DNA of 64,000 nt. It comes from Strigamia acuminata (lineage: Eukaryota > Arthropoda > Chilopoda > Geophilomorpha > Linotaeniidae). The notes beneath the pieces are model-generated. The model did no database searches and had not been told where the DNA came from. It saw nothing but the letters and a program-made list of their open reading frames with translations. The translations under genes and the position numbers were made by a program. Shown piece after piece: positions 1 through 64,000 of this stretch. The stretch is taken from the NCBI GenBank assembly GCA_949358305.1, contig CASHSZ010000015.1:65001-129000 (forward strand), given 5' to 3'. Positions within the stretch are counted from its first letter, which is position 1, and each line of letters begins with the position of its first letter.

Positions 1-2922
1 GTCATTTTCCAGTATATGGATGGTGTAGGGCCTGAATACGAGCCTATGAAGGCGAGAATTGATGATTGGCCGCAGGAGGACGTTAATCTGGAAAGGATTC
101 GCCAGGAATTCTTAATGGAATATGACAGATTGCATCCCCCACCGGTTCAACCGATGGACACATCATCGGACACAGATTTCTCAAGTGGAGATGAACAAGA
201 TGAGGACCGTGGATTGGGGGCTTCGTGTGTGCAGCAACCATTGGCACACTACGCGGCAATGCAATGGAAAATTGTCAAATCACCTAACGTGATGTGTTAT
301 AATTGCGGCGGTTCGGGTCACTTCTCGAGAGAATGTCCCTCGCAACGCAAAACTGGACAGAATCCTCAGTCGTCCAACGTTGGACCAACGTCTCAATTTA
401 GAGGACAACCACGTGGGAAAAATCGTGGAAAAGGAGGACGTGGTGGGCGCAAAGCCAACTTAGTCGACAATTGGATTGACGACCCGGACTCACTCTACAT
501 GGAAGTGGAGGAGCCACCGCCTCCTGTATCGTCATTTTTGTCAAATGGACCAGTAGACACCGCTTGGTACGTGGATACCGGTGCTACTGACCATTTTGCC
601 TTTTGCAAAGAGTGGTTTGCAAATTTTAAGCCTCTCAATTACACAGTGCAGTTAGGGGAAGGGACCTCTAAAATAGAAGGGATTGGATCTGTGGAGTTAA
701 TTTCCACATATGGCAACAGGAGTAGAGTTGTTACTTTGAACAACGTCTATTATGCTCCGAATTTTCGGAAGAATCTTATCTCTCTCGGGCGCACTGATGA
801 GGCTGGCTTACGCACTTACGTTGCAGACGGCAAAATGACTTTATTTCGGAAAAAGATTGAAGACCCATCGATAACAGCTGTACGACTCAGCAATCGCCTA
901 TATAAAGTTAACGGACATGTGTCTGTCACCTCTGTAAATGCAACTGCCATCCCTGCGCAGAAGGAGGCAGTTGGCATAAATAATTGTGTAAAACAAACTG
1001 TATTAACCATGCCTAGAGTTAAGTGTGAACTAACCACTTCTAATGTGCAATCGAATGGGAAAACGATTGTTGCAACAAATGGCGCAGCGAATAATGCGAG
1101 CAATGCGAACAATGCGCGCACGTTTAGTAATGTGGTACAGGGGGTTAATCAGACGGGAGTGAAACAGACTAAACCTACAGTGATGGGACCGATTAAAACG
1201 GCTTTAACGGCTAATAATAATACTAATGGGAAGAGATTAGACAATGATAAAGCAATACCGATGGATTTTTGGCATGGCAGAATGGGCCACCTAAACTCAA
1301 AGGGCATTGTGATGATGCAAAAATCCACAGAAATTTTTGGCGTTAAATTAAGCAATGAATTGGCTTCTCCTTGTGATGCGTGCAATAGGGCCAAGCGGGT
1401 TAGAGCAACCTTTTCTCCAATAGCCGAGATCAAATCCAAGGGAATCTTAGATTTAATTCATATGGATCTTTGGGGGGCCGCATCATGCAAATCCTTAGGG
1501 GGGGCTGAGTATTATCTCATTATTGTGGACGACCACTCTAGATATATGTGGATCAGTTTTTTAAAGCATAAAAGTGAAACTTTTGCCCATTTTAAAGTAT
1601 GGCAAGCAGAAGTCGAGCGTGCGACTTCTAGAAAGGTTAAAACGATCCGCACAGATAGGGGGGGTGAGTTTGTGTCCAAAGAATGGGATAATTATACTAA
1701 ATCTTGCGGAATCAAGTGTGAACGGACCAACGCCTACAGCCCCGAGATGAATTCGGTCGCGGAGCGATCGAATCGCACCGTCATAGAGGGGGTGCGAGCT
1801 ATGGAATTGGAAAATGGGTTTCCACACTTTTTATGGGCTGAGTTGGCAAATACCATTGTGTATTTGAAAAATAGATACCCTCACTCGAGTTTACAGGGAC
1901 GGACTCCCTATAACGTATTTTTCGGACGTCGTATGTCAGTGCGACATTTGCGCTGTATTGGGTCGAAAGTGTATGTGCACATCCCAGCGCAAACACGGAA
2001 AAGCAAATTAGACAGCAGAGCTTGGTCAGGGGCCCTAATTGGTTATGCAATAACCACAGCTGGATACAGGATTTGGGACCCACACAAGAACAAAGTCTTT
2101 GCATCGAAACATGTGAAAATCGATGAGAGTCAATATTGGTACGAGGGAACACAAGCAGTTCCAAAAGGATTGGGAAGTGTTAAGGCTAAGAGGGGGTTTG
2201 GATCTGATGAGTACATTCATCTAATTAGCGAATCCGAAGCAGAAGAGAAGGAAGTTCCCCAAAGTCCCCCTGTGTCGACAACGCAACAAACTGTTAGACT
2301 TCCCACGCCGCAGATTATTCCTGCAACGACGACGGAGTCAGAGGATGAGGCATCTACGTCTCAACCTGCTTCATTACCCCAATTAGACCCTAATTTACCA
2401 GAGGATGTCGCTCACACTGCAGGAGATGCTACTCCAAGTGAAGGCAGTGACGATGATGCCAGATATGAAGAGGCAGTGGCACAGTCTCCTAATGTAAGGG
2501 GCAGGCATACTGGGGCTGTTGGGGGAGTTGAATTACAACAAATTGATATCACGAAATGGAAACGAGTAGAATATATTAGGAAATCCGGAGCACAAGCCGG
2601 ACATGTTTTCATTCACTACATTGCACCGACGGGCACTCGATTTAGAAGTCGCATCGATGTAGTGAGGTGGTGTGAGGAAGAAGACTACGAATATGATGCA
2701 GGGTTATTCGACTTTAAAGCGAAACCGCGGGCACAAGTTCCTCTACCATTCGCTAGTTTTTGTTACTTAAAACAAGGTACCTTAGGAGATACCATGACTG
2801 GTCTCAGCGATGAGGATTGGGGCAAGGAAATGGTTAAGGGGATTTACATCTTCGATCGGAACAAAGTCCGCGCTGAACATCGCAGACATTATGACCAAGT
2901 GGGTTTCCCGCCCACGTCTTGA
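1..2922 (+). pseudogene. gag-protease-integrase polyprotein fragment of element A
   Basis: The frame is open from base 1, five codons before the first visible ATG at 16, so the N-terminus is missing. A CCHC knuckle (CYNCGGSGHFSRECP) is encoded near 296-340. The protease Asp-Thr-Gly starts at 574. The integrase has an HHCC zinc region (about 1270-1390) and a DD35E core with the first Asp near 1464, the second near 1652 and the Glu near 1758, followed by a GKGRG-like C-terminal region. After about 2860 the sequence jumps from the start of the RT region to the last codons of RNase H. Bases 2873-2915 align with 32346-32390 of element B, but in another frame. The join therefore adds about ten unrelated residues before the stop. 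The gag, protease and integrase parts show no internal stop. Whether the shortened protein is made is unknown. Confidence 0.85.
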
Positions 2923-2976
2923 CGCATTATGCGATCACATTTTTGATTGAAATGGATAACTGTTTAGAGGGGGTTC

Positions 2977-3447
2977 TGTTGGGTCAAAGCAGTTTTTCAT
3001 TTCACGTATTAACGGCGCACCTTTTCTGGCTAAGTGCGTTAAAGGCGAAATTCGGGTCGCATTGTTTACTGTACTGGAATCGAGAGCCAACTGCATCTGA
3101 CTGTCGCAATGCGTGTTAAATACTACAGTTGGCTCATGTTTATCAATGGATTTCGAGTTGTCGTCTGCTATGATTTAGTTTATCTATTATTTCCCCCAGT
3201 GCATTATCCAGTGTTAATGCTGGCTTTGAGTTATCTTTACTTTGGTTATGTAAAGAACAAATCAACCTTTCCATCAGGATGATTTGTTCTACTTTTAGAT
3301 CGAGGGCAAACAGCCTCGACACCTGTACATATTCACTTGCTCAGCTGTTCTTGCCTGAATAAAGATGGCCGACGCGTTTGTGCGGTTTTCAGGCACAAAA
3401 TGACTTTTGTTTCGTCTCCAGTTTATTTCCCGGCGTTGACAACTTCA
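2977..3447 (+). repeat. 3' LTR of element A
   Basis: It starts TGTTGGG directly after the purine tract TTTAGAGGGGG and ends near a CA at 3446-3447. It carries an 11-bp-stem hairpin (3254-3290), a second hairpin (3300-3319), a poly(A) signal AATAAA (3358-3363) and an AAGATGGCC motif (3362-3370). The same arrangement occurs in the LTRs of elements B and E. Confidence 0.75.
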
Positions 3448-3481
3448 CTTATCATCGTCAGAACGGACGAGAACTCGCACA

Positions 3482-3675
3482 GCGCCACCGCCGCCACCGC
3501 CGCCACCGCCGCCACCGCCGCCACCGCCGCCGTTATTTTTTTTTGTCTTTGTCTTTGTTTTTGTTTGTTTGTTTGTTTGTTTGTTTGTTTGTTTGTTTGT
3601 TTGTTTTTTTTTTTTTTTTTTTTTTTTTCTTTTCCGTTCATTCATTCATTTATTTATTTATTTATTTATTTCTTT
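3482..3675. repeat. Microsatellite cluster (CCGCCA)n, (TTTG)n, poly-T, (ATTT)n
   Basis: Four simple repeats lie end to end: GCC-type triplets at 3482-3532, TTTG repeats at about 3549-3605, a T run to about 3628, and ATTT repeats to about 3675. Long apparent reading frames here are products of low complexity. Confidence 0.9.
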
Positions 3676-3696
3676 ATTTACAATACTAATAGACGA

Positions 3697-4228
3697 ATGG
3701 AAGAAAAAAGAACGCCCACCGCTCGTACGCGGCGCGTCGGGTTTCTGAGGCTTGGTGGGTGGGACCTCGCGAAGGCCGGCGGATTCGACGAGCCCGAGTG
3801 TGGAAAGAAAACCAACGATCCCACGAAGATCAAGAGGGTTCGTACCGCGTCCCGACATTTTTCAATCCGGTTCAATTTGTTTATTTTATTTCATTTTATT
3901 TTATTTTATTTTTTTCTTCCAGTCGCGTCGAGGGGGCGCGTCAGCGCGACCGCTGCCGCCGCCACTGCCGCCACGGTCGGGCGAAAAGAAGAGCGGGGAT
4001 GCGGCGCCGGAGAGGACGGTCGAGGGGGTGGTGGTGAGGACGGAGGAGATGCTGAAAGCGATGCTGGAGAGACTGGAGAAGCGATTCGAGAGCATGTTGA
4101 AGAGGGTGGAGGGGAAATTCGAGAGGATGCTGGAGGAAATGGAGGGGAGGTTGCTGGAAGCGGCGGAGCGGATGGAGACGGTGGAGCCGGTGGGGCCGGT
4201 GGACGGAAATTCTTCGATCGAATATTGA
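3697..4228 (+). CDS. Small two-exon gene, C-terminal coiled coil with 11-residue repeats
   Basis: The family is not recognised. The proposed exon 1 is 3697-3837, with ATG at 3697 and 47 codons. A T-rich intron runs 3838-3922 (AGG|GTTCGT donor, TTCTTCCAG acceptor). Exon 2 is 3923-4228. The join is phase 0 on both sides and gives about 148 residues. The N-terminus is basic, and a Pro-rich stretch (about residues 55-65) separates it from a long charged amphipathic helix. Three 11-residue units of the form FESMLKRVEGK / FERMLEEMEGR follow one another, a hendecad pattern typical of coiled coils. An AATAAA lies 175 bases after the stop and is followed by a long A run. Base composition is GC-rich, like the other island genes. 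The donor is not a strong consensus, so exon 1 is less certain than exon 2. Confidence 0.5.
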
Positions 4229-4402
4229 GGGTGGCGGCCGAGAGAATTTTATTCGTTTATTTATTTATTTATTTATCTACTTGTTCATTTATTTGTCTGT
4301 TCATTCCCCGTGTGAACTGTGGACAGGTGTTCCGCGGTATCATATTATTATTATTATTATTATTTTTTTTTTTTTTCCCTCGTTGCCGATTTGAGGCCAA
4401 AA

Positions 4403-4412
4403 AATAAAATGC

Positions 4413-4443
<31 letters not shown>
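4403..4443 (+). terminator. Poly(A) signal followed by a run of about 30 A
   Basis: AATAAA at 4403-4408 is followed within 7 bases by an uninterrupted A tract (about 4415-4443). This could be the 3' end of the gene at 3697-4228, with the A run either a simple repeat or the mark of an integrated polyadenylated transcript. Confidence 0.45.
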
Positions 4444-4446
<3 letters not shown>

Positions 4447-4631
4447 TTGTTCGTTTTTATAATTGTTTATACATTCTTTATACATCGTTTATACATTTGC
4501 ACATTAAAACATTAAAAAAAAACTAAAAATTTAAAAGAAACATTGAAAGACGACCGAAAAATTGACAAATTAACAAATTGAAAAATTGAAAAATTGAAAA
4601 ATGGAACGAGGAGCGATGGTGGTGGTGGCGG

Positions 4632-5360
4632 TTACATCGTTGAGCTCCTGGCGCGGCGACGACGGAGTCCTCGCGCGCTCGCCTCTACCGCCGTCGCGGC
4701 CTCGTCGACGGCGATGGTGGCTGCCTCAGCCGCCCCGACCGCACCGGCCGCCATGACGACGGCGTCGACCGCCTCCTCGTTGCCCGTCGTGGCCGCGACC
4801 ACCGCTACGGCCGCCGCGACCGAGCTGAAGGCCGCGCGGGTCGTCCACGTGGCCAGGCGGGCCGCCACGACCACCGACGTCGTGCCCACCGCCATGGCCA
4901 CCTCTGGAACGGGAAACTCGAGGGCGCGGGCGACGCCCTCGGCCGCCCTGCACGTCGCGGCGGAGCGACCGGCCGCATCCACCGCCGCGCCGATCACCTC
5001 CATGTCCGGCGTGATGGGTGGCGGTGGAACTCTAAAAAAAAAAAAAAAAAAACCAAAAGAAATTAAAATAAATAAATAAATCAATCAAGTAATTGATCGA
5101 TCACGGTACTCACGGGTGGCCGCGGGTCGCGCGACCGGCGAATCGGGACGCCCTGCCCCGTCCCGCGCCCAGGTTCCACTCGACCATGGAGCGTGGCAGC
5201 GGCGGCGGCGGTGGAATCCTTAGAAAAAAAAAAATAAAGATAAAAGAAAGTCGGTCGGTTGGCTGGTCGATTAACCAACTAGCTAACCGACTGACTGACT
5301 GACTGACTAACTAAACGGTCGCGAAACTTACGAAGGGTGGTCGCGGCGATGTCCCGACAT
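4632..5360 (-). CDS. Three-exon gene, Pro-rich start and Ala/Val-rich helical body
   Basis: The family is not recognised. On the minus strand exon 1 is 5360-5332 (ATG at 5360), exon 2 is 5218-5114 and exon 3 is 5031-4632. Donors are GTAAGT and GTGAGT; acceptors end CTAAG and TTTAG after long T runs. The three exons sum to 534 bases and join in one frame, giving 177 residues. The N-terminus is basic and Pro-rich (two PPPP runs). From about residue 55 the protein is a series of Ala/Val-rich helices with little charge, ending in a short basic tail (RRRR near the C-terminus). There is no signal peptide, and the helices look too Ala-rich and short to be clear membrane segments. Consistent phases through two introns support a real gene. 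Confidence 0.55.
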
Positions 5361-6021
5361 GTCGGCGGCGGCGATGAGGATGTTGACGGGGAAAAAAAAA
5401 ATGGACGAACGAATGGAGTGGCTAGATTTAAATAATAAACAAACAAACGGGTGAGCGAACGAACGAATGAACGAACGTACGAAAGAGAAAATTCGCCGAT
5501 CGGACCGAACCGAACCGAACCGAACCGAACCAAACCAATCAATTAATCCCGGTCGCGCGTCGGCGGCCGAGAAACGGGAGGACGCGTGTCGATCGGTCGA
5601 GTTGGTTTCGGTCCGACCCGACCCGATCCGATTGACGATCTCGCTTACCTTTCTCGGCAGGAGCGACGAAAGGGGAGACGAAGAAGCCAGTAGGTCAATC
5701 AACGAGTGGGGATGAGAGGGATACGGACGAGCGTGACGCGAGCGCGACATCCGGTGGCGAAAATTGGAAAATGCGGCCGCTGAGAATGGGCGAGTGGGTT
5801 CTCAGACGCCCTCCCGACACATCGCGGATAAGGTGATGCAAAGGGTTTTCTTTCTTTTTTTTTTTTTTTCTTTTTTTCCTTTCACCCGACCGCCACACGA
5901 GACGGTGGCGACGATGATCGACGGGGGAGAAAAATAGAATAAAATTGAAAATTAAAAAATAAAAAATAAAACAAAATAAAACAAAATAAATAAAAATAAA
6001 AATAAAAATAAAAACAAAAGG

Positions 6022-6345
6022 AGAACCGAATCTTTCGACTCTCCCCCACCCCCTCGCAACCCCGCGGGAAAGTGTTCATCATCACCATCTCGAAATAATA
6101 AGGGACCAAACTGGAACGGCACAATATTTGGCAATATCAACTGAAATGCTGTGGAATGCGTGTTTGACAATACAGCTTTGTCGGAAATGAAAAGTCGGCG
6201 GGAGCGGGACTCGAACTCTCGGTCACCAACTCCGTGCGGCAGGTCACCCTGCCCGCTCGGCCACCCGGGCCCGAAGATAAACCGTCCTCGTGGCCGTCTA
6301 GAATTTCGTCGCTTCGAATTTCTTCCTTTTCTGTTTTAACCCAAC
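6022..6345 (-). mobile_element. tRNA-headed SINE, copy 1
   Basis: On the minus strand an RNA polymerase III A box (TGGCCGAGCGG, bases 6263-6253) and B box (GTTCGAGTCC, bases 6216-6207) are correctly spaced, followed by a non-tRNA body and a T-rich tail of TTTTA repeats running left to about 5940. The part 5' of the tRNA head (about 6272-6330) is shared with the other copies, so the repeated unit is longer than the head. Confidence 0.7.
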
Positions 6346-6483
6346 TCGACTCGGCAGCCCCGTTCGAATCTCGGGGAGGAAAAAACAAAAAAAAAAAGAA
6401 AAGAGAAGAAAAGAAAAGAAGAGAAGAGAAGAGAAAAAGAATAGAAATAAAAACAAAAATATGAACGAAAAAAATAAAAACAA

Positions 6484-6770
6484 AAGGAGAGCCGAATCTT
6501 CCGACTTCCCCCCACCCTCTCGCAACCTCGCGAGAGAGTGTGCCTCACTATCTGAAGAGAAAGAATGGCGCACAACCGTGCAATAGACTCGACAATGTTA
6601 AGATAGATATAAGTGTTTCTGTGATACAGTTTTTGCCAGAAATGAAAAATCGGCGGGAAGCGGGACTCGAACCCTCGGTCACCAGCTCCGTGCGGCAGGT
6701 CACCCTGCCCGCTCGGCCACTCGGGGCCGATGATAAAGCGCCGCCAATTTCAACGACAACGTTCGCCGTC
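6484..6770 (-). mobile_element. tRNA-headed SINE, copy 2
   Basis: It has the same orientation and organisation as the copy at 6022-6345, with the tRNA-like head at about 6656-6730 and a TTTTA tail at the left end. The body between B box and tail differs considerably from copy 1, so it is a diverged copy, not a recent duplicate. Confidence 0.65.
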
Positions 6771-6820
6771 GTTACCATTCATTCTCGCCGTTGTTAATCG
6801 TCGTTGTTAATCGTCGAAGT

Positions 6821-8114
<1,294 letters not shown>

Positions 8115-8464
8115 TTGATTGGTTGGCCGATCGAGATAATTAATTCACACGTTTTCGTTTCACTTGTCTGTTTTTGTTCGTTTTTATTGATTTGTTCGTT
8201 TGTTTTCTTTTTTTCTTTTTTTTTTTTCTTTTTTTTCTTTTTCTTTGTCGGCATCGACAATACGTCGTCATTGTTGCTTTTGTTAATAAATAATAAAATT
8301 AACTTACAAAAAAAAATGGAATAAATGAATAAATAAATAAATAAGCAAAACAAACAAAACTACTCCGCCGCGTTCTGGCAAATGGAGGAATGAAATAAAA
8401 CAAAATTAACCGGCCGGTTGGACGCCCGAGCGTCGGCGCGCGCTCGGTCGTGGAAACGTTGCGG

Positions 8465-9172
8465 TCACTTGTCCGCGCCGGCCACGTGGATCTGAAAACA
8501 ATCGCGACCGTGTTTCGGCCGGCACAGGTGGACTTCGCAGGGGACGCACCACCAACTGCTCTCGTGCCGTTCCTTGCGGCGCACGTAACACACCTTGCAC
8601 CGCTTGCTCTTGGACGTGTGTTCGAGCCGGTGGACGACGGGTCCGCCGGGCGCGGGGGCCGCGCCCGACACGGCCCCCTCCCGTCGAGACATGAGTTGGG
8701 TGGCGAGCGCTCTCCTGAACTGCAGCTGCGATCGGCCGCCTCGCGCGCCCGAGGTCGCCTCGAGCATATTGATTCGGGCGTTGACGCACACTGGAAGAAG
8801 AGAAGAGAAGAGAAGCGAGAATTAATTAGCGACGGATTAATCGGTGGCAAACGGCGCCCCCCTCGCCTTGGTTCAGCTTGTGGAAGAAGAAGTACCGGTG
8901 CCAGTACGGGGAACGGCGCCCGATGCGGAACGAGGAGACCAGCCTGTTCAGCACGTCCACCCAGTGGAAATTGCGCGTGTACGAAAGCGCGGGCGCCGGG
9001 CAACGGACGTCCACCCTGTTGCCGCCGATGCGACGGGAGACGTGCCCGGGCGCCGCCAACGGGTCGACGTTCGTGCTGAGCAGACTCACGGTCGTCGTGT
9101 CCCTCCACCGGGTAAGCAATAGTCGGCCACTCTGACGATGCAGGAAATCGCCTATGAATGAAAAAGAAGTGA

Positions 9173-9217
<45 letters not shown>

Positions 9218-10804
9218 GCCGACGATGCGAAGAGCGAGCGGGCGGTTTACCTCTCGCGTTGGCTCGGTACCGCTTGGGGTCCGGGAGGTCGGGCGGCATT
9301 TGGGCCGCGTTGGACCGCAGCGTCCCGACGGCCATTGTGTTGTGGCGGGCAAAGAGGTGCTCGAACAGCACGGCGGACGTGAATCGATTGTCGCACGCAA
9401 TCGTGTGCCCTTTGCCGAGGTAGTGCCTGGCGACATAGACGACGATGCGTCCGATGATGCTGCCCGGGTACCTGGAAACGAAAAAAAGAGAAAAGAAAAA
9501 GAAGGAATTGTGAGAACGAAGGAGAGAAACAGCGACGACGAAGTGACTCACTCTGGCTCCGGCTCCTCGTCCGGGTCGAAGAACATTTTGGCGCGTTTGC
9601 CGATGTGCGCCTCGTCGTTCAGCACGTAGGCGGTGCCCGCGTCGCATAGTGTGAACAACTCGAAGCCCCATTTGATGGGCTTGGCCGGTTGACGGACCTG
9701 GGAAGAACGTTAAAGAAAGAAAGAAAGAAAGAAAGAACGAACGTTAGAGAAAAACGAGATCGGAGGGCGACCCCCGCACGCACCTTCATCTCCGATCGAC
9801 CCCGGTAGGCGATCATCGATTCGTCGACGCAGAGAGTTTGGCTGGGCTCGCGGCACGCGCGAAAGCGCTTGTTCACCAGATCGGCGAACAAACGGACTTT
9901 CGTCGTGCCGTCCTCTCGTTCGCGTTCCTTCAAGAACGCCGCCCTCTCTCCCGTCGTGCTGCCGCCGTCGGAGCCGGCCGCCGACCCGCCAACGCGCAGC
10001 CGCTGGTACGACGGCTGCGTGCTGTAGTGGAGATAACGCGAAACCTCTTCGAACCGTTGGCGCGTCATCGCTCGTCGGACGGCCGGCGCGCCGAGATCGC
10101 CGGGCCTGTCGCCCTGCCAGTAGTGGCGCAGTTCGGGCTGTCGGTTGTAACCGGTGAGCACGAGAATGCCCAGGTACGCGTACAGCTCGTCCAGCGCCAG
10201 GGGTCGAACCGGCCCACGTGCCCTCTGCCGAGGAGGAGGAGGAGGAGGAGGAGGAGGAGGAGGAGGAGGGGGAGGAGGGGCTAATTGTCGTCGAGCGGTC
10301 GCGTCGGCCGCCCTCCGGTCGCCCGCGGTGAGGCGCACCCTCGGGTCCGCGCACCGCGCCCCGGGTCGGGTGCCGCTGCCACCGGCAACGGCCACGACGC
10401 TCCCACCGGCAGCAGTCGTCGTCGTCGTCGTCGCCGCCGTCGTTCGTCTGGACTTTGGACCTCGTGGCCGTGGCCGCGACGCGGCGAGCACCTAGAACGA
10501 AAACGAAAACGAGCGTGAGCGTGAGTGTCGCGGATCGTCACCGTTGTTTTTTTCTCGGCACCTGCGCTCGCGCCATTTCCTCCTCTCTCGCCTCTCTCCG
10601 GATGGCTCGATTCGTCGCGGTCACGATGAAACGGGCCGCCTCGCCGAACAGCTCCTCGAAGTAATCGAACTCCGAGCTGCTCGGCACGCAGCGACCGCAG
10701 TAGCCGGGCGTCCCGCCGGCGAAACCGACGTCCTGCCGGTACGACGTCGTCGCGGCGACCCACACGCGCGCGCCCGCGTCCGTTTTGGGGAAACCGTCCG
10801 TCAT
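8465..10804 (-). CDS. piggyBac-type transposase, six exons, catalytic triad present
   Basis: DDE-type transposase of the piggyBac superfamily, which cuts and pastes DNA at TTAA. Minus-strand exons are 10804-10562, 10491-9784, 9697-9552, 9471-9251, 9151-8867 and 8790-8465. They total 1929 bases in one frame, about 642 residues. Three catalytic Asp are visible: in CVDESMIAYRG (about residue 304), in CDNRFTS (about 393) and in NFHWVDVLN (about 505). The C-terminus has the Cys/His-rich domain, starting CKVCYVRRKE and ending in a CF..H pattern, which in this family binds the transposon ends. A run of 16 Pro and a Thr/Ala-rich stretch (about residues 97-170) precede the core and are unusual. The fifth intron fits best as GC-AG (AAG|GCGAGG), because that donor restores frame and the expected protein; a GT donor further on would insert about 12 residues. 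I found no flanking TTAA inverted repeats, so this may be a domesticated host gene instead of a mobile copy. Confidence 0.8.
10228..10277. repeat. (GGA)n array encoding poly-Pro in the transposase
   Basis: About 15 GGA triplets on the plus strand read as CCT/CCC Pro codons on the minus strand inside exon 2 of the piggyBac gene. Confidence 0.9.
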
Positions 10805-11269
10805 GGCTTAAACGAACGAACGAACGAACGAACGGACGAAACGGTCGTTTAGCCAACCAATCAATTAATCAATTAATTGATTAATAAATTAATAAACACG
10901 AACCGGGAAAGTTGGTCGGTCGGCTCGTCTTTCTTTATTGGTTTATTTCTCGTTTCTCGTTTCTTTTTCTTTCTTTTTCGACGATGGTGCGTGCGGATTG
11001 AATGACGCCGTCGAGCGGGGTCAAAGGTAGGAATGGGTGTTGTTTTGCTGCGGCGCAAACTCCGTAGAGCGGCACCTGACGACGCGGACTGGATTTATAA
11101 AAACAAAACGAACCAAATAAATGAATGAATGAATGAATGAATGAATGAATGAATGAATGAATAAAAAGAGAGAAGAATGGAAAGAAATAAGTAAAAAAAA
11201 AATAAATAAAATAAAAAAGTGGAATGAAATAAAATAAAAGAACGAGAGGAGGGAGGTCGAATAAAATAA

Positions 11270-12840
11270 AGAAGGGCCGATACCTTCGACCCCCCCTCCC
11301 GCGGGTCTTGCGAGAGAGTAGTATTCATGAGAATGCGTTAGTAAAGTACTCATTTGTAACAAATCAATCATAGAAGAAGGGTTTCTGAGAAAACATCGGT
11401 GAAATGAAAAGTCGGCGGGAGCGGGACTCGAACTTTCGGTCCACGTCTCCGTGCGGCAGGTCACCCTACCCGCTCTTCCACTCGGGGCCGAAGATAAACC
11501 GCCCTCGTAGTGGCTTGGAATTGTGTCGGCCCCAATTCGAGTACTCTATTCTACTTCACTTTGGCCAAATGAACGAAAGAGAGACGCGAATGAATAAATG
11601 AATAAATAGATAAATGGGTGGAAATAAAAAAAATGAATAGAAAAAAAAAATAATGAAAATAAAGTGAAATAAAATAAAGAAGGGCCGATACCTTCGACCC
11701 CCCCTCCCGCGGGTCTTGCGGGAGGGTAGTATTCACATCACATCAATCATTCGTAAGTTTCAAATCATGGAAGAAAGAAAGAATCGTTTGTATCATCGGT
11801 GAAACGAAAAGTTGGCGGGAGCGGGACTCGAACCTTCGGTCCACGTCTCCGTGCGGCAGGTAGCTCTGCCCACTCGGCCACCCGGGCCCGAAGATAAAAC
11901 GCCCTCGTAGTCGCCTAGAATCGTGTCGGTTCCAATTTACTTCACTTTGGTCGAATGAACGGAAGAAAGACACGAACGAATAAACGAATAAATAAATAGA
12001 TAGATAAATAGATAGGTAGATGGGTAGATAGATAGACACGTGGAAATTAAATAAAAAAAAAATAAAATATAAATATAAATATAAATATAAATATAAATAA
12101 ATTGAATAAAAATAAAGAAGGGCCGATACCTTCGACCCCCCCTCCCGCGGGTCTTGCGGGAGAGTATTGCCCATGAGAATGTATTAATAAACCACTAGTA
12201 CGATAACGAGTAATTACGAAGAAAGAAAGAGATGTTACCGAATAATTTCGGAGAAACGGAAAGTCGGGAGAGCGGGACTCGAACTCTCGGTCACCAGCTC
12301 CGTGCGGTAGGTCACTCTACTCGCTCGGCCACCCGGGGCCGAAGATAAAGCGTCCTCGTGGTCGTCTAGAATTTCGTCGCTTCCGATTCGAGTATTCGTT
12401 TCATTTTGGCCGAACGAACGAGAGGAAAAGAGACGAAAGGAAGAAAAAAGAAAGAAAGAAATAAATAAATAAATAAATAAATAAACAAATAAATAAACAG
12501 ACGGGTAGATAGGTAGGTGGAAATAAAATTAAAAATAGAATAAAATAAAATGAAATAAAATAAAGAAGGGCCGATACCTTCGACCCCCCCTCCCGCGGGT
12601 CTTGCGGGAGAGTAGTATTCATGAGAATTCGTTCATAAAGTAAAGTACTCATTTGTAAGAAATCATAGAAGTAGGATTGTCCAGAAGATCGGTGAAACGA
12701 AAAGTCGGCGGGAGCGGGACGCGAACCTTCGGTCACCAGCTCCGTGCGGCAGGTCGCCCTGCCCGCTCGGCCACCCGGGGCCGAAGATAAAGCGTCTTCG
12801 TGGTCGTCTGGAATTTCGTCGCTTTCGGTTCGAGTGCTCT
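11270..12840 (-). repeat. Tandem array of four SINE-containing units, about 415-450 bp each
   Basis: Units start near 11270, 11684, 12114 and 12564, all in minus orientation. Each carries the tRNA-like head with A and B boxes, a body ending in the hairpin CTCCCGCGGGTCTTGCGGGAG-like segment, the tail TTCTTTATTTTATT, then a variable AAAT-rich microsatellite and a short link near GAATGAACGAAAG. The regular spacing and shared linkers show unequal tandem duplication of one SINE plus its flank, not four separate insertions. The acceptor-stem halves of the head do not pair, so these are not functional tRNA genes. Confidence 0.7.
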
Positions 12841-12845
12841 ATTTT

Positions 12846-13010
12846 ACTCTACTCTACTCTACTCTACTCTACTCTACTCTACTTTACTTTACTTTACTTT
12901 ACTTTACTTTACTTTACTTTACTTTACTTTACTTTACTTTACTTTACTTTACTTTACTTTACTTTACTTTACTTTACTTTACTTTACTTTACTTTACTTT
13001 ACTTTACTTC
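12846..13010. repeat. Pentanucleotide array (CTCTA)n passing into (CTTTA)n
   Basis: About eight CTCTA units change at about 12884 to more than twenty CTTTA units, one substitution having spread through the right part of the array. It sits between the SINE array and the insertion site of element D. Confidence 0.95.
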
Positions 13011-13087
13011 GGGTTTCTTTCTTTTTTGTTTGTTTCAACCTCGTAGGTTGATTTGAACGTTTTTGAGAAGAAATGAAGAGAGAGAGA

Positions 13088-13615
13088 TGTAGACAGAGAA
13101 TGCGCAAAATATCGGTTATCACCGATTGGAAGCGTGTTTGGAGCCGCGCTACACGCGCGGACGGCGGCGATACGATCCGTATCGCTTGCAAACAAAGTGC
13201 GCGACGTAAGGTCGCTTATACGCACTGTGGGCTGCTCTAAAGCAATGAATAGACCCAACACAATGTCAAAAATATATAAAACACTTTATAAAACGAAATA
13301 TACATTACAAAACAGGTGGAAAATATCCAAGGAGCTGGAATCAAAGGATCGCGCCATCTTGGATTTATGGATACAGTGATAAGGGCACCCTGGTGCCGGA
13401 AATTAACATTAGGTGTGAACAAATCATTGAATTGGAGAACAAATCATAGTCTAAAAGGTACAGGAGTATGGAATTACATACGGGACAGCGCAAAACGAAT
13501 AGTAACATCGAAATCAATCAAATAATGACAAGAATACGCTGTATACCTAAACATAATGGGAAATCTAGGAAATAACGAATATATTCATCGATACAAATTG
13601 GTCTTTTGACCAACA
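13088..13615 (-). repeat. 3' LTR of element D
   Basis: It is 528 bp and begins TGTTGGTCAAAAGACCAA (minus strand) with a short inverted repeat at its start. It holds the hairpin GGCACCAGGGTGCC (13397-13384) and, downstream, an ATCCAAGATGGCGC motif shared with the LTR of element C. It ends TCTGTCTACA. Confidence 0.95.
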
Positions 13616-13824
13616 AATCCCCTCTTCGATGGAAATATTTATCAGGGGACAAGATGAACGTAGACTGGAATTACAGTTGATAATTGACGAGAAAAGAAAA
13701 TAATAAAGTCGAATCATCGGGCCGGGTACTGTCGTGGTTATCACTTAACTAAGCTCGGTATTCCCACAGAAACCCGATGATCCTCGAAACTGTGATAAAC
13801 AAAAATAGGAATGTCACGGTCTGT

Positions 13825-16800
13825 TCATACTCGGAAGATCCTCGAAATCAATGATCGTAAACGTTCCGAAGATAGCCACTTTGTGAATATGTCGGCGGTA
13901 TTAACTTCGCCGGCTACCTTTCGAAGATCGAAGACTCCCGCAGTAAACCACTCCCTGAGCCAGTGAAACTTCACGCGAATATGTTTCGTCTTCGCGTTCT
14001 CGATGTCATTGGACGTAAATTGAATCGAGGCCAGGGCGTCGGAATACACGATAGGTCGGGATAGACGATTGAGTATCGGGAATTCGGTGTACACGCTGTC
14101 GAGCCAGAAAATCTCCTTCACGCACTCAACCAGGGCGATGAATTCGGCTTCCATGGTTGAGCACGCTACGGTCGACTGTTTGCGACAGGACCAGCCAATG
14201 GGGACATTTCCAACGTATACGATGTATCCTCCGAAGCTCAACGATGTCTCCGGATCGCTTGCCCACGACGCGTCGGTGAATGCAGATAGTTGACTAGAAG
14301 AGCAACCGGATAATTCGATGCAAAGTTCTGCAGTGTTTGCTACGTACTGCAAAACCTGCAACAAGGCGCGGATGTGGGTTCGATTATAGCACGTGTTGTA
14401 CTGTGCCAAAGCAATGACGGAATAGAGTATGTCGGGACGAGTTCTCGATGCCAAAAACAGAAGTGAACCGATTAGAGATCGGTATGGAAAATCATCCAAG
14501 TTCTCGGTCGATCCTCTAACGAGTGTCGTTCCCGGGGTCACTGGTGTCTTGACGAGATTATTGGTCGTCGCCCCGAATTTCTTAACCAGTTTGGCGATAT
14601 AAGCACGTTGCGTTATGAAAGTGCGTCCGGCGTCGCGGATAAACTCGACGCCTAATAACTTCGTGATCGGTCCGAGGTTGACTATATCGAATTTCGAAGA
14701 GATGAGACGGATTAGCTGTTTGAAAACGCTGTCGGACGCGTAAAACACGACGATGTCGTCCACGTAGACCAGCATAACAGCTGTATTCCCGAACACGTAA
14801 ACACAATTACATGCTGGCAGTCTTCGAAATCCGAGGGCCCGAAGCGTCTCGTCGAGTTTCTCGAACCATTGTCTCCCGGATTGGTGGAGGCCGTAAAGTG
14901 ATTTGAGAAGAAGCCACACATTGTTTGGATCGGTGCATGTGGCACCTGCAGGGATTCTCATGTATACTTTATGCTTTAATTCCCCGTACAGGTACGCACC
15001 TTTCACGTCGAGGTGGGCGTCCTGCCAACCACGCAATACGACGAGAAGACAGAAAAACAGACGGATCAATATGAAGTTCACGACTGGGCTAAACACCTCA
15101 TCAAAATCGACTCCGAGGGTTTGATAAAAACCTTGTGCTACTAAGCGTGCTCGGTATCGGGTGACGGTTCCGGCTGCATCAGTTTTGAGTTTAAAAATCC
15201 ACTTGCAGCCAAGAATAGTGGTGTCGGGTGGTCGGGGAACTTCTTTATAGATTTCTCGCTCTTTAAACATATCGAGCTCCTCTCCAATCGCTTCACGCCA
15301 TTTCGGAGCGTCGTTGAACTTGGGAATTTCGGCGAATGAAGCCGGCTCGGTTCGGCATAGATGAGCCGCATGACGAACACCCGGAAGAGTTGGTAACTTA
15401 TGTTCGAGATTACCGAAGAAAAACAGTCCGGGGTCGTAATCAATATTGTTCAACATACAATACTCCTCGATGTCGTGATAAGATCTTAGACGGATCTTCG
15501 GAGTTGGAAAATAATAGACATCGATTAAAATCTTTCCGGGCTTTTGATCCTTTCTCAGGTGTTCCTCGCGTACCCATTCACGGCACTCGCCATCTCCACC
15601 GACGAATCGCCACTTATGAGTAGTGTGGCGCGCAGTCGCTGGTGAATTGGGATCGGGGTCGAAAATTTGCAGCCCTTGCGCAGCTTGATCATCAACACGT
15701 TGCTGACGACGTGTCGTGATAAATCTCGGCGTCGGTACCGGTGTTTCACGGGGAAGAGAAGGCGCTGCCGATCGCTGAGGTGATGGCGGAGCGGATGTAC
15801 GAGGAGTCGTCGGAGGCGATGGTCGTGCCGATTGTTCCGCTGACGCATCAACGTGTTCGGATGTTTCAGGATAAATCGACAATTCGTCCATCTCTCGGAT
15901 GTCATGGTCGGTGTCGCGTTCTTCTTCGTACGAAATGTGATGGGATTGACGAAGAGACGCAGAACCTGGAGGTAATGTCGCACATAAATCCAGCAATGCC
16001 CGTTCCGGAGTTGTCGGTGGTGGTATGTGGATGTGCGGAAAAGCCAGAGGCGTGTGCATCGAAGCAGATGCCGTCGACACACGTTCGGAATCGTTCGCAG
16101 AATGTTCTGACGCCTCGGAATCAGATCCCTTCGGCCACTGATGGTAATGTAGGTTATCATCAAATGTAACGGTTTGCTGTCCGGGACCAGTAAACGATTG
16201 TTGCGGCTGCTGCGTCGAAATTTTGATGGATTTCCGATACGACTGCCGCTCATCGATCTTAACGTGAATAGATTCGTAGACTTGGTTGTCAGTTGGGTTC
16301 CAAATTCTGTATCCACGGGTCCCTGAAGCGTAGCCGACTAAATATCCCTCCCAGGCCCGCGGATCCAGCTTCTTGCGTCCTGGTGCGGTGTAGTGCACCC
16401 AGCACTTGGAACCGACTTTTCGTAGATGTCGTAACGAAAGGGCTCTCTGTCGCCAAAGGATGTATGGGACCTGATTATTAAGTCGAGAATGAGGGCTCCG
16501 ATTCTTGATGTAGGCAAACGTGACCGAGAGCTCGGCCCAGAGCGCCTCCGGCAACTTGGTTTCGGATAAGACTGCACGAAAGTTGTCGGCCATTGTCCTA
16601 TTTATGCGCTCGGCCGTGCCATTCATCTGTGGCGATGACGGATTCGTTCGCTGACCCTGGATGCCCTTGTCTTGTAGATACCGGAGAAACTCGTTTGACA
16701 TAAACTCTCCGCCTCGATCGGTCCGAATTGCTTTTATTTGGGTGTCCTGGATTCTCTCAACTCGAGCGACGAAGTCCTTAAAGGTTGCAAAAACCTGCGA

Positions 16801-18834
16801 TTTCTGGGCTAGTGGTATTATCCAGCAATAGCGTGTCGCGTCGTCGATGACGGTAAGGACGAAACGCGCTCCTCCAAACGATGGCACAGGGGCGGGCCCC
16901 CAAATATCCATGTGGAGAAGGTCCAAAGGCTTCGTAGTCGAGGGATTCGGATCAGGCTTATGAGAAGCTTTTGTCGATTTGGCTATTCTGCAGTCGTTGC
17001 AGGCCAATTCCCTGCTCACTTCCCCTGGTGACATTCCGTAAACTTGGTCGTTTGCGGCCAACAGCTTCATTCCATTCGTATGAAGGTGGCCAAGACGGCT
17101 ATGCCATAAGCCGGTGGCATCCTTGACGGAGGCTGGATTGGCGATGACCTTCTTTTTCGGTTGAGACGGGTTGCCGAGGGGAGGAAAGGAATTTGCATTT
17201 GGAATTAGGGCTGGAACGGTTGTCGGGATCGACTGCAAAGCACTCGCATAGGAAGGAGGAACGGTCAGGTCATTGTGGATTTGCGTGGGGATAGGAGGAG
17301 GTATCGGATTGGTCGGAATAGGAGCTTGTTGGTTCAGAATTTGCTTCGAAGTCTCAACAATCGGCATTTCTATTCGAAAATCCGTGATCTCTCGCTGTTG
17401 GCCCTTTCCCCTTTTCGGTTTGGGGATTTTAATGAAATCCTCCTCGGTCGTTACGTACATTTGCGCAGGTGGCGATGGAGTCGTCGGTTGTACGGTGGGA
17501 GAAACCGTCGTCGCAAATGTCGGTGTAGTACACAAACCGTCCACATAATATAACCCGCCCCTCTCCTTTGCACGGATGAGTGGGCTGCGAATGTCCGATT
17601 GATAAACATGTATCTCACTGTTGAAAATGTGGATGTGATGTCGTGCCTTGTCTATCTTCGAAACCGAAATCAAGTTTGCCTCGAAATTCGGCGCGTAAAG
17701 GACATTGGTCAAATTCACGGTGCATCGGGTCTTATCGATCGCCAGAAGAAGTCGAACTGTTCCTTTGCCCGTGACTTGGGACTTTCCCTGTCCCAACTCG
17801 ATGTCGAATGGAATGACATCGGTAAACTCAGTGAAACCTGCACGCACGTGAGAAACGTGATCTGTAGCGCCGCAATCCAGAATCCACTCATTGGATTGCA
17901 TAAAATGAGCGACTGGACGTTGGATAAGCTGCGGCGCATTGACGAAAAATGTCCCCTCTCGGTGTGGATGCGAGCTTTCTCGGGGACGCGCGTTGTTGGC
18001 CTTCGCGGCAGCGTTCTTGTTGCGCCTGCGACTCTTGCTGCGTGACGATCGTTGCTGCAGTGAAGCCGCTGGTTGACCCTGTTGTTGACGGGGCGGACGT
18101 GGACATCGGTTCGCGTAATGTCCGAGCTGATCACAATTGAAACATTTCACCGTCGAAATATCGCGAGGTCCGGATTTATTTCGGGGTCGGAATTGTCCTT
18201 TCATAGACGCGTGAGCTGATGATTGGCTCGTTCCGAGTAACCCGATGGATTTGAGCCGCATGTGCTCGGAAATCAATTGTTCGGCGACATCCTTCGGCGT
18301 AAACTGAGGGTCTGGCCAATGGTATATTGCGAAGGTCGCCTGAGCATATTCGGGCGGCAGACACTTCAGATACTGGTACGCGTGGTGAACCGGGCTAATA
18401 ATCTCGTTGACATCGCTTAGTTGCCGCACGTAATTATCGACGCGGGCAATGAAGTCCGGCATATCTTCGCCAGGTTGGAGTTGGAGGCTGAGAAACTCCC
18501 AGCGCATCGCCGCTTGACGGGCTCTAGAGCTGGGCGCGTAGGTTTTCGCCAACTTGTCCCACGCCTCCTTTGGCGTGTTACAGGTTTCCAAAACAGTACG
18601 CTTGGCGGGGCTCACATGGATGTAGATGTGCCCTAACGCTTTATCTTTCTTGATCATGAATCTGTCCAATTCCTTGGGCGTTAACGTGGCAATATGTTCC
18701 GCTTCCTTGTCCTCCGTCACGTGCCTCCAGAGCCCTTCCGATTTCAAAAGAAATTGCATCGACAATCGCCATTGTTCATAATTGTCGACACCGAGAACCG
18801 GAATTAAGCTGTTCGAGTTGGCCGCTTTCTGCAT
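13825..18834 (-). CDS. Gag-Pol polyprotein of copia element D
   Basis: A single 1669-residue frame from ATG at 18834, starting MQKAANSNS, makes structural Gag and the enzymes for reverse transcription and integration. Domains by approximate residue: Gag (UBN2-type) 1-220, CCHC knuckle CFNCDQLGHYANRCP near 229, protease active site near 319 reading Asp-Cys-Gly instead of the usual Asp-Ser/Thr-Gly, integrase zinc region near 580-635, integrase DD35E core near 650-750, reverse transcriptase 1210-1450 with YVDD near 1355, and RNase H from about 1518 (TDASWASD) with MEAEF and YSDALASIQF. The order integrase before RT is diagnostic of the copia group. There is no stop or frameshift. As in other copia elements without a gag/pol shift, Gag excess may come from splicing or processing, which cannot be seen here. 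Confidence 0.95.
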   Translation of the reverse strand: MQKAANSNSLIPVLGVDNYEQWRLSMQFLLKSEGLWRHVTEDKEAEHIATLTPKELDRFMIKKDKALGHIYIHVSPAKRTVLETCNTPKEAWDKLAKTYAPSSRARQAAMRWEFLSLQLQPGEDMPDFIARVDNYVRQLSDVNEIISPVHHAYQYLKCLPPEYAQATFAIYHWPDPQFTPKDVAEQLISEHMRLKSIGLLGTSQSSAHASMKGQFRPRNKSGPRDISTVKCFNCDQLGHYANRCPRPPRQQQGQPAASLQQRSSRSKSRRRNKNAAAKANNARPRESSHPHREGTFFVNAPQLIQRPVAHFMQSNEWILDCGATDHVSHVRAGFTEFTDVIPFDIELGQGKSQVTGKGTVRLLLAIDKTRCTVNLTNVLYAPNFEANLISVSKIDKARHHIHIFNSEIHVYQSDIRSPLIRAKERGGLYYVDGLCTTPTFATTVSPTVQPTTPSPPAQMYVTTEEDFIKIPKPKRGKGQQREITDFRIEMPIVETSKQILNQQAPIPTNPIPPPIPTQIHNDLTVPPSYASALQSIPTTVPALIPNANSFPPLGNPSQPKKKVIANPASVKDATGLWHSRLGHLHTNGMKLLAANDQVYGMSPGEVSRELACNDCRIAKSTKASHKPDPNPSTTKPLDLLHMDIWGPAPVPSFGGARFVLTVIDDATRYCWIIPLAQKSQVFATFKDFVARVERIQDTQIKAIRTDRGGEFMSNEFLRYLQDKGIQGQRTNPSSPQMNGTAERINRTMADNFRAVLSETKLPEALWAELSVTFAYIKNRSPHSRLNNQVPYILWRQRALSLRHLRKVGSKCWVHYTAPGRKKLDPRAWEGYLVGYASGTRGYRIWNPTDNQVYESIHVKIDERQSYRKSIKISTQQPQQSFTGPGQQTVTFDDNLHYHQWPKGSDSEASEHSANDSERVSTASASMHTPLAFPHIHIPPPTTPERALLDLCATLPPGSASLRQSHHISYEEERDTDHDIREMDELSIYPETSEHVDASAEQSARPSPPTTPRTSAPPSPQRSAAPSLPRETPVPTPRFITTRRQQRVDDQAAQGLQIFDPDPNSPATARHTTHKWRFVGGDGECREWVREEHLRKDQKPGKILIDVYYFPTPKIRLRSYHDIEEYCMLNNIDYDPGLFFFGNLEHKLPTLPGVRHAAHLCRTEPASFAEIPKFNDAPKWREAIGEELDMFKEREIYKEVPRPPDTTILGCKWIFKLKTDAAGTVTRYRARLVAQGFYQTLGVDFDEVFSPVVNFILIRLFFCLLVVLRGWQDAHLDVKGAYLYGELKHKVYMRIPAGATCTDPNNVWLLLKSLYGLHQSGRQWFEKLDETLRALGFRRLPACNCVYVFGNTAVMLVYVDDIVVFYASDSVFKQLIRLISSKFDIVNLGPITKLLGVEFIRDAGRTFITQRAYIAKLVKKFGATTNNLVKTPVTPGTTLVRGSTENLDDFPYRSLIGSLLFLASRTRPDILYSVIALAQYNTCYNRTHIRALLQVLQYVANTAELCIELSGCSSSQLSAFTDASWASDPETSLSFGGYIVYVGNVPIGWSCRKQSTVACSTMEAEFIALVECVKEIFWLDSVYTEFPILNRLSRPIVYSDALASIQFTSNDIENAKTKHIRVKFHWLREWFTAGVFDLRKVAGEVNTADIFTKWLSSERLRSLISRIFRV

Positions 18835-19186
18835 CGTAGATCGATTCGCGAAGAGCGTAACACAACGCGAAAATCACACAGGCTCAGAGAGAGGCACTGA
18901 AATGTCGCACGAGATTGGAGCACTTTTCACAATTCGGAGCACTTCACTGCACGATTCCCTCGGTGTTCGATGCGAAAAACCACAAATTGGGCAATTCCTT
19001 CTGAAGGAATCAAATAACCTCCGGTTGCCAGTCTGAGAGGGTCCGATCGGCTTCCTGGAGCCGCGGGAAACCTCACTTGTACCGCGACAAGCACAACCGG
19101 AGAATACGTGTAAGCGTGATCGGACTCGATCGAAGAGCAAACACGATTCTAAAGGAACCCCCAAAAGCCTTAAATTTATCTTAAGA

Positions 19187-19378
19187 TTAACAATGGTATT
19201 TCGACAGAAGGAGAAATAGGTGAATCGATCGCGGTTGCGATCCTCGTGCAAATGAAGGCACGGCGCAGTTTTCTCGAAAAACTGGAAAAAACGCAAATTC
19301 GGATTGAAAAATCCGAATTTCTTCTCGATAAATCGAGGCTCTTCGTCCGGAAAATAATAGATCGACGATACTGTGCAT
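19187..19378 (-). CDS. Upstream ORF in the leader of element D
   Basis: ATG at 19378 opens a 63-codon frame beginning MHSIVDLLF, within the leader and ahead of gag. Element C has an upstream ORF starting MHSIDDLIYY at the same place. Beyond the first residues the proteins are not alike, because small insertions shift the frame, while the RNA hairpins below them are kept. The start may matter for translation control, but the peptide itself is probably not conserved. Confidence 0.35.
   Translation of the reverse strand: MHSIVDLLFSGRRASIYREEIRIFQSEFAFFPVFRENCAVPSFARGSQPRSIHLFLLLSKYHC
19227..19337 (-). promoter_or_regulatory. Five-hairpin RNA domain in the leader of element D
   Basis: Five consecutive perfect or near-perfect stems, read on the minus strand: 19337-19324 (6 bp), 19320-19295 (11 bp, 4-base loop), 19284-19266 (7 bp, loop TCGAG), 19262-19245 (5 bp), 19242-19227 (6 bp). 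Element C has five stems in the same order with almost the same gaps and compensating base changes. It lies between primer site and gag, where retroelement packaging, dimerisation or translation signals usually sit. Confidence 0.75.
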
Positions 19379-19715
19379 ACGCCGGGGTATACACAGCGGA
19401 ATTCGATCCGTTTCTCGTTGAAAAGTGTCACTTCGACACTGGCGAAAGGAAAATCGACGAATAATCTGAAAATATAAAATATTTCTCTCGAAATTCGCGA
19501 ATCCCGCGTAATTTCGGAGAAAATTAGACAAGTGTTGATGTGATTGACGACCCTGGTCGTCTGTGAACGTCGGTAGGACGTCGGCGTCGTAGGCGAGACG
19601 AAAATCGAGACAAAATGGCCGCCGAAAATCTGAAAATAAAAATATCGGCGCAAATTCGCGAATTTTGCGAAAAAGCGTCGAAAGATCAGGTAAATAGAAC
19701 GGTTGTTCACTGAAC

Positions 19716-19733
19716 AACCATCCTCTGCTACCA
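19716..19733 (-). other. Primer-binding site of element D (initiator tRNA-Met)
   Basis: The minus strand reads TGGTAGCAGAGGATGGTT, complementary to the 3' end of eukaryotic initiator tRNA-Met with its CCA, one base from the LTR end. Confidence 0.9.
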
Positions 19734-19734
19734 A

Positions 19735-20262
19735 TGTAGACAGAGAATGCGCAAAATATCGGTTATCACCGATTGGAAGCGTGTTTGGAGCCGCGCTACA
19801 CGCGCGGACGGCGGCGATACGATCCGTATCGCTTGCAAACAAAGTGCGCGACGTAAGGTCGCTTATACGCACTGTGGGCTGCTCTAAAGCAATGAATAGA
19901 CCCAACACAATGTCAAAAATATATAAAACACTTTATAAAACGAAATATACATTACAAAACAGGTGGAAAATATCCAAGGAGCTGGAATCAAAGGATCGCG
20001 CCATCTTGGATTTATGGATACAGTGATAAGGGCACCCTGGTGCCGGAAATTAACATTAGGTGTGAACAAATCATTGAATTGGAGAACAAATCATAGTCTA
20101 AAAGGTACAGGAGTATGGAATTACATACGGGACAGCGCAAAACGAATAGTAACATCGAAATCAATCAAATAATGACAAGAATACGCTGTATACCTAAACA
20201 TAATGGGAAATCTAGGAAATAACGAATATATTCATCGATACAAATTGGTCTTTTGACCAACA
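19735..20262 (-). repeat. 5' LTR of element D
   Basis: It is 528 bp and apparently identical to 13088-13615. As the 5' copy it supplies the promoter. The AAGATGGC motif and the hairpin upstream of it are candidates for the transcription start or poly(A) region. Confidence 0.95.
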
Positions 20263-20621
20263 AGAGAGAGGCGAGGCGTGTGGTTTACTCGCTGATTTAT
20301 TCGAGAGAGCAGATAACACAACAACAAAATGTATATATATACATGTGTATATGTATGTATGTATACATAAACAAATAAATAAATGAATGGGTGAACGAAT
20401 GAATGAACGAATGGAGAAAAAAAATAAATAAATAAATAAATAAATAAATAAAAAAAAAAAAATAAATAGGTCGCGGACGACGTCGTTGATGTCGCTCGCG
20501 CGTTCGGTTGTCCACCTCGCTCGCTCGCTGTCTGCCTGTCCAGCTCGCGTCATTCTAAGTCGGTCGGTCGGTCGGTCAATCGGTCGGTCGGTCGTTCTAA
20601 GTCGGTCGGTCGCTCGCTCGC
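20263..20621. other. Intergenic stretch, microsatellites only
   Basis: It contains (AT/GT)n, AAAT repeats at about 20422-20468 and GGTCGGTC repeats at about 20560-20610. No coding signal was seen. It separates element D from the 3' end of the zinc-finger gene. Confidence 0.7.
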
Positions 20622-23600
20622 TCACACCGACTCAAAGCTCCGGTCGTCGAGTGCATACGGCGGACGGTCACAGTATTCCAATAGAAACTCCGCGTGGTCC
20701 CGGTCGATATCCTCCGTTGCCGCGATCAACCGGACCATGTACTCCGGGACCAGGACCTTGGGCACTATCGTCGCGAGACGATCCGGCGGCATGCGGGGAA
20801 TGCCTTTCGGTGGAAGCAAACCGACCTCCGCTTCGTAGAGACCCTCGATCTTGCGAACCAGCCATCGACTCTGAAACGTGAATGGAAATTTAAACGAGCG
20901 AACAAACGAACGAACGAGCGAACGATTCGTTAACCCGTACCACCGCCTTGTCTCTGATCAACGCCTCGTGTTGGTCCGTCACCAGGTCTTCTCGCGCGCT
21001 GGTGGTCCCTTTAAACGCGCTCATCCGCCAACTCGCCGACTCGCCTCGGAGGACATTCGCAATGTGCCGGTAGCAAGCGTGCTCTTTGCGGGCCAGGCCC
21101 TCTTTGGTCGTGTAGACGGAGCACCTGCGAAAGAAATTCGGGATTAGTTCGACGAACGAAAAACGATCAACACCGAAAAAAAAAAAAAAAAAAAAAAAAA
21201 AAACTACCGCAGTTTGGAGCAGAGGGGTTCGTCGCGACAACCGCTGCAGACAAAACCTTCGCTTCGGCCGAGTCGTTTGGTCCACGGCCGCCCCACGCAC
21301 TCTTCGTGCACCGAGCATAAACACTCGGAGCATTTGATCTGCGGGTCGGCCACCCCGAGACAGTAGATACTGTCGCAACCGGTTGCCTTGGAGCCAGCGG
21401 CACCACTCCGATCGTGGCGATACAGGGACGTCTGAAATTTGAAACGAGCGAATTTGTGAACGGATACGAGAAAGAAAGAAAGAAAGAAAGAAAGAAAAAC
21501 GAGACAATACGGGACGAGATTTTTCGTTTCTTACCTTGAACGGTTGCGAAAACGGCCGCGAAGAAGATGACCGCGACTGCGACCACGACTGCGACCACGA
21601 CTGCGACTGCGACTCCTTCGATCGCGACTCCTTCGACTGTGACTCCTTCGATCGCGACTCCTTCGACTGCGACCGCGACCGCGACTGCGACCGCGACCGC
21701 GACTGCGACTGCGACTGCGACCGCGACCGCGACCGCGACCCGGTGCAGCGACTGTGCCCGGGCGAGGGCTCGTGTTCGGCGTGTTCGAGTTCGAACTCAC
21801 TTTCTCGCCGACGCTGTATCTCGCGACTCTGTGCGCGGATCATTTGGCCTTCGCACTCTACCTTCGCGCGGTTCTTTTTGCGGACTTCGCGGCGAGCGCG
21901 TTCCTCATCATCGTCGTCGTCGCGGACGAGCGGGATGCCGGGTACCCGACTACGCACGAAAGTGAAGCCGCGTACGGTGATGGGATCGCGCGAGAGGTCG
22001 ACGTCGTATTCTCGGGACTTGCTGGTGGCACCGGCACCGGCACCACGATCGGGGCGGGCGCTGGTGAAGAGGTCGGCACCACTGTCCTCGGCGCCGTCGT
22101 CGTCGCCGCCGCTGCTGCTGCTGCTGCTGCTGCTGTTGCTATTGTCGTCTGCACGTTTAATGGATCCGGCGTGTTTAGCGGCAACAACAGTAGATTTGGC
22201 GCGTTGCTCGGTGGTGGGTTTGGCACGTTGCTCGGCGGCGGATTTGGCGCGTTGCTCGGCGGCGGATTTGGCGCGTTGCTCGGCGGCGGATTTGGCGCGT
22301 TGCTCGGCGGCGGATTTGGCGCGTTGCTCGGCGGCGGATTTGGCGCGTTGCTCGGCGGCGGATTTGGCGCGTTGCTCGGCGGCGGATTTGGCGCGTTGCT
22401 CGGCGGCGGATTTGGCGCGTTGCTCGGCGGCGGATTTGGCGCGTTGCTCGGCGGCGGATTTGGCGCGTTGCTCGGCGGCAGATTTGGCGTGTTGCTCGGC
22501 GGTGCGAAGAGCAGTTGCAGCAGCGGGGGCAATGCGAAAGGTACCAGCGAGAGGAGAGGGACGCGGGGAAGGGAAAGAAGCGGGCATGGAAAACAAGCCC
22601 CTGACTTTGTCCTTTCCGAAGAGGAGATCCAGCACCGGGCGTTGTTGCACCATGTCGATGGCTTCCTGAAAAAGAAAACGAACGAGTCAATTCGATCGAG
22701 TCCTCGACGCGAGTCAGTCACGCACGTTCGACATCCACTTCGTGTACCCTTCCTTCATCAGGTCCAAGTTGCTTTGTTCTACTGGGAGAGAGAGAGAGAG
22801 AGAGAGATATAGAGAGTGAGTGAATAAAAAATTAAAATAATCAGTGAACGAGCGAATAAACCGAAACGTTTTTCTTTCACCTTCTTTTCTGCCTCGCCCT
22901 TTCGTCGTTTCGGTTGATCCGGGACACGTTGCGGCGCCGGGCGTTTCGGCGCCGGTAGTTTCGGTTCGCCGCATCCCCTTTGGTCGATGCTCGACCTTAT
23001 CGTCGCGGTCGGTACGTAAAATTTATGTTTCGTCCAAAGATGTTGCCTCAGGTCATCCGGCTGCGTGTCGCACAAAGGGCAGTCGGACGCGTGCTCCGTC
23101 GTCGAAAACAGTTCCTGTCGGGTAAAAAAACAAAAAAAAAAAAAAAACATACGATTTGTTCAGCGACGACACCGAGCGACCGCGCGAGGAAACACATACG
23201 TACCTGGCAAAAGCCGTCGAATGTGCCGATGTGGCCGCGCAGCAATTTCCTGGCCGCCTCAAAGTCTTTGGCCACGGTGTGCACACTCCGCCAGTGATCG
23301 CCAATGTCCCTGAGTGGGCCAGCCGGTTTCCATCCGCCGCCATCGTCGTCGTCGTCGCCGTCGCCGCCGTCGTCGTCGTCGCCGTCGTCGTAGGCGTAGT
23401 TCGCGCGTTTCCTGCGGCACAGCCAACACATCCCCGCCCTGCTGTGAACGGGCTTGTCCTGAACGAAGAAGAAGAAGAAGAAGAAGAAAAAAAAAAAACG
23501 AGCGAATCGACGACACGGGCGGGCGCCGCTGCTCACCTTCGCAGAGTCGTAAGAGCCAAAGTCTGTTTGTTGCGACTGCGACCCGCTGGGAGGGACTGGG

Positions 23601-24133
23601 AGCATCGCCTCGAGAGCCCCCAGTCTTTCGCCGTGGTTGGCGAGGTTCGACCTCAATTCTTCCAGTTCAACTTCCAGGGTGTTGATCTTGGCTTGCATGG
23701 CTTCGACCTCGCGCCCCGTTGCCCCGTCACCGCCGCTGTTGCCGTCGTTGGCTTCGTTGCCGCCGTTGCCGTTGTCGCCGCCACCGCCGTTGTTGCCATT
23801 GCCATTGTCGTTGTCGTCGTCGTTGTCGCTGTCGCTGCCGAGTCGTCTATCGAAAAACGAAAACGAATGTAAATGGTATCCCGCACGAACCCGGTCGCGC
23901 CGTGGTACTTACATTGGACGGGGTTTGCGCACACCTTCCAATCCGGACAACGTGCTCGGAAACGACTGGCTGGCGCCCGGGTCCGCGCTCTCGGTTCCCG
24001 CTGTTCCGTACGGCGACGACAAAACGTGCACCACCTCCTCGGCGCCCGTTTCCGCGTGGGTCTCCGTGACACCTCCGCCCTCGGGGTTCACTCCCGTCCG
24101 TTCTTCGCCCACTCCTCGTTGCTCGTCGTCCAT
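20622..24133 (-). CDS. Nine-exon nuclear-type protein: two C2H2-like fingers, octapeptide repeat, SR/acid region, PHD-like finger
   Basis: No family is recognised. Minus-strand exons: 24133-23913, 23846-23537, 23458-23204, 23114-22881, 22781-22726, 22665-21535, 21431-21208, 21124-20941, 20870-20622. All junctions keep frame with GT-AG sites except exon 4 to 5, which needs a donor one base out of phase. About 950 residues. In order: acidic N-terminus, Asn/Gly/Asp-rich tract, coiled coil (exon 2, about MQAKINTLEVELEEL), a C..C...H....H finger interrupted by an Asp-rich insert (exon 3), a CPLC...H....H finger (exon 4), about twelve RAKSAAEQ repeats, an acidic Ser-rich tract, an Arg-Ser/Gln-Ser region (exon 6), a C4HC3 pattern like a PHD finger (exon 7: C-x4-C-x8-C-x2-C-x4-H-x2-C...C-x2-C), and a C-terminal globular part. 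PHD fingers read histone tails and SR tracts mark RNA-linked nuclear proteins, so a chromatin or RNA role is a guess from composition. Confidence 0.6.
22195..22500 (-). repeat. 24-bp coding repeat (RAKSAAEQ), about 12 units
   Basis: Units of GCGTTGCTCGGCGGCGGATT plus TGGC on the plus strand are nearly identical in the middle and diverge at both ends. Because 24 is a multiple of 3 and no unit holds a stop, all three frames of each strand stay open here. The protein frame was chosen from the exons on either side. Confidence 0.9.
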
Positions 24134-25300
24134 TTTCGTCAATCAATCGCCTACTTATAAACGAATTGGTCGTTTAATCAATTAATTGGTTAATTCATTA
24201 GACCGATTAACGGACGAACGGACGGACAAATAATAGCGCCGCGAGTAGTAACCACAAAACCAACGTTGAATCTAGTCGTTTGATATCGACGGGGTTTCCC
24301 CCCTCCTCTGTGCTCACGCACGCTGTCCCGCATGGCACGCCGTTTTTATTCGCCCGCTCCGTTTCTTCTCTCGTTTGTTTGTTTTTTTTTTTAAGAAATA
24401 ATGCGATTGGATAGCCTTACTTACTCGTTTGTTCGTTTTTTTTTTGTTTGTTTGTTTGTTTGTTTTTCCCACTCTACGGAGTCCAATGAACCGATATATG
24501 TACGCGTGTGCGTCGCAAAGAAGGAGAAGGGCACAACAATGGCGGGGAAAAGCTTGATCCGCTGTTCACCTCGATGTCACGGCGCTGCGACGCGACGCTC
24601 GGCGATGCGAATTAAAAAGAAAAAATGAAACAAAATAAAACAAAGTGAAACAATAAAATGAAACGAAACGAAACAAAATAAAATGAAACGAATAAACGAT
24701 CGGCGTTTTGAATCGTGCCGCGTCATGTTGCCCGGTTGCGCCACCAGGTGCCCGCGCAGCGCTCGGCGCTCGGTGTTCGGTGTTCGGCCCGTCCCGTGGA
24801 CGGGGGAGGAGAAGAACGAAGCGGGGACTACGGGTTCGGGTTAGGCGCCGACGGCGTGGTCGATCGATTATATTTTCTCGTTTTCTATTTATCTTCTCGT
24901 AAGAGTTGTAAAGGCGTATAAAGAATAAACAATTGGAGCGAAAAGTAAACGGTCTTTTTATTCGTGTACATTTGTAAAATTTGAAAATTTTTCTTAAAAC
25001 TAAGCGTGAATAAACGAGCGAAAAAAATGAGGCGGGCTCGCGCGACGAGCGACGGGTCTAGTTGTCGCATTAGTCGGTCCTGGTCGAGGAGCAGTCTGTC
25101 TGTCCTTAACGGTCAAAATGAGAATGGCACCGAAGAGACTCCGTACATTATTCGATGTGAAATCTGAAATCTGAAATCTGAAATCTGAAATCTGAAAAAT
25201 CTGAAAAATCTGAAAAACCTGAAAAACCTGGGACCCGTGAAAACCCGAAATCTGAAAACCGATTGATTGGTCGGTCGATCAATCAATCGATCGATCGATC
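24134..25300. other. Intergenic region with microsatellites
   Basis: TTAATTGATT-rich DNA and an AAACGACC motif lie just upstream of the zinc-finger gene start. The same motif precedes the piggyBac gene. Then come poly-T, TTTG and AAACG repeats, a GC-rich stretch at 24705-24860 with no convincing gene, and AAATCTG repeats at about 25159-25255. No feature is supported beyond these. Confidence 0.6.
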
Positions 25301-25349
25301 GGTGGACGGTTGGCTGCCTGCCCCGCCCACCCGCGACGATTGGCCCCAC

Positions 25350-25507
25350 CGGCCGGCGGTGGCCCATTCTCGACTTATTTATTTATTATTTTGACCGGCC
25401 CGAAGGCCAGTCTGAGACCGAAAAAGCACGGCTGCTTTTACAGAGACGGGTATCGAATATCGCGCCGCTCGGCGGGTACTGTGCGCCGCTCGACCGAGCG
25501 GCGGGCC
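25350..25507 (+). repeat. Diverged partial copy of the 594-bp GC-rich tandem unit
   Basis: It matches the last part of the units at 39489-40082 and 40083-40588, including TTTGACCGGCCCGAAGGCCA and the stem GCCGCTCGACCGAGCGGC, which ends at the insertion point of element C. Element C thus landed at the border of a pre-existing tandem repeat. Confidence 0.8.
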
Positions 25508-26051
25508 TGTTGGTCAAAAATAGCCCAAAGTGTGTCGATGTGATATAGGATCACATTTGATCTTTTGTTTATTAATTATCCAAGTGTATTTGTTGTGATA
25601 ATTCAATTCTCGACTTTATTTATGATTATTTATATATTTACCTCGTTTTGTGTACTTAAGCATGGAGTACCATGCATTCTCTAGTTTTTTTGTTTATGTA
25701 ACGCCTAATTCCGACACCAGGTGTCATCCTTGTACTTTTCACCATCCAAGATGGCCGCGCACACGGTTTGGTGCTTGTCTGTTTCTCTCCACCTGGAAAA
25801 TGGACATTTATGTAAGATTTCAATTCATTTCAGTAAAGTTTTATGTTTTTAGTGCATTGCATTTCATTTAGAGCACCTTCTGTGCTGTTGACAATTAGTT
25901 TAGGCGCATATGAGTGGCATTAGGCCGCGCGCACTCGTCTCGGCAATTTGTAGCATTGTCGCTACGTCCGTGTCAGTGACACGGCGCCCGCGCACGTTTC
26001 CACGCTTCGGTTTGCACCGAATTTTGCGCTGCTCTCCTCTGCTGCCCTTCA
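25508..26051 (+). repeat. 5' LTR of element C
   Basis: It is 544 bp and runs TGTTGGTC...CCCTTCA. It holds hairpins GCATGGAGTACCATGC and GACACCAGGTGTC, then CCATCCAAGATGGCC. The last two are shared in order with the LTR of element D. Confidence 0.95.
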
Positions 26052-26053
26052 AT

Positions 26054-26071
26054 TGGTAGCAGAGGATGGTT
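26054..26071 (+). other. Primer-binding site of element C (initiator tRNA-Met)
   Basis: TGGTAGCAGAGGATGGTT, two bases after the LTR, complementary to the 3' end of initiator tRNA-Met. Confidence 0.9.
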
Positions 26072-26185
26072 TAGCTATTCTTTTGCCACTAATTTTCGCC
26101 GAAAATTCAGCGAATTTTCGCGAATTTCGCGGCGAATTTTTCGTTTTAGGTTTACGTCGATTTCCGGCCCGATTTCGGTGAGAAG

Positions 26186-26650
26186 TGTTGGGATATGCCC
26201 AACTGTTTGAGATTTATTAGTTGCATATTTATGGCTAAATGCAACGTGCATGTCTTTACTTTGCTGTGACTTAGTTAAACTAGTTGATCCTGATTTTTAC
26301 CCTGCTTGTTATGTGCCGCAACTAGTTTATTTACTTGTAAAGATGTGCCTTCTCGTCGTCCGCTCAAATGAGCAATATTCGTTTAGTTTTTCCATTGCTT
26401 TTGAGTTGTTTATCGCTTATTTGCTCCTCCCTTATTGTTTATCATGTAAAGGACAAATCATTGCTTGCTAACAATGATTTGTTCTATTGTAAGCTTGTAT
26501 TCATACTTTGAGGGCGGCTAGCCTCAAAGCAGTCGTTTTTACTGTGGTTCGTGACGATTAAAGATGGCGGTCGCGCAATGCGAGTTCCCGCACCCATTAA
26601 ATCATGTCTCAGCTCTATTTTCCTGATGTCCGGCGCCTACAATCTCATCA
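26186..26650 (+). repeat. 5' LTR of element B
   Basis: It is 465 bp and runs TGTTGGGATATGCCC...CTCATCA. It contains a 13-bp stem hairpin (26451-26484), a second hairpin (26507-26528), ATTAAA (26557-26562) and AAGATGGCGG (26561-26570). The start TTGGGATATGCCCAA is itself a palindrome. Confidence 0.95.
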
Positions 26651-26652
26651 TT

Positions 26653-26670
26653 TGGTAGCAGAGGATGGTT
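26653..26670 (+). other. Primer-binding site of element B (initiator tRNA-Met)
   Basis: TGGTAGCAGAGGATGGTT, two bases after the LTR, identical to the sites of C and D. Confidence 0.9.
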
Positions 26671-27010
26671 GACGACGCGGCCAACCGTTTGTGATGAATT
26701 GGCGGCGATTTTTGTGAAGGAACGGACATCGCGACTTCGTCGGTATCGTCGCAGAGACGTATCGCCGTTTTCGGGATTTTAGCAAAGCGGACGAGCTTTG
26801 ACAACGTGTGCGGGCAATTCGCCAACGAATTTGGAACAAAACAGTGTGAGAATTGTCGTTTTTTCGTGCGAAATAAGCACATTTGCCGATATAAAGAAGA
26901 TTTTTCTTCTGCGGCGCCATTTTTTTTTACTTCATCGCGTACGGCCGTGAAGCCAGCAGAGAATCGTGTGTACGGATCGACACACGCTCTCATCACGATT
27001 CAACAAAGAA

Positions 27011-27183
27011 TACGTCGAAACGACGTAATTTTTGGACCGTTTTTCGTTGAAAATCAACACGGAAGTCATCGTGCGAATCGATTTTTCGACGGCGGCCGGA
27101 TTTTTCGTCAAAGCAGACGAAAAACGACGTGTGAGAATAATTTTCAACGTAAGGACCTGTGTGGGCATAAATTTGCACACAGG
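27011..27183 (+). promoter_or_regulatory. Hairpin-rich leader segment of element B
   Basis: Perfect stems at 27011-27027 (TACGTCG / CGACGTA, loop AAA), 27101-27124 (9 bp) and 27156-27183 (8 bp), all between primer site and gag. The sequence differs from the C/D hairpins, but the position and style match. A homologous leader in element E keeps similar short-loop stems. Confidence 0.55.
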
Positions 27184-27757
27184 CATCAGCTATTTGAGCA
27201 CCTAGAAGACCAGTTAGCGGGTTAAACGTACGCGCTGGCATTTTCCCGAGGTTTTGTGCACGGAGCACATCCTACGAAGGTGCGGACGAGCACGTTGAGT
27301 CGACGTGCATCGATTTCACGACGTGGGATCAACGAGGGAATTTTTGCGACGCAAACCAACCCGCAAAACAACGGATTTTCACCTTGCCAACTATTATTTA
27401 GTTTTAAGTTGTCGAAATTCATTGTTAATAAGTTTAAGGTTTTGTTTGGGGGTCTTGTAGTATCCTTTCCACCCTTTACGCAGTCGCGTAGTGGAATTGT
27501 ATTTTTGCGTAGGCTTTCTCTGGCCACCGAGTGTCCCGCGGTCCTAGGAGTCCGGTCGGAACTCGGGAGATACTACGTAAAGTTTTGCATCTCACTTAGT
27601 GAGATTTGTCCAAGGGAGACTGTATAATTTTTCGCCTAAACCTTTTGGGGGTTTACGCCATTTATAAAAGCGTAAAGAGTGTGTTTTGTGCTTCATTTGG
27701 TGTGTGCGACGATTTATTTAGTGATAAAGTGTAATCTTCGCGACGAATCGACTAGAT

Positions 27758-30700
27758 ATGGCGTCGGAGGAGAAATGCGACGATTATAAGTCAATCAAAA
27801 AACTAAATGGGACAAATTATGCACAATGGGCGATTGGTGCGAAGTTGTTGTTATCCCAGCAAGGCGTGTGGGACCACGTGACGGGCGACGAGACCGCGCC
27901 GGGTCCCAACGCCACAGCCAAAGAGAAACGGGATTTTAGAGTGCGTGAGAAGCGAGCATGGTCCACGATATGCTTGAGTTGCGAAGAAGCGCAACAGCTC
28001 GTGGCCGTTGCCAAAGATACTTCTAAAGGAGCGTGGGAAGCAATCCGAGATGCTTACCAGCCCACCACACGCGCCCGGAAAGGCAGATTGAGGCGCGAGT
28101 TCCTGCAAATGCATCTAATGGACAATGAGGAGATGATGTGTTTTCTGGCCCGTGTCGACAGAAAAGTCGCGGAACTCGCGAATGTCAAAGTAATACCGAC
28201 GGATGAGGAAATTGCATTCCAATACATGGATTTCCTCCCTACAACTTATGAGACTATAAAACAAATAATGTATCACTGGGAGGATTTGGACTTCACCCCT
28301 GCAAAAGTGAAAGACCGATTATTAGGAGAGTATAATCGTTTATTTGAAGCTTCAGACTCCTATGGTATGCGTACACAGGATTCCACTGATAATGCAGGCG
28401 CATTCTTTGGAAAAGGGCGATTCCAACGCGGAAAAGGCGGAAATCAGCCATTTACACCTCGGACTTGTTTTTCCTGTGGCGGCACTGGTCACTTCGCGAG
28501 AGAATGCCCGTCACCGCCCAAACAACAAGCGAATATGCAAAGCCAACGAGGTGGCACCTCTGCACAGCTAGCAAAAGGCACTGCACGAGGACGTGGCCGT
28601 GGTGGAAAGACCAAAAAGGCCAATTTGGGACAAGTTGACATTTTTGATGAGCCCTTGACAATGTTTTCAGCGGCAGTTCACCAAACTGAAGAGGAAGTCA
28701 CCTTGTCACCACCATTGTCTTTGATGTCACATTGCGACTTTGATCCGCACTGGTACATAGATACCGGTGCGACAGATCACTTTTCATTTAATAGAAGTTG
28801 GTTCGTGACCTTCAAGCCACTGTCCGGCTATAGTGTCCAGCAGGGGGAAGGGAAGTCTAAAATCGAGGGCATTGGAAACGTGTTGATTACATCTTGTTAT
28901 GCAGGCAGATGTAGGGAAATCACACTGCAAAATGTGTATTTTGCGCCAAATTTTAAGAAAAATCTCTTATCGCTGGGCCGGACAGATGAAGCTGGTTTCA
29001 CAACTTTTATCAAAAATGGAAAGTTGACCATGTTTAGAGACCGAATTGGTGAGCCTTTCCTTGTTGCAGATAAAACTAATGATCGGATGTACAAAGTTAA
29101 CTGCAAAATAGAGGCCAATATTGTGAACACAACTGCACCTTCTGCGCAACAGAGTGCAGCGGTGGGTGGAAATTCGGTCAAAAATGTTGTAAAAAGTGAA
29201 AGTGTCATTAATCCTTTACTAAAAACAGTAGATTTTAAGGCAGCATTACTAAACACATTGAGTGGCGCAGTGCAGACTGCAGCGAAGCAGCAAGTGAGCG
29301 TAAATGCGCTAGTAAATGCGTCAAATCTTAAGAAAAGCGATTTAAATGATACTAACGGGCAAAATAATTCGAATGGGGGAAAAATCGAAAAGATCAAAGT
29401 GAAACCACAGCCAATGGACATTTGGCACTCCAGAATGGGCCATTTTAACGCAAGTGGGATTGCAAAAATGGAAATTTCACCGGATATTTTCGGAGTTAAA
29501 CTCTCCGACAAAGAACTTTCACCCTGTGACGCGTGTTCGAAGGCAAAGAGCACTAGGGCAACCTTTTCCCCAATCCCGGAAATTTCTACAAAGGGAATTT
29601 TGGAAGTAATCCACATGGATCTGTGGGGCCCCCAGCCTTTTAAATCTTTGGGAGGGGCCAGCTATTACCTAATAATTGTAGATGATTATTCGCGTTTCAT
29701 GTGGGTGGAAATTATCAAGAATAAGGGGGATACATTTGAGCGCTTCAAACGATGGCAAACACAAGTTGAGCGCAGCACCGGGAAAAAGGTCAAATGCATC
29801 AAGACAGACAACGGCGGGGAGTTTGTGTCGAAAAAGTGGGATGACTATGCGGCTTCTATTGGGCTTAAGTGCATCCAAACAAACCCCTACTCCCCAGAAA
29901 TGAATTCCGTGGCCGAAAGAGCAAACAGAACAATTGTTGGGGGAATTAGAGCCATGCTTTTCGAAAACAATTTTCCAAAGGGTTTGTGGGCAGAATTAGC
30001 CGTGACAGTTGTCTATCTTAAAAATAGATTCCCACATGCAAGCTTGAGTGGGAAAACCCCTTACAACTTGTTTCATAACAAGAAAATGTCGTTGAGACAT
30101 CTAAGATGTATCGGTTCTAAAGTTTTCGTGCACATTCCTTCGCAAACAAGGAGAAGCAAGTTGGAAGAAAGGGCATGGCCTGGGGCCCTAGTCGGTTACG
30201 CAATTAAGACGCGTGGGTATCGAGTTTGGGACCCCAAGTCCAACCAAGTGATTGCTTCAAAGCATGTAAAGATTAATGAAAATGTTTTTTGGCATGAATC
30301 GGTGCAATCAAATTCCATCCCACGTGAGCCAGATTTTGTAGCGGCATCATGGGATGAAGATTCAGATGATGAGATCCTACCTGCTGTACAACAGCAACAG
30401 GTGCCCCCTGTCATACAGCAGTTGTTTCAGGCCCCGAAACATGCGATTCCGAATCCCCAATTAGTCCAACAGGCGGTCGAGCCTGAAGCTGTGGAAGAAA
30501 TCGCCCAAGCTGTTGGTGGGATCGAAGAAGAGGAGGAGCAACAAGTGGAAGTTCGGCTTCCAAATCCGACTCTCACCCCCCCACCAGTTAGGAGGAACCC
30601 ACCACGGGGTGTTAAGTTAAAGGGGGACACAGTGAAACAGCGTGCAGCTGCTCCCGAGAAGTTAAAAATTTTAGATATGACACAATGGCAGCGGAGAGAA

Positions 30701-32431
30701 ACCGTTAGGCAGAGTGGTGAAACTGCTGGCCAGGTAGATGTAATCTACATAACACCACTTGGCGATAGAATCCGCAGTCGGATTGATGTTGTACGATGGT
30801 GCAAAGAGGAAAACTATCAGTACGATGGGGGTTGTTTCGACTTTAAGGCAACAGATGAGACCGTTGGGTTCGCCGGTCATGCATCCGTCGAGCCGGATAC
30901 TTTCGAAGAAGCTATGTCCAACCCCAATAAATCCGACTGGCAGGATGCCATGGATGATGAGATTAATATCTTTAATGACAGGAAAGTTTACGAGGAAGTT
31001 GATAAAACCGAGGGGATGAATTTACTGGGAACAAAATGGATTTACAAAATCAAGCGTGACTACACTGGGGCAATTAAGCGTTGGAGAGCACGTTTAGTTG
31101 CGCAAGGTTTTGGGCAGAAGGAGGGAGTTGACTTCACTGAGATATTTTCACCAGTGGTCAACTTTGTTCTCGTGCTTATATTCTTTTGTTCTCTTGTGGT
31201 TCTGCAAGGCTGGCGAGATACACATCTCGACATCAAGTCTGCGTACTTGTACGGAGACCTTGATGTGCCACAATACATTAATATCCCCAAGGGCTTCCGG
31301 ACCAAGGAGAACCAACACAAGTGTTGGCGTCTAGTCAAATCCTTATACGGACTTCACCAGTCCGGAAGGATGTGGTATTTCAAGCTCCACGAACGATTAC
31401 TGGAAATAGGATTTACTCCAGTCTTAGGACTGAATTGCGTATATAATTACGGCTCAGATGCCGTACTTTTGTTTTACGTGGACGACATTGTTTTGTTTAG
31501 TCGTGATGCTTTCGTTGAACAATGTATCATCGAGTGGATTCAAGAGAGCTTTGAAATTGTCAACCTTGGACCGGTGACTCTTTTATTAGGGATTCATTTT
31601 GAAAGGAAAAATGGGGACATTTTAGTACATCAAAAGAGTTATATTGCGAAATTAGTCGAGAAATACGACATTGATCCGTGCCATAAAATTAAAATCCCAG
31701 TCACAGTCGGTACCATGATACAGAAGGTACAACCGGGTGAACAAATAAACTCGACGTTCCCATACAGGTCCCTAGTAGGGAGTTTACTCTTTATCGCGAA
31801 TAGAACGCGTCCAGATATTCTCTTCAGCGTTATTGTATTATCTCAATACAATGAGACCCATTCTAACAGGCATGTTAAAATGCTAATACAAGTGTTGAGA
31901 TATCTGGCGAATACCCCCAACTATGTTATCAACCTGGCAAATTGTAAGAACAATAATTTAACGGTTTACACCGACGCGTCCTTTGCCTTGGATCAAGACA
32001 GTAGGAGAAGCTTTGGTGGCCACATAGTTTATTTAGGAGGGGTTCCGATTTCATGGAATTGTCGAAAACAATCCATGACTTCATTGAGTATAATGGAAAG
32101 CGAATTTCTCGCAGTTGTCGATGGCGTGAGAGAAGTGATATGGCTTGAACGCCTGTACGAAGCCGATATCATCTTGTGTTTCAACCGAAATGTCCCTTGC
32201 GTCTACGCCGATAGCATGCCGGCAATCAATTATGCGAAAAACAAGATCGAGAACCGTGCAAATAAACATATAGATGTTAAATTGCACTTTCTTCGTGATT
32301 GGTATGAAAAAGGCGTGTTTAGTATTAAACATGTGCCTGGCGAATTGAACATCGCGGATTTGATGACAAAATGGTTGCCGCGCCCCAGATTATGTCAGCT
32401 CTGTGAGCATATTTTTGTTGCAGTCAAATAG
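27758..32431 (+). CDS. Gag-Pol polyprotein of copia element B
   Basis: A single 1557-residue frame from ATG at 27758. Gag (UBN2-type) spans about 1-225 and the CCHC knuckle CFSCGGTGHFARECP lies near 237. Protease has Asp335 in DTGATDH. The integrase zinc region is near 550-600, with catalytic Asp621, Asp684 and Glu720, which gives the DD35E spacing. Reverse transcriptase covers about 1090-1330 with YVDD at 1240. RNase H starts near Asp1406 (TDASF), followed by MESEF and YADSM motifs. It has no stop or shift. This is the reference against which the deletion in element A and the replacement in element E are judged. Confidence 0.95.
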   Translation: MASEEKCDDYKSIKKLNGTNYAQWAIGAKLLLSQQGVWDHVTGDETAPGPNATAKEKRDFRVREKRAWSTICLSCEEAQQLVAVAKDTSKGAWEAIRDAYQPTTRARKGRLRREFLQMHLMDNEEMMCFLARVDRKVAELANVKVIPTDEEIAFQYMDFLPTTYETIKQIMYHWEDLDFTPAKVKDRLLGEYNRLFEASDSYGMRTQDSTDNAGAFFGKGRFQRGKGGNQPFTPRTCFSCGGTGHFARECPSPPKQQANMQSQRGGTSAQLAKGTARGRGRGGKTKKANLGQVDIFDEPLTMFSAAVHQTEEEVTLSPPLSLMSHCDFDPHWYIDTGATDHFSFNRSWFVTFKPLSGYSVQQGEGKSKIEGIGNVLITSCYAGRCREITLQNVYFAPNFKKNLLSLGRTDEAGFTTFIKNGKLTMFRDRIGEPFLVADKTNDRMYKVNCKIEANIVNTTAPSAQQSAAVGGNSVKNVVKSESVINPLLKTVDFKAALLNTLSGAVQTAAKQQVSVNALVNASNLKKSDLNDTNGQNNSNGGKIEKIKVKPQPMDIWHSRMGHFNASGIAKMEISPDIFGVKLSDKELSPCDACSKAKSTRATFSPIPEISTKGILEVIHMDLWGPQPFKSLGGASYYLIIVDDYSRFMWVEIIKNKGDTFERFKRWQTQVERSTGKKVKCIKTDNGGEFVSKKWDDYAASIGLKCIQTNPYSPEMNSVAERANRTIVGGIRAMLFENNFPKGLWAELAVTVVYLKNRFPHASLSGKTPYNLFHNKKMSLRHLRCIGSKVFVHIPSQTRRSKLEERAWPGALVGYAIKTRGYRVWDPKSNQVIASKHVKINENVFWHESVQSNSIPREPDFVAASWDEDSDDEILPAVQQQQVPPVIQQLFQAPKHAIPNPQLVQQAVEPEAVEEIAQAVGGIEEEEEQQVEVRLPNPTLTPPPVRRNPPRGVKLKGDTVKQRAAAPEKLKILDMTQWQRRETVRQSGETAGQVDVIYITPLGDRIRSRIDVVRWCKEENYQYDGGCFDFKATDETVGFAGHASVEPDTFEEAMSNPNKSDWQDAMDDEINIFNDRKVYEEVDKTEGMNLLGTKWIYKIKRDYTGAIKRWRARLVAQGFGQKEGVDFTEIFSPVVNFVLVLIFFCSLVVLQGWRDTHLDIKSAYLYGDLDVPQYINIPKGFRTKENQHKCWRLVKSLYGLHQSGRMWYFKLHERLLEIGFTPVLGLNCVYNYGSDAVLLFYVDDIVLFSRDAFVEQCIIEWIQESFEIVNLGPVTLLLGIHFERKNGDILVHQKSYIAKLVEKYDIDPCHKIKIPVTVGTMIQKVQPGEQINSTFPYRSLVGSLLFIANRTRPDILFSVIVLSQYNETHSNRHVKMLIQVLRYLANTPNYVINLANCKNNNLTVYTDASFALDQDSRRSFGGHIVYLGGVPISWNCRKQSMTSLSIMESEFLAVVDGVREVIWLERLYEADIILCFNRNVPCVYADSMPAINYAKNKIENRANKHIDVKLHFLRDWYEKGVFSIKHVPGELNIADLMTKWLPRPRLCQLCEHIFVAVK

Positions 32432-32448
32432 TTGCGCAAAGGGGGATT

Positions 32449-32913
32449 TGTTGGGATATGCCCAACTGTTTGAGATTTATTAGTTGCATATTTATGGCTA
32501 AATGCAACGTGCATGTCTTTACTTTGCTGTGACTTAGTTAAACTAGTTGATCCTGATTTTTACCCTGCTTGTTATGTGCCGCAACTAGTTTATTTACTTG
32601 TAAAGATGTGCCTTCTCGTCGTCCGCTCAAATGAGCAATATTCGTTTAGTTTTTCCATTGCTTTTGAGTTGTTTATCGCTTATTTGCTCCTCCCTTATTG
32701 TTTATCATGTAAAGGACAAATCATTGCTTGCTAACAATGATTTGTTCTATTGTAAGCTTGTATTCATACTTTGAGGGCGGCTAGCCTCAAAGCAGTCGTT
32801 TTTACTGTGGTTCGTGACGATTAAAGATGGCGGTCGCGCAATGCGAGTTCCCGCACCCATTAAATCATGTCTCAGCTCTATTTTCCTGATGTCCGGCGCC
32901 TACAATCTCATCA
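32449..32913 (+). repeat. 3' LTR of element B
   Basis: Same 465-bp sequence as 26186-26650, starting directly after the purine tract and followed by the AGAAG duplication and the resumed leader of element C. Confidence 0.95.
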
Positions 32914-33132
32914 AGAAGAACGTCGCCGCTACGTTACCGACGTTCCAGAGCAGTCTGTGCTGTTTTCCACGCGACCCTGCATTTAATTTCGACCATAATT
33001 CCGCGGTCTCGCGAATTTTGAGTCGAATTTTTTATTTATTTTCAGTTTTTGTCGATTTGCGACACGACAACGCTAAAATAGCGTCTTTTCATCGAGAAAC
33101 GAGACGATTCTCGCTGTGTCATACCCCGGCGT

Positions 33133-33504
33133 ATGCACAGTATCGACGATCTGATTTATTACGACGAATTTTTGGCGTATTTTCGTGAAGAGCCTCATTT
33201 AATGAGAAGAATTTGGATTTTCGAATCCAAATTAGCGCTTTTAACGGGTTTTACGAGAAAACCCGCTCGTGCCTTTATCACGAGCTCGCGTGACGTTACG
33301 CGAGAGATTCATCAACTTTTCTCCTTCCCTGTCGTGAAACTTTGTTATTTTAAGATATTATTTAAGGCTTTTGGTTGGTTCCCTATTAGAATCGGTGCAG
33401 CCCTTCGGACAAGTCTGTCCAAGCTGCATTTGTATTCTAGAGTGAGGCTGAGCCCTGCGCCACCTAGTATTCCCGCGATCCCAGGCGATCTCAAAGGACA
33501 CTAG
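33133..33504 (+). CDS. Upstream ORF in the leader of element C
   Basis: ATG at 33133 opens a 123-codon frame starting MHSIDDLIYY, ahead of gag and covering the hairpin domain. It corresponds to the D upstream ORF at 19378-19187 only in its first residues. There is no similarity to a known protein. Confidence 0.3.
   Translation: MHSIDDLIYYDEFLAYFREEPHLMRRIWIFESKLALLTGFTRKPARAFITSSRDVTREIHQLFSFPVVKLCYFKILFKAFGWFPIRIGAALRTSLSKLHLYSRVRLSPAPPSIPAIPGDLKGH
33194..33304 (+). promoter_or_regulatory. Five-hairpin RNA domain in the leader of element C
   Basis: Stems at 33194-33206 (5 bp), 33210-33233 (10 bp around a TTCG loop), 33245-33265 (8 bp, loop ACGAG), 33265-33285 (7 bp) and 33285-33304 (7 bp). 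Order, gaps and loop CGAG match the D domain at 19337-19227, while most stem bases differ in a paired manner. It lies between primer site and gag. Confidence 0.75.
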
Positions 33505-33711
33505 GGGGACACTCACTCTAGGTTATCAGCTGATTGTAGCATCGGCTTCCAATTTGTGGTTTTCCGCCTCGAAAGTGCTTGTGCTTCGGTTAGTGTTTGT
33601 GATCGTGACGTCGGATTGTGTAGTGCTACGAGTGTCTTCTACTACGCCCGTACCACTCTCTACGCCTTTGTGTTTTCGCGGTGTGCAAGGTCGAAGGATT
33701 TTCACGCCAGG

Positions 33712-36700
33712 ATGCAGAAATCCGGCTACGCGGAACCAACGGCTGGGAAATGTCCGATGCTAGGAATAAACAATTACGAACAATGGCGTCGTTCCATGTG
33801 CATGCTCTTAAAGTCAGAAGGCCTTTGGAGACATGTCACCGAAGAAAAGGAGGCCGAATATTTATTGACATTAACCCCGAAAGAGACTGAGAAATATAAA
33901 CTGAAGAAAGACAAGGCGTTGGGACACATTTATTGTCACGTGAGCGAAGCAAAACGCTCCACACTGGACAACGCCAATACCCCGAAAGAAGCTTGGGACA
34001 TTTTGTCGAAAATCTTCGCTCCCAGTTCTCTGGCTCGTCAAGCAGCCATGAGATGGCAATTTCTGGGATTACACCTCGAGCCAAACGAGGATATGGTCGA
34101 TTTCGTGAGTCGCGTTAACCTGCACGTACGCCAACTACGAGACATGGAAGAAGAAGTGTCGGAGAAGCATCATGCTTACCAATACTTACATCGTCTACCT
34201 CCGGAATATGCGCAAGCCACGTTTGCGATATACAATTGGCCCGTGGCAAATTTTACACCGGACAAAGTATCCGAACAGCTCATATCCGAATACCTTCGCC
34301 TCAAATCCGTAGGACTACATAACGTGTCGGCGTCAGCTCACGCGGCTAATCAAAATCCGCAACAATCCCGCCAAGGTTCTCGTCCGCGTCGTCCATTATC
34401 GCAGGTCAAATGCTTTAACTGTGACGAAATGGGTCACTATGCGAATAAGTGCCCATATCCTAAACGCGACAACCGGAATCAACAACCGACAGCTTCTTTC
34501 CAACGCTCTCGCAGCAAGAGCAAGAAGCGTGGCAAGAACTCGGCTCCCAAACCCGAGGACAATCGCCCGAGAGGAAGTTCTCATCCGGTTCGCAACGCAG
34601 TGTTTTTCGTGAACGCTCCGCCGATGATTGAACGTCCCGTTGCCCATCTGATGCAGTCACATGAATGGATAGTCGACTGCGGCGCCACTGACCATGTTTC
34701 CCACGTACGGTCGTGGTTTTCTGATTTCTCAGACATCGTCCCTTTTGACATCGAGTTGGGACAAGGGAAATCACAAGTGACTGGCCGAGGAAATGTCCTA
34801 TTGCAGACTCGTGTGGACAATTCTCACTGCAATGTGACATTAACGAATGTGCTTTATGCACCCAATTTCGAGGCAAATCTAATCTCCGTCTCGAGGATCG
34901 ACAAGACTAGTCACCATATCCACACCTATAACGGGGAGATCAACATTTATAAATCGAACATTGCTGAAACAATTCTCAGAGCAAAGGAGAAGGGAGGATT
35001 GTATTACCTGGATGGGTTGTGTACAAATCCAACGGTTGCCACTACGTCTTCACAGATAATCCAACAACCGCCAGTACAGACATTTGTTACGACGGAAGTT
35101 GACTTCGTGAATATTCCAAAGGCGAAGAAGCAGAAGGCTATGCAACGAAACATCACGGATTTTAGGATTCAAATGCCGCCATTGCCTGCGACTGAGGTGC
35201 CAACGTCAATTTCGGTTGCCACTAATCCTTTACCCGTGCCACAATCCTTGCCCATCCACATCAACCCTCCAATCCAATCCTACGCCAACGCAATCCAGCA
35301 CATTCCATCTAGTCCTCCACCTGTTACATTTCCTCTTCCTATCCAATCCGCTGGTAACCCTTCTCAATCACAAAAGAAGGTTATTCCAAATCCTGTTCAA
35401 ACGCCAAAGAAAACCCTTGCCAATCCTGCCTCCGTAAAAGACGCAACTGGTTTGTGGCATAGTCGCCTAGGACATTTGCACACCAATGCGATGCGATTGT
35501 TGGCGAACAACGACCAGGTATATGGACTCGAACCCGCGGAAGTATCACAGGAACTGGCGTGCAATGATTGCCGACTTGCAAAGTCCATAAGGGCTTCTCA
35601 CAAGCCTGATCTGCATCCTTCAACTTCAAAGCCACTTGATCTCCTGCACATGGATGTCTGGGGGCCAAATCCGATTCCTTCATTTGGTGGCGCCCGATTC
35701 GTTTTTACGGTTATTGATGACGCGACGCGATATACATGGATCACTCCTTTAGCCCAGAAGTCCCAGGTCTTCTCATGTTTTAAGGACTTCGTCGCCCGAG
35801 TCGAGTGTGTTGCAAACACACGCGTGAAAGCCATTCGATCTGATAGGGGCGGCGAATTCATGTCCAACGAATTTCTGCAATATCTAAAGGAGAGAGGGAT
35901 CCAGGGTCAGCGGACTAACCCTTCGGGCCCTCAAATGAACGGCACAGCCGAAAGGATCAACCGAACGATGGCTGACCATCTCCGGGCTGTTCTTGAAGAA
36001 ACCAAACTTCCTGCCGGTTTATGGGCCGAAATCGCTGTCAATTTCGCATACATCAAGAACCGCAGTCCACATTCTCGTTTGAACAATCAAGTCCCATATA
36101 TCCTTTGGCGCCAGCGTGCTCTTTCGTTACGTCATCTGAGGAAAGTTGGATCCAAGTGCTGGGTGCACTTTACTGCACCGGGACGCAAAAAGCTCGATCC
36201 CCGTGCTTGGGAAGGTTTCCTTGTGGGATACGCCACTGGCACACGTGGTTATCGAGTGTGGAACCCTATAGACAATAGCGTAACGGAATCAATCCATGTA
36301 CGCATTGATGAACATCAGTCATATCGGAAGTCGCTTAAAACGCGGAATGGTCATCGCCAAGAGACATTCACAGAACCCGAAGTTGGTCAACAACAACAAC
36401 AGAGAGTGTCGTTTGACGACACCGTTTATTTGGATTGGCCGAAAGTCGAATCTGATGATGATTCATCGAGTGACGATGATGACGATGATGATAACGGGAA
36501 TGGATCCGTTTCGAAATCGATATCGATTCCCTGTGTTCGCCTTTCTCCGTTGAGAACGCCTGAACGTCAATTAATAGAGGCGTGTGCGCTGGCATTACCA
36601 GATTCAGCGAGTATGGGACGGTCAATATCGTATCCTATCCTTTATCAAGAAGAAGGCCAAGACACTGATGAAGATGTTGAACAGATCGGCGAAGAGGCAA

Positions 36701-38724
36701 TCCAACCGGATATGCTTGAGCAATCTCAATCTCAGCATGTCTCAGCAGAATCGCAAGCAAGTTCTCCCGGTCTTTCACCACCTGGTTCACCTCTACGTTT
36801 TGTAACTACACGTAGGAGAATCGGCCAGGATATTTTGCACCACACGATGCCTATCTTCGACCAAGGTGCAATGTCTCCATTACCCCAAGGTGCAACGTTT
36901 GTCGAAGCACCCTCGGTCGGCAGAACATCTTTCTACTGGCGTTATATCGGTGGTGACACCATTTTCCGTCGATGGGTCCGCGAAGAACATTTACGGAAGG
37001 ATCAGCGGCCCGGTTGTATCGATACCGATGTTTACTACTTTCCGGAACCGAATCTACGACTTAGATCCAGAAAGGAGGTCGAAGAGTTTTGTACCATGAA
37101 CGACCTTCCATACGATTCGAAACTTTTCTTCTTCGGGAGCATAGAACATACCATCCCTACGATCCCAGCAGTGCGACATGCTGTTCACCTCTGCCGAACC
37201 GAACCGACTTCTTATGCGGAAATTCCAAAATTTCAGGACGCTCCGAAATGGCGTGAAGCCATCAATGAAGAATTGGGGATTTTTAAGGAGAGGCAGATTT
37301 ATCAGGAAGTTCCGAGACCACCCAATACTACAGTTTTAGGCTGTAAATGGATCTTCAAACTGAAGACGGATCTAAGCGGCGAAATAACTCGTTATCGTGC
37401 TCGACTCGTCGCACAAGGCTTTCGCCAAACCATCGGGGTTGATTACGACGAGGTTTTTAGTCCGGTCGTGAACTTTGTTTTGATCCGACTGTTCTTCTGT
37501 CTTCTAGTCGTCCTCAGAGGATGGAAGGACGCACACCTCGACGTCAAAAGTGCATACCTGTATGGGGACCTGAAGCACAAGGTATACATGCGCATCCCCG
37601 CAGGTGCAACTTGTTCGAACCCCGCAAACGTCTGGCTACTTGTTAAATCCCTCTACGGACTTCACCAATCGGGGAGGGAATGGTACGAAAAGTTGGATGG
37701 AACGCTTCGAGCTCTCGGTTTTCGGAAGATGCCCGCGTGCAATTGTGTGTACATTTACGGCAATTGTGCCGTCATGCTAGTTTACGTGGACGACATCGTA
37801 CTGTTCTACGCTTCCGACACCGTGTTAACCCGAATCATCCGGCTTATCTCGTCCAAGTTCGACATAGTTAATCTTGGTCCCATCACGAGGCTATTGGGCG
37901 TCGAGTTCATCCGAGACGCTGGGCGAACCTTCATCACGCAACGCGCCTACATTACCAAGCTCGTTAAGAAGTTCGAGGTCTCTATCAATCGCCTCGTGAA
38001 GGTTCCCGTCACACCCGGGACGACGCTCGTGAAGGGGTCTACCGAAAATCTACCGGACTTTCCTTACCGATCTCTCATCGGTTCGCTCCTGTTTCTTGCT
38101 TCGAGAACTCGCCCCGACATCTTATTTTCGGTCATTTCGCTGAGTCAGTTCAATACGTGTTACGACGAAACCCACATCCGAGCCCTGCTCCAAGTCCTAC
38201 AATACGTGGCCAATACCATCGACTATCGTATCGAACTTTCCGGCTGCAATTCTAGCCAATTGTGGGCTTGTACGGATGCTTCATGGGCAAGCGACTTGGC
38301 AACGTCCTTAAGTTTCGGCGGATTCGTAACCTTCATCGGAAATGTGCCAATTGGCTGGTCGTGCCGAAAACAATCAACGGTCGCATGTTCAACCATGGAA
38401 GCTGAATTCATCGCCCTGGTTGAGTGCGTTAAAGAAACATTCTGGCTCGACAACATTTTCACCGAGTTCCCGATCTTGAACAGAATATCTCGTCCTATCA
38501 TCTATTCCGACGCCCTCGCAGCCATCCAGTTTACTTCGAATGACGTGGAGAATTCCAAGACTAAGCATATCCGCGTCAAATATCATTGGCTACGAGAGTG
38601 GTATACGGCGGGATGTTTCAGTTTACACAAAGTTTCCGGTGAACAGAACATTGCGGACATTTTTACCAAATGGCTCAGTTCTGAGCGTTTGCGATCGTTA
38701 ATCTCTAAGATCTTCCGACTTTGA
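33712..38724 (+). CDS. Gag-Pol polyprotein of copia element C
   Basis: The open frame extends to 33556, but that codon is GTG. The first ATG is at 33712 and gives MQKSGYAEP, matching the D start, so 1670 residues. The CCHC knuckle CFNCDEMGHYANKCP lies near 234. The protease motif is Asp322-Cys-Gly, as in D and unlike the DTG of A and B. The integrase zinc region is near 583-620, with catalytic Asp648, Asp711 and Glu747. Reverse transcriptase has YVDD at 1358, and RNase H begins near Asp1522 (TDASWASD). The linker between integrase and RT is Ser/Asp-rich with a run of Asp near residue 925. The frame is intact, but with B in the leader its transcript would carry an extra 6.7 kb, so normal expression is doubtful. 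Confidence 0.95.
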   Translation: MQKSGYAEPTAGKCPMLGINNYEQWRRSMCMLLKSEGLWRHVTEEKEAEYLLTLTPKETEKYKLKKDKALGHIYCHVSEAKRSTLDNANTPKEAWDILSKIFAPSSLARQAAMRWQFLGLHLEPNEDMVDFVSRVNLHVRQLRDMEEEVSEKHHAYQYLHRLPPEYAQATFAIYNWPVANFTPDKVSEQLISEYLRLKSVGLHNVSASAHAANQNPQQSRQGSRPRRPLSQVKCFNCDEMGHYANKCPYPKRDNRNQQPTASFQRSRSKSKKRGKNSAPKPEDNRPRGSSHPVRNAVFFVNAPPMIERPVAHLMQSHEWIVDCGATDHVSHVRSWFSDFSDIVPFDIELGQGKSQVTGRGNVLLQTRVDNSHCNVTLTNVLYAPNFEANLISVSRIDKTSHHIHTYNGEINIYKSNIAETILRAKEKGGLYYLDGLCTNPTVATTSSQIIQQPPVQTFVTTEVDFVNIPKAKKQKAMQRNITDFRIQMPPLPATEVPTSISVATNPLPVPQSLPIHINPPIQSYANAIQHIPSSPPPVTFPLPIQSAGNPSQSQKKVIPNPVQTPKKTLANPASVKDATGLWHSRLGHLHTNAMRLLANNDQVYGLEPAEVSQELACNDCRLAKSIRASHKPDLHPSTSKPLDLLHMDVWGPNPIPSFGGARFVFTVIDDATRYTWITPLAQKSQVFSCFKDFVARVECVANTRVKAIRSDRGGEFMSNEFLQYLKERGIQGQRTNPSGPQMNGTAERINRTMADHLRAVLEETKLPAGLWAEIAVNFAYIKNRSPHSRLNNQVPYILWRQRALSLRHLRKVGSKCWVHFTAPGRKKLDPRAWEGFLVGYATGTRGYRVWNPIDNSVTESIHVRIDEHQSYRKSLKTRNGHRQETFTEPEVGQQQQQRVSFDDTVYLDWPKVESDDDSSSDDDDDDDNGNGSVSKSISIPCVRLSPLRTPERQLIEACALALPDSASMGRSISYPILYQEEGQDTDEDVEQIGEEAIQPDMLEQSQSQHVSAESQASSPGLSPPGSPLRFVTTRRRIGQDILHHTMPIFDQGAMSPLPQGATFVEAPSVGRTSFYWRYIGGDTIFRRWVREEHLRKDQRPGCIDTDVYYFPEPNLRLRSRKEVEEFCTMNDLPYDSKLFFFGSIEHTIPTIPAVRHAVHLCRTEPTSYAEIPKFQDAPKWREAINEELGIFKERQIYQEVPRPPNTTVLGCKWIFKLKTDLSGEITRYRARLVAQGFRQTIGVDYDEVFSPVVNFVLIRLFFCLLVVLRGWKDAHLDVKSAYLYGDLKHKVYMRIPAGATCSNPANVWLLVKSLYGLHQSGREWYEKLDGTLRALGFRKMPACNCVYIYGNCAVMLVYVDDIVLFYASDTVLTRIIRLISSKFDIVNLGPITRLLGVEFIRDAGRTFITQRAYITKLVKKFEVSINRLVKVPVTPGTTLVKGSTENLPDFPYRSLIGSLLFLASRTRPDILFSVISLSQFNTCYDETHIRALLQVLQYVANTIDYRIELSGCNSSQLWACTDASWASDLATSLSFGGFVTFIGNVPIGWSCRKQSTVACSTMEAEFIALVECVKETFWLDNIFTEFPILNRISRPIIYSDALAAIQFTSNDVENSKTKHIRVKYHWLREWYTAGCFSLHKVSGEQNIADIFTKWLSSERLRSLISKIFRL

Positions 38725-38944
38725 ACTTTCACCGTGATTTTCTCGTGACACTCTTAAGTTATTACCCGACATTGAGGATCATCGAGTTCCAGTGGGAATT
38801 TTCGGGCTTTCGTAGCGTTCTTCAATAACAGTACCCGGCTCGATGATTCGACTTTATTATTTTCCTTTTTCGATCTCATGTACACTGTAATTCCAGTATC
38901 CGATTGTTATTTTCCCCGATCCTATTTCCATTGAAAGGGGGAAT

Positions 38945-39488
38945 TGTTGGTCAAAAATAGCCCAAAGTGTGTCGATGTGATATAGGATCACATTTGATCT
39001 TTTGTTTATTAATTATCCAAGTGTATTTGTTGTGATAATTCAATTCTCGACTTTATTTATGATTATTTATATATTTACCTCGTTTTGTGTACTTAAGCAT
39101 GGAGTACCATGCATTCTCTAGTTTTTTTGTTTATGTAACGCCTAATTCCGACACCAGGTGTCATCCTTGTACTTTTCACCATCCAAGATGGCCGCGCACA
39201 CGGTTTGGTGCTTGTCTGTTTCTCTCCACCTGGAAAATGGACATTTATGTAAGATTTCAATTCATTTCAGTAAAGTTTTATGTTTTTAGTGCATTGCATT
39301 TCATTTAGAGCACCTTCTGTGCTGTTGACAATTAGTTTAGGCGCATATGAGTGGCATTAGGCCGCGCGCACTCGTCTCGGCAATTTGTAGCATCGTCGCT
39401 ACGTCCGTGTCAGTGACACGGCGCCCGCGCACGTTTCCACGCTTCGGTTTGCACCGAATTTTGCGCTGCTCTCCTCTGCTGCCCTTTA
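38945..39488 (+). repeat. 3' LTR of element C
   Basis: 544 bp. It differs from 25508-26051 at two places that I noticed, including the terminal CA changed to TA. It is followed by the GGGCC duplication. Confidence 0.95.
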
Positions 39489-40588
39489 GGGCCCGAGTCC
39501 CGAGTTCGATCTGAAAGTGTTGGCAAAACCCATCGAACGTGTTCGGGAAGACTCCCGTCCACAACGACGGCGCGAGACCCCCGGAAGATGAAAATAAAAT
39601 ACGAAACGGCTCATTTTCTATAAAATTTTTATTCCAACGAATTACGACGAAGATAACCTAATTATCGGTTAAAGCACGGACCGCAAAGTCGGTCCCACGA
39701 CCGAAGAATTAAAATTTTAATCGTCTTTCTTTTTTCGTGTGATATTTTTTTTACCTCGTACCGATCGCCACATCGGACACGAGTAGAATGCACGCGACCG
39801 CACGCATGCTGCGAGGTTTAGACGGTCGAAGGAATGCCGGTGCGGGAGCTTATTTTCGGGGCGAGTCGTCGGGGCTGCCGCTGCCGCCGCTGTCGCTCAA
39901 CGACCCCAACCGCATCTATTCGTCGGGACGGATACGTTCCATTTTCGGACTTATTTATTTATTTATTTATTTATTATTTTGACCGGCCCGAAGGCCAGTC
40001 TGAGACCGTGGCGAAGCAAGGGTCCTTTTATATCGGATACCGCGCCGCTCGGCGGGTACTGTGCGCCGCTCGACCGAGCGGCGGGCCCGAGTCCCGAGTT
40101 CGATCTGAAAGTGTTGGCAAAACCCATCGAACGTGTTCGGGAAGACTCCCGTCCACAACGACGGCGCGAGACCCCCGGAAGATGAAAATAAAATACGAAA
40201 CGGCTCATTTTCTATAAAATTTTTATTCCAACGAATTACGACGAAGATAACCTAATTATCGGTTAAAGCACGGACCGCAAAGTCGGTCCCACGACCGAAG
40301 AATTAAAATTTTAATCGTCTTTCTTTTTTCGTGTGATATTTTTTTTACCTCGTACCGATCGCCACATCAGACACGAGTAGAATGCACGCGACCGCACGCA
40401 TGCTGCGAGGTTTAGACGGTCGAAGGAATGCCGGTGCGGGAGCTTATTTTCGGGGCGAGTCGTCGGGGCTGCCGCTGCCGCCGCTGTCGCTCAACGACCC
40501 CAACCGCATCTATTCGTCGGGACGGATACGTTCCATTTTCGGACTTATTTATTTATTTATTTATTTATTATTTTGACCGGCCCGAAGG
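39489..40588 (+). repeat. Two tandem 594-bp GC-rich units (second one cut at 40588)
   Basis: 39489-40082 and 40083-40588 are almost identical (one difference seen, CGGAC/CAGAC near 39776/40370). Each holds ATTT repeats and the stem GCCGCTCGACCGAGCGGC or its flank. The second unit stops at TTTGACCGGCCCGAAG, where element E begins. Short open frames inside are not convincing genes. Confidence 0.9.
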
Positions 40589-41037
40589 AAATAGGCTGGT
40601 GAGTGTTGTGAAATAATGGCAGACAGTTGTATAAAACTTGCACTTGAAAACCATGCAAGTGGCCATTTTAATCCAGGCATTACAAGTGAACAAAAACTAC
40701 ATGAGTAGAGGCTATTTTGCACTCTATCTCTACCAATAGGACAAATCAATGATTACCATCAGTTGATTTATCCTGTACAAAGTTAAAACACAAATAACTC
40801 AAAACAGAACAAATTATATGAACAAAATGCTCATTTGAACAGACGACAATCTAGTAAATCATTACACAGATAGGAATCGGTTGTAGCAACGTAACACGCA
40901 TTAATATAAATTATAACCAACCGATTCTCAATTCCAAGACATAATGTAACAATAAACAAGTTGCGTAACAATCGCACTAATACGGAAATGTGCGATGTGA
41001 ACAATACAAGCACCATACGGTTGATCAAATCTCTACA
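40589..41037 (-). repeat. 3' LTR of element E
   Basis: It starts TGTAGAGATTTGATC on the minus strand after the purine tract. It keeps the A/B module: hairpin (40774-40738, 12-bp stem), hairpin (40733-40705), then ATTAAAATGGCC (about 40672-40661). The end at 40589 is set by the break from the flanking tandem unit and lacks a clear CA. Confidence 0.65.
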
Positions 41038-41624
41038 AATCCCCCTCTGATCAACGTATAGTAATACTGGAGCAAAAGAAAAACAACAACTCCATCTATT
41101 CTAATCGAGGTATTCAACTTTCTGTCCCCCTCGGTCTTTTTATTCTTTTTATTCCGAACCCGGTTCGAATATTTCAAGTTACCAACTTCAAATTGGTCAT
41201 TTTCCTTGTTTTTCATATTGGCATTCGAAATTCCTGAACAATTCTGTGTGATTTTCGAAACCCTGTTTGAATTAATCACCTTTAGACCCTGTCTACAATT
41301 GTTCGTGCCCTGCACTTCACTATCCCAATGCCCATTCATTTCATTCGCACGCATCTTACAGGTCGCTAAGATTAAATCAGCTATGCCCTTTATCACAGTA
41401 TCTATGTTATCTGTTAGTGCGCTCTTATGTACTAAATGTGTTAGTAACAATACAATTTTGTCCGAATCTAAATCGGAATTCAATTCCAAATATCCTTTCT
41501 CTTTTCCTAGAACACTAATTTCCTTTTCCAATTGTTCATCAAGTGCGTTATGCACTGTTTGTCCGTTAAAGACATTTTGTGCATGAGTTTCCATCTTCAG
41601 TTGCGCTTTGCGTGTGTCGACCAT
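41025..41624 (-). CDS. Unrecognised 199-residue ORF in place of gag-pol in element E
   Basis: ATG at 41624, at the position of the gag start in element B, begins MVDTRKAQLKMETHAQ. The first about 120 residues look helical and charged. A Lys/Asn/Arg-rich stretch follows (about 120-175). The last about 20 residues are hydrophobic (VVVFLLLQYYYTLI) and run across the purine tract into the LTR, so the tail is partly forced by those sites. No zinc knuckle, DTG, DDE or YVDD motif is present. It is not similar to the Gag of A-D as far as I can see. It could be a Gag-like RNA binder or a captured gene; no function is proposed. Confidence 0.45.
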   Translation of the reverse strand: MVDTRKAQLKMETHAQNVFNGQTVHNALDEQLEKEISVLGKEKGYLELNSDLDSDKIVLLLTHLVHKSALTDNIDTVIKGIADLILATCKMRANEMNGHWDSEVQGTNNCRQGLKVINSNRVSKITQNCSGISNANMKNKENDQFEVGNLKYSNRVRNKKNKKTEGDRKLNTSIRIDGVVVFLLLQYYYTLIRGGFVEI

Positions 41625-43057
41625 TGTTTGTTTGTTGCAGGCATTCCTATTGTCCGTTGAAGACTTTCTTGCTGCACAAAACACTGTTGGCGCAAAATTT
41701 GCACCACACGACCACACCAAACTCACTAATAAATTTAGTGACGGCACAAAACACATTTTCACGAATTAAATGCAGCACTTTCACAAAATGCACTTTTCAC
41801 TTTGAAAAATACTCAAAAACACTAATTTTTCCTTTTCCTCCAAAAATAAGGCGAAAATACACTCTGCCCTGGGACTAATCTCACTAAGTGAGATGACAAA
41901 CTCCACACAGTATTTCCCAAGTTCCGACCGGTGCACCTGGGCCCGCGGGACACTTGGTGGCCAGAAATAGCCTGTGTGGAAATAGGATTCTGCTACTCGA
42001 CTGAGTAAAGGGCAGAAAACAAACAAAAGGACCCCAAAACAAAACCTTAAATAACTATACAAAGTTTCACGACAACCCCGAAAATAAACAATAATATGTT
42101 GGCACGTTGTCTTCTTGTTTGCGGGACTTTTGCGTCGCAAAATCCCACATAGACGTCGCTGAAACGTCGATCCTAACGCTGGAATCCGTTGCAATTCACT
42201 TGTACACCTGGTACAAGACTTAACCGGTCCAACGATGCACAGATACCCTGTACGGGCCAATCCGTGATCGGCGAATCTCGATTCGCACGTCGCGTGCGAA
42301 GAATCGCTCCAAAAATCGAAATGTTCGCCGCAAAAATTCCAAAAACCTCTTGAAACACTAGCCGCTGTTCCGTAGAACGTCTTCACGACGTTATCCAACG
42401 ATGGAGATGCTCCAAATACTCGTTGGCGACGATTCTCGTCCTTTTTCACCAGCTTGGCATGAGCGGCGCCATTTTGGATTCGGCTGCACCGCACATCAGG
42501 CTGAAAAATACACAAAAACGATAATTTCGATTTTCCTACTGTGTCTTGGCAATCCACGCTTATTCCAGGCGTTGAATCCTTGTTGATTCCAGTTGAATCC
42601 GTTACATTTCGACGATCTTATCGTCGTGGCGATGCCGACGTGTCTTCGCTCGTTTCTCGGGTCCCGGACACGAAAATCTCCACTATCCACCGAAATACGT
42701 TCTCCGGACGTCTTCAAAATCGGTGGGCACGTATTTAAAACGTGCGCTGTGCTCCGACACGTTTCCAAAACGATTCCAAATCGCCGCACCCGTAATCGAC
42801 GTGTGCGCAGACGATAAATCGCCAATTATCGTCGGATATTGGCGAAAAACGAAGCACAAACACCACTATAGGTGTTGAAGAAACATTTAATACCTTTAAA
42901 GTACTTGAAAGTACTTGCAAAACTTCCGAAAACACTTTCCACAGCTGCTAATACACTCGAACTGTGTGCGCCGCCATCTTAGTATGACGCGCCATCGTTG
43001 ATTTGAAACGACGAAAAATGGTGTTATTTCCACCAAACAAATTCTCAAAACACTTAG

Positions 43058-43410
43058 CCTTTTCGCGGATTGGCTTCCGTGAAATCCGCATTTCGGGGGC
43101 GACTATTCTGGGGATTCCGGGTGGACCAAACTCTTCCGGAAAACGTCCGGGGTGGTGTTGGGAGTGTCAATAGACTGTTTTGTGTCAAGGTTGTCAATTT
43201 TCATGTGAGTATTGGAAGGTTCATTTCTGCACATTCTCATGTATTTTTTTTCACAGGAGCGACAAGGAGCGATGAAGCGGGATCGAGCGAGAGTGGGTAA
43301 AATAAACTGGTTTACGTCTCCAATGCGCGTTCAAGATGGAATACGAACTCGGAATCGACTCCAACACGCGTTCGCGTGACATACGGACGCATTCACGACC
43401 CAGATCAAAA
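43058..43410 (+). repeat. Foldback head module, copy a
   Basis: It starts CCTTTTCGCGGATTGGC, contains the stem GCGGATT...AATCCGC, and carries a clean donor (CAT|GTGAGTATT near 43203) and acceptor (TTTTTTTTCACAG near 43256). Other copies start at 45744, 59197 and 63251. All four are preceded by TA plus one base, suggesting a common terminus. Confidence 0.75.
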
Positions 43411-45415
43411 AATGATCTCGTATTCGACTCGTTTTCGAGTCGAATGCAAATTTTGCCCTTCTTTGACGCGAAATCGTATTCGACTCGTTTTCGAGTCGAA
43501 TGCGAGTTTTGCCCTTCTTCAACGCGAAATCGTATTCGACTCGTTTTCGAGTCGAATGCGAATTTTGCCCTTTCTCAACGCGAAATCGTATTCGACTCGT
43601 TTTCGAGTCGAATGCGAGTTTTGCCCTTCTTCAACGCGAAATCGTATTCGACTCGTTTTCGAGTCGAATGCGAATTTTGCCCTTCTTCGACGCGAAATCG
43701 TATTCGACTCGTTTTCGAGTCGAATGCGAAATCGTATTCGACTCGTTTTCGAGTCGAATGCGAGTTTTGCCCTTCTTCAACGCGAAATCGTATTCGACTC
43801 GTTTTCGAGTCGAATGCGAATTTTGCCCTTTCTCAACGCGAAATCGTATTCGACTCGTTTTCGAGTCGAATGCGAGTTTTGCCCTTCTTCAACGCGAAAT
43901 CGTATTCGACTCGTTTTCGAGTCGAATGCGAATTTTGCCCTTCTTCAACGCGAAATCGTATTCGACTCGTTTTCGAGTCGAATGCGAATTCGTATTCGAC
44001 TCGTTTTCGAGTCGAATGCGAATTTTGCCCTTCTTCAACGCGAAATCGTATTCGATTCGCTTTCGAATCGTATACGAGATGGTCGATTTTTGTTTCCCGG
44101 ACTTTGATTTGTATTCGAGTTGTTACGAGTTCGTATTTTGATCGTATTCGTATTCGAATCGAATTCGAATCGTATTCGAATCGAATACGAATCGAATTCG
44201 AGTCGTATTCGAGATGGTCGATGATTTCCACTCGCTCGTATACGCGTTGTATACGAGCTCGTATTTTGATCGTAATCGTAAACGAATCGTTTACAAGTCG
44301 TATACAAGTCGTATACGACGTGTATACACCTCGTATACGAACGAAGTTTGTGAAAACACAATTTCCAAATAAGACGTATGTGACTACTATGTGTTTTCAT
44401 GTCGTAGTAAGTGTCCGGTGGATTTTCCAAACTTCGTTCGTATACGAGGTGTATACACGTCGTATACGACTTGTATACGACTTGTAAACGATTCGTTTAC
44501 GATTACGATCAAAATACGAGCTCGTATACAACGCGTATACGAGCGAGTGGAAATCATCGACCATCTCGAATACGACTCGAATTCGATTCGTATTCGATTC
44601 GAATACGATTCGAATTCGATTCGAATACGAATACGATCGAAATACGAACTCGTAACAACTCGAATACGAATCAAAGTCCGGGAAACAAAAATCGACCATC
44701 TTGTATACGATTCGAAAGCGAATCGAATACGATTTCGCGTTGAAGAAGGGCAAAACTCGTACTCGACTCGAAAACGAGTCGAATACGATTTCGCGTTGAA
44801 GAAGGGCAAAACTCGTACTCGACTCGAAAACGAGTCGAATACGATTTCGCGTTGAAGAAGGGCAAAACTCGTACTCGACTCGAAAACGAGTCGAATACGA
44901 TTTCGCGTTGAAGAAGGGCAAAATTCGTACTCGACTCGAAAACGAGTCGAATACGATTTCGCGTTGAAGAAGGGCAAAACTCGTACTCGACTCGAAAACG
45001 AGTCGAATACGATTTCGCGTTGAAGAAGGGCAAAACTCGTACTCGACTCGAAAACGAGTCGAATACGATTTCGCGTTGAAGAAGGGCAAAATTCGTACTC
45101 GACTCGAAAACGAGTCGAATACGATTTCGCGTTGAAGAAGGACAAAATTCGCATTCGACTCGAAAACGAGTCGAATACGAATTCGCATTCGACTCGAAAA
45201 CGAGTCGAATACGATTTCGCGTTGAAGAAGGGCAAAATTCGCATTCGACTCGAAAACGAGTCGAATACGATTTCGCGTTGAAGAAGGGCAAAATTCGTAC
45301 TCGACTAGAAAGCGAGTCGAATACGATTTCGCGTTGAAGAAGGGCAAAATTCGTACTCGACTAGAAAGCGAGTCGAATACGATTTCGCGTTGAAAAAGGG
45401 AAAAACTCGTACGCG
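43411..45415. repeat. Foldback array P1: inverted 56-bp hairpin repeats around a 77-85-base loop
   Basis: The left arm (43411-44348) has about a dozen 56-bp units, each with the hairpin ATTCGACTCG-TTTT-CGAGTCGAAT. The right arm (44432-45415) has about a dozen in inverted orientation with AAAA loops. Between them lie longer GTATACGA-rich inverted stretches and an asymmetric loop (about 44349-44431) containing AAGACGTATGTGACTACTAT. Units have no stop codon in several frames, which creates spurious long ORFs. Confidence 0.9.
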
Positions 45416-45743
45416 ATTCAGTGAAACTAAATTTACATGTGCGCGTTGACGCGCGCGATTCGTGTGTTCTACGTGAGTAAATAGAGTGCGCGTCACATAT
45501 GAATACAAAATGTCGACCATGCGTCGCCACGATGCCAGTGGACGAATTCTGCGAATTCGTGCAAACGCAGAAAGTTAAAAATATTCAAATTTGACGCCCA
45601 CGATGACTCGTTCGTAGTAGACGCCTCCACAACTGCTTTTGAAAAGAATTTGATAAATGTTTGGAAATAATATTTAGGATTTTCTTTAATCATATCAGGA
45701 AACTGAAAACAGAAATAAAGTTTATACATTGGAAATTTTTTAT

Positions 45744-46100
45744 CCTTTTCGCGGATTGGCGTCCGCGAAATCCGCATTTCGGGGGAGACTATTCTGCGGA
45801 TTCCGGGTGGACCAAACTCTTCCGAAAAATGTCCGGGGTGGTGTTGGGAGTGTCGATAGACTGTTTTGTGTCAAGGTTGCCAATTTTCATGTAAGTATTG
45901 GAAGGTTCATTTCTGTGCATTCTCATATATTTTTTTTCACAGGAGCAATGAGGCGCGATAAAGGGGGATCAAGCGAGAGTGAAAAAGATAAACTTGTTTA
46001 CGTCTCAAATGCGCGTTCGCGATGGAATACGAACTTGGAATCGACTCCAATACGCGTTCGCGTCGCATACGAACGCATTTACAACTCGTTTTCGACTTTG
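45744..46100 (+). repeat. Foldback head module, copy b, without hairpin array
   Basis: A diverged copy of 43058-43410 with donor GTAAGT in place of GTGAGT and the same T-run/CACAG acceptor. It ends in ACTCGTTTTCGACTTTG with no array, which may show the state before the array expanded. Confidence 0.75.
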
Positions 46101-46359
46101 ATTAAAAAGGAACAAATATGATTAAAAATCAACAAAAATATACAAAACTTGATAAGAAATGTATAAACATTGATTAGAAATCGACAAAAATCGACTGAAA
46201 TCTGACAATAATCGAATAAAATCGGACAATAATCAATTCAGAATGACAAATAACAATTACAATTGGTAAAAATTGACCAAAAATACAGAAAAATCGATTA
46301 AAAACCAGCAAAAACAAACAGAAAACGATTAAATCAATTAAAAATCAACAAATAACCAA

Positions 46360-47625
46360 AATTGCCCTCAACACACCCCAACAACCTTCCACCACTCAAA
46401 TTACACCGGAAAAAAACAAATTCAAACCGAAAAATCAACAAAGAATGCCAAAAAAAATATTGCAAACAAAGAGATAAGATCAATTCTCGAGGCAAATTCT
46501 CACCACAAAACAACGCATCGCCGCCGACATCAACTTTTTAAATTTGAGAAACTCGCGTTTTTACGTGTACCGGTGCAGTACCGGGACCGCGGTACTTGTA
46601 CTGCGGTATACATTTAAGTGTACAGTGCACAACACTACTGTTTATTTTTAATGATCCAATAAATAAAATTTGAAACAAAGTTGAGTGGAATTGTACGTTT
46701 CTCGTATATTAAAGTTTTTATTTTTTAATTTTTTTTGTTCCATACTAGAATGGCGATTCGATACTTTTGTAGCTCGAATTCACTGATATAAACGTGGTCG
46801 GTTTTCATCACGCGTCAATGCGCTCGTGCAATAGTATAGGCGCGCATGGCTTGATGCGCACAAAACTTGCAAAACTTGCACGGAATTTGGTCAATTTTTG
46901 ACAAATTTCAGCAGATTTTTGCCTATATTTGACAAATTTCCACTGATTTTTGACAATATTTGACCCAACAACTGCGCCACGTTCCAGGCGCCGGTTTAGG
47001 CATTTTAGACCCGTTTTAGACCGTTTTAGATGGCGAAAACGTTCTCTCCATCATTTTCTACCCCTGGGTGAGGTTTTCAGCGTTCATGATTGATGAAAAA
47101 GCTGTTTTCTAACTAGCTGTCCCATTGCTAGTTTTGGCGTCAGGTTTTAGCAACCTTCCGATCCGACTCTGTCGTCTGCACGACCTCCAAGACTGTTTTA
47201 GGGTTAATTTGAGTCAAATAATTCATTCTGGGGGTTGTTTTGGGTTTTTTACAAGTGTGTTTTTGTAGTTTTTATTGGTTTCAAACATTGTCAATTCTTT
47301 ATACAAGTGTAACTTTCATTTCTCTGTATTTTGAGAACTTTGCATTGCAGCAAAGTTCATTTCTTGCCCCTTAATTATTGTGTAATTGTTGGTTTTGAAG
47401 CCCGTTTTTTAACAATAACTTTATTTGAAGTGCCTATTGTTTCAGGCACGTGCTTCCACGTGCCTTTTATTGTTGAGCAATTTCTTGGGCAGTTGCGCTC
47501 CTGTTGCTAGCATTGCCGCGCGTTCTCCGCGCGCGTACTCGCGTTTCGCATCACACACATTCGGATTCGATGGCCTATCGCGGCGGCACATTGTGTGGCA
47601 TAGCGCGGCACGTTGCAATTGCTAA
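46360..47625 (+). repeat. Partial direct copy of the P2 left arm
   Basis: Segments 46360-46520, 46600-46960 and 46960-47600 match parts of 47730-49290 in the same orientation with moderate divergence. They include the E-box stem AGGCACGTG-CTTC-CACGTGCCT near 47449-47470. Confidence 0.8.
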
Positions 47626-50600
47626 TGCTACGGTCGACGGCGATTCGCATGCGCTATCCGCTGCATCAAACCCCAAATACCGATAAAAAATCGCTGAAAA
47701 CACTAATCCCGACCCAAAAACCGCCAAAATTACCCTCAACACACGCAACAACCTTCCACCACTTAAATTACACCGGAAAAAAACAATTTCAAACCGAAAA
47801 ATCAACAAAAAAGGCCAAAAAAATATTGCAAACAAAGAGAAAAGATCAATTATCGAGGCAAATCCCCACCACAAAACAACGCATCGCCGGTATACACTTA
47901 AGCGTACAGTGCACAACACTACTGTTTATTTTCAATGATCCAATAAATAAAATTTGAAACAAAGTTGAGTGGAATTGTACGTTTCTTGTATATTAAAGTT
48001 TTTATTTTGTTTGTTTACACTTAATTTTTTTTTTCCATCATAGAATGGCGACTCGATACTTTTGTAGCTCGAATTCACTTCGTAAACGTGGTCGGTGTTC
48101 ATCACGCGTCAATGCGCTCGTGCAATAGTATAGGCGCGCATACAATTTGATGCGCGCAAAACTTGCAAAACTTGCACGGAATTTGGGCAATTTTTGACAA
48201 ATTTCAGCAGATTTTTGCCTGTATTTGACAAATTTCAGAAGATTTTTGCCTATATTTGACAAATTTCAGAAGATTTCCTCAATCCTCAAACATTTGCTGA
48301 AATTTCTCATAAAATTTCTAAAATTAATTGAAATTTGTCTGAAATTTGTCTGGAATTTGTCAAATATTGTCAAAAATCCGTGGAAATTTGTCAAATACTG
48401 GCAAAAATCCATGTAAATTTGTCAAAAATTGCCATAATTCGGTGCAAATTGTGTTAGATATTGGAAAAATTTATTTTAACGCTTCCAACGCGCCAGTAAA
48501 TCGCGCGTGCACACGCATGGATTTTTCGTCATAGTTGGATGCGCGCAAACCTCACGTAACTTGCGCCAAAATTTGGCAATTTTTGACAAATTTCAGCAGA
48601 TTTTTGCCAGTATTTGACAAATTTCCACTGATTTTTGACAATATTTGACCCAACAACTGCGCCACGTTCCAGGCGCCGGTTTAGGCATTTTAGACCCGTT
48701 TTAGACCGTTTTAGATGGCGAAAACGTTCTCTCCATCATTTTCTACCCCTGGGTGAGGTTTTCAGCGTTCATGATTGATGAAAAAGCTGTTTTCTAACTA
48801 GCTGTCCCATTGCTAGTTTTGGCGTCAGGTTTTAGCAACCTTCCGATCCGACTCTGTCGTCTGCACGACCTCCAAGACTGTTTTAGGGTTAATTTGAGTC
48901 AAATAATTCATTCTGGGGGTTGTTTTGGGTTTTTTACAAGTGTGTTTTTGTAGTTTTTATTGGTTTCAAACATTGTCAATTCTTTATACAAGTGTAACTT
49001 TCATTTCTCTGTATTTTGAGAACTTTGCATTGCAGCAAAGTTCATTTCTTGCCCCTTAATTATTGTGTAATTGTTGGTTTTCAAGCCCGTTTTTTAACAA
49101 TAACTTTATTTGAAGTGCCTATTGTTTCAGGCACGTGCTTCCACGTGCCTTTTATTGTTGAGCAATTTCTTGGGCAGTTGCGCTCCTGTTGCTAGCATTG
49201 CCGCGCGTTCTCCGCGCGTGTACTCGCGCGTTTCGCATCACACACATTCGGGTTCGATGGCCTATCGCGGCGGCACATTGTGTGGCATAGCGCGGCACGT
49301 TGCAATTACGTGACGTGGCACGTTGCTGTTACGTGACGCGATAGCCAGTATTTAAGCAGGGGATTCCATCATCGTTTACACAAATGCGCATTGCAACGTG
49401 GAGGCGCATTCGAGTCCTTTTCCCAAGCGAAATCGTATTCGATTCGCTTTCGAATCGAATACGAGTTTTGTCCTTTTTCAACGCGAAATCGTATTCGATT
49501 CGCTTTCGAATCGTATACGAGATGGTCGATGATTTTTGTTTCCCGGACTTTGATTCGTATTCGAGTTGTTACGAGTTCGTATTTTGATCGTATTCGTATT
49601 CGAATCGAATTCGAATCGTATTCGAATCGAATACGAATCGAATTCGAGTCGTATTCGAGATGGTCGATGATTTCCACTCGCTCGTATACGCGTTGTATAC
49701 GAGCTCGTATTTTGATCGTAATCGTAAACGAATCGTTTACAAGTCGTATACAAGTTGTATACGACGTGTATACACCTCGTATACGAACGAAGTTTGGAAA
49801 ATCCACCGGATACTTACTACGACATGAAAACACATAGTAGTCACATACGTCTTATTTGGAAATTGTGTTTTCACAAACTTCGTTCGTATACGAGGTGTAT
49901 ACACGTCGTATACAACTTGTATACGACTTGTAAACGATTTGTTTACGATTACGATCAAAATACGAGCTCGTATACAACGCGTATACGAGCGAGTGGAAAT
50001 CATCGACCATCTCGAATACGACTCGAATTCGATTCGTATTCGATTCGAATACGATTCGAATTCGATTCGAATACGAATACGATCAAAATACGAACTCGTA
50101 ACAACTCGAATACGAATCAAAGTCCGGGAAACAAAAATCATCGACCATCTCGTATACGATTCGAAAGCGAATCGAATACGATTTCGCGTTGAAAAAGGAC
50201 AAAACTCGTATTCGATTCGAAAGCGAATCGAATACGATTTCGCTTGGGAAAAGGACTCGAATGCGCCTCCACGTTGCAATGCGCATTTGTGTAAACGATG
50301 ATGGAATCCCCTGCTTAAATACTGGCTATCGCGTCACGTAACAGCAACGTGCCACGTCACGTAATTGCAACGTGCCGCGCTATGCCACACAATGTGCCGC
50401 CGCGATAGGCCATCGAACCCGAATGTGTGTGATGCGAAACGCGCGAGTACACGCGCGGAGAACGCGCGGCAATGCTAGCAACAGGAGCGCAACTGCCCAA
50501 GAAATTGCTCAACAATAAAAGGCACGTGGAAGCACGTGCCTGAAACAATAGGCACTTCAAATAAAGTTATTGTTAAAAAACGGGCTTGAAAACCAACAAT

Positions 50601-52040
50601 TACACAATAATTAAGGGGCAAGAAATGAACTTTGCTGCAATGCAAAGTTCTCAAAATACAGAGAAATGAAAGTTACACTTGTATAAAGAATTGACAATGT
50701 TTGAAACCAATAAAAACTACAAAAACACACTTGTAAAAAACCCAAAACAACCCCCAGAATGAATTATTTGACTCAAATTAACCCTAAAACAGTCTTGGAG
50801 GTCGTGCAGACGACAGAGTCGGATCGGAAGGTTGCTAAAACCTGACGCCAAAACTAGCAATGGGACAGCTAGTTAGAAAACAGCTTTTTCATCAATCATG
50901 AACGCTGAAAACCTCACCCAGGGGTAGAAAATGATGGAGAGAACGTTTTCGCCATCTAAAACGGTCTAAAACGGGTCTAAAATGCCTAAACCGGCGCCTG
51001 GAACGTGGCGCAGTTGTTGGGTCAAATATTGTCAAAAATCAGTGGAAATTTGTCAAATACTGGCAAAAATCTGCTGAAATTTGTCAAAAATTGCCAAATT
51101 TTGGCGCAAGTTACGTGAGGTTTGCGCGCATCCAACTATGACGAAAAATCCATGCGTGTGCACGCGCGATTTACTGGCGCGTTGGAAGCGTTAAAATAAA
51201 TTTTTCCAATATCTAACACAATTTGCACCGAATTATGGCAATTTTTGACAAATTTACATGGATTTTTGCCAGTATTTGACAAATTTCCACGGATTTTTGA
51301 CAATATTTGACAAATTGCAGACAAATTTCAGACAAATTTCAATTAATTTTAGAAATTTTATGAGAAATTTCAGCAAATGTTTGAGGATTGAGGAAATCTT
51401 CTGAAATTTGTCAAATATAGGCAAAAATCTTCTGAAATTTGTCAAATACAGGCAAAAATCTGCTGAAAATTGTCAAAAATTGCCCAAATTCCGTGCAAGT
51501 TTTGCAAGTTTTGCGCGCATCAAATCGTATGCGCGCCTATACTATTGCACGAGCGCATTGACGCGTGATGAACACCGATTACGTTTACGAAGTGAATTCG
51601 AGCTACAAAAGTATCGAGTCGCCATTCTATAATGGAAAAAAAAAATTAAGTGTAAACAAACAAAATAAAAACTTTAATATACAAGAAACGTACAATTCCA
51701 CTCAACTTTGTTTCAAATTTTATTTATTGGATCATTGAAAATAAACAGTAGTGTTGTGCACTGTACGCTTAAGTGTTTACCGGCGATGCGTTGTTTTGTG
51801 GTGGGGATTTGCCTCGATAATTGATCTTTTCTCTTTGTTTGCAATATTTTTTTGGCCTTTTTTGTTGATTTTTCGGTTTGAAATTGTTTTTTTTCCGGTG
51901 TAATTTAAGTGGTGGAAGGTTGTTGGGGTGTGTTGAGGGTAATTTTGGCGGTTTTTGGGTCGGGATTAGTGTTTTCTGCGATTTTTGATCGGTATTTGGG
52001 GTAACGCATGCGAATCGCCGTCGATGCGTCGACCGTAGCA
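47626..52040. repeat. Large palindrome P2: arms of about 2.17 kb, 77-base loop
   Basis: The left arm 47626-49796 is inverted in 49874-52040, with few differences. The loop 49797-49873 is the P1 loop in opposite orientation. The inner arm holds GTATACGA/ATTCGAAT-rich stretches. The outer arm holds short TTTGACAAATT repeats, an E-box stem and the end CACAACACTACTGTTTATT. A second, older inverted pair lies outside (46121-46340 and 53280-53451) around nearly the same centre. Confidence 0.9.
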
Positions 52041-52256
52041 AGTGTGGTTGAAGTGATTTCGTTCATTCGTTATTTTAATGAAAATTAGGTATTTATTGTG
52101 ACCACACGAGCACGTAGCAAGTGCGCGCGCAAGTTAAATGTGTAGAGGCCTGTGAGAAAATAAAACGTGCGTGGAAGCGGCGTAAATATTCTTTGGTGAC
52201 TGCCATGGGTTTGTGCTTTGTCGTGGGCGCGATATGTCTGCGATATATATATGCGT

Positions 52257-52648
52257 TAGGGATGAGAACGGGACCAATTTTCGGGTCCCGACCCGTCCCG
52301 GGTCCATTACGTTAGCGTAATACGCGCGTATGATTGCATAATTGAAATAAATCAGTATTAAGCCTAATATTAGGCCTAATAATGCTAAAATAAAGTAAAG
52401 AAACAACAATATTTTGGTCATACAGTGTAATTTACTTTTAATAATGAGTTTGTTGTTGTTGTTTATTTACTTTATTTTAGCATTATCAGGCTCAATATTA
52501 GGCTTAATAGTGATAAATAACAACTGGAATTAGAAAATTGTCTCCGCCTCGCAGTACGAATTTAGCAACTGTAATCCCGTCCCGTCCCGTATCCGCATAG
52601 GGCAAACATTACCAGTCCAGTCCCTATCCCGGTCTGTTCTTATCCCTA
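52257..52648. mobile_element. hAT-type MITE, 392 bp, with 8-bp target duplication
   Basis: Ends TAGGGATGAGAAC and GTTCTTATCCCTA form inverted repeats with one mismatch. ATATGCGT is present directly before (52249-52256) and after (52649-52656). An 8-bp duplication and TAGGG-type ends are typical of the hAT superfamily. Inside are CCCGTCCC repeats near both ends and a second inverted pair around GCCTAATATTAGGC. There is no coding capacity. Confidence 0.9.
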
Positions 52649-53929
52649 ATATGCGTGATGTAGCGCGTTTGCGCGCGCGATCTAGTGCGTTTGAGCGCGC
52701 GATGTAGCACCTTGAGCGTGTCCAAATGTGTACAGGTGCTCAAAAGATGTGCGAGGGCTTCACGTGCATACACGAAGCATAAACGTGAAGAAAACAGCAG
52801 AAGCAGTTGTGTGTGATATTTATAAAACCACATCACACAAGGGAATACTACTAATGATACAAAAAGCAATAAACTTTATGAATATTGAAATAAACTTACA
52901 AAATGGTGGAAAAAACATGGCGTACTGCCTTGAATATATGCCGGGATGTTATCAATCTTCCGGGCCCCATGTGTGTTTGATTTTAGTCCTAATTTTGGTG
53001 TATTTTTTTTTTTTTTGCCTTGGTTTTTCTCGTTTCTTGGAGAGTGCTGAGGCATGCCGAGGTGTTCTCGGGCGTGTGCGCCTGTTGAAGATCGAGCGTT
53101 TCATATTTTGTGTTTAATAAGCCTACCGTGGTGCCTCGAGCGTTTATTAATTTCTCCACTCGAGGCACTTCACTAACACCTCCCCGGTGTTTAAACGAGT
53201 AGCGGCGCTTATTTGACCCCGGTGTTTACTGTTTAAAATTGTCGTGTGTTTTCAAAGTTCTTAATTTGTTTAAAAGCAAACAAAATGGATATTTGTTAAT
53301 TTTTATTTGATTTTATCAATTTCTATTGGTTTCTTGCTGATTTTTAATCGGTTTTTCTCTATTTGTGACAATTTTTGCCAATTTTAATCGTTATTTGTCA
53401 TTCTGAATTGATTATTGTCCGATTTCAGTCGATTTTTGTTGATTTTTAATCATGTTTGTTCGTTTTTAATCAATTTTTGTCCCATGCCTTACGATCAGTT
53501 CGAATAATTGACACCATACTGTGCTGTTACTCGTATTCAAGATGGCGTCGCAAACTCAAGGCCGAATTCCGCTGATTTCATTTATTGCGACTGTTTGCGC
53601 TCCATACGTGTGAAAAGGATTATGGGAAAAATCCTCAATGCAGGCCATTTTGGTGTTAAATGAGCGAGGAAGGCAGGAGATGAGAAAAATTTGTAAAATT
53701 TCAAAAAAAAGCTAAACAATCAAAATTTACATGAAGATCAATATTTCTGGCTCGAAATGCATGTATCAGCAATTTCGGGATATTTTCGGGGTGAAATTGA
53801 CTCGTTCGGAACACTGGGAAGGAACCCCACCCCGCATTCCCCATGCGTCGGCGCGCGCGTAGACGAAAATTCAAATCCAGGTGTTCAGACGGCCCCACGT
53901 TATTTTCGGGTTCCAAGTTGGGTTTCACA

Positions 53930-56900
53930 AATGTACCGTATTGCCTCGAATAAACGCCGGGACGTTTATTAAACTTCTCGTGTGTGTTTAATTTTGATCC
54001 GCATTTAACTGTTTTTTTTTTCACCGAAAGTTACTTCATTTTTTATTAACATGGAAAAAGAATGAACCTTTACAAAATACTAATAATAACGTTATAATAA
54101 GCAGTTACAATTGAAATTAAAACAACATTTTTTTTTTAATTAGAAACCAAAGCAGAATCATCCCTAAATTCTGACACGGCGTTGTCAAACAAACAGTTGG
54201 CGCCAAAACGAGAAATTAGGCAACAAAACATTTTGAATGCTACAAAAACACATAAATAACCATAAAACAAATAAAAATAAATACAACAGCTAAACCAAAT
54301 TGTAATAAACAAGACAGCAAAGTGTGGGAGTGAGTGACAACGCCAAAAAAACGCCCGAAAACGCCCCAAGAACGCACCAAAACGCCCCAAGAACGCACCA
54401 AAACGCCAGATAACCGTGCAACTTGAGGCAAAAAACATGCGAACATAATTTTTTGCTTTGAGTGGCACGATTTTCAGGCTTTTTGGAGCATTTTGAAGCG
54501 TTTTGGGGCGTTTTAGAACGTTTTTGCTTATTTTTTAGCATTCTCATGCGAGCTCGCGCGTGCAGGCGAGAAAAAAACAAACTTATTTCTTCAAGAGTTA
54601 AAAAAAAAATAACCCTAACCGGGAAATTACTGTAAAAACAACGGCTTGCCTCGAATAAACGCCGGGGCGTTTACTAATTTTCAAGACTGGAAGTGAGGCG
54701 AGATGTTGTTTGCTTTATTTGTTAAAACAAATTAGGCGTCACTAATTCACCTGTATTAGGGTTTCGGTTCTGAGAAACCGGACGAGGAGTCACAATAACG
54801 GGACACGGGAAATTTCAAAACTTACCGGTTCCGTCAAAACGCCATTGAAACGTTACATTTTTATAGCGTGTCAATGATAAAAATGGTCATTTTGGATGAA
54901 AAACGGCCATTTTGGATGAAAAATGGCCATTTTTACTATAAAAAATGGCTGAAAATGGCCATTTTTACTATGACAAATGGCTGAAAATGGCCATTTTAAT
55001 AAAAAAAGGCCATTTTTACTTCGAAAATTGGCTAAAAATGGCCACTTGAGTGAGTGACAACGCCAAAAAACGCGTGCAAACGCCTGCGAACGCCCCAAAA
55101 CGCCCCAAAACGCCAGATGACAATGCAACTTGAGGCATAAAACTTGAAAACACAATTTTAAACGTCACAAAAGTTGAAACAAAGATGAAAAATTAATTTT
55201 TTGCCTCAAGTTGCGCGATTTTCAGGTCTTTTGGAGTGTTTTTGAGCATTTTTTGGCGTTCTCAGCGGCGTGTTTGCCTCAAATAAACGCCGGTTTAAAC
55301 AAAAAATGACGTCATTTTTGGTTTAAAATTGAAGTAAAACACAAAATATTTTAGTTTTTAAATGCAACTGGTCTAAATTTTGTCAAATGTTGTCATACTT
55401 CTTGAAAGTCATCATTTATTGATAAAAAATTTGAAAATTTACCTAATTGTAGCATGTATTTGTGGTTAGTTTTGATTTGAATTCAAACTGTAATTTTTTG
55501 CTTCGAGTTGCGCGATTTTCAGGCGTTTTGGGGCGTTTTTGAGCTTTTTTTGGCGTCCTCAGGCGAGCTCGCGCGTGCACGTCACAAGTAACCCTAATCA
55601 GGAAAGAACCTACAAAAACTATGGCTTGCCTCGCATAAACGCCGGGGCGTTTATTCATTTTCAAAAAGACAAATGAAATGGATAAATAAAGAAATTAGCG
55701 GGGAAATCCAACATGGCGCCCACTTCAAATCCGCTAGAGCGGCAAAACACGACATTTGAATTTCAACACAAGAATAAAATCAAGAATACACACTGTATTG
55801 AATAAAATAACATTAGGAAATGTAATTTCCTACAACAAAAGCACTATTTATTAAAAGAACACTTGAAAATAATCGTTTGCCGAACGGAATGAACTCGGTC
55901 AGCAGCGCACAAGTGCGTACCGACAACAAACGCTCGAAACGACAAAACGACCGTTCCGGGACAAAAATAAAGCAAACCAATCGACAGATCACCCCCAAAT
56001 TAGTCTAAATCAATTCTAAAACCTATCCATAACACAAGAATAAGGTCCAAACAAAAGGTTAGAAGTTTGAACACAACCGAACTAGATTAAGAAATATGAC
56101 GTCACGCGTCTTACGCAAGTGATCTGTAAATCGACGGATGCACTAAAAATCATCCAAAATCACACAAAATGAGCAAGAATTAAAGAAATAAGACACAGAG
56201 AAGTAATAAAACTTTAAATAGCAATGAATAAAGATAATATCAATATCATAGACACTAAAATTCATGAAAACACTGTAACTTTTAATAAATCACAAAAAAT
56301 GAAAGTTTAATATGTAAAAATATCTAAAAAGCTGAAATTCAAGAAAAGCAAAAATTAAAGACACTTTGTTAACTTTAATTAAGACAATAAATGACATAAA
56401 ATCCGGACACAACAATTATTCCATTTTGGATGAAAAACGGCCCTTTTGGATGAAAAACGGCCATTTTGGATGAAAAACGGCTAAAAATGACCATTTTTCT
56501 ATGAAAAATGGCTAAAAATGGCTAAAAATGGCCATTTGATTGAATGACAACGCCAAAAAACGCCCAAGAACGCCCGCAAATGCCTAAAAATGCCTAAAAA
56601 CGCCCCAAAACGCAAAATGACAATGCAACTTGAGGCAAAAAACATGAGAACACAATTGTAAACGTTACAAAAGTTGAAACAAAAATAAACAATTAATGTT
56701 TTGCCTCGAGTTGCACGATTTTCAGGCGTTTTGGAGTATTTTTTGGCGTTCTCAGGCGTACTCGCGCGTACACGTCACTGCCGAGTAAAAAAAACATACT
56801 TATTTCTTCAAGAGTTAAAAAGGAAGTAACCCTAATCAGGAAAAAAAATGCAAAAACAATGGCTTGCCTCGAACAAACGCCAGAAGTGAGGCGAGATGTT

Positions 56901-57320
56901 GTTTGCTTTATTTATTAAATCAAATTAGGCGTTGCTAATTCACCTGTATCTCTTAGTTCGACGTAAGAACACGCGCTTTTTTTAAAATGAAAGCCCAAGT
57001 TGGGTTTCATAAACGTACCGTATTGCCTTGAATAAAAGCCGGGGTGTTTATTAATTTTTAAGACCAGAAACGAGGCGAGATCACGACTCAAGATTAAGCG
57101 AGAAGAAATAAACGTGTTTCTTCTAAAGGAAGTAACCCTAATCAGGAAAAACTTACATAAACAATGGTTTGCCTTGAATAAACGCCGGGGCGTTTATAAA
57201 TTTTCAAGACGGGAGGCAAGGTGAGATGATGATGCGGTGCGACGCGAATAAAAGCCCAAGTTGGGTGTTGCCTCGAATAAACGCCGGGGCGTTTATTAAT
57301 TTTCAAAACCGGAAATGAGG
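53930..57320. repeat. Dispersed short cruciform family TTGCCTCGAATAAACGCC/GGGGCGTTTATTA
   Basis: Copies near 53938, 54649, 55626, 57020, 57168 and 57266, with weaker ones at 52922, 53124, 55268 and 56863. The core AATAAACGCC-GGGGCGTTTATT is a hairpin, and in longer copies TTGCCTC is matched by GAGGCGAGA about 45 bases on. Several copies follow a GTACCGTATT lead. Confidence 0.8.
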
Positions 57321-57785
57321 CGAGATCAAAACGCCATTGAAACGTTACATTTTAATAACGTTTCAACGATAAAAACGGCCATTTTTGATTAAAAAAACGA
57401 CTAAAAATGGCCATTTTACTATAAAAACGGTGAAAAAAAAACATTTTTACTCTGAAAAATGGCTAAAAATGGCCATTTTGACGAAAAACGGCCATTTTTA
57501 CTACGGAAAATGCTAAAATTGGCCACTTGAGTGAGTGACAACGCCAAAAAACGCCTGCGAACGCCTGCGAACACATAAAAACACTCCAAAACGCCAGATG
57601 ACAATGCAACTTGAGGCAAAAAACATGAGAACACAATTTTAAACGTCACAAAAGTTGAAATAAAGATGAAAAATTAATGTTTTGCCTCGAGTTGCGCGAT
57701 TTTCAGGCGTTTTTGAGCGTTTTTTAGCATTTTTTGGCGTTCTCAGGCGTGCTCGTGTGTACACGTCACTGCCGAAGAAAAAAAC
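54320..57785. repeat. Dispersed repeat with inverted ends, AACGCC...CAACTTGAGGCAAAAAACATG
   Basis: Four longer copies near 54320-54590, 55045-55270, 56540-56790 and 57530-57780. One half reads GACAACGCCAAAAAACGCC and CAACTTGAGGCAAAA; the other half reads the inverse (TTTTGCCTCGAGTTGCGCGA, GGCGTTTTGG). They alternate with ATGGCCATTTT palindromic stretches (54877-55047, 56424-56535, 57372-57520). Confidence 0.75.
55665..56420. other. AT-rich DNA, nothing recognised
   Basis: There is no convincing coding frame, RNA gene or clear repeat. It contains one CAACATGGCGCCCAC stretch at about 55711 that resembles the AAGATGGC motif of the LTRs. Confidence 0.5.
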
Positions 57786-59196
57786 AAACTTATTTCTTTT
57801 AGTTAAAATGTATTTCAAGCTTTAACAGGGGTTTAAACAGAAAATGACATCATTTTTAGTTTAAAATTGAAGTAAAACACAAAATATTTTAGTTTTTGAA
57901 TGCAACTGATCCACGTTATGTCAAATGTTTCCATTACTTCTTGAAAGCCAAAAAATTTGAAAATTTAGCTAATTTCAGCATGTATTTGTAGCTAGTTTTG
58001 ATTTGAATACACACTGTAATGTTTTGCCTCGAGTTGCGCGATTTTCAGGCGTTTTGGGACGTTTTGGAGCAAAAAAAACAAACTTAATTCTTCAAGAGTT
58101 AAAAAGGAAGTAATCCTAATCAGGAAAAGCCCACAAAAAACAATGCAAGATCACGCGGTACGACGCACGGACTCCCAGCGCACGGAATGCACGGACTTTC
58201 TGTGGACTTCCCGTGCACGGAAGACCGGCGCGGACATTTCCATTGGAGACCAGCGCAGAATTACCTACAGGCAATTCCGAATCAAAGGCTTCTTTATGGT
58301 TTATACATTACTTTGCAGTAGGTATGCCTGGCCTTGATTTGAAAGTGCAGTAAATTCTGCTGAATGCAGTGTTTTAAACTCGCAGCAATTGCGATGGTGC
58401 CAACTATTGGAAAATAAATTTAAAATGTAAAACCAAAGAATTTGTAAAAAAAATTTGTTTTAATCAATTGCAATAATGATATTCTACTTAATTGTTGGAT
58501 TATGAAACGTGAAACCAATCCCATGATTAGGAAATATAAATTTTATTAAATTCATCGTGTATCTCACATCTCACATTCACTGCCATTTACTTAGTGTCAT
58601 CCAAAAATCAGGTTTTATCAAATCCTGAGGTTATTCTAGTACGTCTTAACTGCCCGGCAGGTCGCGCAACCTGTGGAGCAACAATTGATGTAAATAGTGC
58701 AAGCAGCACGCACGGGAAAGTGCGCACTGATGGGTCCATGCCAGTGCAAGTACATTGGGTAATGTATTATTGCGAGCGCGCGTGTTTTCACACAATTACA
58801 ATGTGCTGATTAAACCAACAGCATTATAGAAGCATTATAGACTGATTATATTGTATAATTTTTATTTTAACAAAACCCTGAATTTCATTTCTAATCGGTT
58901 TTTTTTTTTATTGACGCGCACAGAAGCGTTGTAGCATGTTCACACAATGTGGAATTTGCAAATTTGAGAAAGCGGCTTTCCCAAGGTTGATAAAACGCGC
59001 GCGATCGTGCGGAATATACAAATAAGTGAAATCCGCAAAATCAGCCATGAGACTGCGAACAGGGGGTCAAGGTATAGGCCGCCGTAATGTTAAAAATAGG
59101 GTCCCTTTCGCACTCCGAGAAATCCGCATGCGCGCCATAAGGTTAAGCACTCCAGAAGCGTGTGTCGCACGCGTCGGCGCGCCGCTAAAAACATAT
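57785..59196. other. AT-rich DNA with no supported gene
   Basis: The start repeats parts of the cruciform families. From about 58140 the sequence looks unique within the window. Short open frames (for example 58143-58337) lack support. Confidence 0.5.
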
Positions 59197-62100
59197 CCTT
59201 TTCGCGGATTGGCTTCCGTGAAATCCGCATTTCGGGGGCGACTATTCTGGGGATTCCGGGTGGACCAAACTCTTCCGGAAAACGTCCGGGGTGGTGTTGG
59301 GAGTGTCAATAGACTGTTTTGTGTCAAGGTTGTCAATTTTCATGTGAGTATTGGAAGGTTCATTTCTGCACATTCTCATGTATTTTTTTTCACAGGAGCG
59401 ACAAGGAGCGATGAAGCGGGATCGAGCGAGAGTGGGTAAAATAAACTGGTTTACGTCTCCAATGCGCGTTCAAGATGGAATACGAACTCGGAATCGACTC
59501 CAACACGCGTTCGCGTGACATACGGACGCATTCACGACCCAGATCAAAAAATGATCTCGTATTCGACTCGTTTTCGAGTCGAATGCAAATTTTGCCCTTC
59601 TTTGACGCGAAATCGTATTCGACTCGTTTTCGAGTCGAATGCGAGTTTTGCCCTTCTTCAACGCGAAATCGTATTCGACTCGTTTTCGAGTCGAATGCGA
59701 ATTTTGCCCTTTCTCAACGCGAAATCGTATTCGACTCGTTTTCGAGTCGAATGCGAGTTTTGCCCTTCTTCAACGCGAAATCGTATTCGACTCGTTTTCG
59801 AGTCGAATGCGAATTTTGCCCTTCTTCGACGCGAAATCGTATTCGACTCGTTTTCGAGTCGAATGCGAAATCGTATTCGACTCGTTTTCGAGTCGAATGC
59901 GAGTTTTGCCCTTCTTCAACGCGAAATCGTATTCGACTCGTTTTCGAGTCGAATGCGAATTTTGCCCTTTCTCAACGCGAAATCGTATTCGACTCGTTTT
60001 CGAGTCGAATGCGAGTTTTGCCCTTCTTCAACGCGAAATCGTATTCGACTCGTTTTCGAGTCGAATGCGAATTTTGCCCTTCTTCAACGCGAAATCGTAT
60101 TCGACTCGTTTTCGAGTCGAATGCGAATTCGTATTCGACTCGTTTTCGAGTCGAATGCGAATTTTGCCCTTCTTCAACGCGAAATCGTATTCGATTCGCT
60201 TTCGAATCGTATACGAGATGGTCGATTTTTGTTTCCCGGACTTTGATTTGTATTCGAGTTGTTACGAGTTCGTATTTTGATCGTATTCGTATTCGAATCG
60301 AATTCGAATCGTATTCGAATCGAATACGAATCGAATTCGAGTCGTATTCGAGATGGTCGATGATTTCCACTCGCTCGTATACGCGTTGTATACGAGCTCG
60401 TATTTTGATCGTAATCGTAAACGAATCGTTTACAAGTCGTATACAAGTCGTATACGACGTGTATACACCTCGTATACGAACGAAGTTTGTGAAAACACAA
60501 TTTCCAAATAAGACGTATGTGACTACTATGTGTTTTCATGTCGTAGTAAGTGTCCGGTGGATTTTCCAAACTTCGTTCGTATACGAGGTGTATACACGTC
60601 GTATACGACTTGTATACGACTTGTAAACGATTCGTTTACGATTACGATCAAAATACGAGCTCGTATACAACGCGTATACGAGCGAGTGGAAATCATCGAC
60701 CATCTCGAATACGACTCGAATTCGATTCGTATTCGATTCGAATACGATTCGAATTCGATTCGAATACGAATACGATCAAAATACGAACTCGTAACAACTC
60801 GAATACGAGATAGTCGATGACCCGTTCCCGGACTTTGACTCGTACGACTCGTATTCGAGATGTATTCGAGATGTATTCGAATCGTATTCGAGTCGCATTC
60901 GAGATGGTCGATGATTTCCACTTGCTCGTATACGCGTTGTATACGAGCTCGTATTTTGATCGTAATCGTAAACGAATCGTTTACAAGTCGTATACAAGTT
61001 GTATACGACGTGTATACACCTCGTATACGAACGAAGTTTGGAAAATCCACCGGATACTTACTACGACATGAAAACACATAGTAGTCACATACGTCTTATT
61101 TGGAAATTGTGTTTTCACAAACTTCGTTCGTATACGAGGTGTATACACGTCGTATACAACTTGTATACGACTTGTAAACGATTCGTTTACGATTACGATC
61201 AAAATACGAGCTCGTATACAACGCGTATACGAGCGAGTGGAAATCATCGACCATCTCGAATACGACTCGAATTCGATTCGTATTCGATTCGAATACGATT
61301 CGAATTCGATTCGAATACGAATACGATCAAAATACGAACTCGTAACAACTCGAATACGAATCAAAGTCCGGGAAACAAAAATCGACCATCTCGTATACGA
61401 TTCGAAAGCGAATCGAATACGATTTCGCGTTGAAGAAGGGCAAAATTCGTACTCGACTCGAAAACGAGTCGAATACGATTTCGCGTTGAAGAAGGGCAAA
61501 ACTCGTATTCGATTCGAAAGCGAGTCGAATACGATTTCGCGTTGAAGAAGGGCAAAATTCGCATTCGACTCGAAAACGAGTCGAATACGATTTCGCGTTG
61601 AAGAAGGGCAAAACTCGTATTCGATTCGAAAGCGAATCGAATACAATTTTGCGTTGAAAAAGGACAAAAATCGTATTCGATTCGCTTTCGAATCGAATAC
61701 GAGTTTTGTCCTTTTTCAACGCTTGGGAAAAGGACTCGAATGCGCCTCCACGTTGCAATGCGCATTTGTGTAAACGATGATGGAATCCCCTGCTTAAATA
61801 CTGGCTATTGCGTCACGTAACAGCAACGTGCCACGTCACGTAATTGCAACGTGCCGCGCTATGCCACACAATGTGCCGCCGCGATAGGCCATTGAACCCG
61901 AATGTGTGTGATGCGAAACGCGCGAGTACGCGCGCGGAGAACGCGCGGTAATGCTAGCAACAGGAGCGCAACTGCCCAAGAAATTGCTCAACAATAAAAG
62001 GCACGTGGAAGCACGTGCCTGAAACAATAGGCACTTCAAATAAAGTTATTGTTAAAAAACGGGCTTGAAAACCAACAATTACACAATAATTAAGGGGCAA

Positions 62101-63250
62101 GAAATGAACTTTGCTGCAATGCAAAGTTCTCAAAATACAGAGAAATGAAAGTTACACTTGTATAAAGAATTGACAATGTTTGAAACCAATAAAAACTACA
62201 AAAACACACTTGTAAAAAACCCAAAACAATCCCAGAATGAATTATTTGACTCAAATTAACCCTAAAACGGTCTTGGAGGTCGTGCAGACGACAGAGTCGG
62301 ATCGGAAGGTTGCTAAAACCTGACGCCAAAACTAGCAATGGGACAGCTAGTTAGAAAACAGCTTTTTCATCAATCATGAACGCTGAAAACCTCACCCAGG
62401 GGTAGAAAATGATGGAGAGAACGTTTTCGCCATCTAAAACGGTCTAAAACGGGTCTAAAATGCCTAAACCGGCGCCTGGAACGTGGCGCAGTTGTTGGGT
62501 CAAATATTGTCAAAAATCAGTGGAAATTTGTCAAATACTGGCAAAAATCTGCTGAAATTTGTCAAAAATTGCCAAATTTTGGCGCAAGTTACGTGAGGTT
62601 TGCGCGCATCCAACTATGACGAAAAATCCACGCGTGTGCACGCGCGATTTACTGGCGCGTTGGAAGCGTTAAAATAAATTTTTCCAATGTCTAACACAAT
62701 TTGCACCGAATTATGGCAATTTTTGACAAATTTACATGGATTTTTGCCAGTATTTGACAAATTTCCACGGATTTTTGACAATATTTGACAAATTGCAGAC
62801 AAATTTCAGACAAATTTCAATTAATTTTAGAAATTTTATGAGAAATTTCAGCAAATGTTTGAGGATTGAGGAAATCTTCTGAAATTTGTCAAATATAGGC
62901 AAAAATCTTCTGAAATTTGTCAAATACAGGCAAAAATCTGCTGAAAATTGTCAAAAATTGCCCAAATTCCGTGCAAGTTTTGCAAGTTTTGCGCGCATCA
63001 AATCGTATGCGCGCCTATACTATTGCACGAGCGCATTGACGCGTGATGAACACCGATTACGTTTACGAAGTGAATTCGAGCTACAAAAGTATCGAGTCGC
63101 CATTCTATGATGGAAAAAAAAAATTAAGTGTAAACAAACAAAATAAAAACTTTAATATACAAGAAACGTACAATTCCACTCAACTTTGTTTCAAATTTTA
63201 TTTATTGGATCATTGAAAATAAACAGTAGTGTTGTGCACTGTACGCTTAA
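59197..63250. repeat. Foldback element copy P3 (head module, array, two loops, outer arm)
   Basis: 59197-60805 repeats 43058-44666 almost exactly. 61740-63250 repeats 50257-51774 almost exactly in the same orientation. Between them are two loops in opposite orientation (about 60489-60571 and 61038-61117). The copy thus joins a P1-type left half to a P2-type right half. It ends GTACGCTTAA, directly against the next head module. Confidence 0.85.
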
Positions 63251-64000
63251 CCTTTTCGCGGATTGGCTTCCGTGAAATCCGCATTTCGGGGGCGACTATT
63301 CTGGGGATTCCGGGTGGACCAAACTCTTCCGGAAAACGTCCGGGGTGGTGTTGGGAGTGTCAATAGACTGTTTTGTGTCAAGGTTGTCAATTTTCATGTG
63401 AGTATTGGAAGGTTCATTTCTGCACATTCTCATGTATTTTTTTTCACAGGAGCGACAAGGAGCGATGAAGCGGGATCGAGCGAGAGTGGGTAAAATAAAC
63501 TGGTTTACGTCTCCAATGCGCGTTCAAGATGGAATACGAACTCGGAATCGACTCCAACACGCGTTCGCGTGACATACGGACGCATTCACGACCCAGATCA
63601 AAAAATGATCTCGTATTCGACTCGTTTTCGAGTCGAATGCAAATTTTGCCCTTCTTTGACGCGAAATCGTATTCGACTCGTTTTCGAGTCGAATGCGAGT
63701 TTTGCCCTTCTTCAACGCGAAATCGTATTCGACTCGTTTTCGAGTCGAATGCGAATTTTGCCCTTTCTCAACGCGAAATCGTATTCGACTCGTTTTCGAG
63801 TCGAATGCGAGTTTTGCCCTTCTTCAACGCGAAATCGTATTCGACTCGTTTTCGAGTCGAATGCGAATTTTGCCCTTCTTCGACGCGAAATCGTATTCGA
63901 CTCGTTTTCGAGTCGAATGCGAAATCGTATTCGACTCGTTTTCGAGTCGAATGCGAGTTTTGCCCTTCTTCAACGCGAAATCGTATTCGACTCGTTTTCG
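63251..64000 (+). repeat. Foldback head module copy d and start of its hairpin array, cut by window end
   Basis: Same sequence as 43058-43807 and 59197-59946, following P3 with no spacer. Confidence 0.9.

Follow-up and report, generated by a model that had tools for sequence, protein, structure and literature searches.

A conserved structured RNA leader in copia retrotransposons of the centipede Strigamia acuminata and its possible role in genome dimerisation and packaging

Introduction

The region between the primer binding site and gag commonly serves retroelements in the selection, dimerisation and packaging of their genomic RNA. In retroviral packaging leaders, a string of stem-loops lies between the primer site and gag, and one palindromic loop among them provides the kissing-loop dimer site. 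The centipede leader described here is similar to these in layout; retroviruses belong to a different superfamily.

Closer systems are found among the LTR retrotransposons. In the account of the TIPIRT domain of yeast Ty1, hairpins lying near the 5' end, with tips that complement each other, belong to a kissing-loop model for dimerisation and packaging, and mutating them reduced retrotransposition and RNA stability (PMC5454406). In Ty3, a short 5' hairpin carries the PAL6 palindrome at its tip, and this palindrome has been proposed to start dimerisation (PMC11381356). For BARE2 of barley, the signals for dimerisation and packaging are described as conserved (PMC3735527).

The leader analysed here shares features with each of these systems. 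Like the Ty1 domain, it provides an RNA of the copia superfamily with a structured 5' end that includes potentially kissing hairpin tips. However, Ty1 as described has a 326-nt pseudoknot, a 5' UTR of 53 nt and a structure that runs into GAG (PMC5454406), whereas the centipede elements, as far as nested pairing goes, carry a hairpin array and a branched domain inside a leader of about 0.9–1.1 kb between primer site and gag. Like PAL6, the hairpin named H0 below has a CCGG tip, while Ty3 belongs to the Ty3/gypsy superfamily and a hairpin array is not apparent in its account (PMC11381356). BARE1 and BARE2 are likewise copia elements with an untranslated leader, of a plant lineage (PMC3735527). 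Inverted repeats are also kept in non-coding parts of sireviruses; there, as far as the account goes, the palindromic motifs are located close to the 3' LTR, with an inverted repeat at the polypurine tract, rather than forming leader hairpins (PMC2829016). In outline, the leader resembles known retroelement leaders, and it is not the Ty1 pseudoknot domain as that domain is described.

Rfam gave no match at the gathering score for the whole window; the sole match to the C leader was istR, far below threshold (14.6 of 45 bits, E 3.3), and the D and B leaders gave nothing at E ≤ 1. A leader of this kind was also not found by title or abstract start among the matches listed from the open-licence literature.

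The Host Elements and Their Surroundings

The window is a stretch of 64,000 nucleotides of contig CASHSZ010000015.1 (positions 65,001 to 129,000), belonging to an assembly of 237.5 Mb in 157 contigs. Three of its elements, B, C and D, are Ty1/copia LTR retrotransposons by domain order, LTRs and primer site. In each, Retrotran_gag_2, rve and RVT_2 follow one another in one ORF, the order typical of copia, and TGGTAGCAGAGGATGG, a primer site of the initiator-Met-tRNA type, lies at most 5 nt from the end of the 5' LTR. Element C, on the forward strand, has LTRs at 25508–26049 and 38945–39486, a primer binding site at 26054–26069 and a gag-pol ORF running from its ATG at 33712 to 38724. It is split by the nested copia element B, also forward (LTRs 26186–26650 and 32449–32913, ORF 27758–32431). 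Element D lies on the reverse strand, with LTRs at 20263–19734 and 13616–13087, a primer binding site at 19718–19733 and a gag-pol ORF at 13825–18834. The LTR pairs are identical to 99.8% in C and 100% in B and D, so that all three insertions look young. A 5-bp duplication, AGAAG, borders element B on both sides (26181–26185 and 32914–32918), in keeping with its insertion into the C leader between the primer site and the hairpins; because nested B interrupts C, the C primer site lies far from the C hairpins in the window.

A protein homologue search with the first 500 residues of D returned nine matches, the best three from the centipede Strigamia maritima (43–60% identity, 33–85% query coverage). 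The B polyprotein contains a methyl-CpG-binding domain (PF01429, residues 977–1031, E 1e-10) between the SH3-like and reverse-transcriptase domains; none is listed for C or D. Other repeats occur in the window as well. An inverted repeat at 47777–51893 has 2025-nt arms, 100% complementary and 67 nt apart, parts of which recur at 43–45 kb and 59–64 kb beside 56-bp tandem repeats. A 169-nt repeat is present in five copies (6175–6343, 11392–11560, 11792–11960, 12243–12411 and 12685–12853); its GGGACTCGAAC-like stretch gives the impression of a tRNA-derived sequence, and it is possibly a SINE. A 24-bp tandem repeat lies inside long open frames on both strands at 22121–22576.

Domain I: Five Hairpins and an Upstream Neighbour

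The original prediction placed five consecutive hairpins in the leaders of C and D, and they are present where it placed them. In C, on the forward strand, H1 occupies 33194–33206, H2 33210–33233, H3 33245–33265, H4 33266–33284 and H5 33285–33304. In D, the array covers 19227–19337 on the reverse strand, with H1 at 19337–19324, H2 at 19320–19295, H3 at 19284–19266, H4 at about 19262–19245 and H5 at 19242–19227. The minimum-energy fold of the 111 nt of C consists of exactly these five hairpins. The corresponding 111 nt of D fold into H1, H2, H4 and H5, while the 3' arm of H3 pairs with a 5' arm shifted upstream; folded alone, the H3 piece of D gives the named stem. Both arrays are more stable than any of 200 dinucleotide shuffles (C −39.3 kcal/mol, z −5.01; D −38.3 kcal/mol, z −4.21). 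In sliding windows over the leaders, the array is among the strongest fold signals, and the primer-site end of D and other stretches score too.

Some details of the array differ between copies. The H3 loop reads ACGAG in the C copy of the window and TCGAG in the other aligned C-family copies, and the difference between C and D in H1 is an inserted pair. A pyrimidine-rich stretch follows H5 in both C and D. Upstream of H1, the letters AAGAGC could pair with GCGCTTTT after H2; this putative pairing, P1 (33188–33241 in C, forward strand), could close H1 and H2 into a three-way junction. The P1 duplex is predicted in all 12 rows examined, with energies of −2.5 to −8.1 kcal/mol; L107 and the type of the window D copy have the weakest pairing. 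Its letters are nearly invariant, some of them fixed by the search pattern, so that covariation is uninformative for it.

A further hairpin, H0, which the original prediction had not included, lies just upstream of the first linker, at 33114–33140 in C (forward strand) and 19371–19396 in D (reverse strand). In C it is a 10-bp hairpin with one bulge and the loop CCCCGG. Of 35 distinct sequences, 34 keep this loop and one has CGCGG instead, while the stem varies, for example CTGTGTATAC/GTATGCACAG, CTATATACAC/GTGTATATAG or CATGCAC/GTGCATG. Its CCGG is self-complementary, so that H0 combines a kept self-complementary loop with a varying stem, the sequence pattern of a kissing-loop dimer site. The stem carries a mismatch in some sequences (L026, L097, L101, L103, L105 and L106); a regular-expression miss left L102 out of this per-hairpin listing. 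Taken together, H0 to H5 fold modestly better on the transcript strand than on its complement in 10 of the 12 rows. These strand energies were kept, and a count of G-U against A-C pairs was set aside as biased by fold-defined stems and by two mis-cut rows (L078 and L100).

Two observations concern the setting of the hairpins. In one C-family copy, L029 (G000:C6:15700194-15703379), the primer site joins the 3' arm of H0 directly, the stretch between them being lost and H1–H5 kept. A coding origin of the hairpins was considered and rejected, as the ATG-led frames through H0 and H1 differ between C and D and several H0 variants have no ATG.

Sampling of Leaders and Covariation in Domain I

Further leaders were collected from the genome by two DNA searches, with 40 scored matches each, and by a linker pattern, AGTAYCGNCGA plus GAANAGCCTC. 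Two letters at the end of H0 and three at the start of H1 are set by the pattern itself. It occurs at 174 places in the 237.5 Mb (88 forward, 86 reverse), and its reversed form at none. Many spacers among the pattern matches listed belong to neither C nor D, and five further leader types, L103–L107, were retrieved from these matches. The resulting set holds 107 loci from 90 places, 17 loci repeating places, and comprises 35 distinct sequences without L029, which lacks half of H0; 15 of these are below 97% identity to one another. The C- and D-family copies were chosen by similarity to the hairpin region. For this reason the identity of H1–H5 in a clade of five C copies (99.1%, against 66–94% elsewhere in the leader) is inflated.

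The claim that paired positions change together between C and D proved to be thin evidence when taken by itself. In a sequence-only alignment of the six hairpins of a C-type and a D-type leader (L002 and L034), two or three double changes keep a pair, depending on direction, but five or two pairs break and five or four meet a gap. Eight such sequence-only contrasts between leader types were scored for double changes that keep or break a pair. Those with little shared history gave 2:0 (L105/L106), 3:1 (L034/L103) and 2:0 (L002/L094), and the others 6:0 (L104/L103), 4:2 (L104/L105) and 3:0 (L002/L106); comparing C-type with D-type gave 2:1 or 3:0, depending on direction. In the three low-history contrasts, one-sided changes keep a pair four times and break it nine times, for which misalignment is perhaps partly responsible.

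Further evidence comes from a swapped-arm test, in which each hairpin is split into its 5' and 3' halves and pairing within types is compared with pairing after the halves are permuted among types. For six divergent types, chosen by the author from the 15 with L107 and near relatives of C and D excluded, the permutations as good as the true pairing numbered 1 of 720 for H2 and for H5, 3 for H3, 12 for H0, 24 for H1 and 672 for H4; for H1–H5 together there were none in 100,000. With nine types, some closely related, the counts out of 20,000 were 1 for H0, 2391 for H1, 2 for H2, 11 for H3, 18,835 for H4 and 1 for H5. Pairing is thus kept despite changing letters in H0, H2, H3 and H5, borderline in H1 and without support in H4. 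Among the five original hairpins, compensating changes are therefore clear in H2, H3 and H5, weak in H1 and unsupported in H4. The additional leader types lend support to selection acting on RNA structure in the stretch from primer site to gag. A home-made check resembling R-scape, which takes phylogeny into account, was nearly empty for domain I: 15 sequences gave no significant pair, and 35 gave one, in H0 (E 0.043). Column-by-column proof for domain I is thus lacking, which speaks against strong claims about individual pairs.

Domain II: A Branched Fold Before gag

A second structured region, absent from the original prediction, starts about 80–90 nt downstream of H5 and is better supported than the five hairpins. 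Domain II of C covers 33393–33550 on the forward strand and consists of a hairpin, IIa (33393–33430), a long stem, IIb (33436–33446 with 33512–33522), which encloses IIc (33461–33468 with 33500–33507) and IId (33474–33490), and a final hairpin, IIe (33528–33547). Within IIb lies a kept core resembling CCCGCG..CCAGG. The same architecture is found in D (18989–19145, reverse strand) and, with different stem letters, in B (27464–27611, forward strand), as well as in two further types, L092 and L093. The arms of IIb illustrate how far the letters have changed: TCTAGAGTGAG/CTCACTCTAGG in C, TCTCCGGTTG/CAACCGGAGG in D, TCTGTGGCAAG/CTTGCCACAGG in L092, TCCAAAGCAAG/CTTGCTTTGGG in L093 and TTTTGCGTAG/CTACGTAAAG in B.

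Arm swaps among these five types gave 1 of 120 permutations, the lowest value possible, for five of the six helices and 13 of 120 for IId, and none of 100,000 for the six together. In this test, the arm limits were set by the author from the alignment, and rows much like C or D were left out, together with L056, L028, L091 and L094, the four of the 14 leader rows besides B in which domain II is broken or incomplete. A further complementary IIa pair, CGCAATAGC/GCTATTGTTG, occurs outside the swap test in L009 and its kin, which are otherwise C-like. The predicted energy is −50 to −59 kcal/mol for 148–158 nt, with z of −2.2 to −2.9 when the domain is cut at its own ends; fold scores in 110-nt windows are weak here because such windows cut the fold. 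Together, the data support well the view that the leader contains a conserved structured RNA, its pairs kept through two-sided changes in H0, H2, H3, H5 and five of the six domain II helices.

In B, the upstream part is less comparable. Local hairpins lie about where domain I would be expected (27156–27183, 27255–27269, 27290–27308, 27312–27330 and 27343–27355, forward strand), and no sequence similarity to C or D was found in 27156–27355. The B leader as a whole is clearly more distant, with no significant similarity to the C leader (best E 0.37); against the D leader, the primer site matches at E 2e-5, and the other matches are weak, two of which (E 0.010 and 0.12) fall within or close to domain II.

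The Leader as Part of a Translated RNA

Upstream ATGs are strongly depleted in the leaders counted. The count covers twelve of them: D, B, the part of C that starts at 32914, and nine retrieved C- and D-family copies, so that they are not mutually independent. They contain 2–4 ATGs each against a shuffle mean of 8.7–13.1, and only 0–9 of 1000 shuffles are as low. The control triplets CAT (4–15) and GTA (6–17) are not scarce in the same leaders. The leftover ATGs of D lie in the primer site and the 3' arm of H0, and those of C in H0 and H1; B and L017 have one each elsewhere. As the scarcity extends over the whole leader, it is unlikely to be an intron. The depletion fits a leader within a translated RNA that would be scanned to the gag ATG; it speaks for scanning over internal ribosome entry and is compatible with either.

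Possible Functions of the Leader

Confidence is about evenly divided on the preferred reading, in which the two domains, domain I comprising H0 and H1–H5, form a genomic-RNA leader for dimerisation and packaging. It starts from the fold, the pairing kept as letters change, the kept H0 loop and the ATG scarcity, and its further steps are argued by analogy. The full-length RNA, its upstream ATGs purged, would be scanned to the gag ATG; newly made Gag would recognise both the array and domain II; a pair of RNAs would join through the self-complementary CCGG loop of H0; and the dimer would be packed and then reverse-transcribed. The parallels with Ty1, Ty3 and BARE2 suggest the assignment of roles, with H0 as a putative kissing-loop site, by its likeness to Ty1 and Ty3, and H1–H5 with domain II as a candidate Gag-binding structure. 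Points against this reading are the nearly empty R-scape-like check of domain I, the missing covariation of H4 and its weakness in H1, the one-sided changes that mostly break pairs, the four rows with a broken or incomplete domain II, the choice of C- and D-family copies by likeness to the hairpin region, and the stability of domain II, which may hinder scanning.

That same stability could instead belong to a translation element, in which the leader, above all domain II, would bring ribosomes to the gag ATG by internal entry or shunting, or would adjust how much Gag is made. Such a role appears unlikely without being negligible: in all three elements domain II ends about 145–160 nt short of the gag ATG, and the pyrimidine-rich stretch after H5 in C and D would suit it, but the ATG depletion fits scanning and would be unneeded by an internal entry site, and about 400 nt separate the upstream hairpin array from gag. 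A role in reverse transcription, where the fold would position primer tRNA and primer site so that the first strand can be started and transferred, is judged rather improbable. It draws on the Ty1 5' domain, described as joining translation, packaging and reverse-transcription roles (PMC5454406), and on D, in which the 3' part of the primer site lies in an arm of a 13-bp hairpin (19724–19696), with a similar hairpin in B (26663–26690), so that the primer site may be masked until the tRNA anneals; the distance of about 340–740 nt from the D primer site to H0–H5 and domain II argues the other way.

Two further readings are less likely still. Palindromic protein-binding sites acting at the DNA level, such as a leader enhancer, have precedents in an enhancer in the untranslated leader of Drosophila copia, reported in a paper cited in PMC2829016, and in the palindromic repeated motifs of sireviruses (PMC2829016). 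They are nevertheless a very improbable explanation here, since a protein site would keep its letters, whereas the stem letters vary widely with pairing kept, as in the five different IIb stems, and the transcript strand is the better folder in 10 of 12 rows. Least credible of all is a structure free of selection, made of chance hairpins and shared ancestry. The nearly empty R-scape-like test for domain I, the failure of H4, the arms shared by related types and the one-sided breaks, which are not rare, would agree with it, but the swapped-arm tests on divergent types do not, the arm swaps of domain II contradict it, and complementary changes over whole domain II stems are hard to obtain by ancestry alone.

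A bolder extension of the packaging reading is possible, if doubtful. Domain II, found in B, C, D and two further types, and the hairpin array would together make up a new family of RNAs. As a modular 'Gag handle' of animal copia elements, it would let H0 join two genomes by its CCGG kiss, and Gag would read the array and domain II.

Significance

Little seems to be known of what allows copia elements of animals to select their own RNA and pair it. A leader with covariation support, present in many families of one genome, offers a short and well-delimited RNA for probing, and for dimerisation H0 yields a prediction that concerns a single loop. Between co-resident families, the leader keeps its form as its letters change; this bears on how the families avoid cross-packing of RNA. 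If the 'Gag handle' were real, stem letters would drift between families, perhaps keeping each RNA private, while the architecture, loops and linkers would stay.
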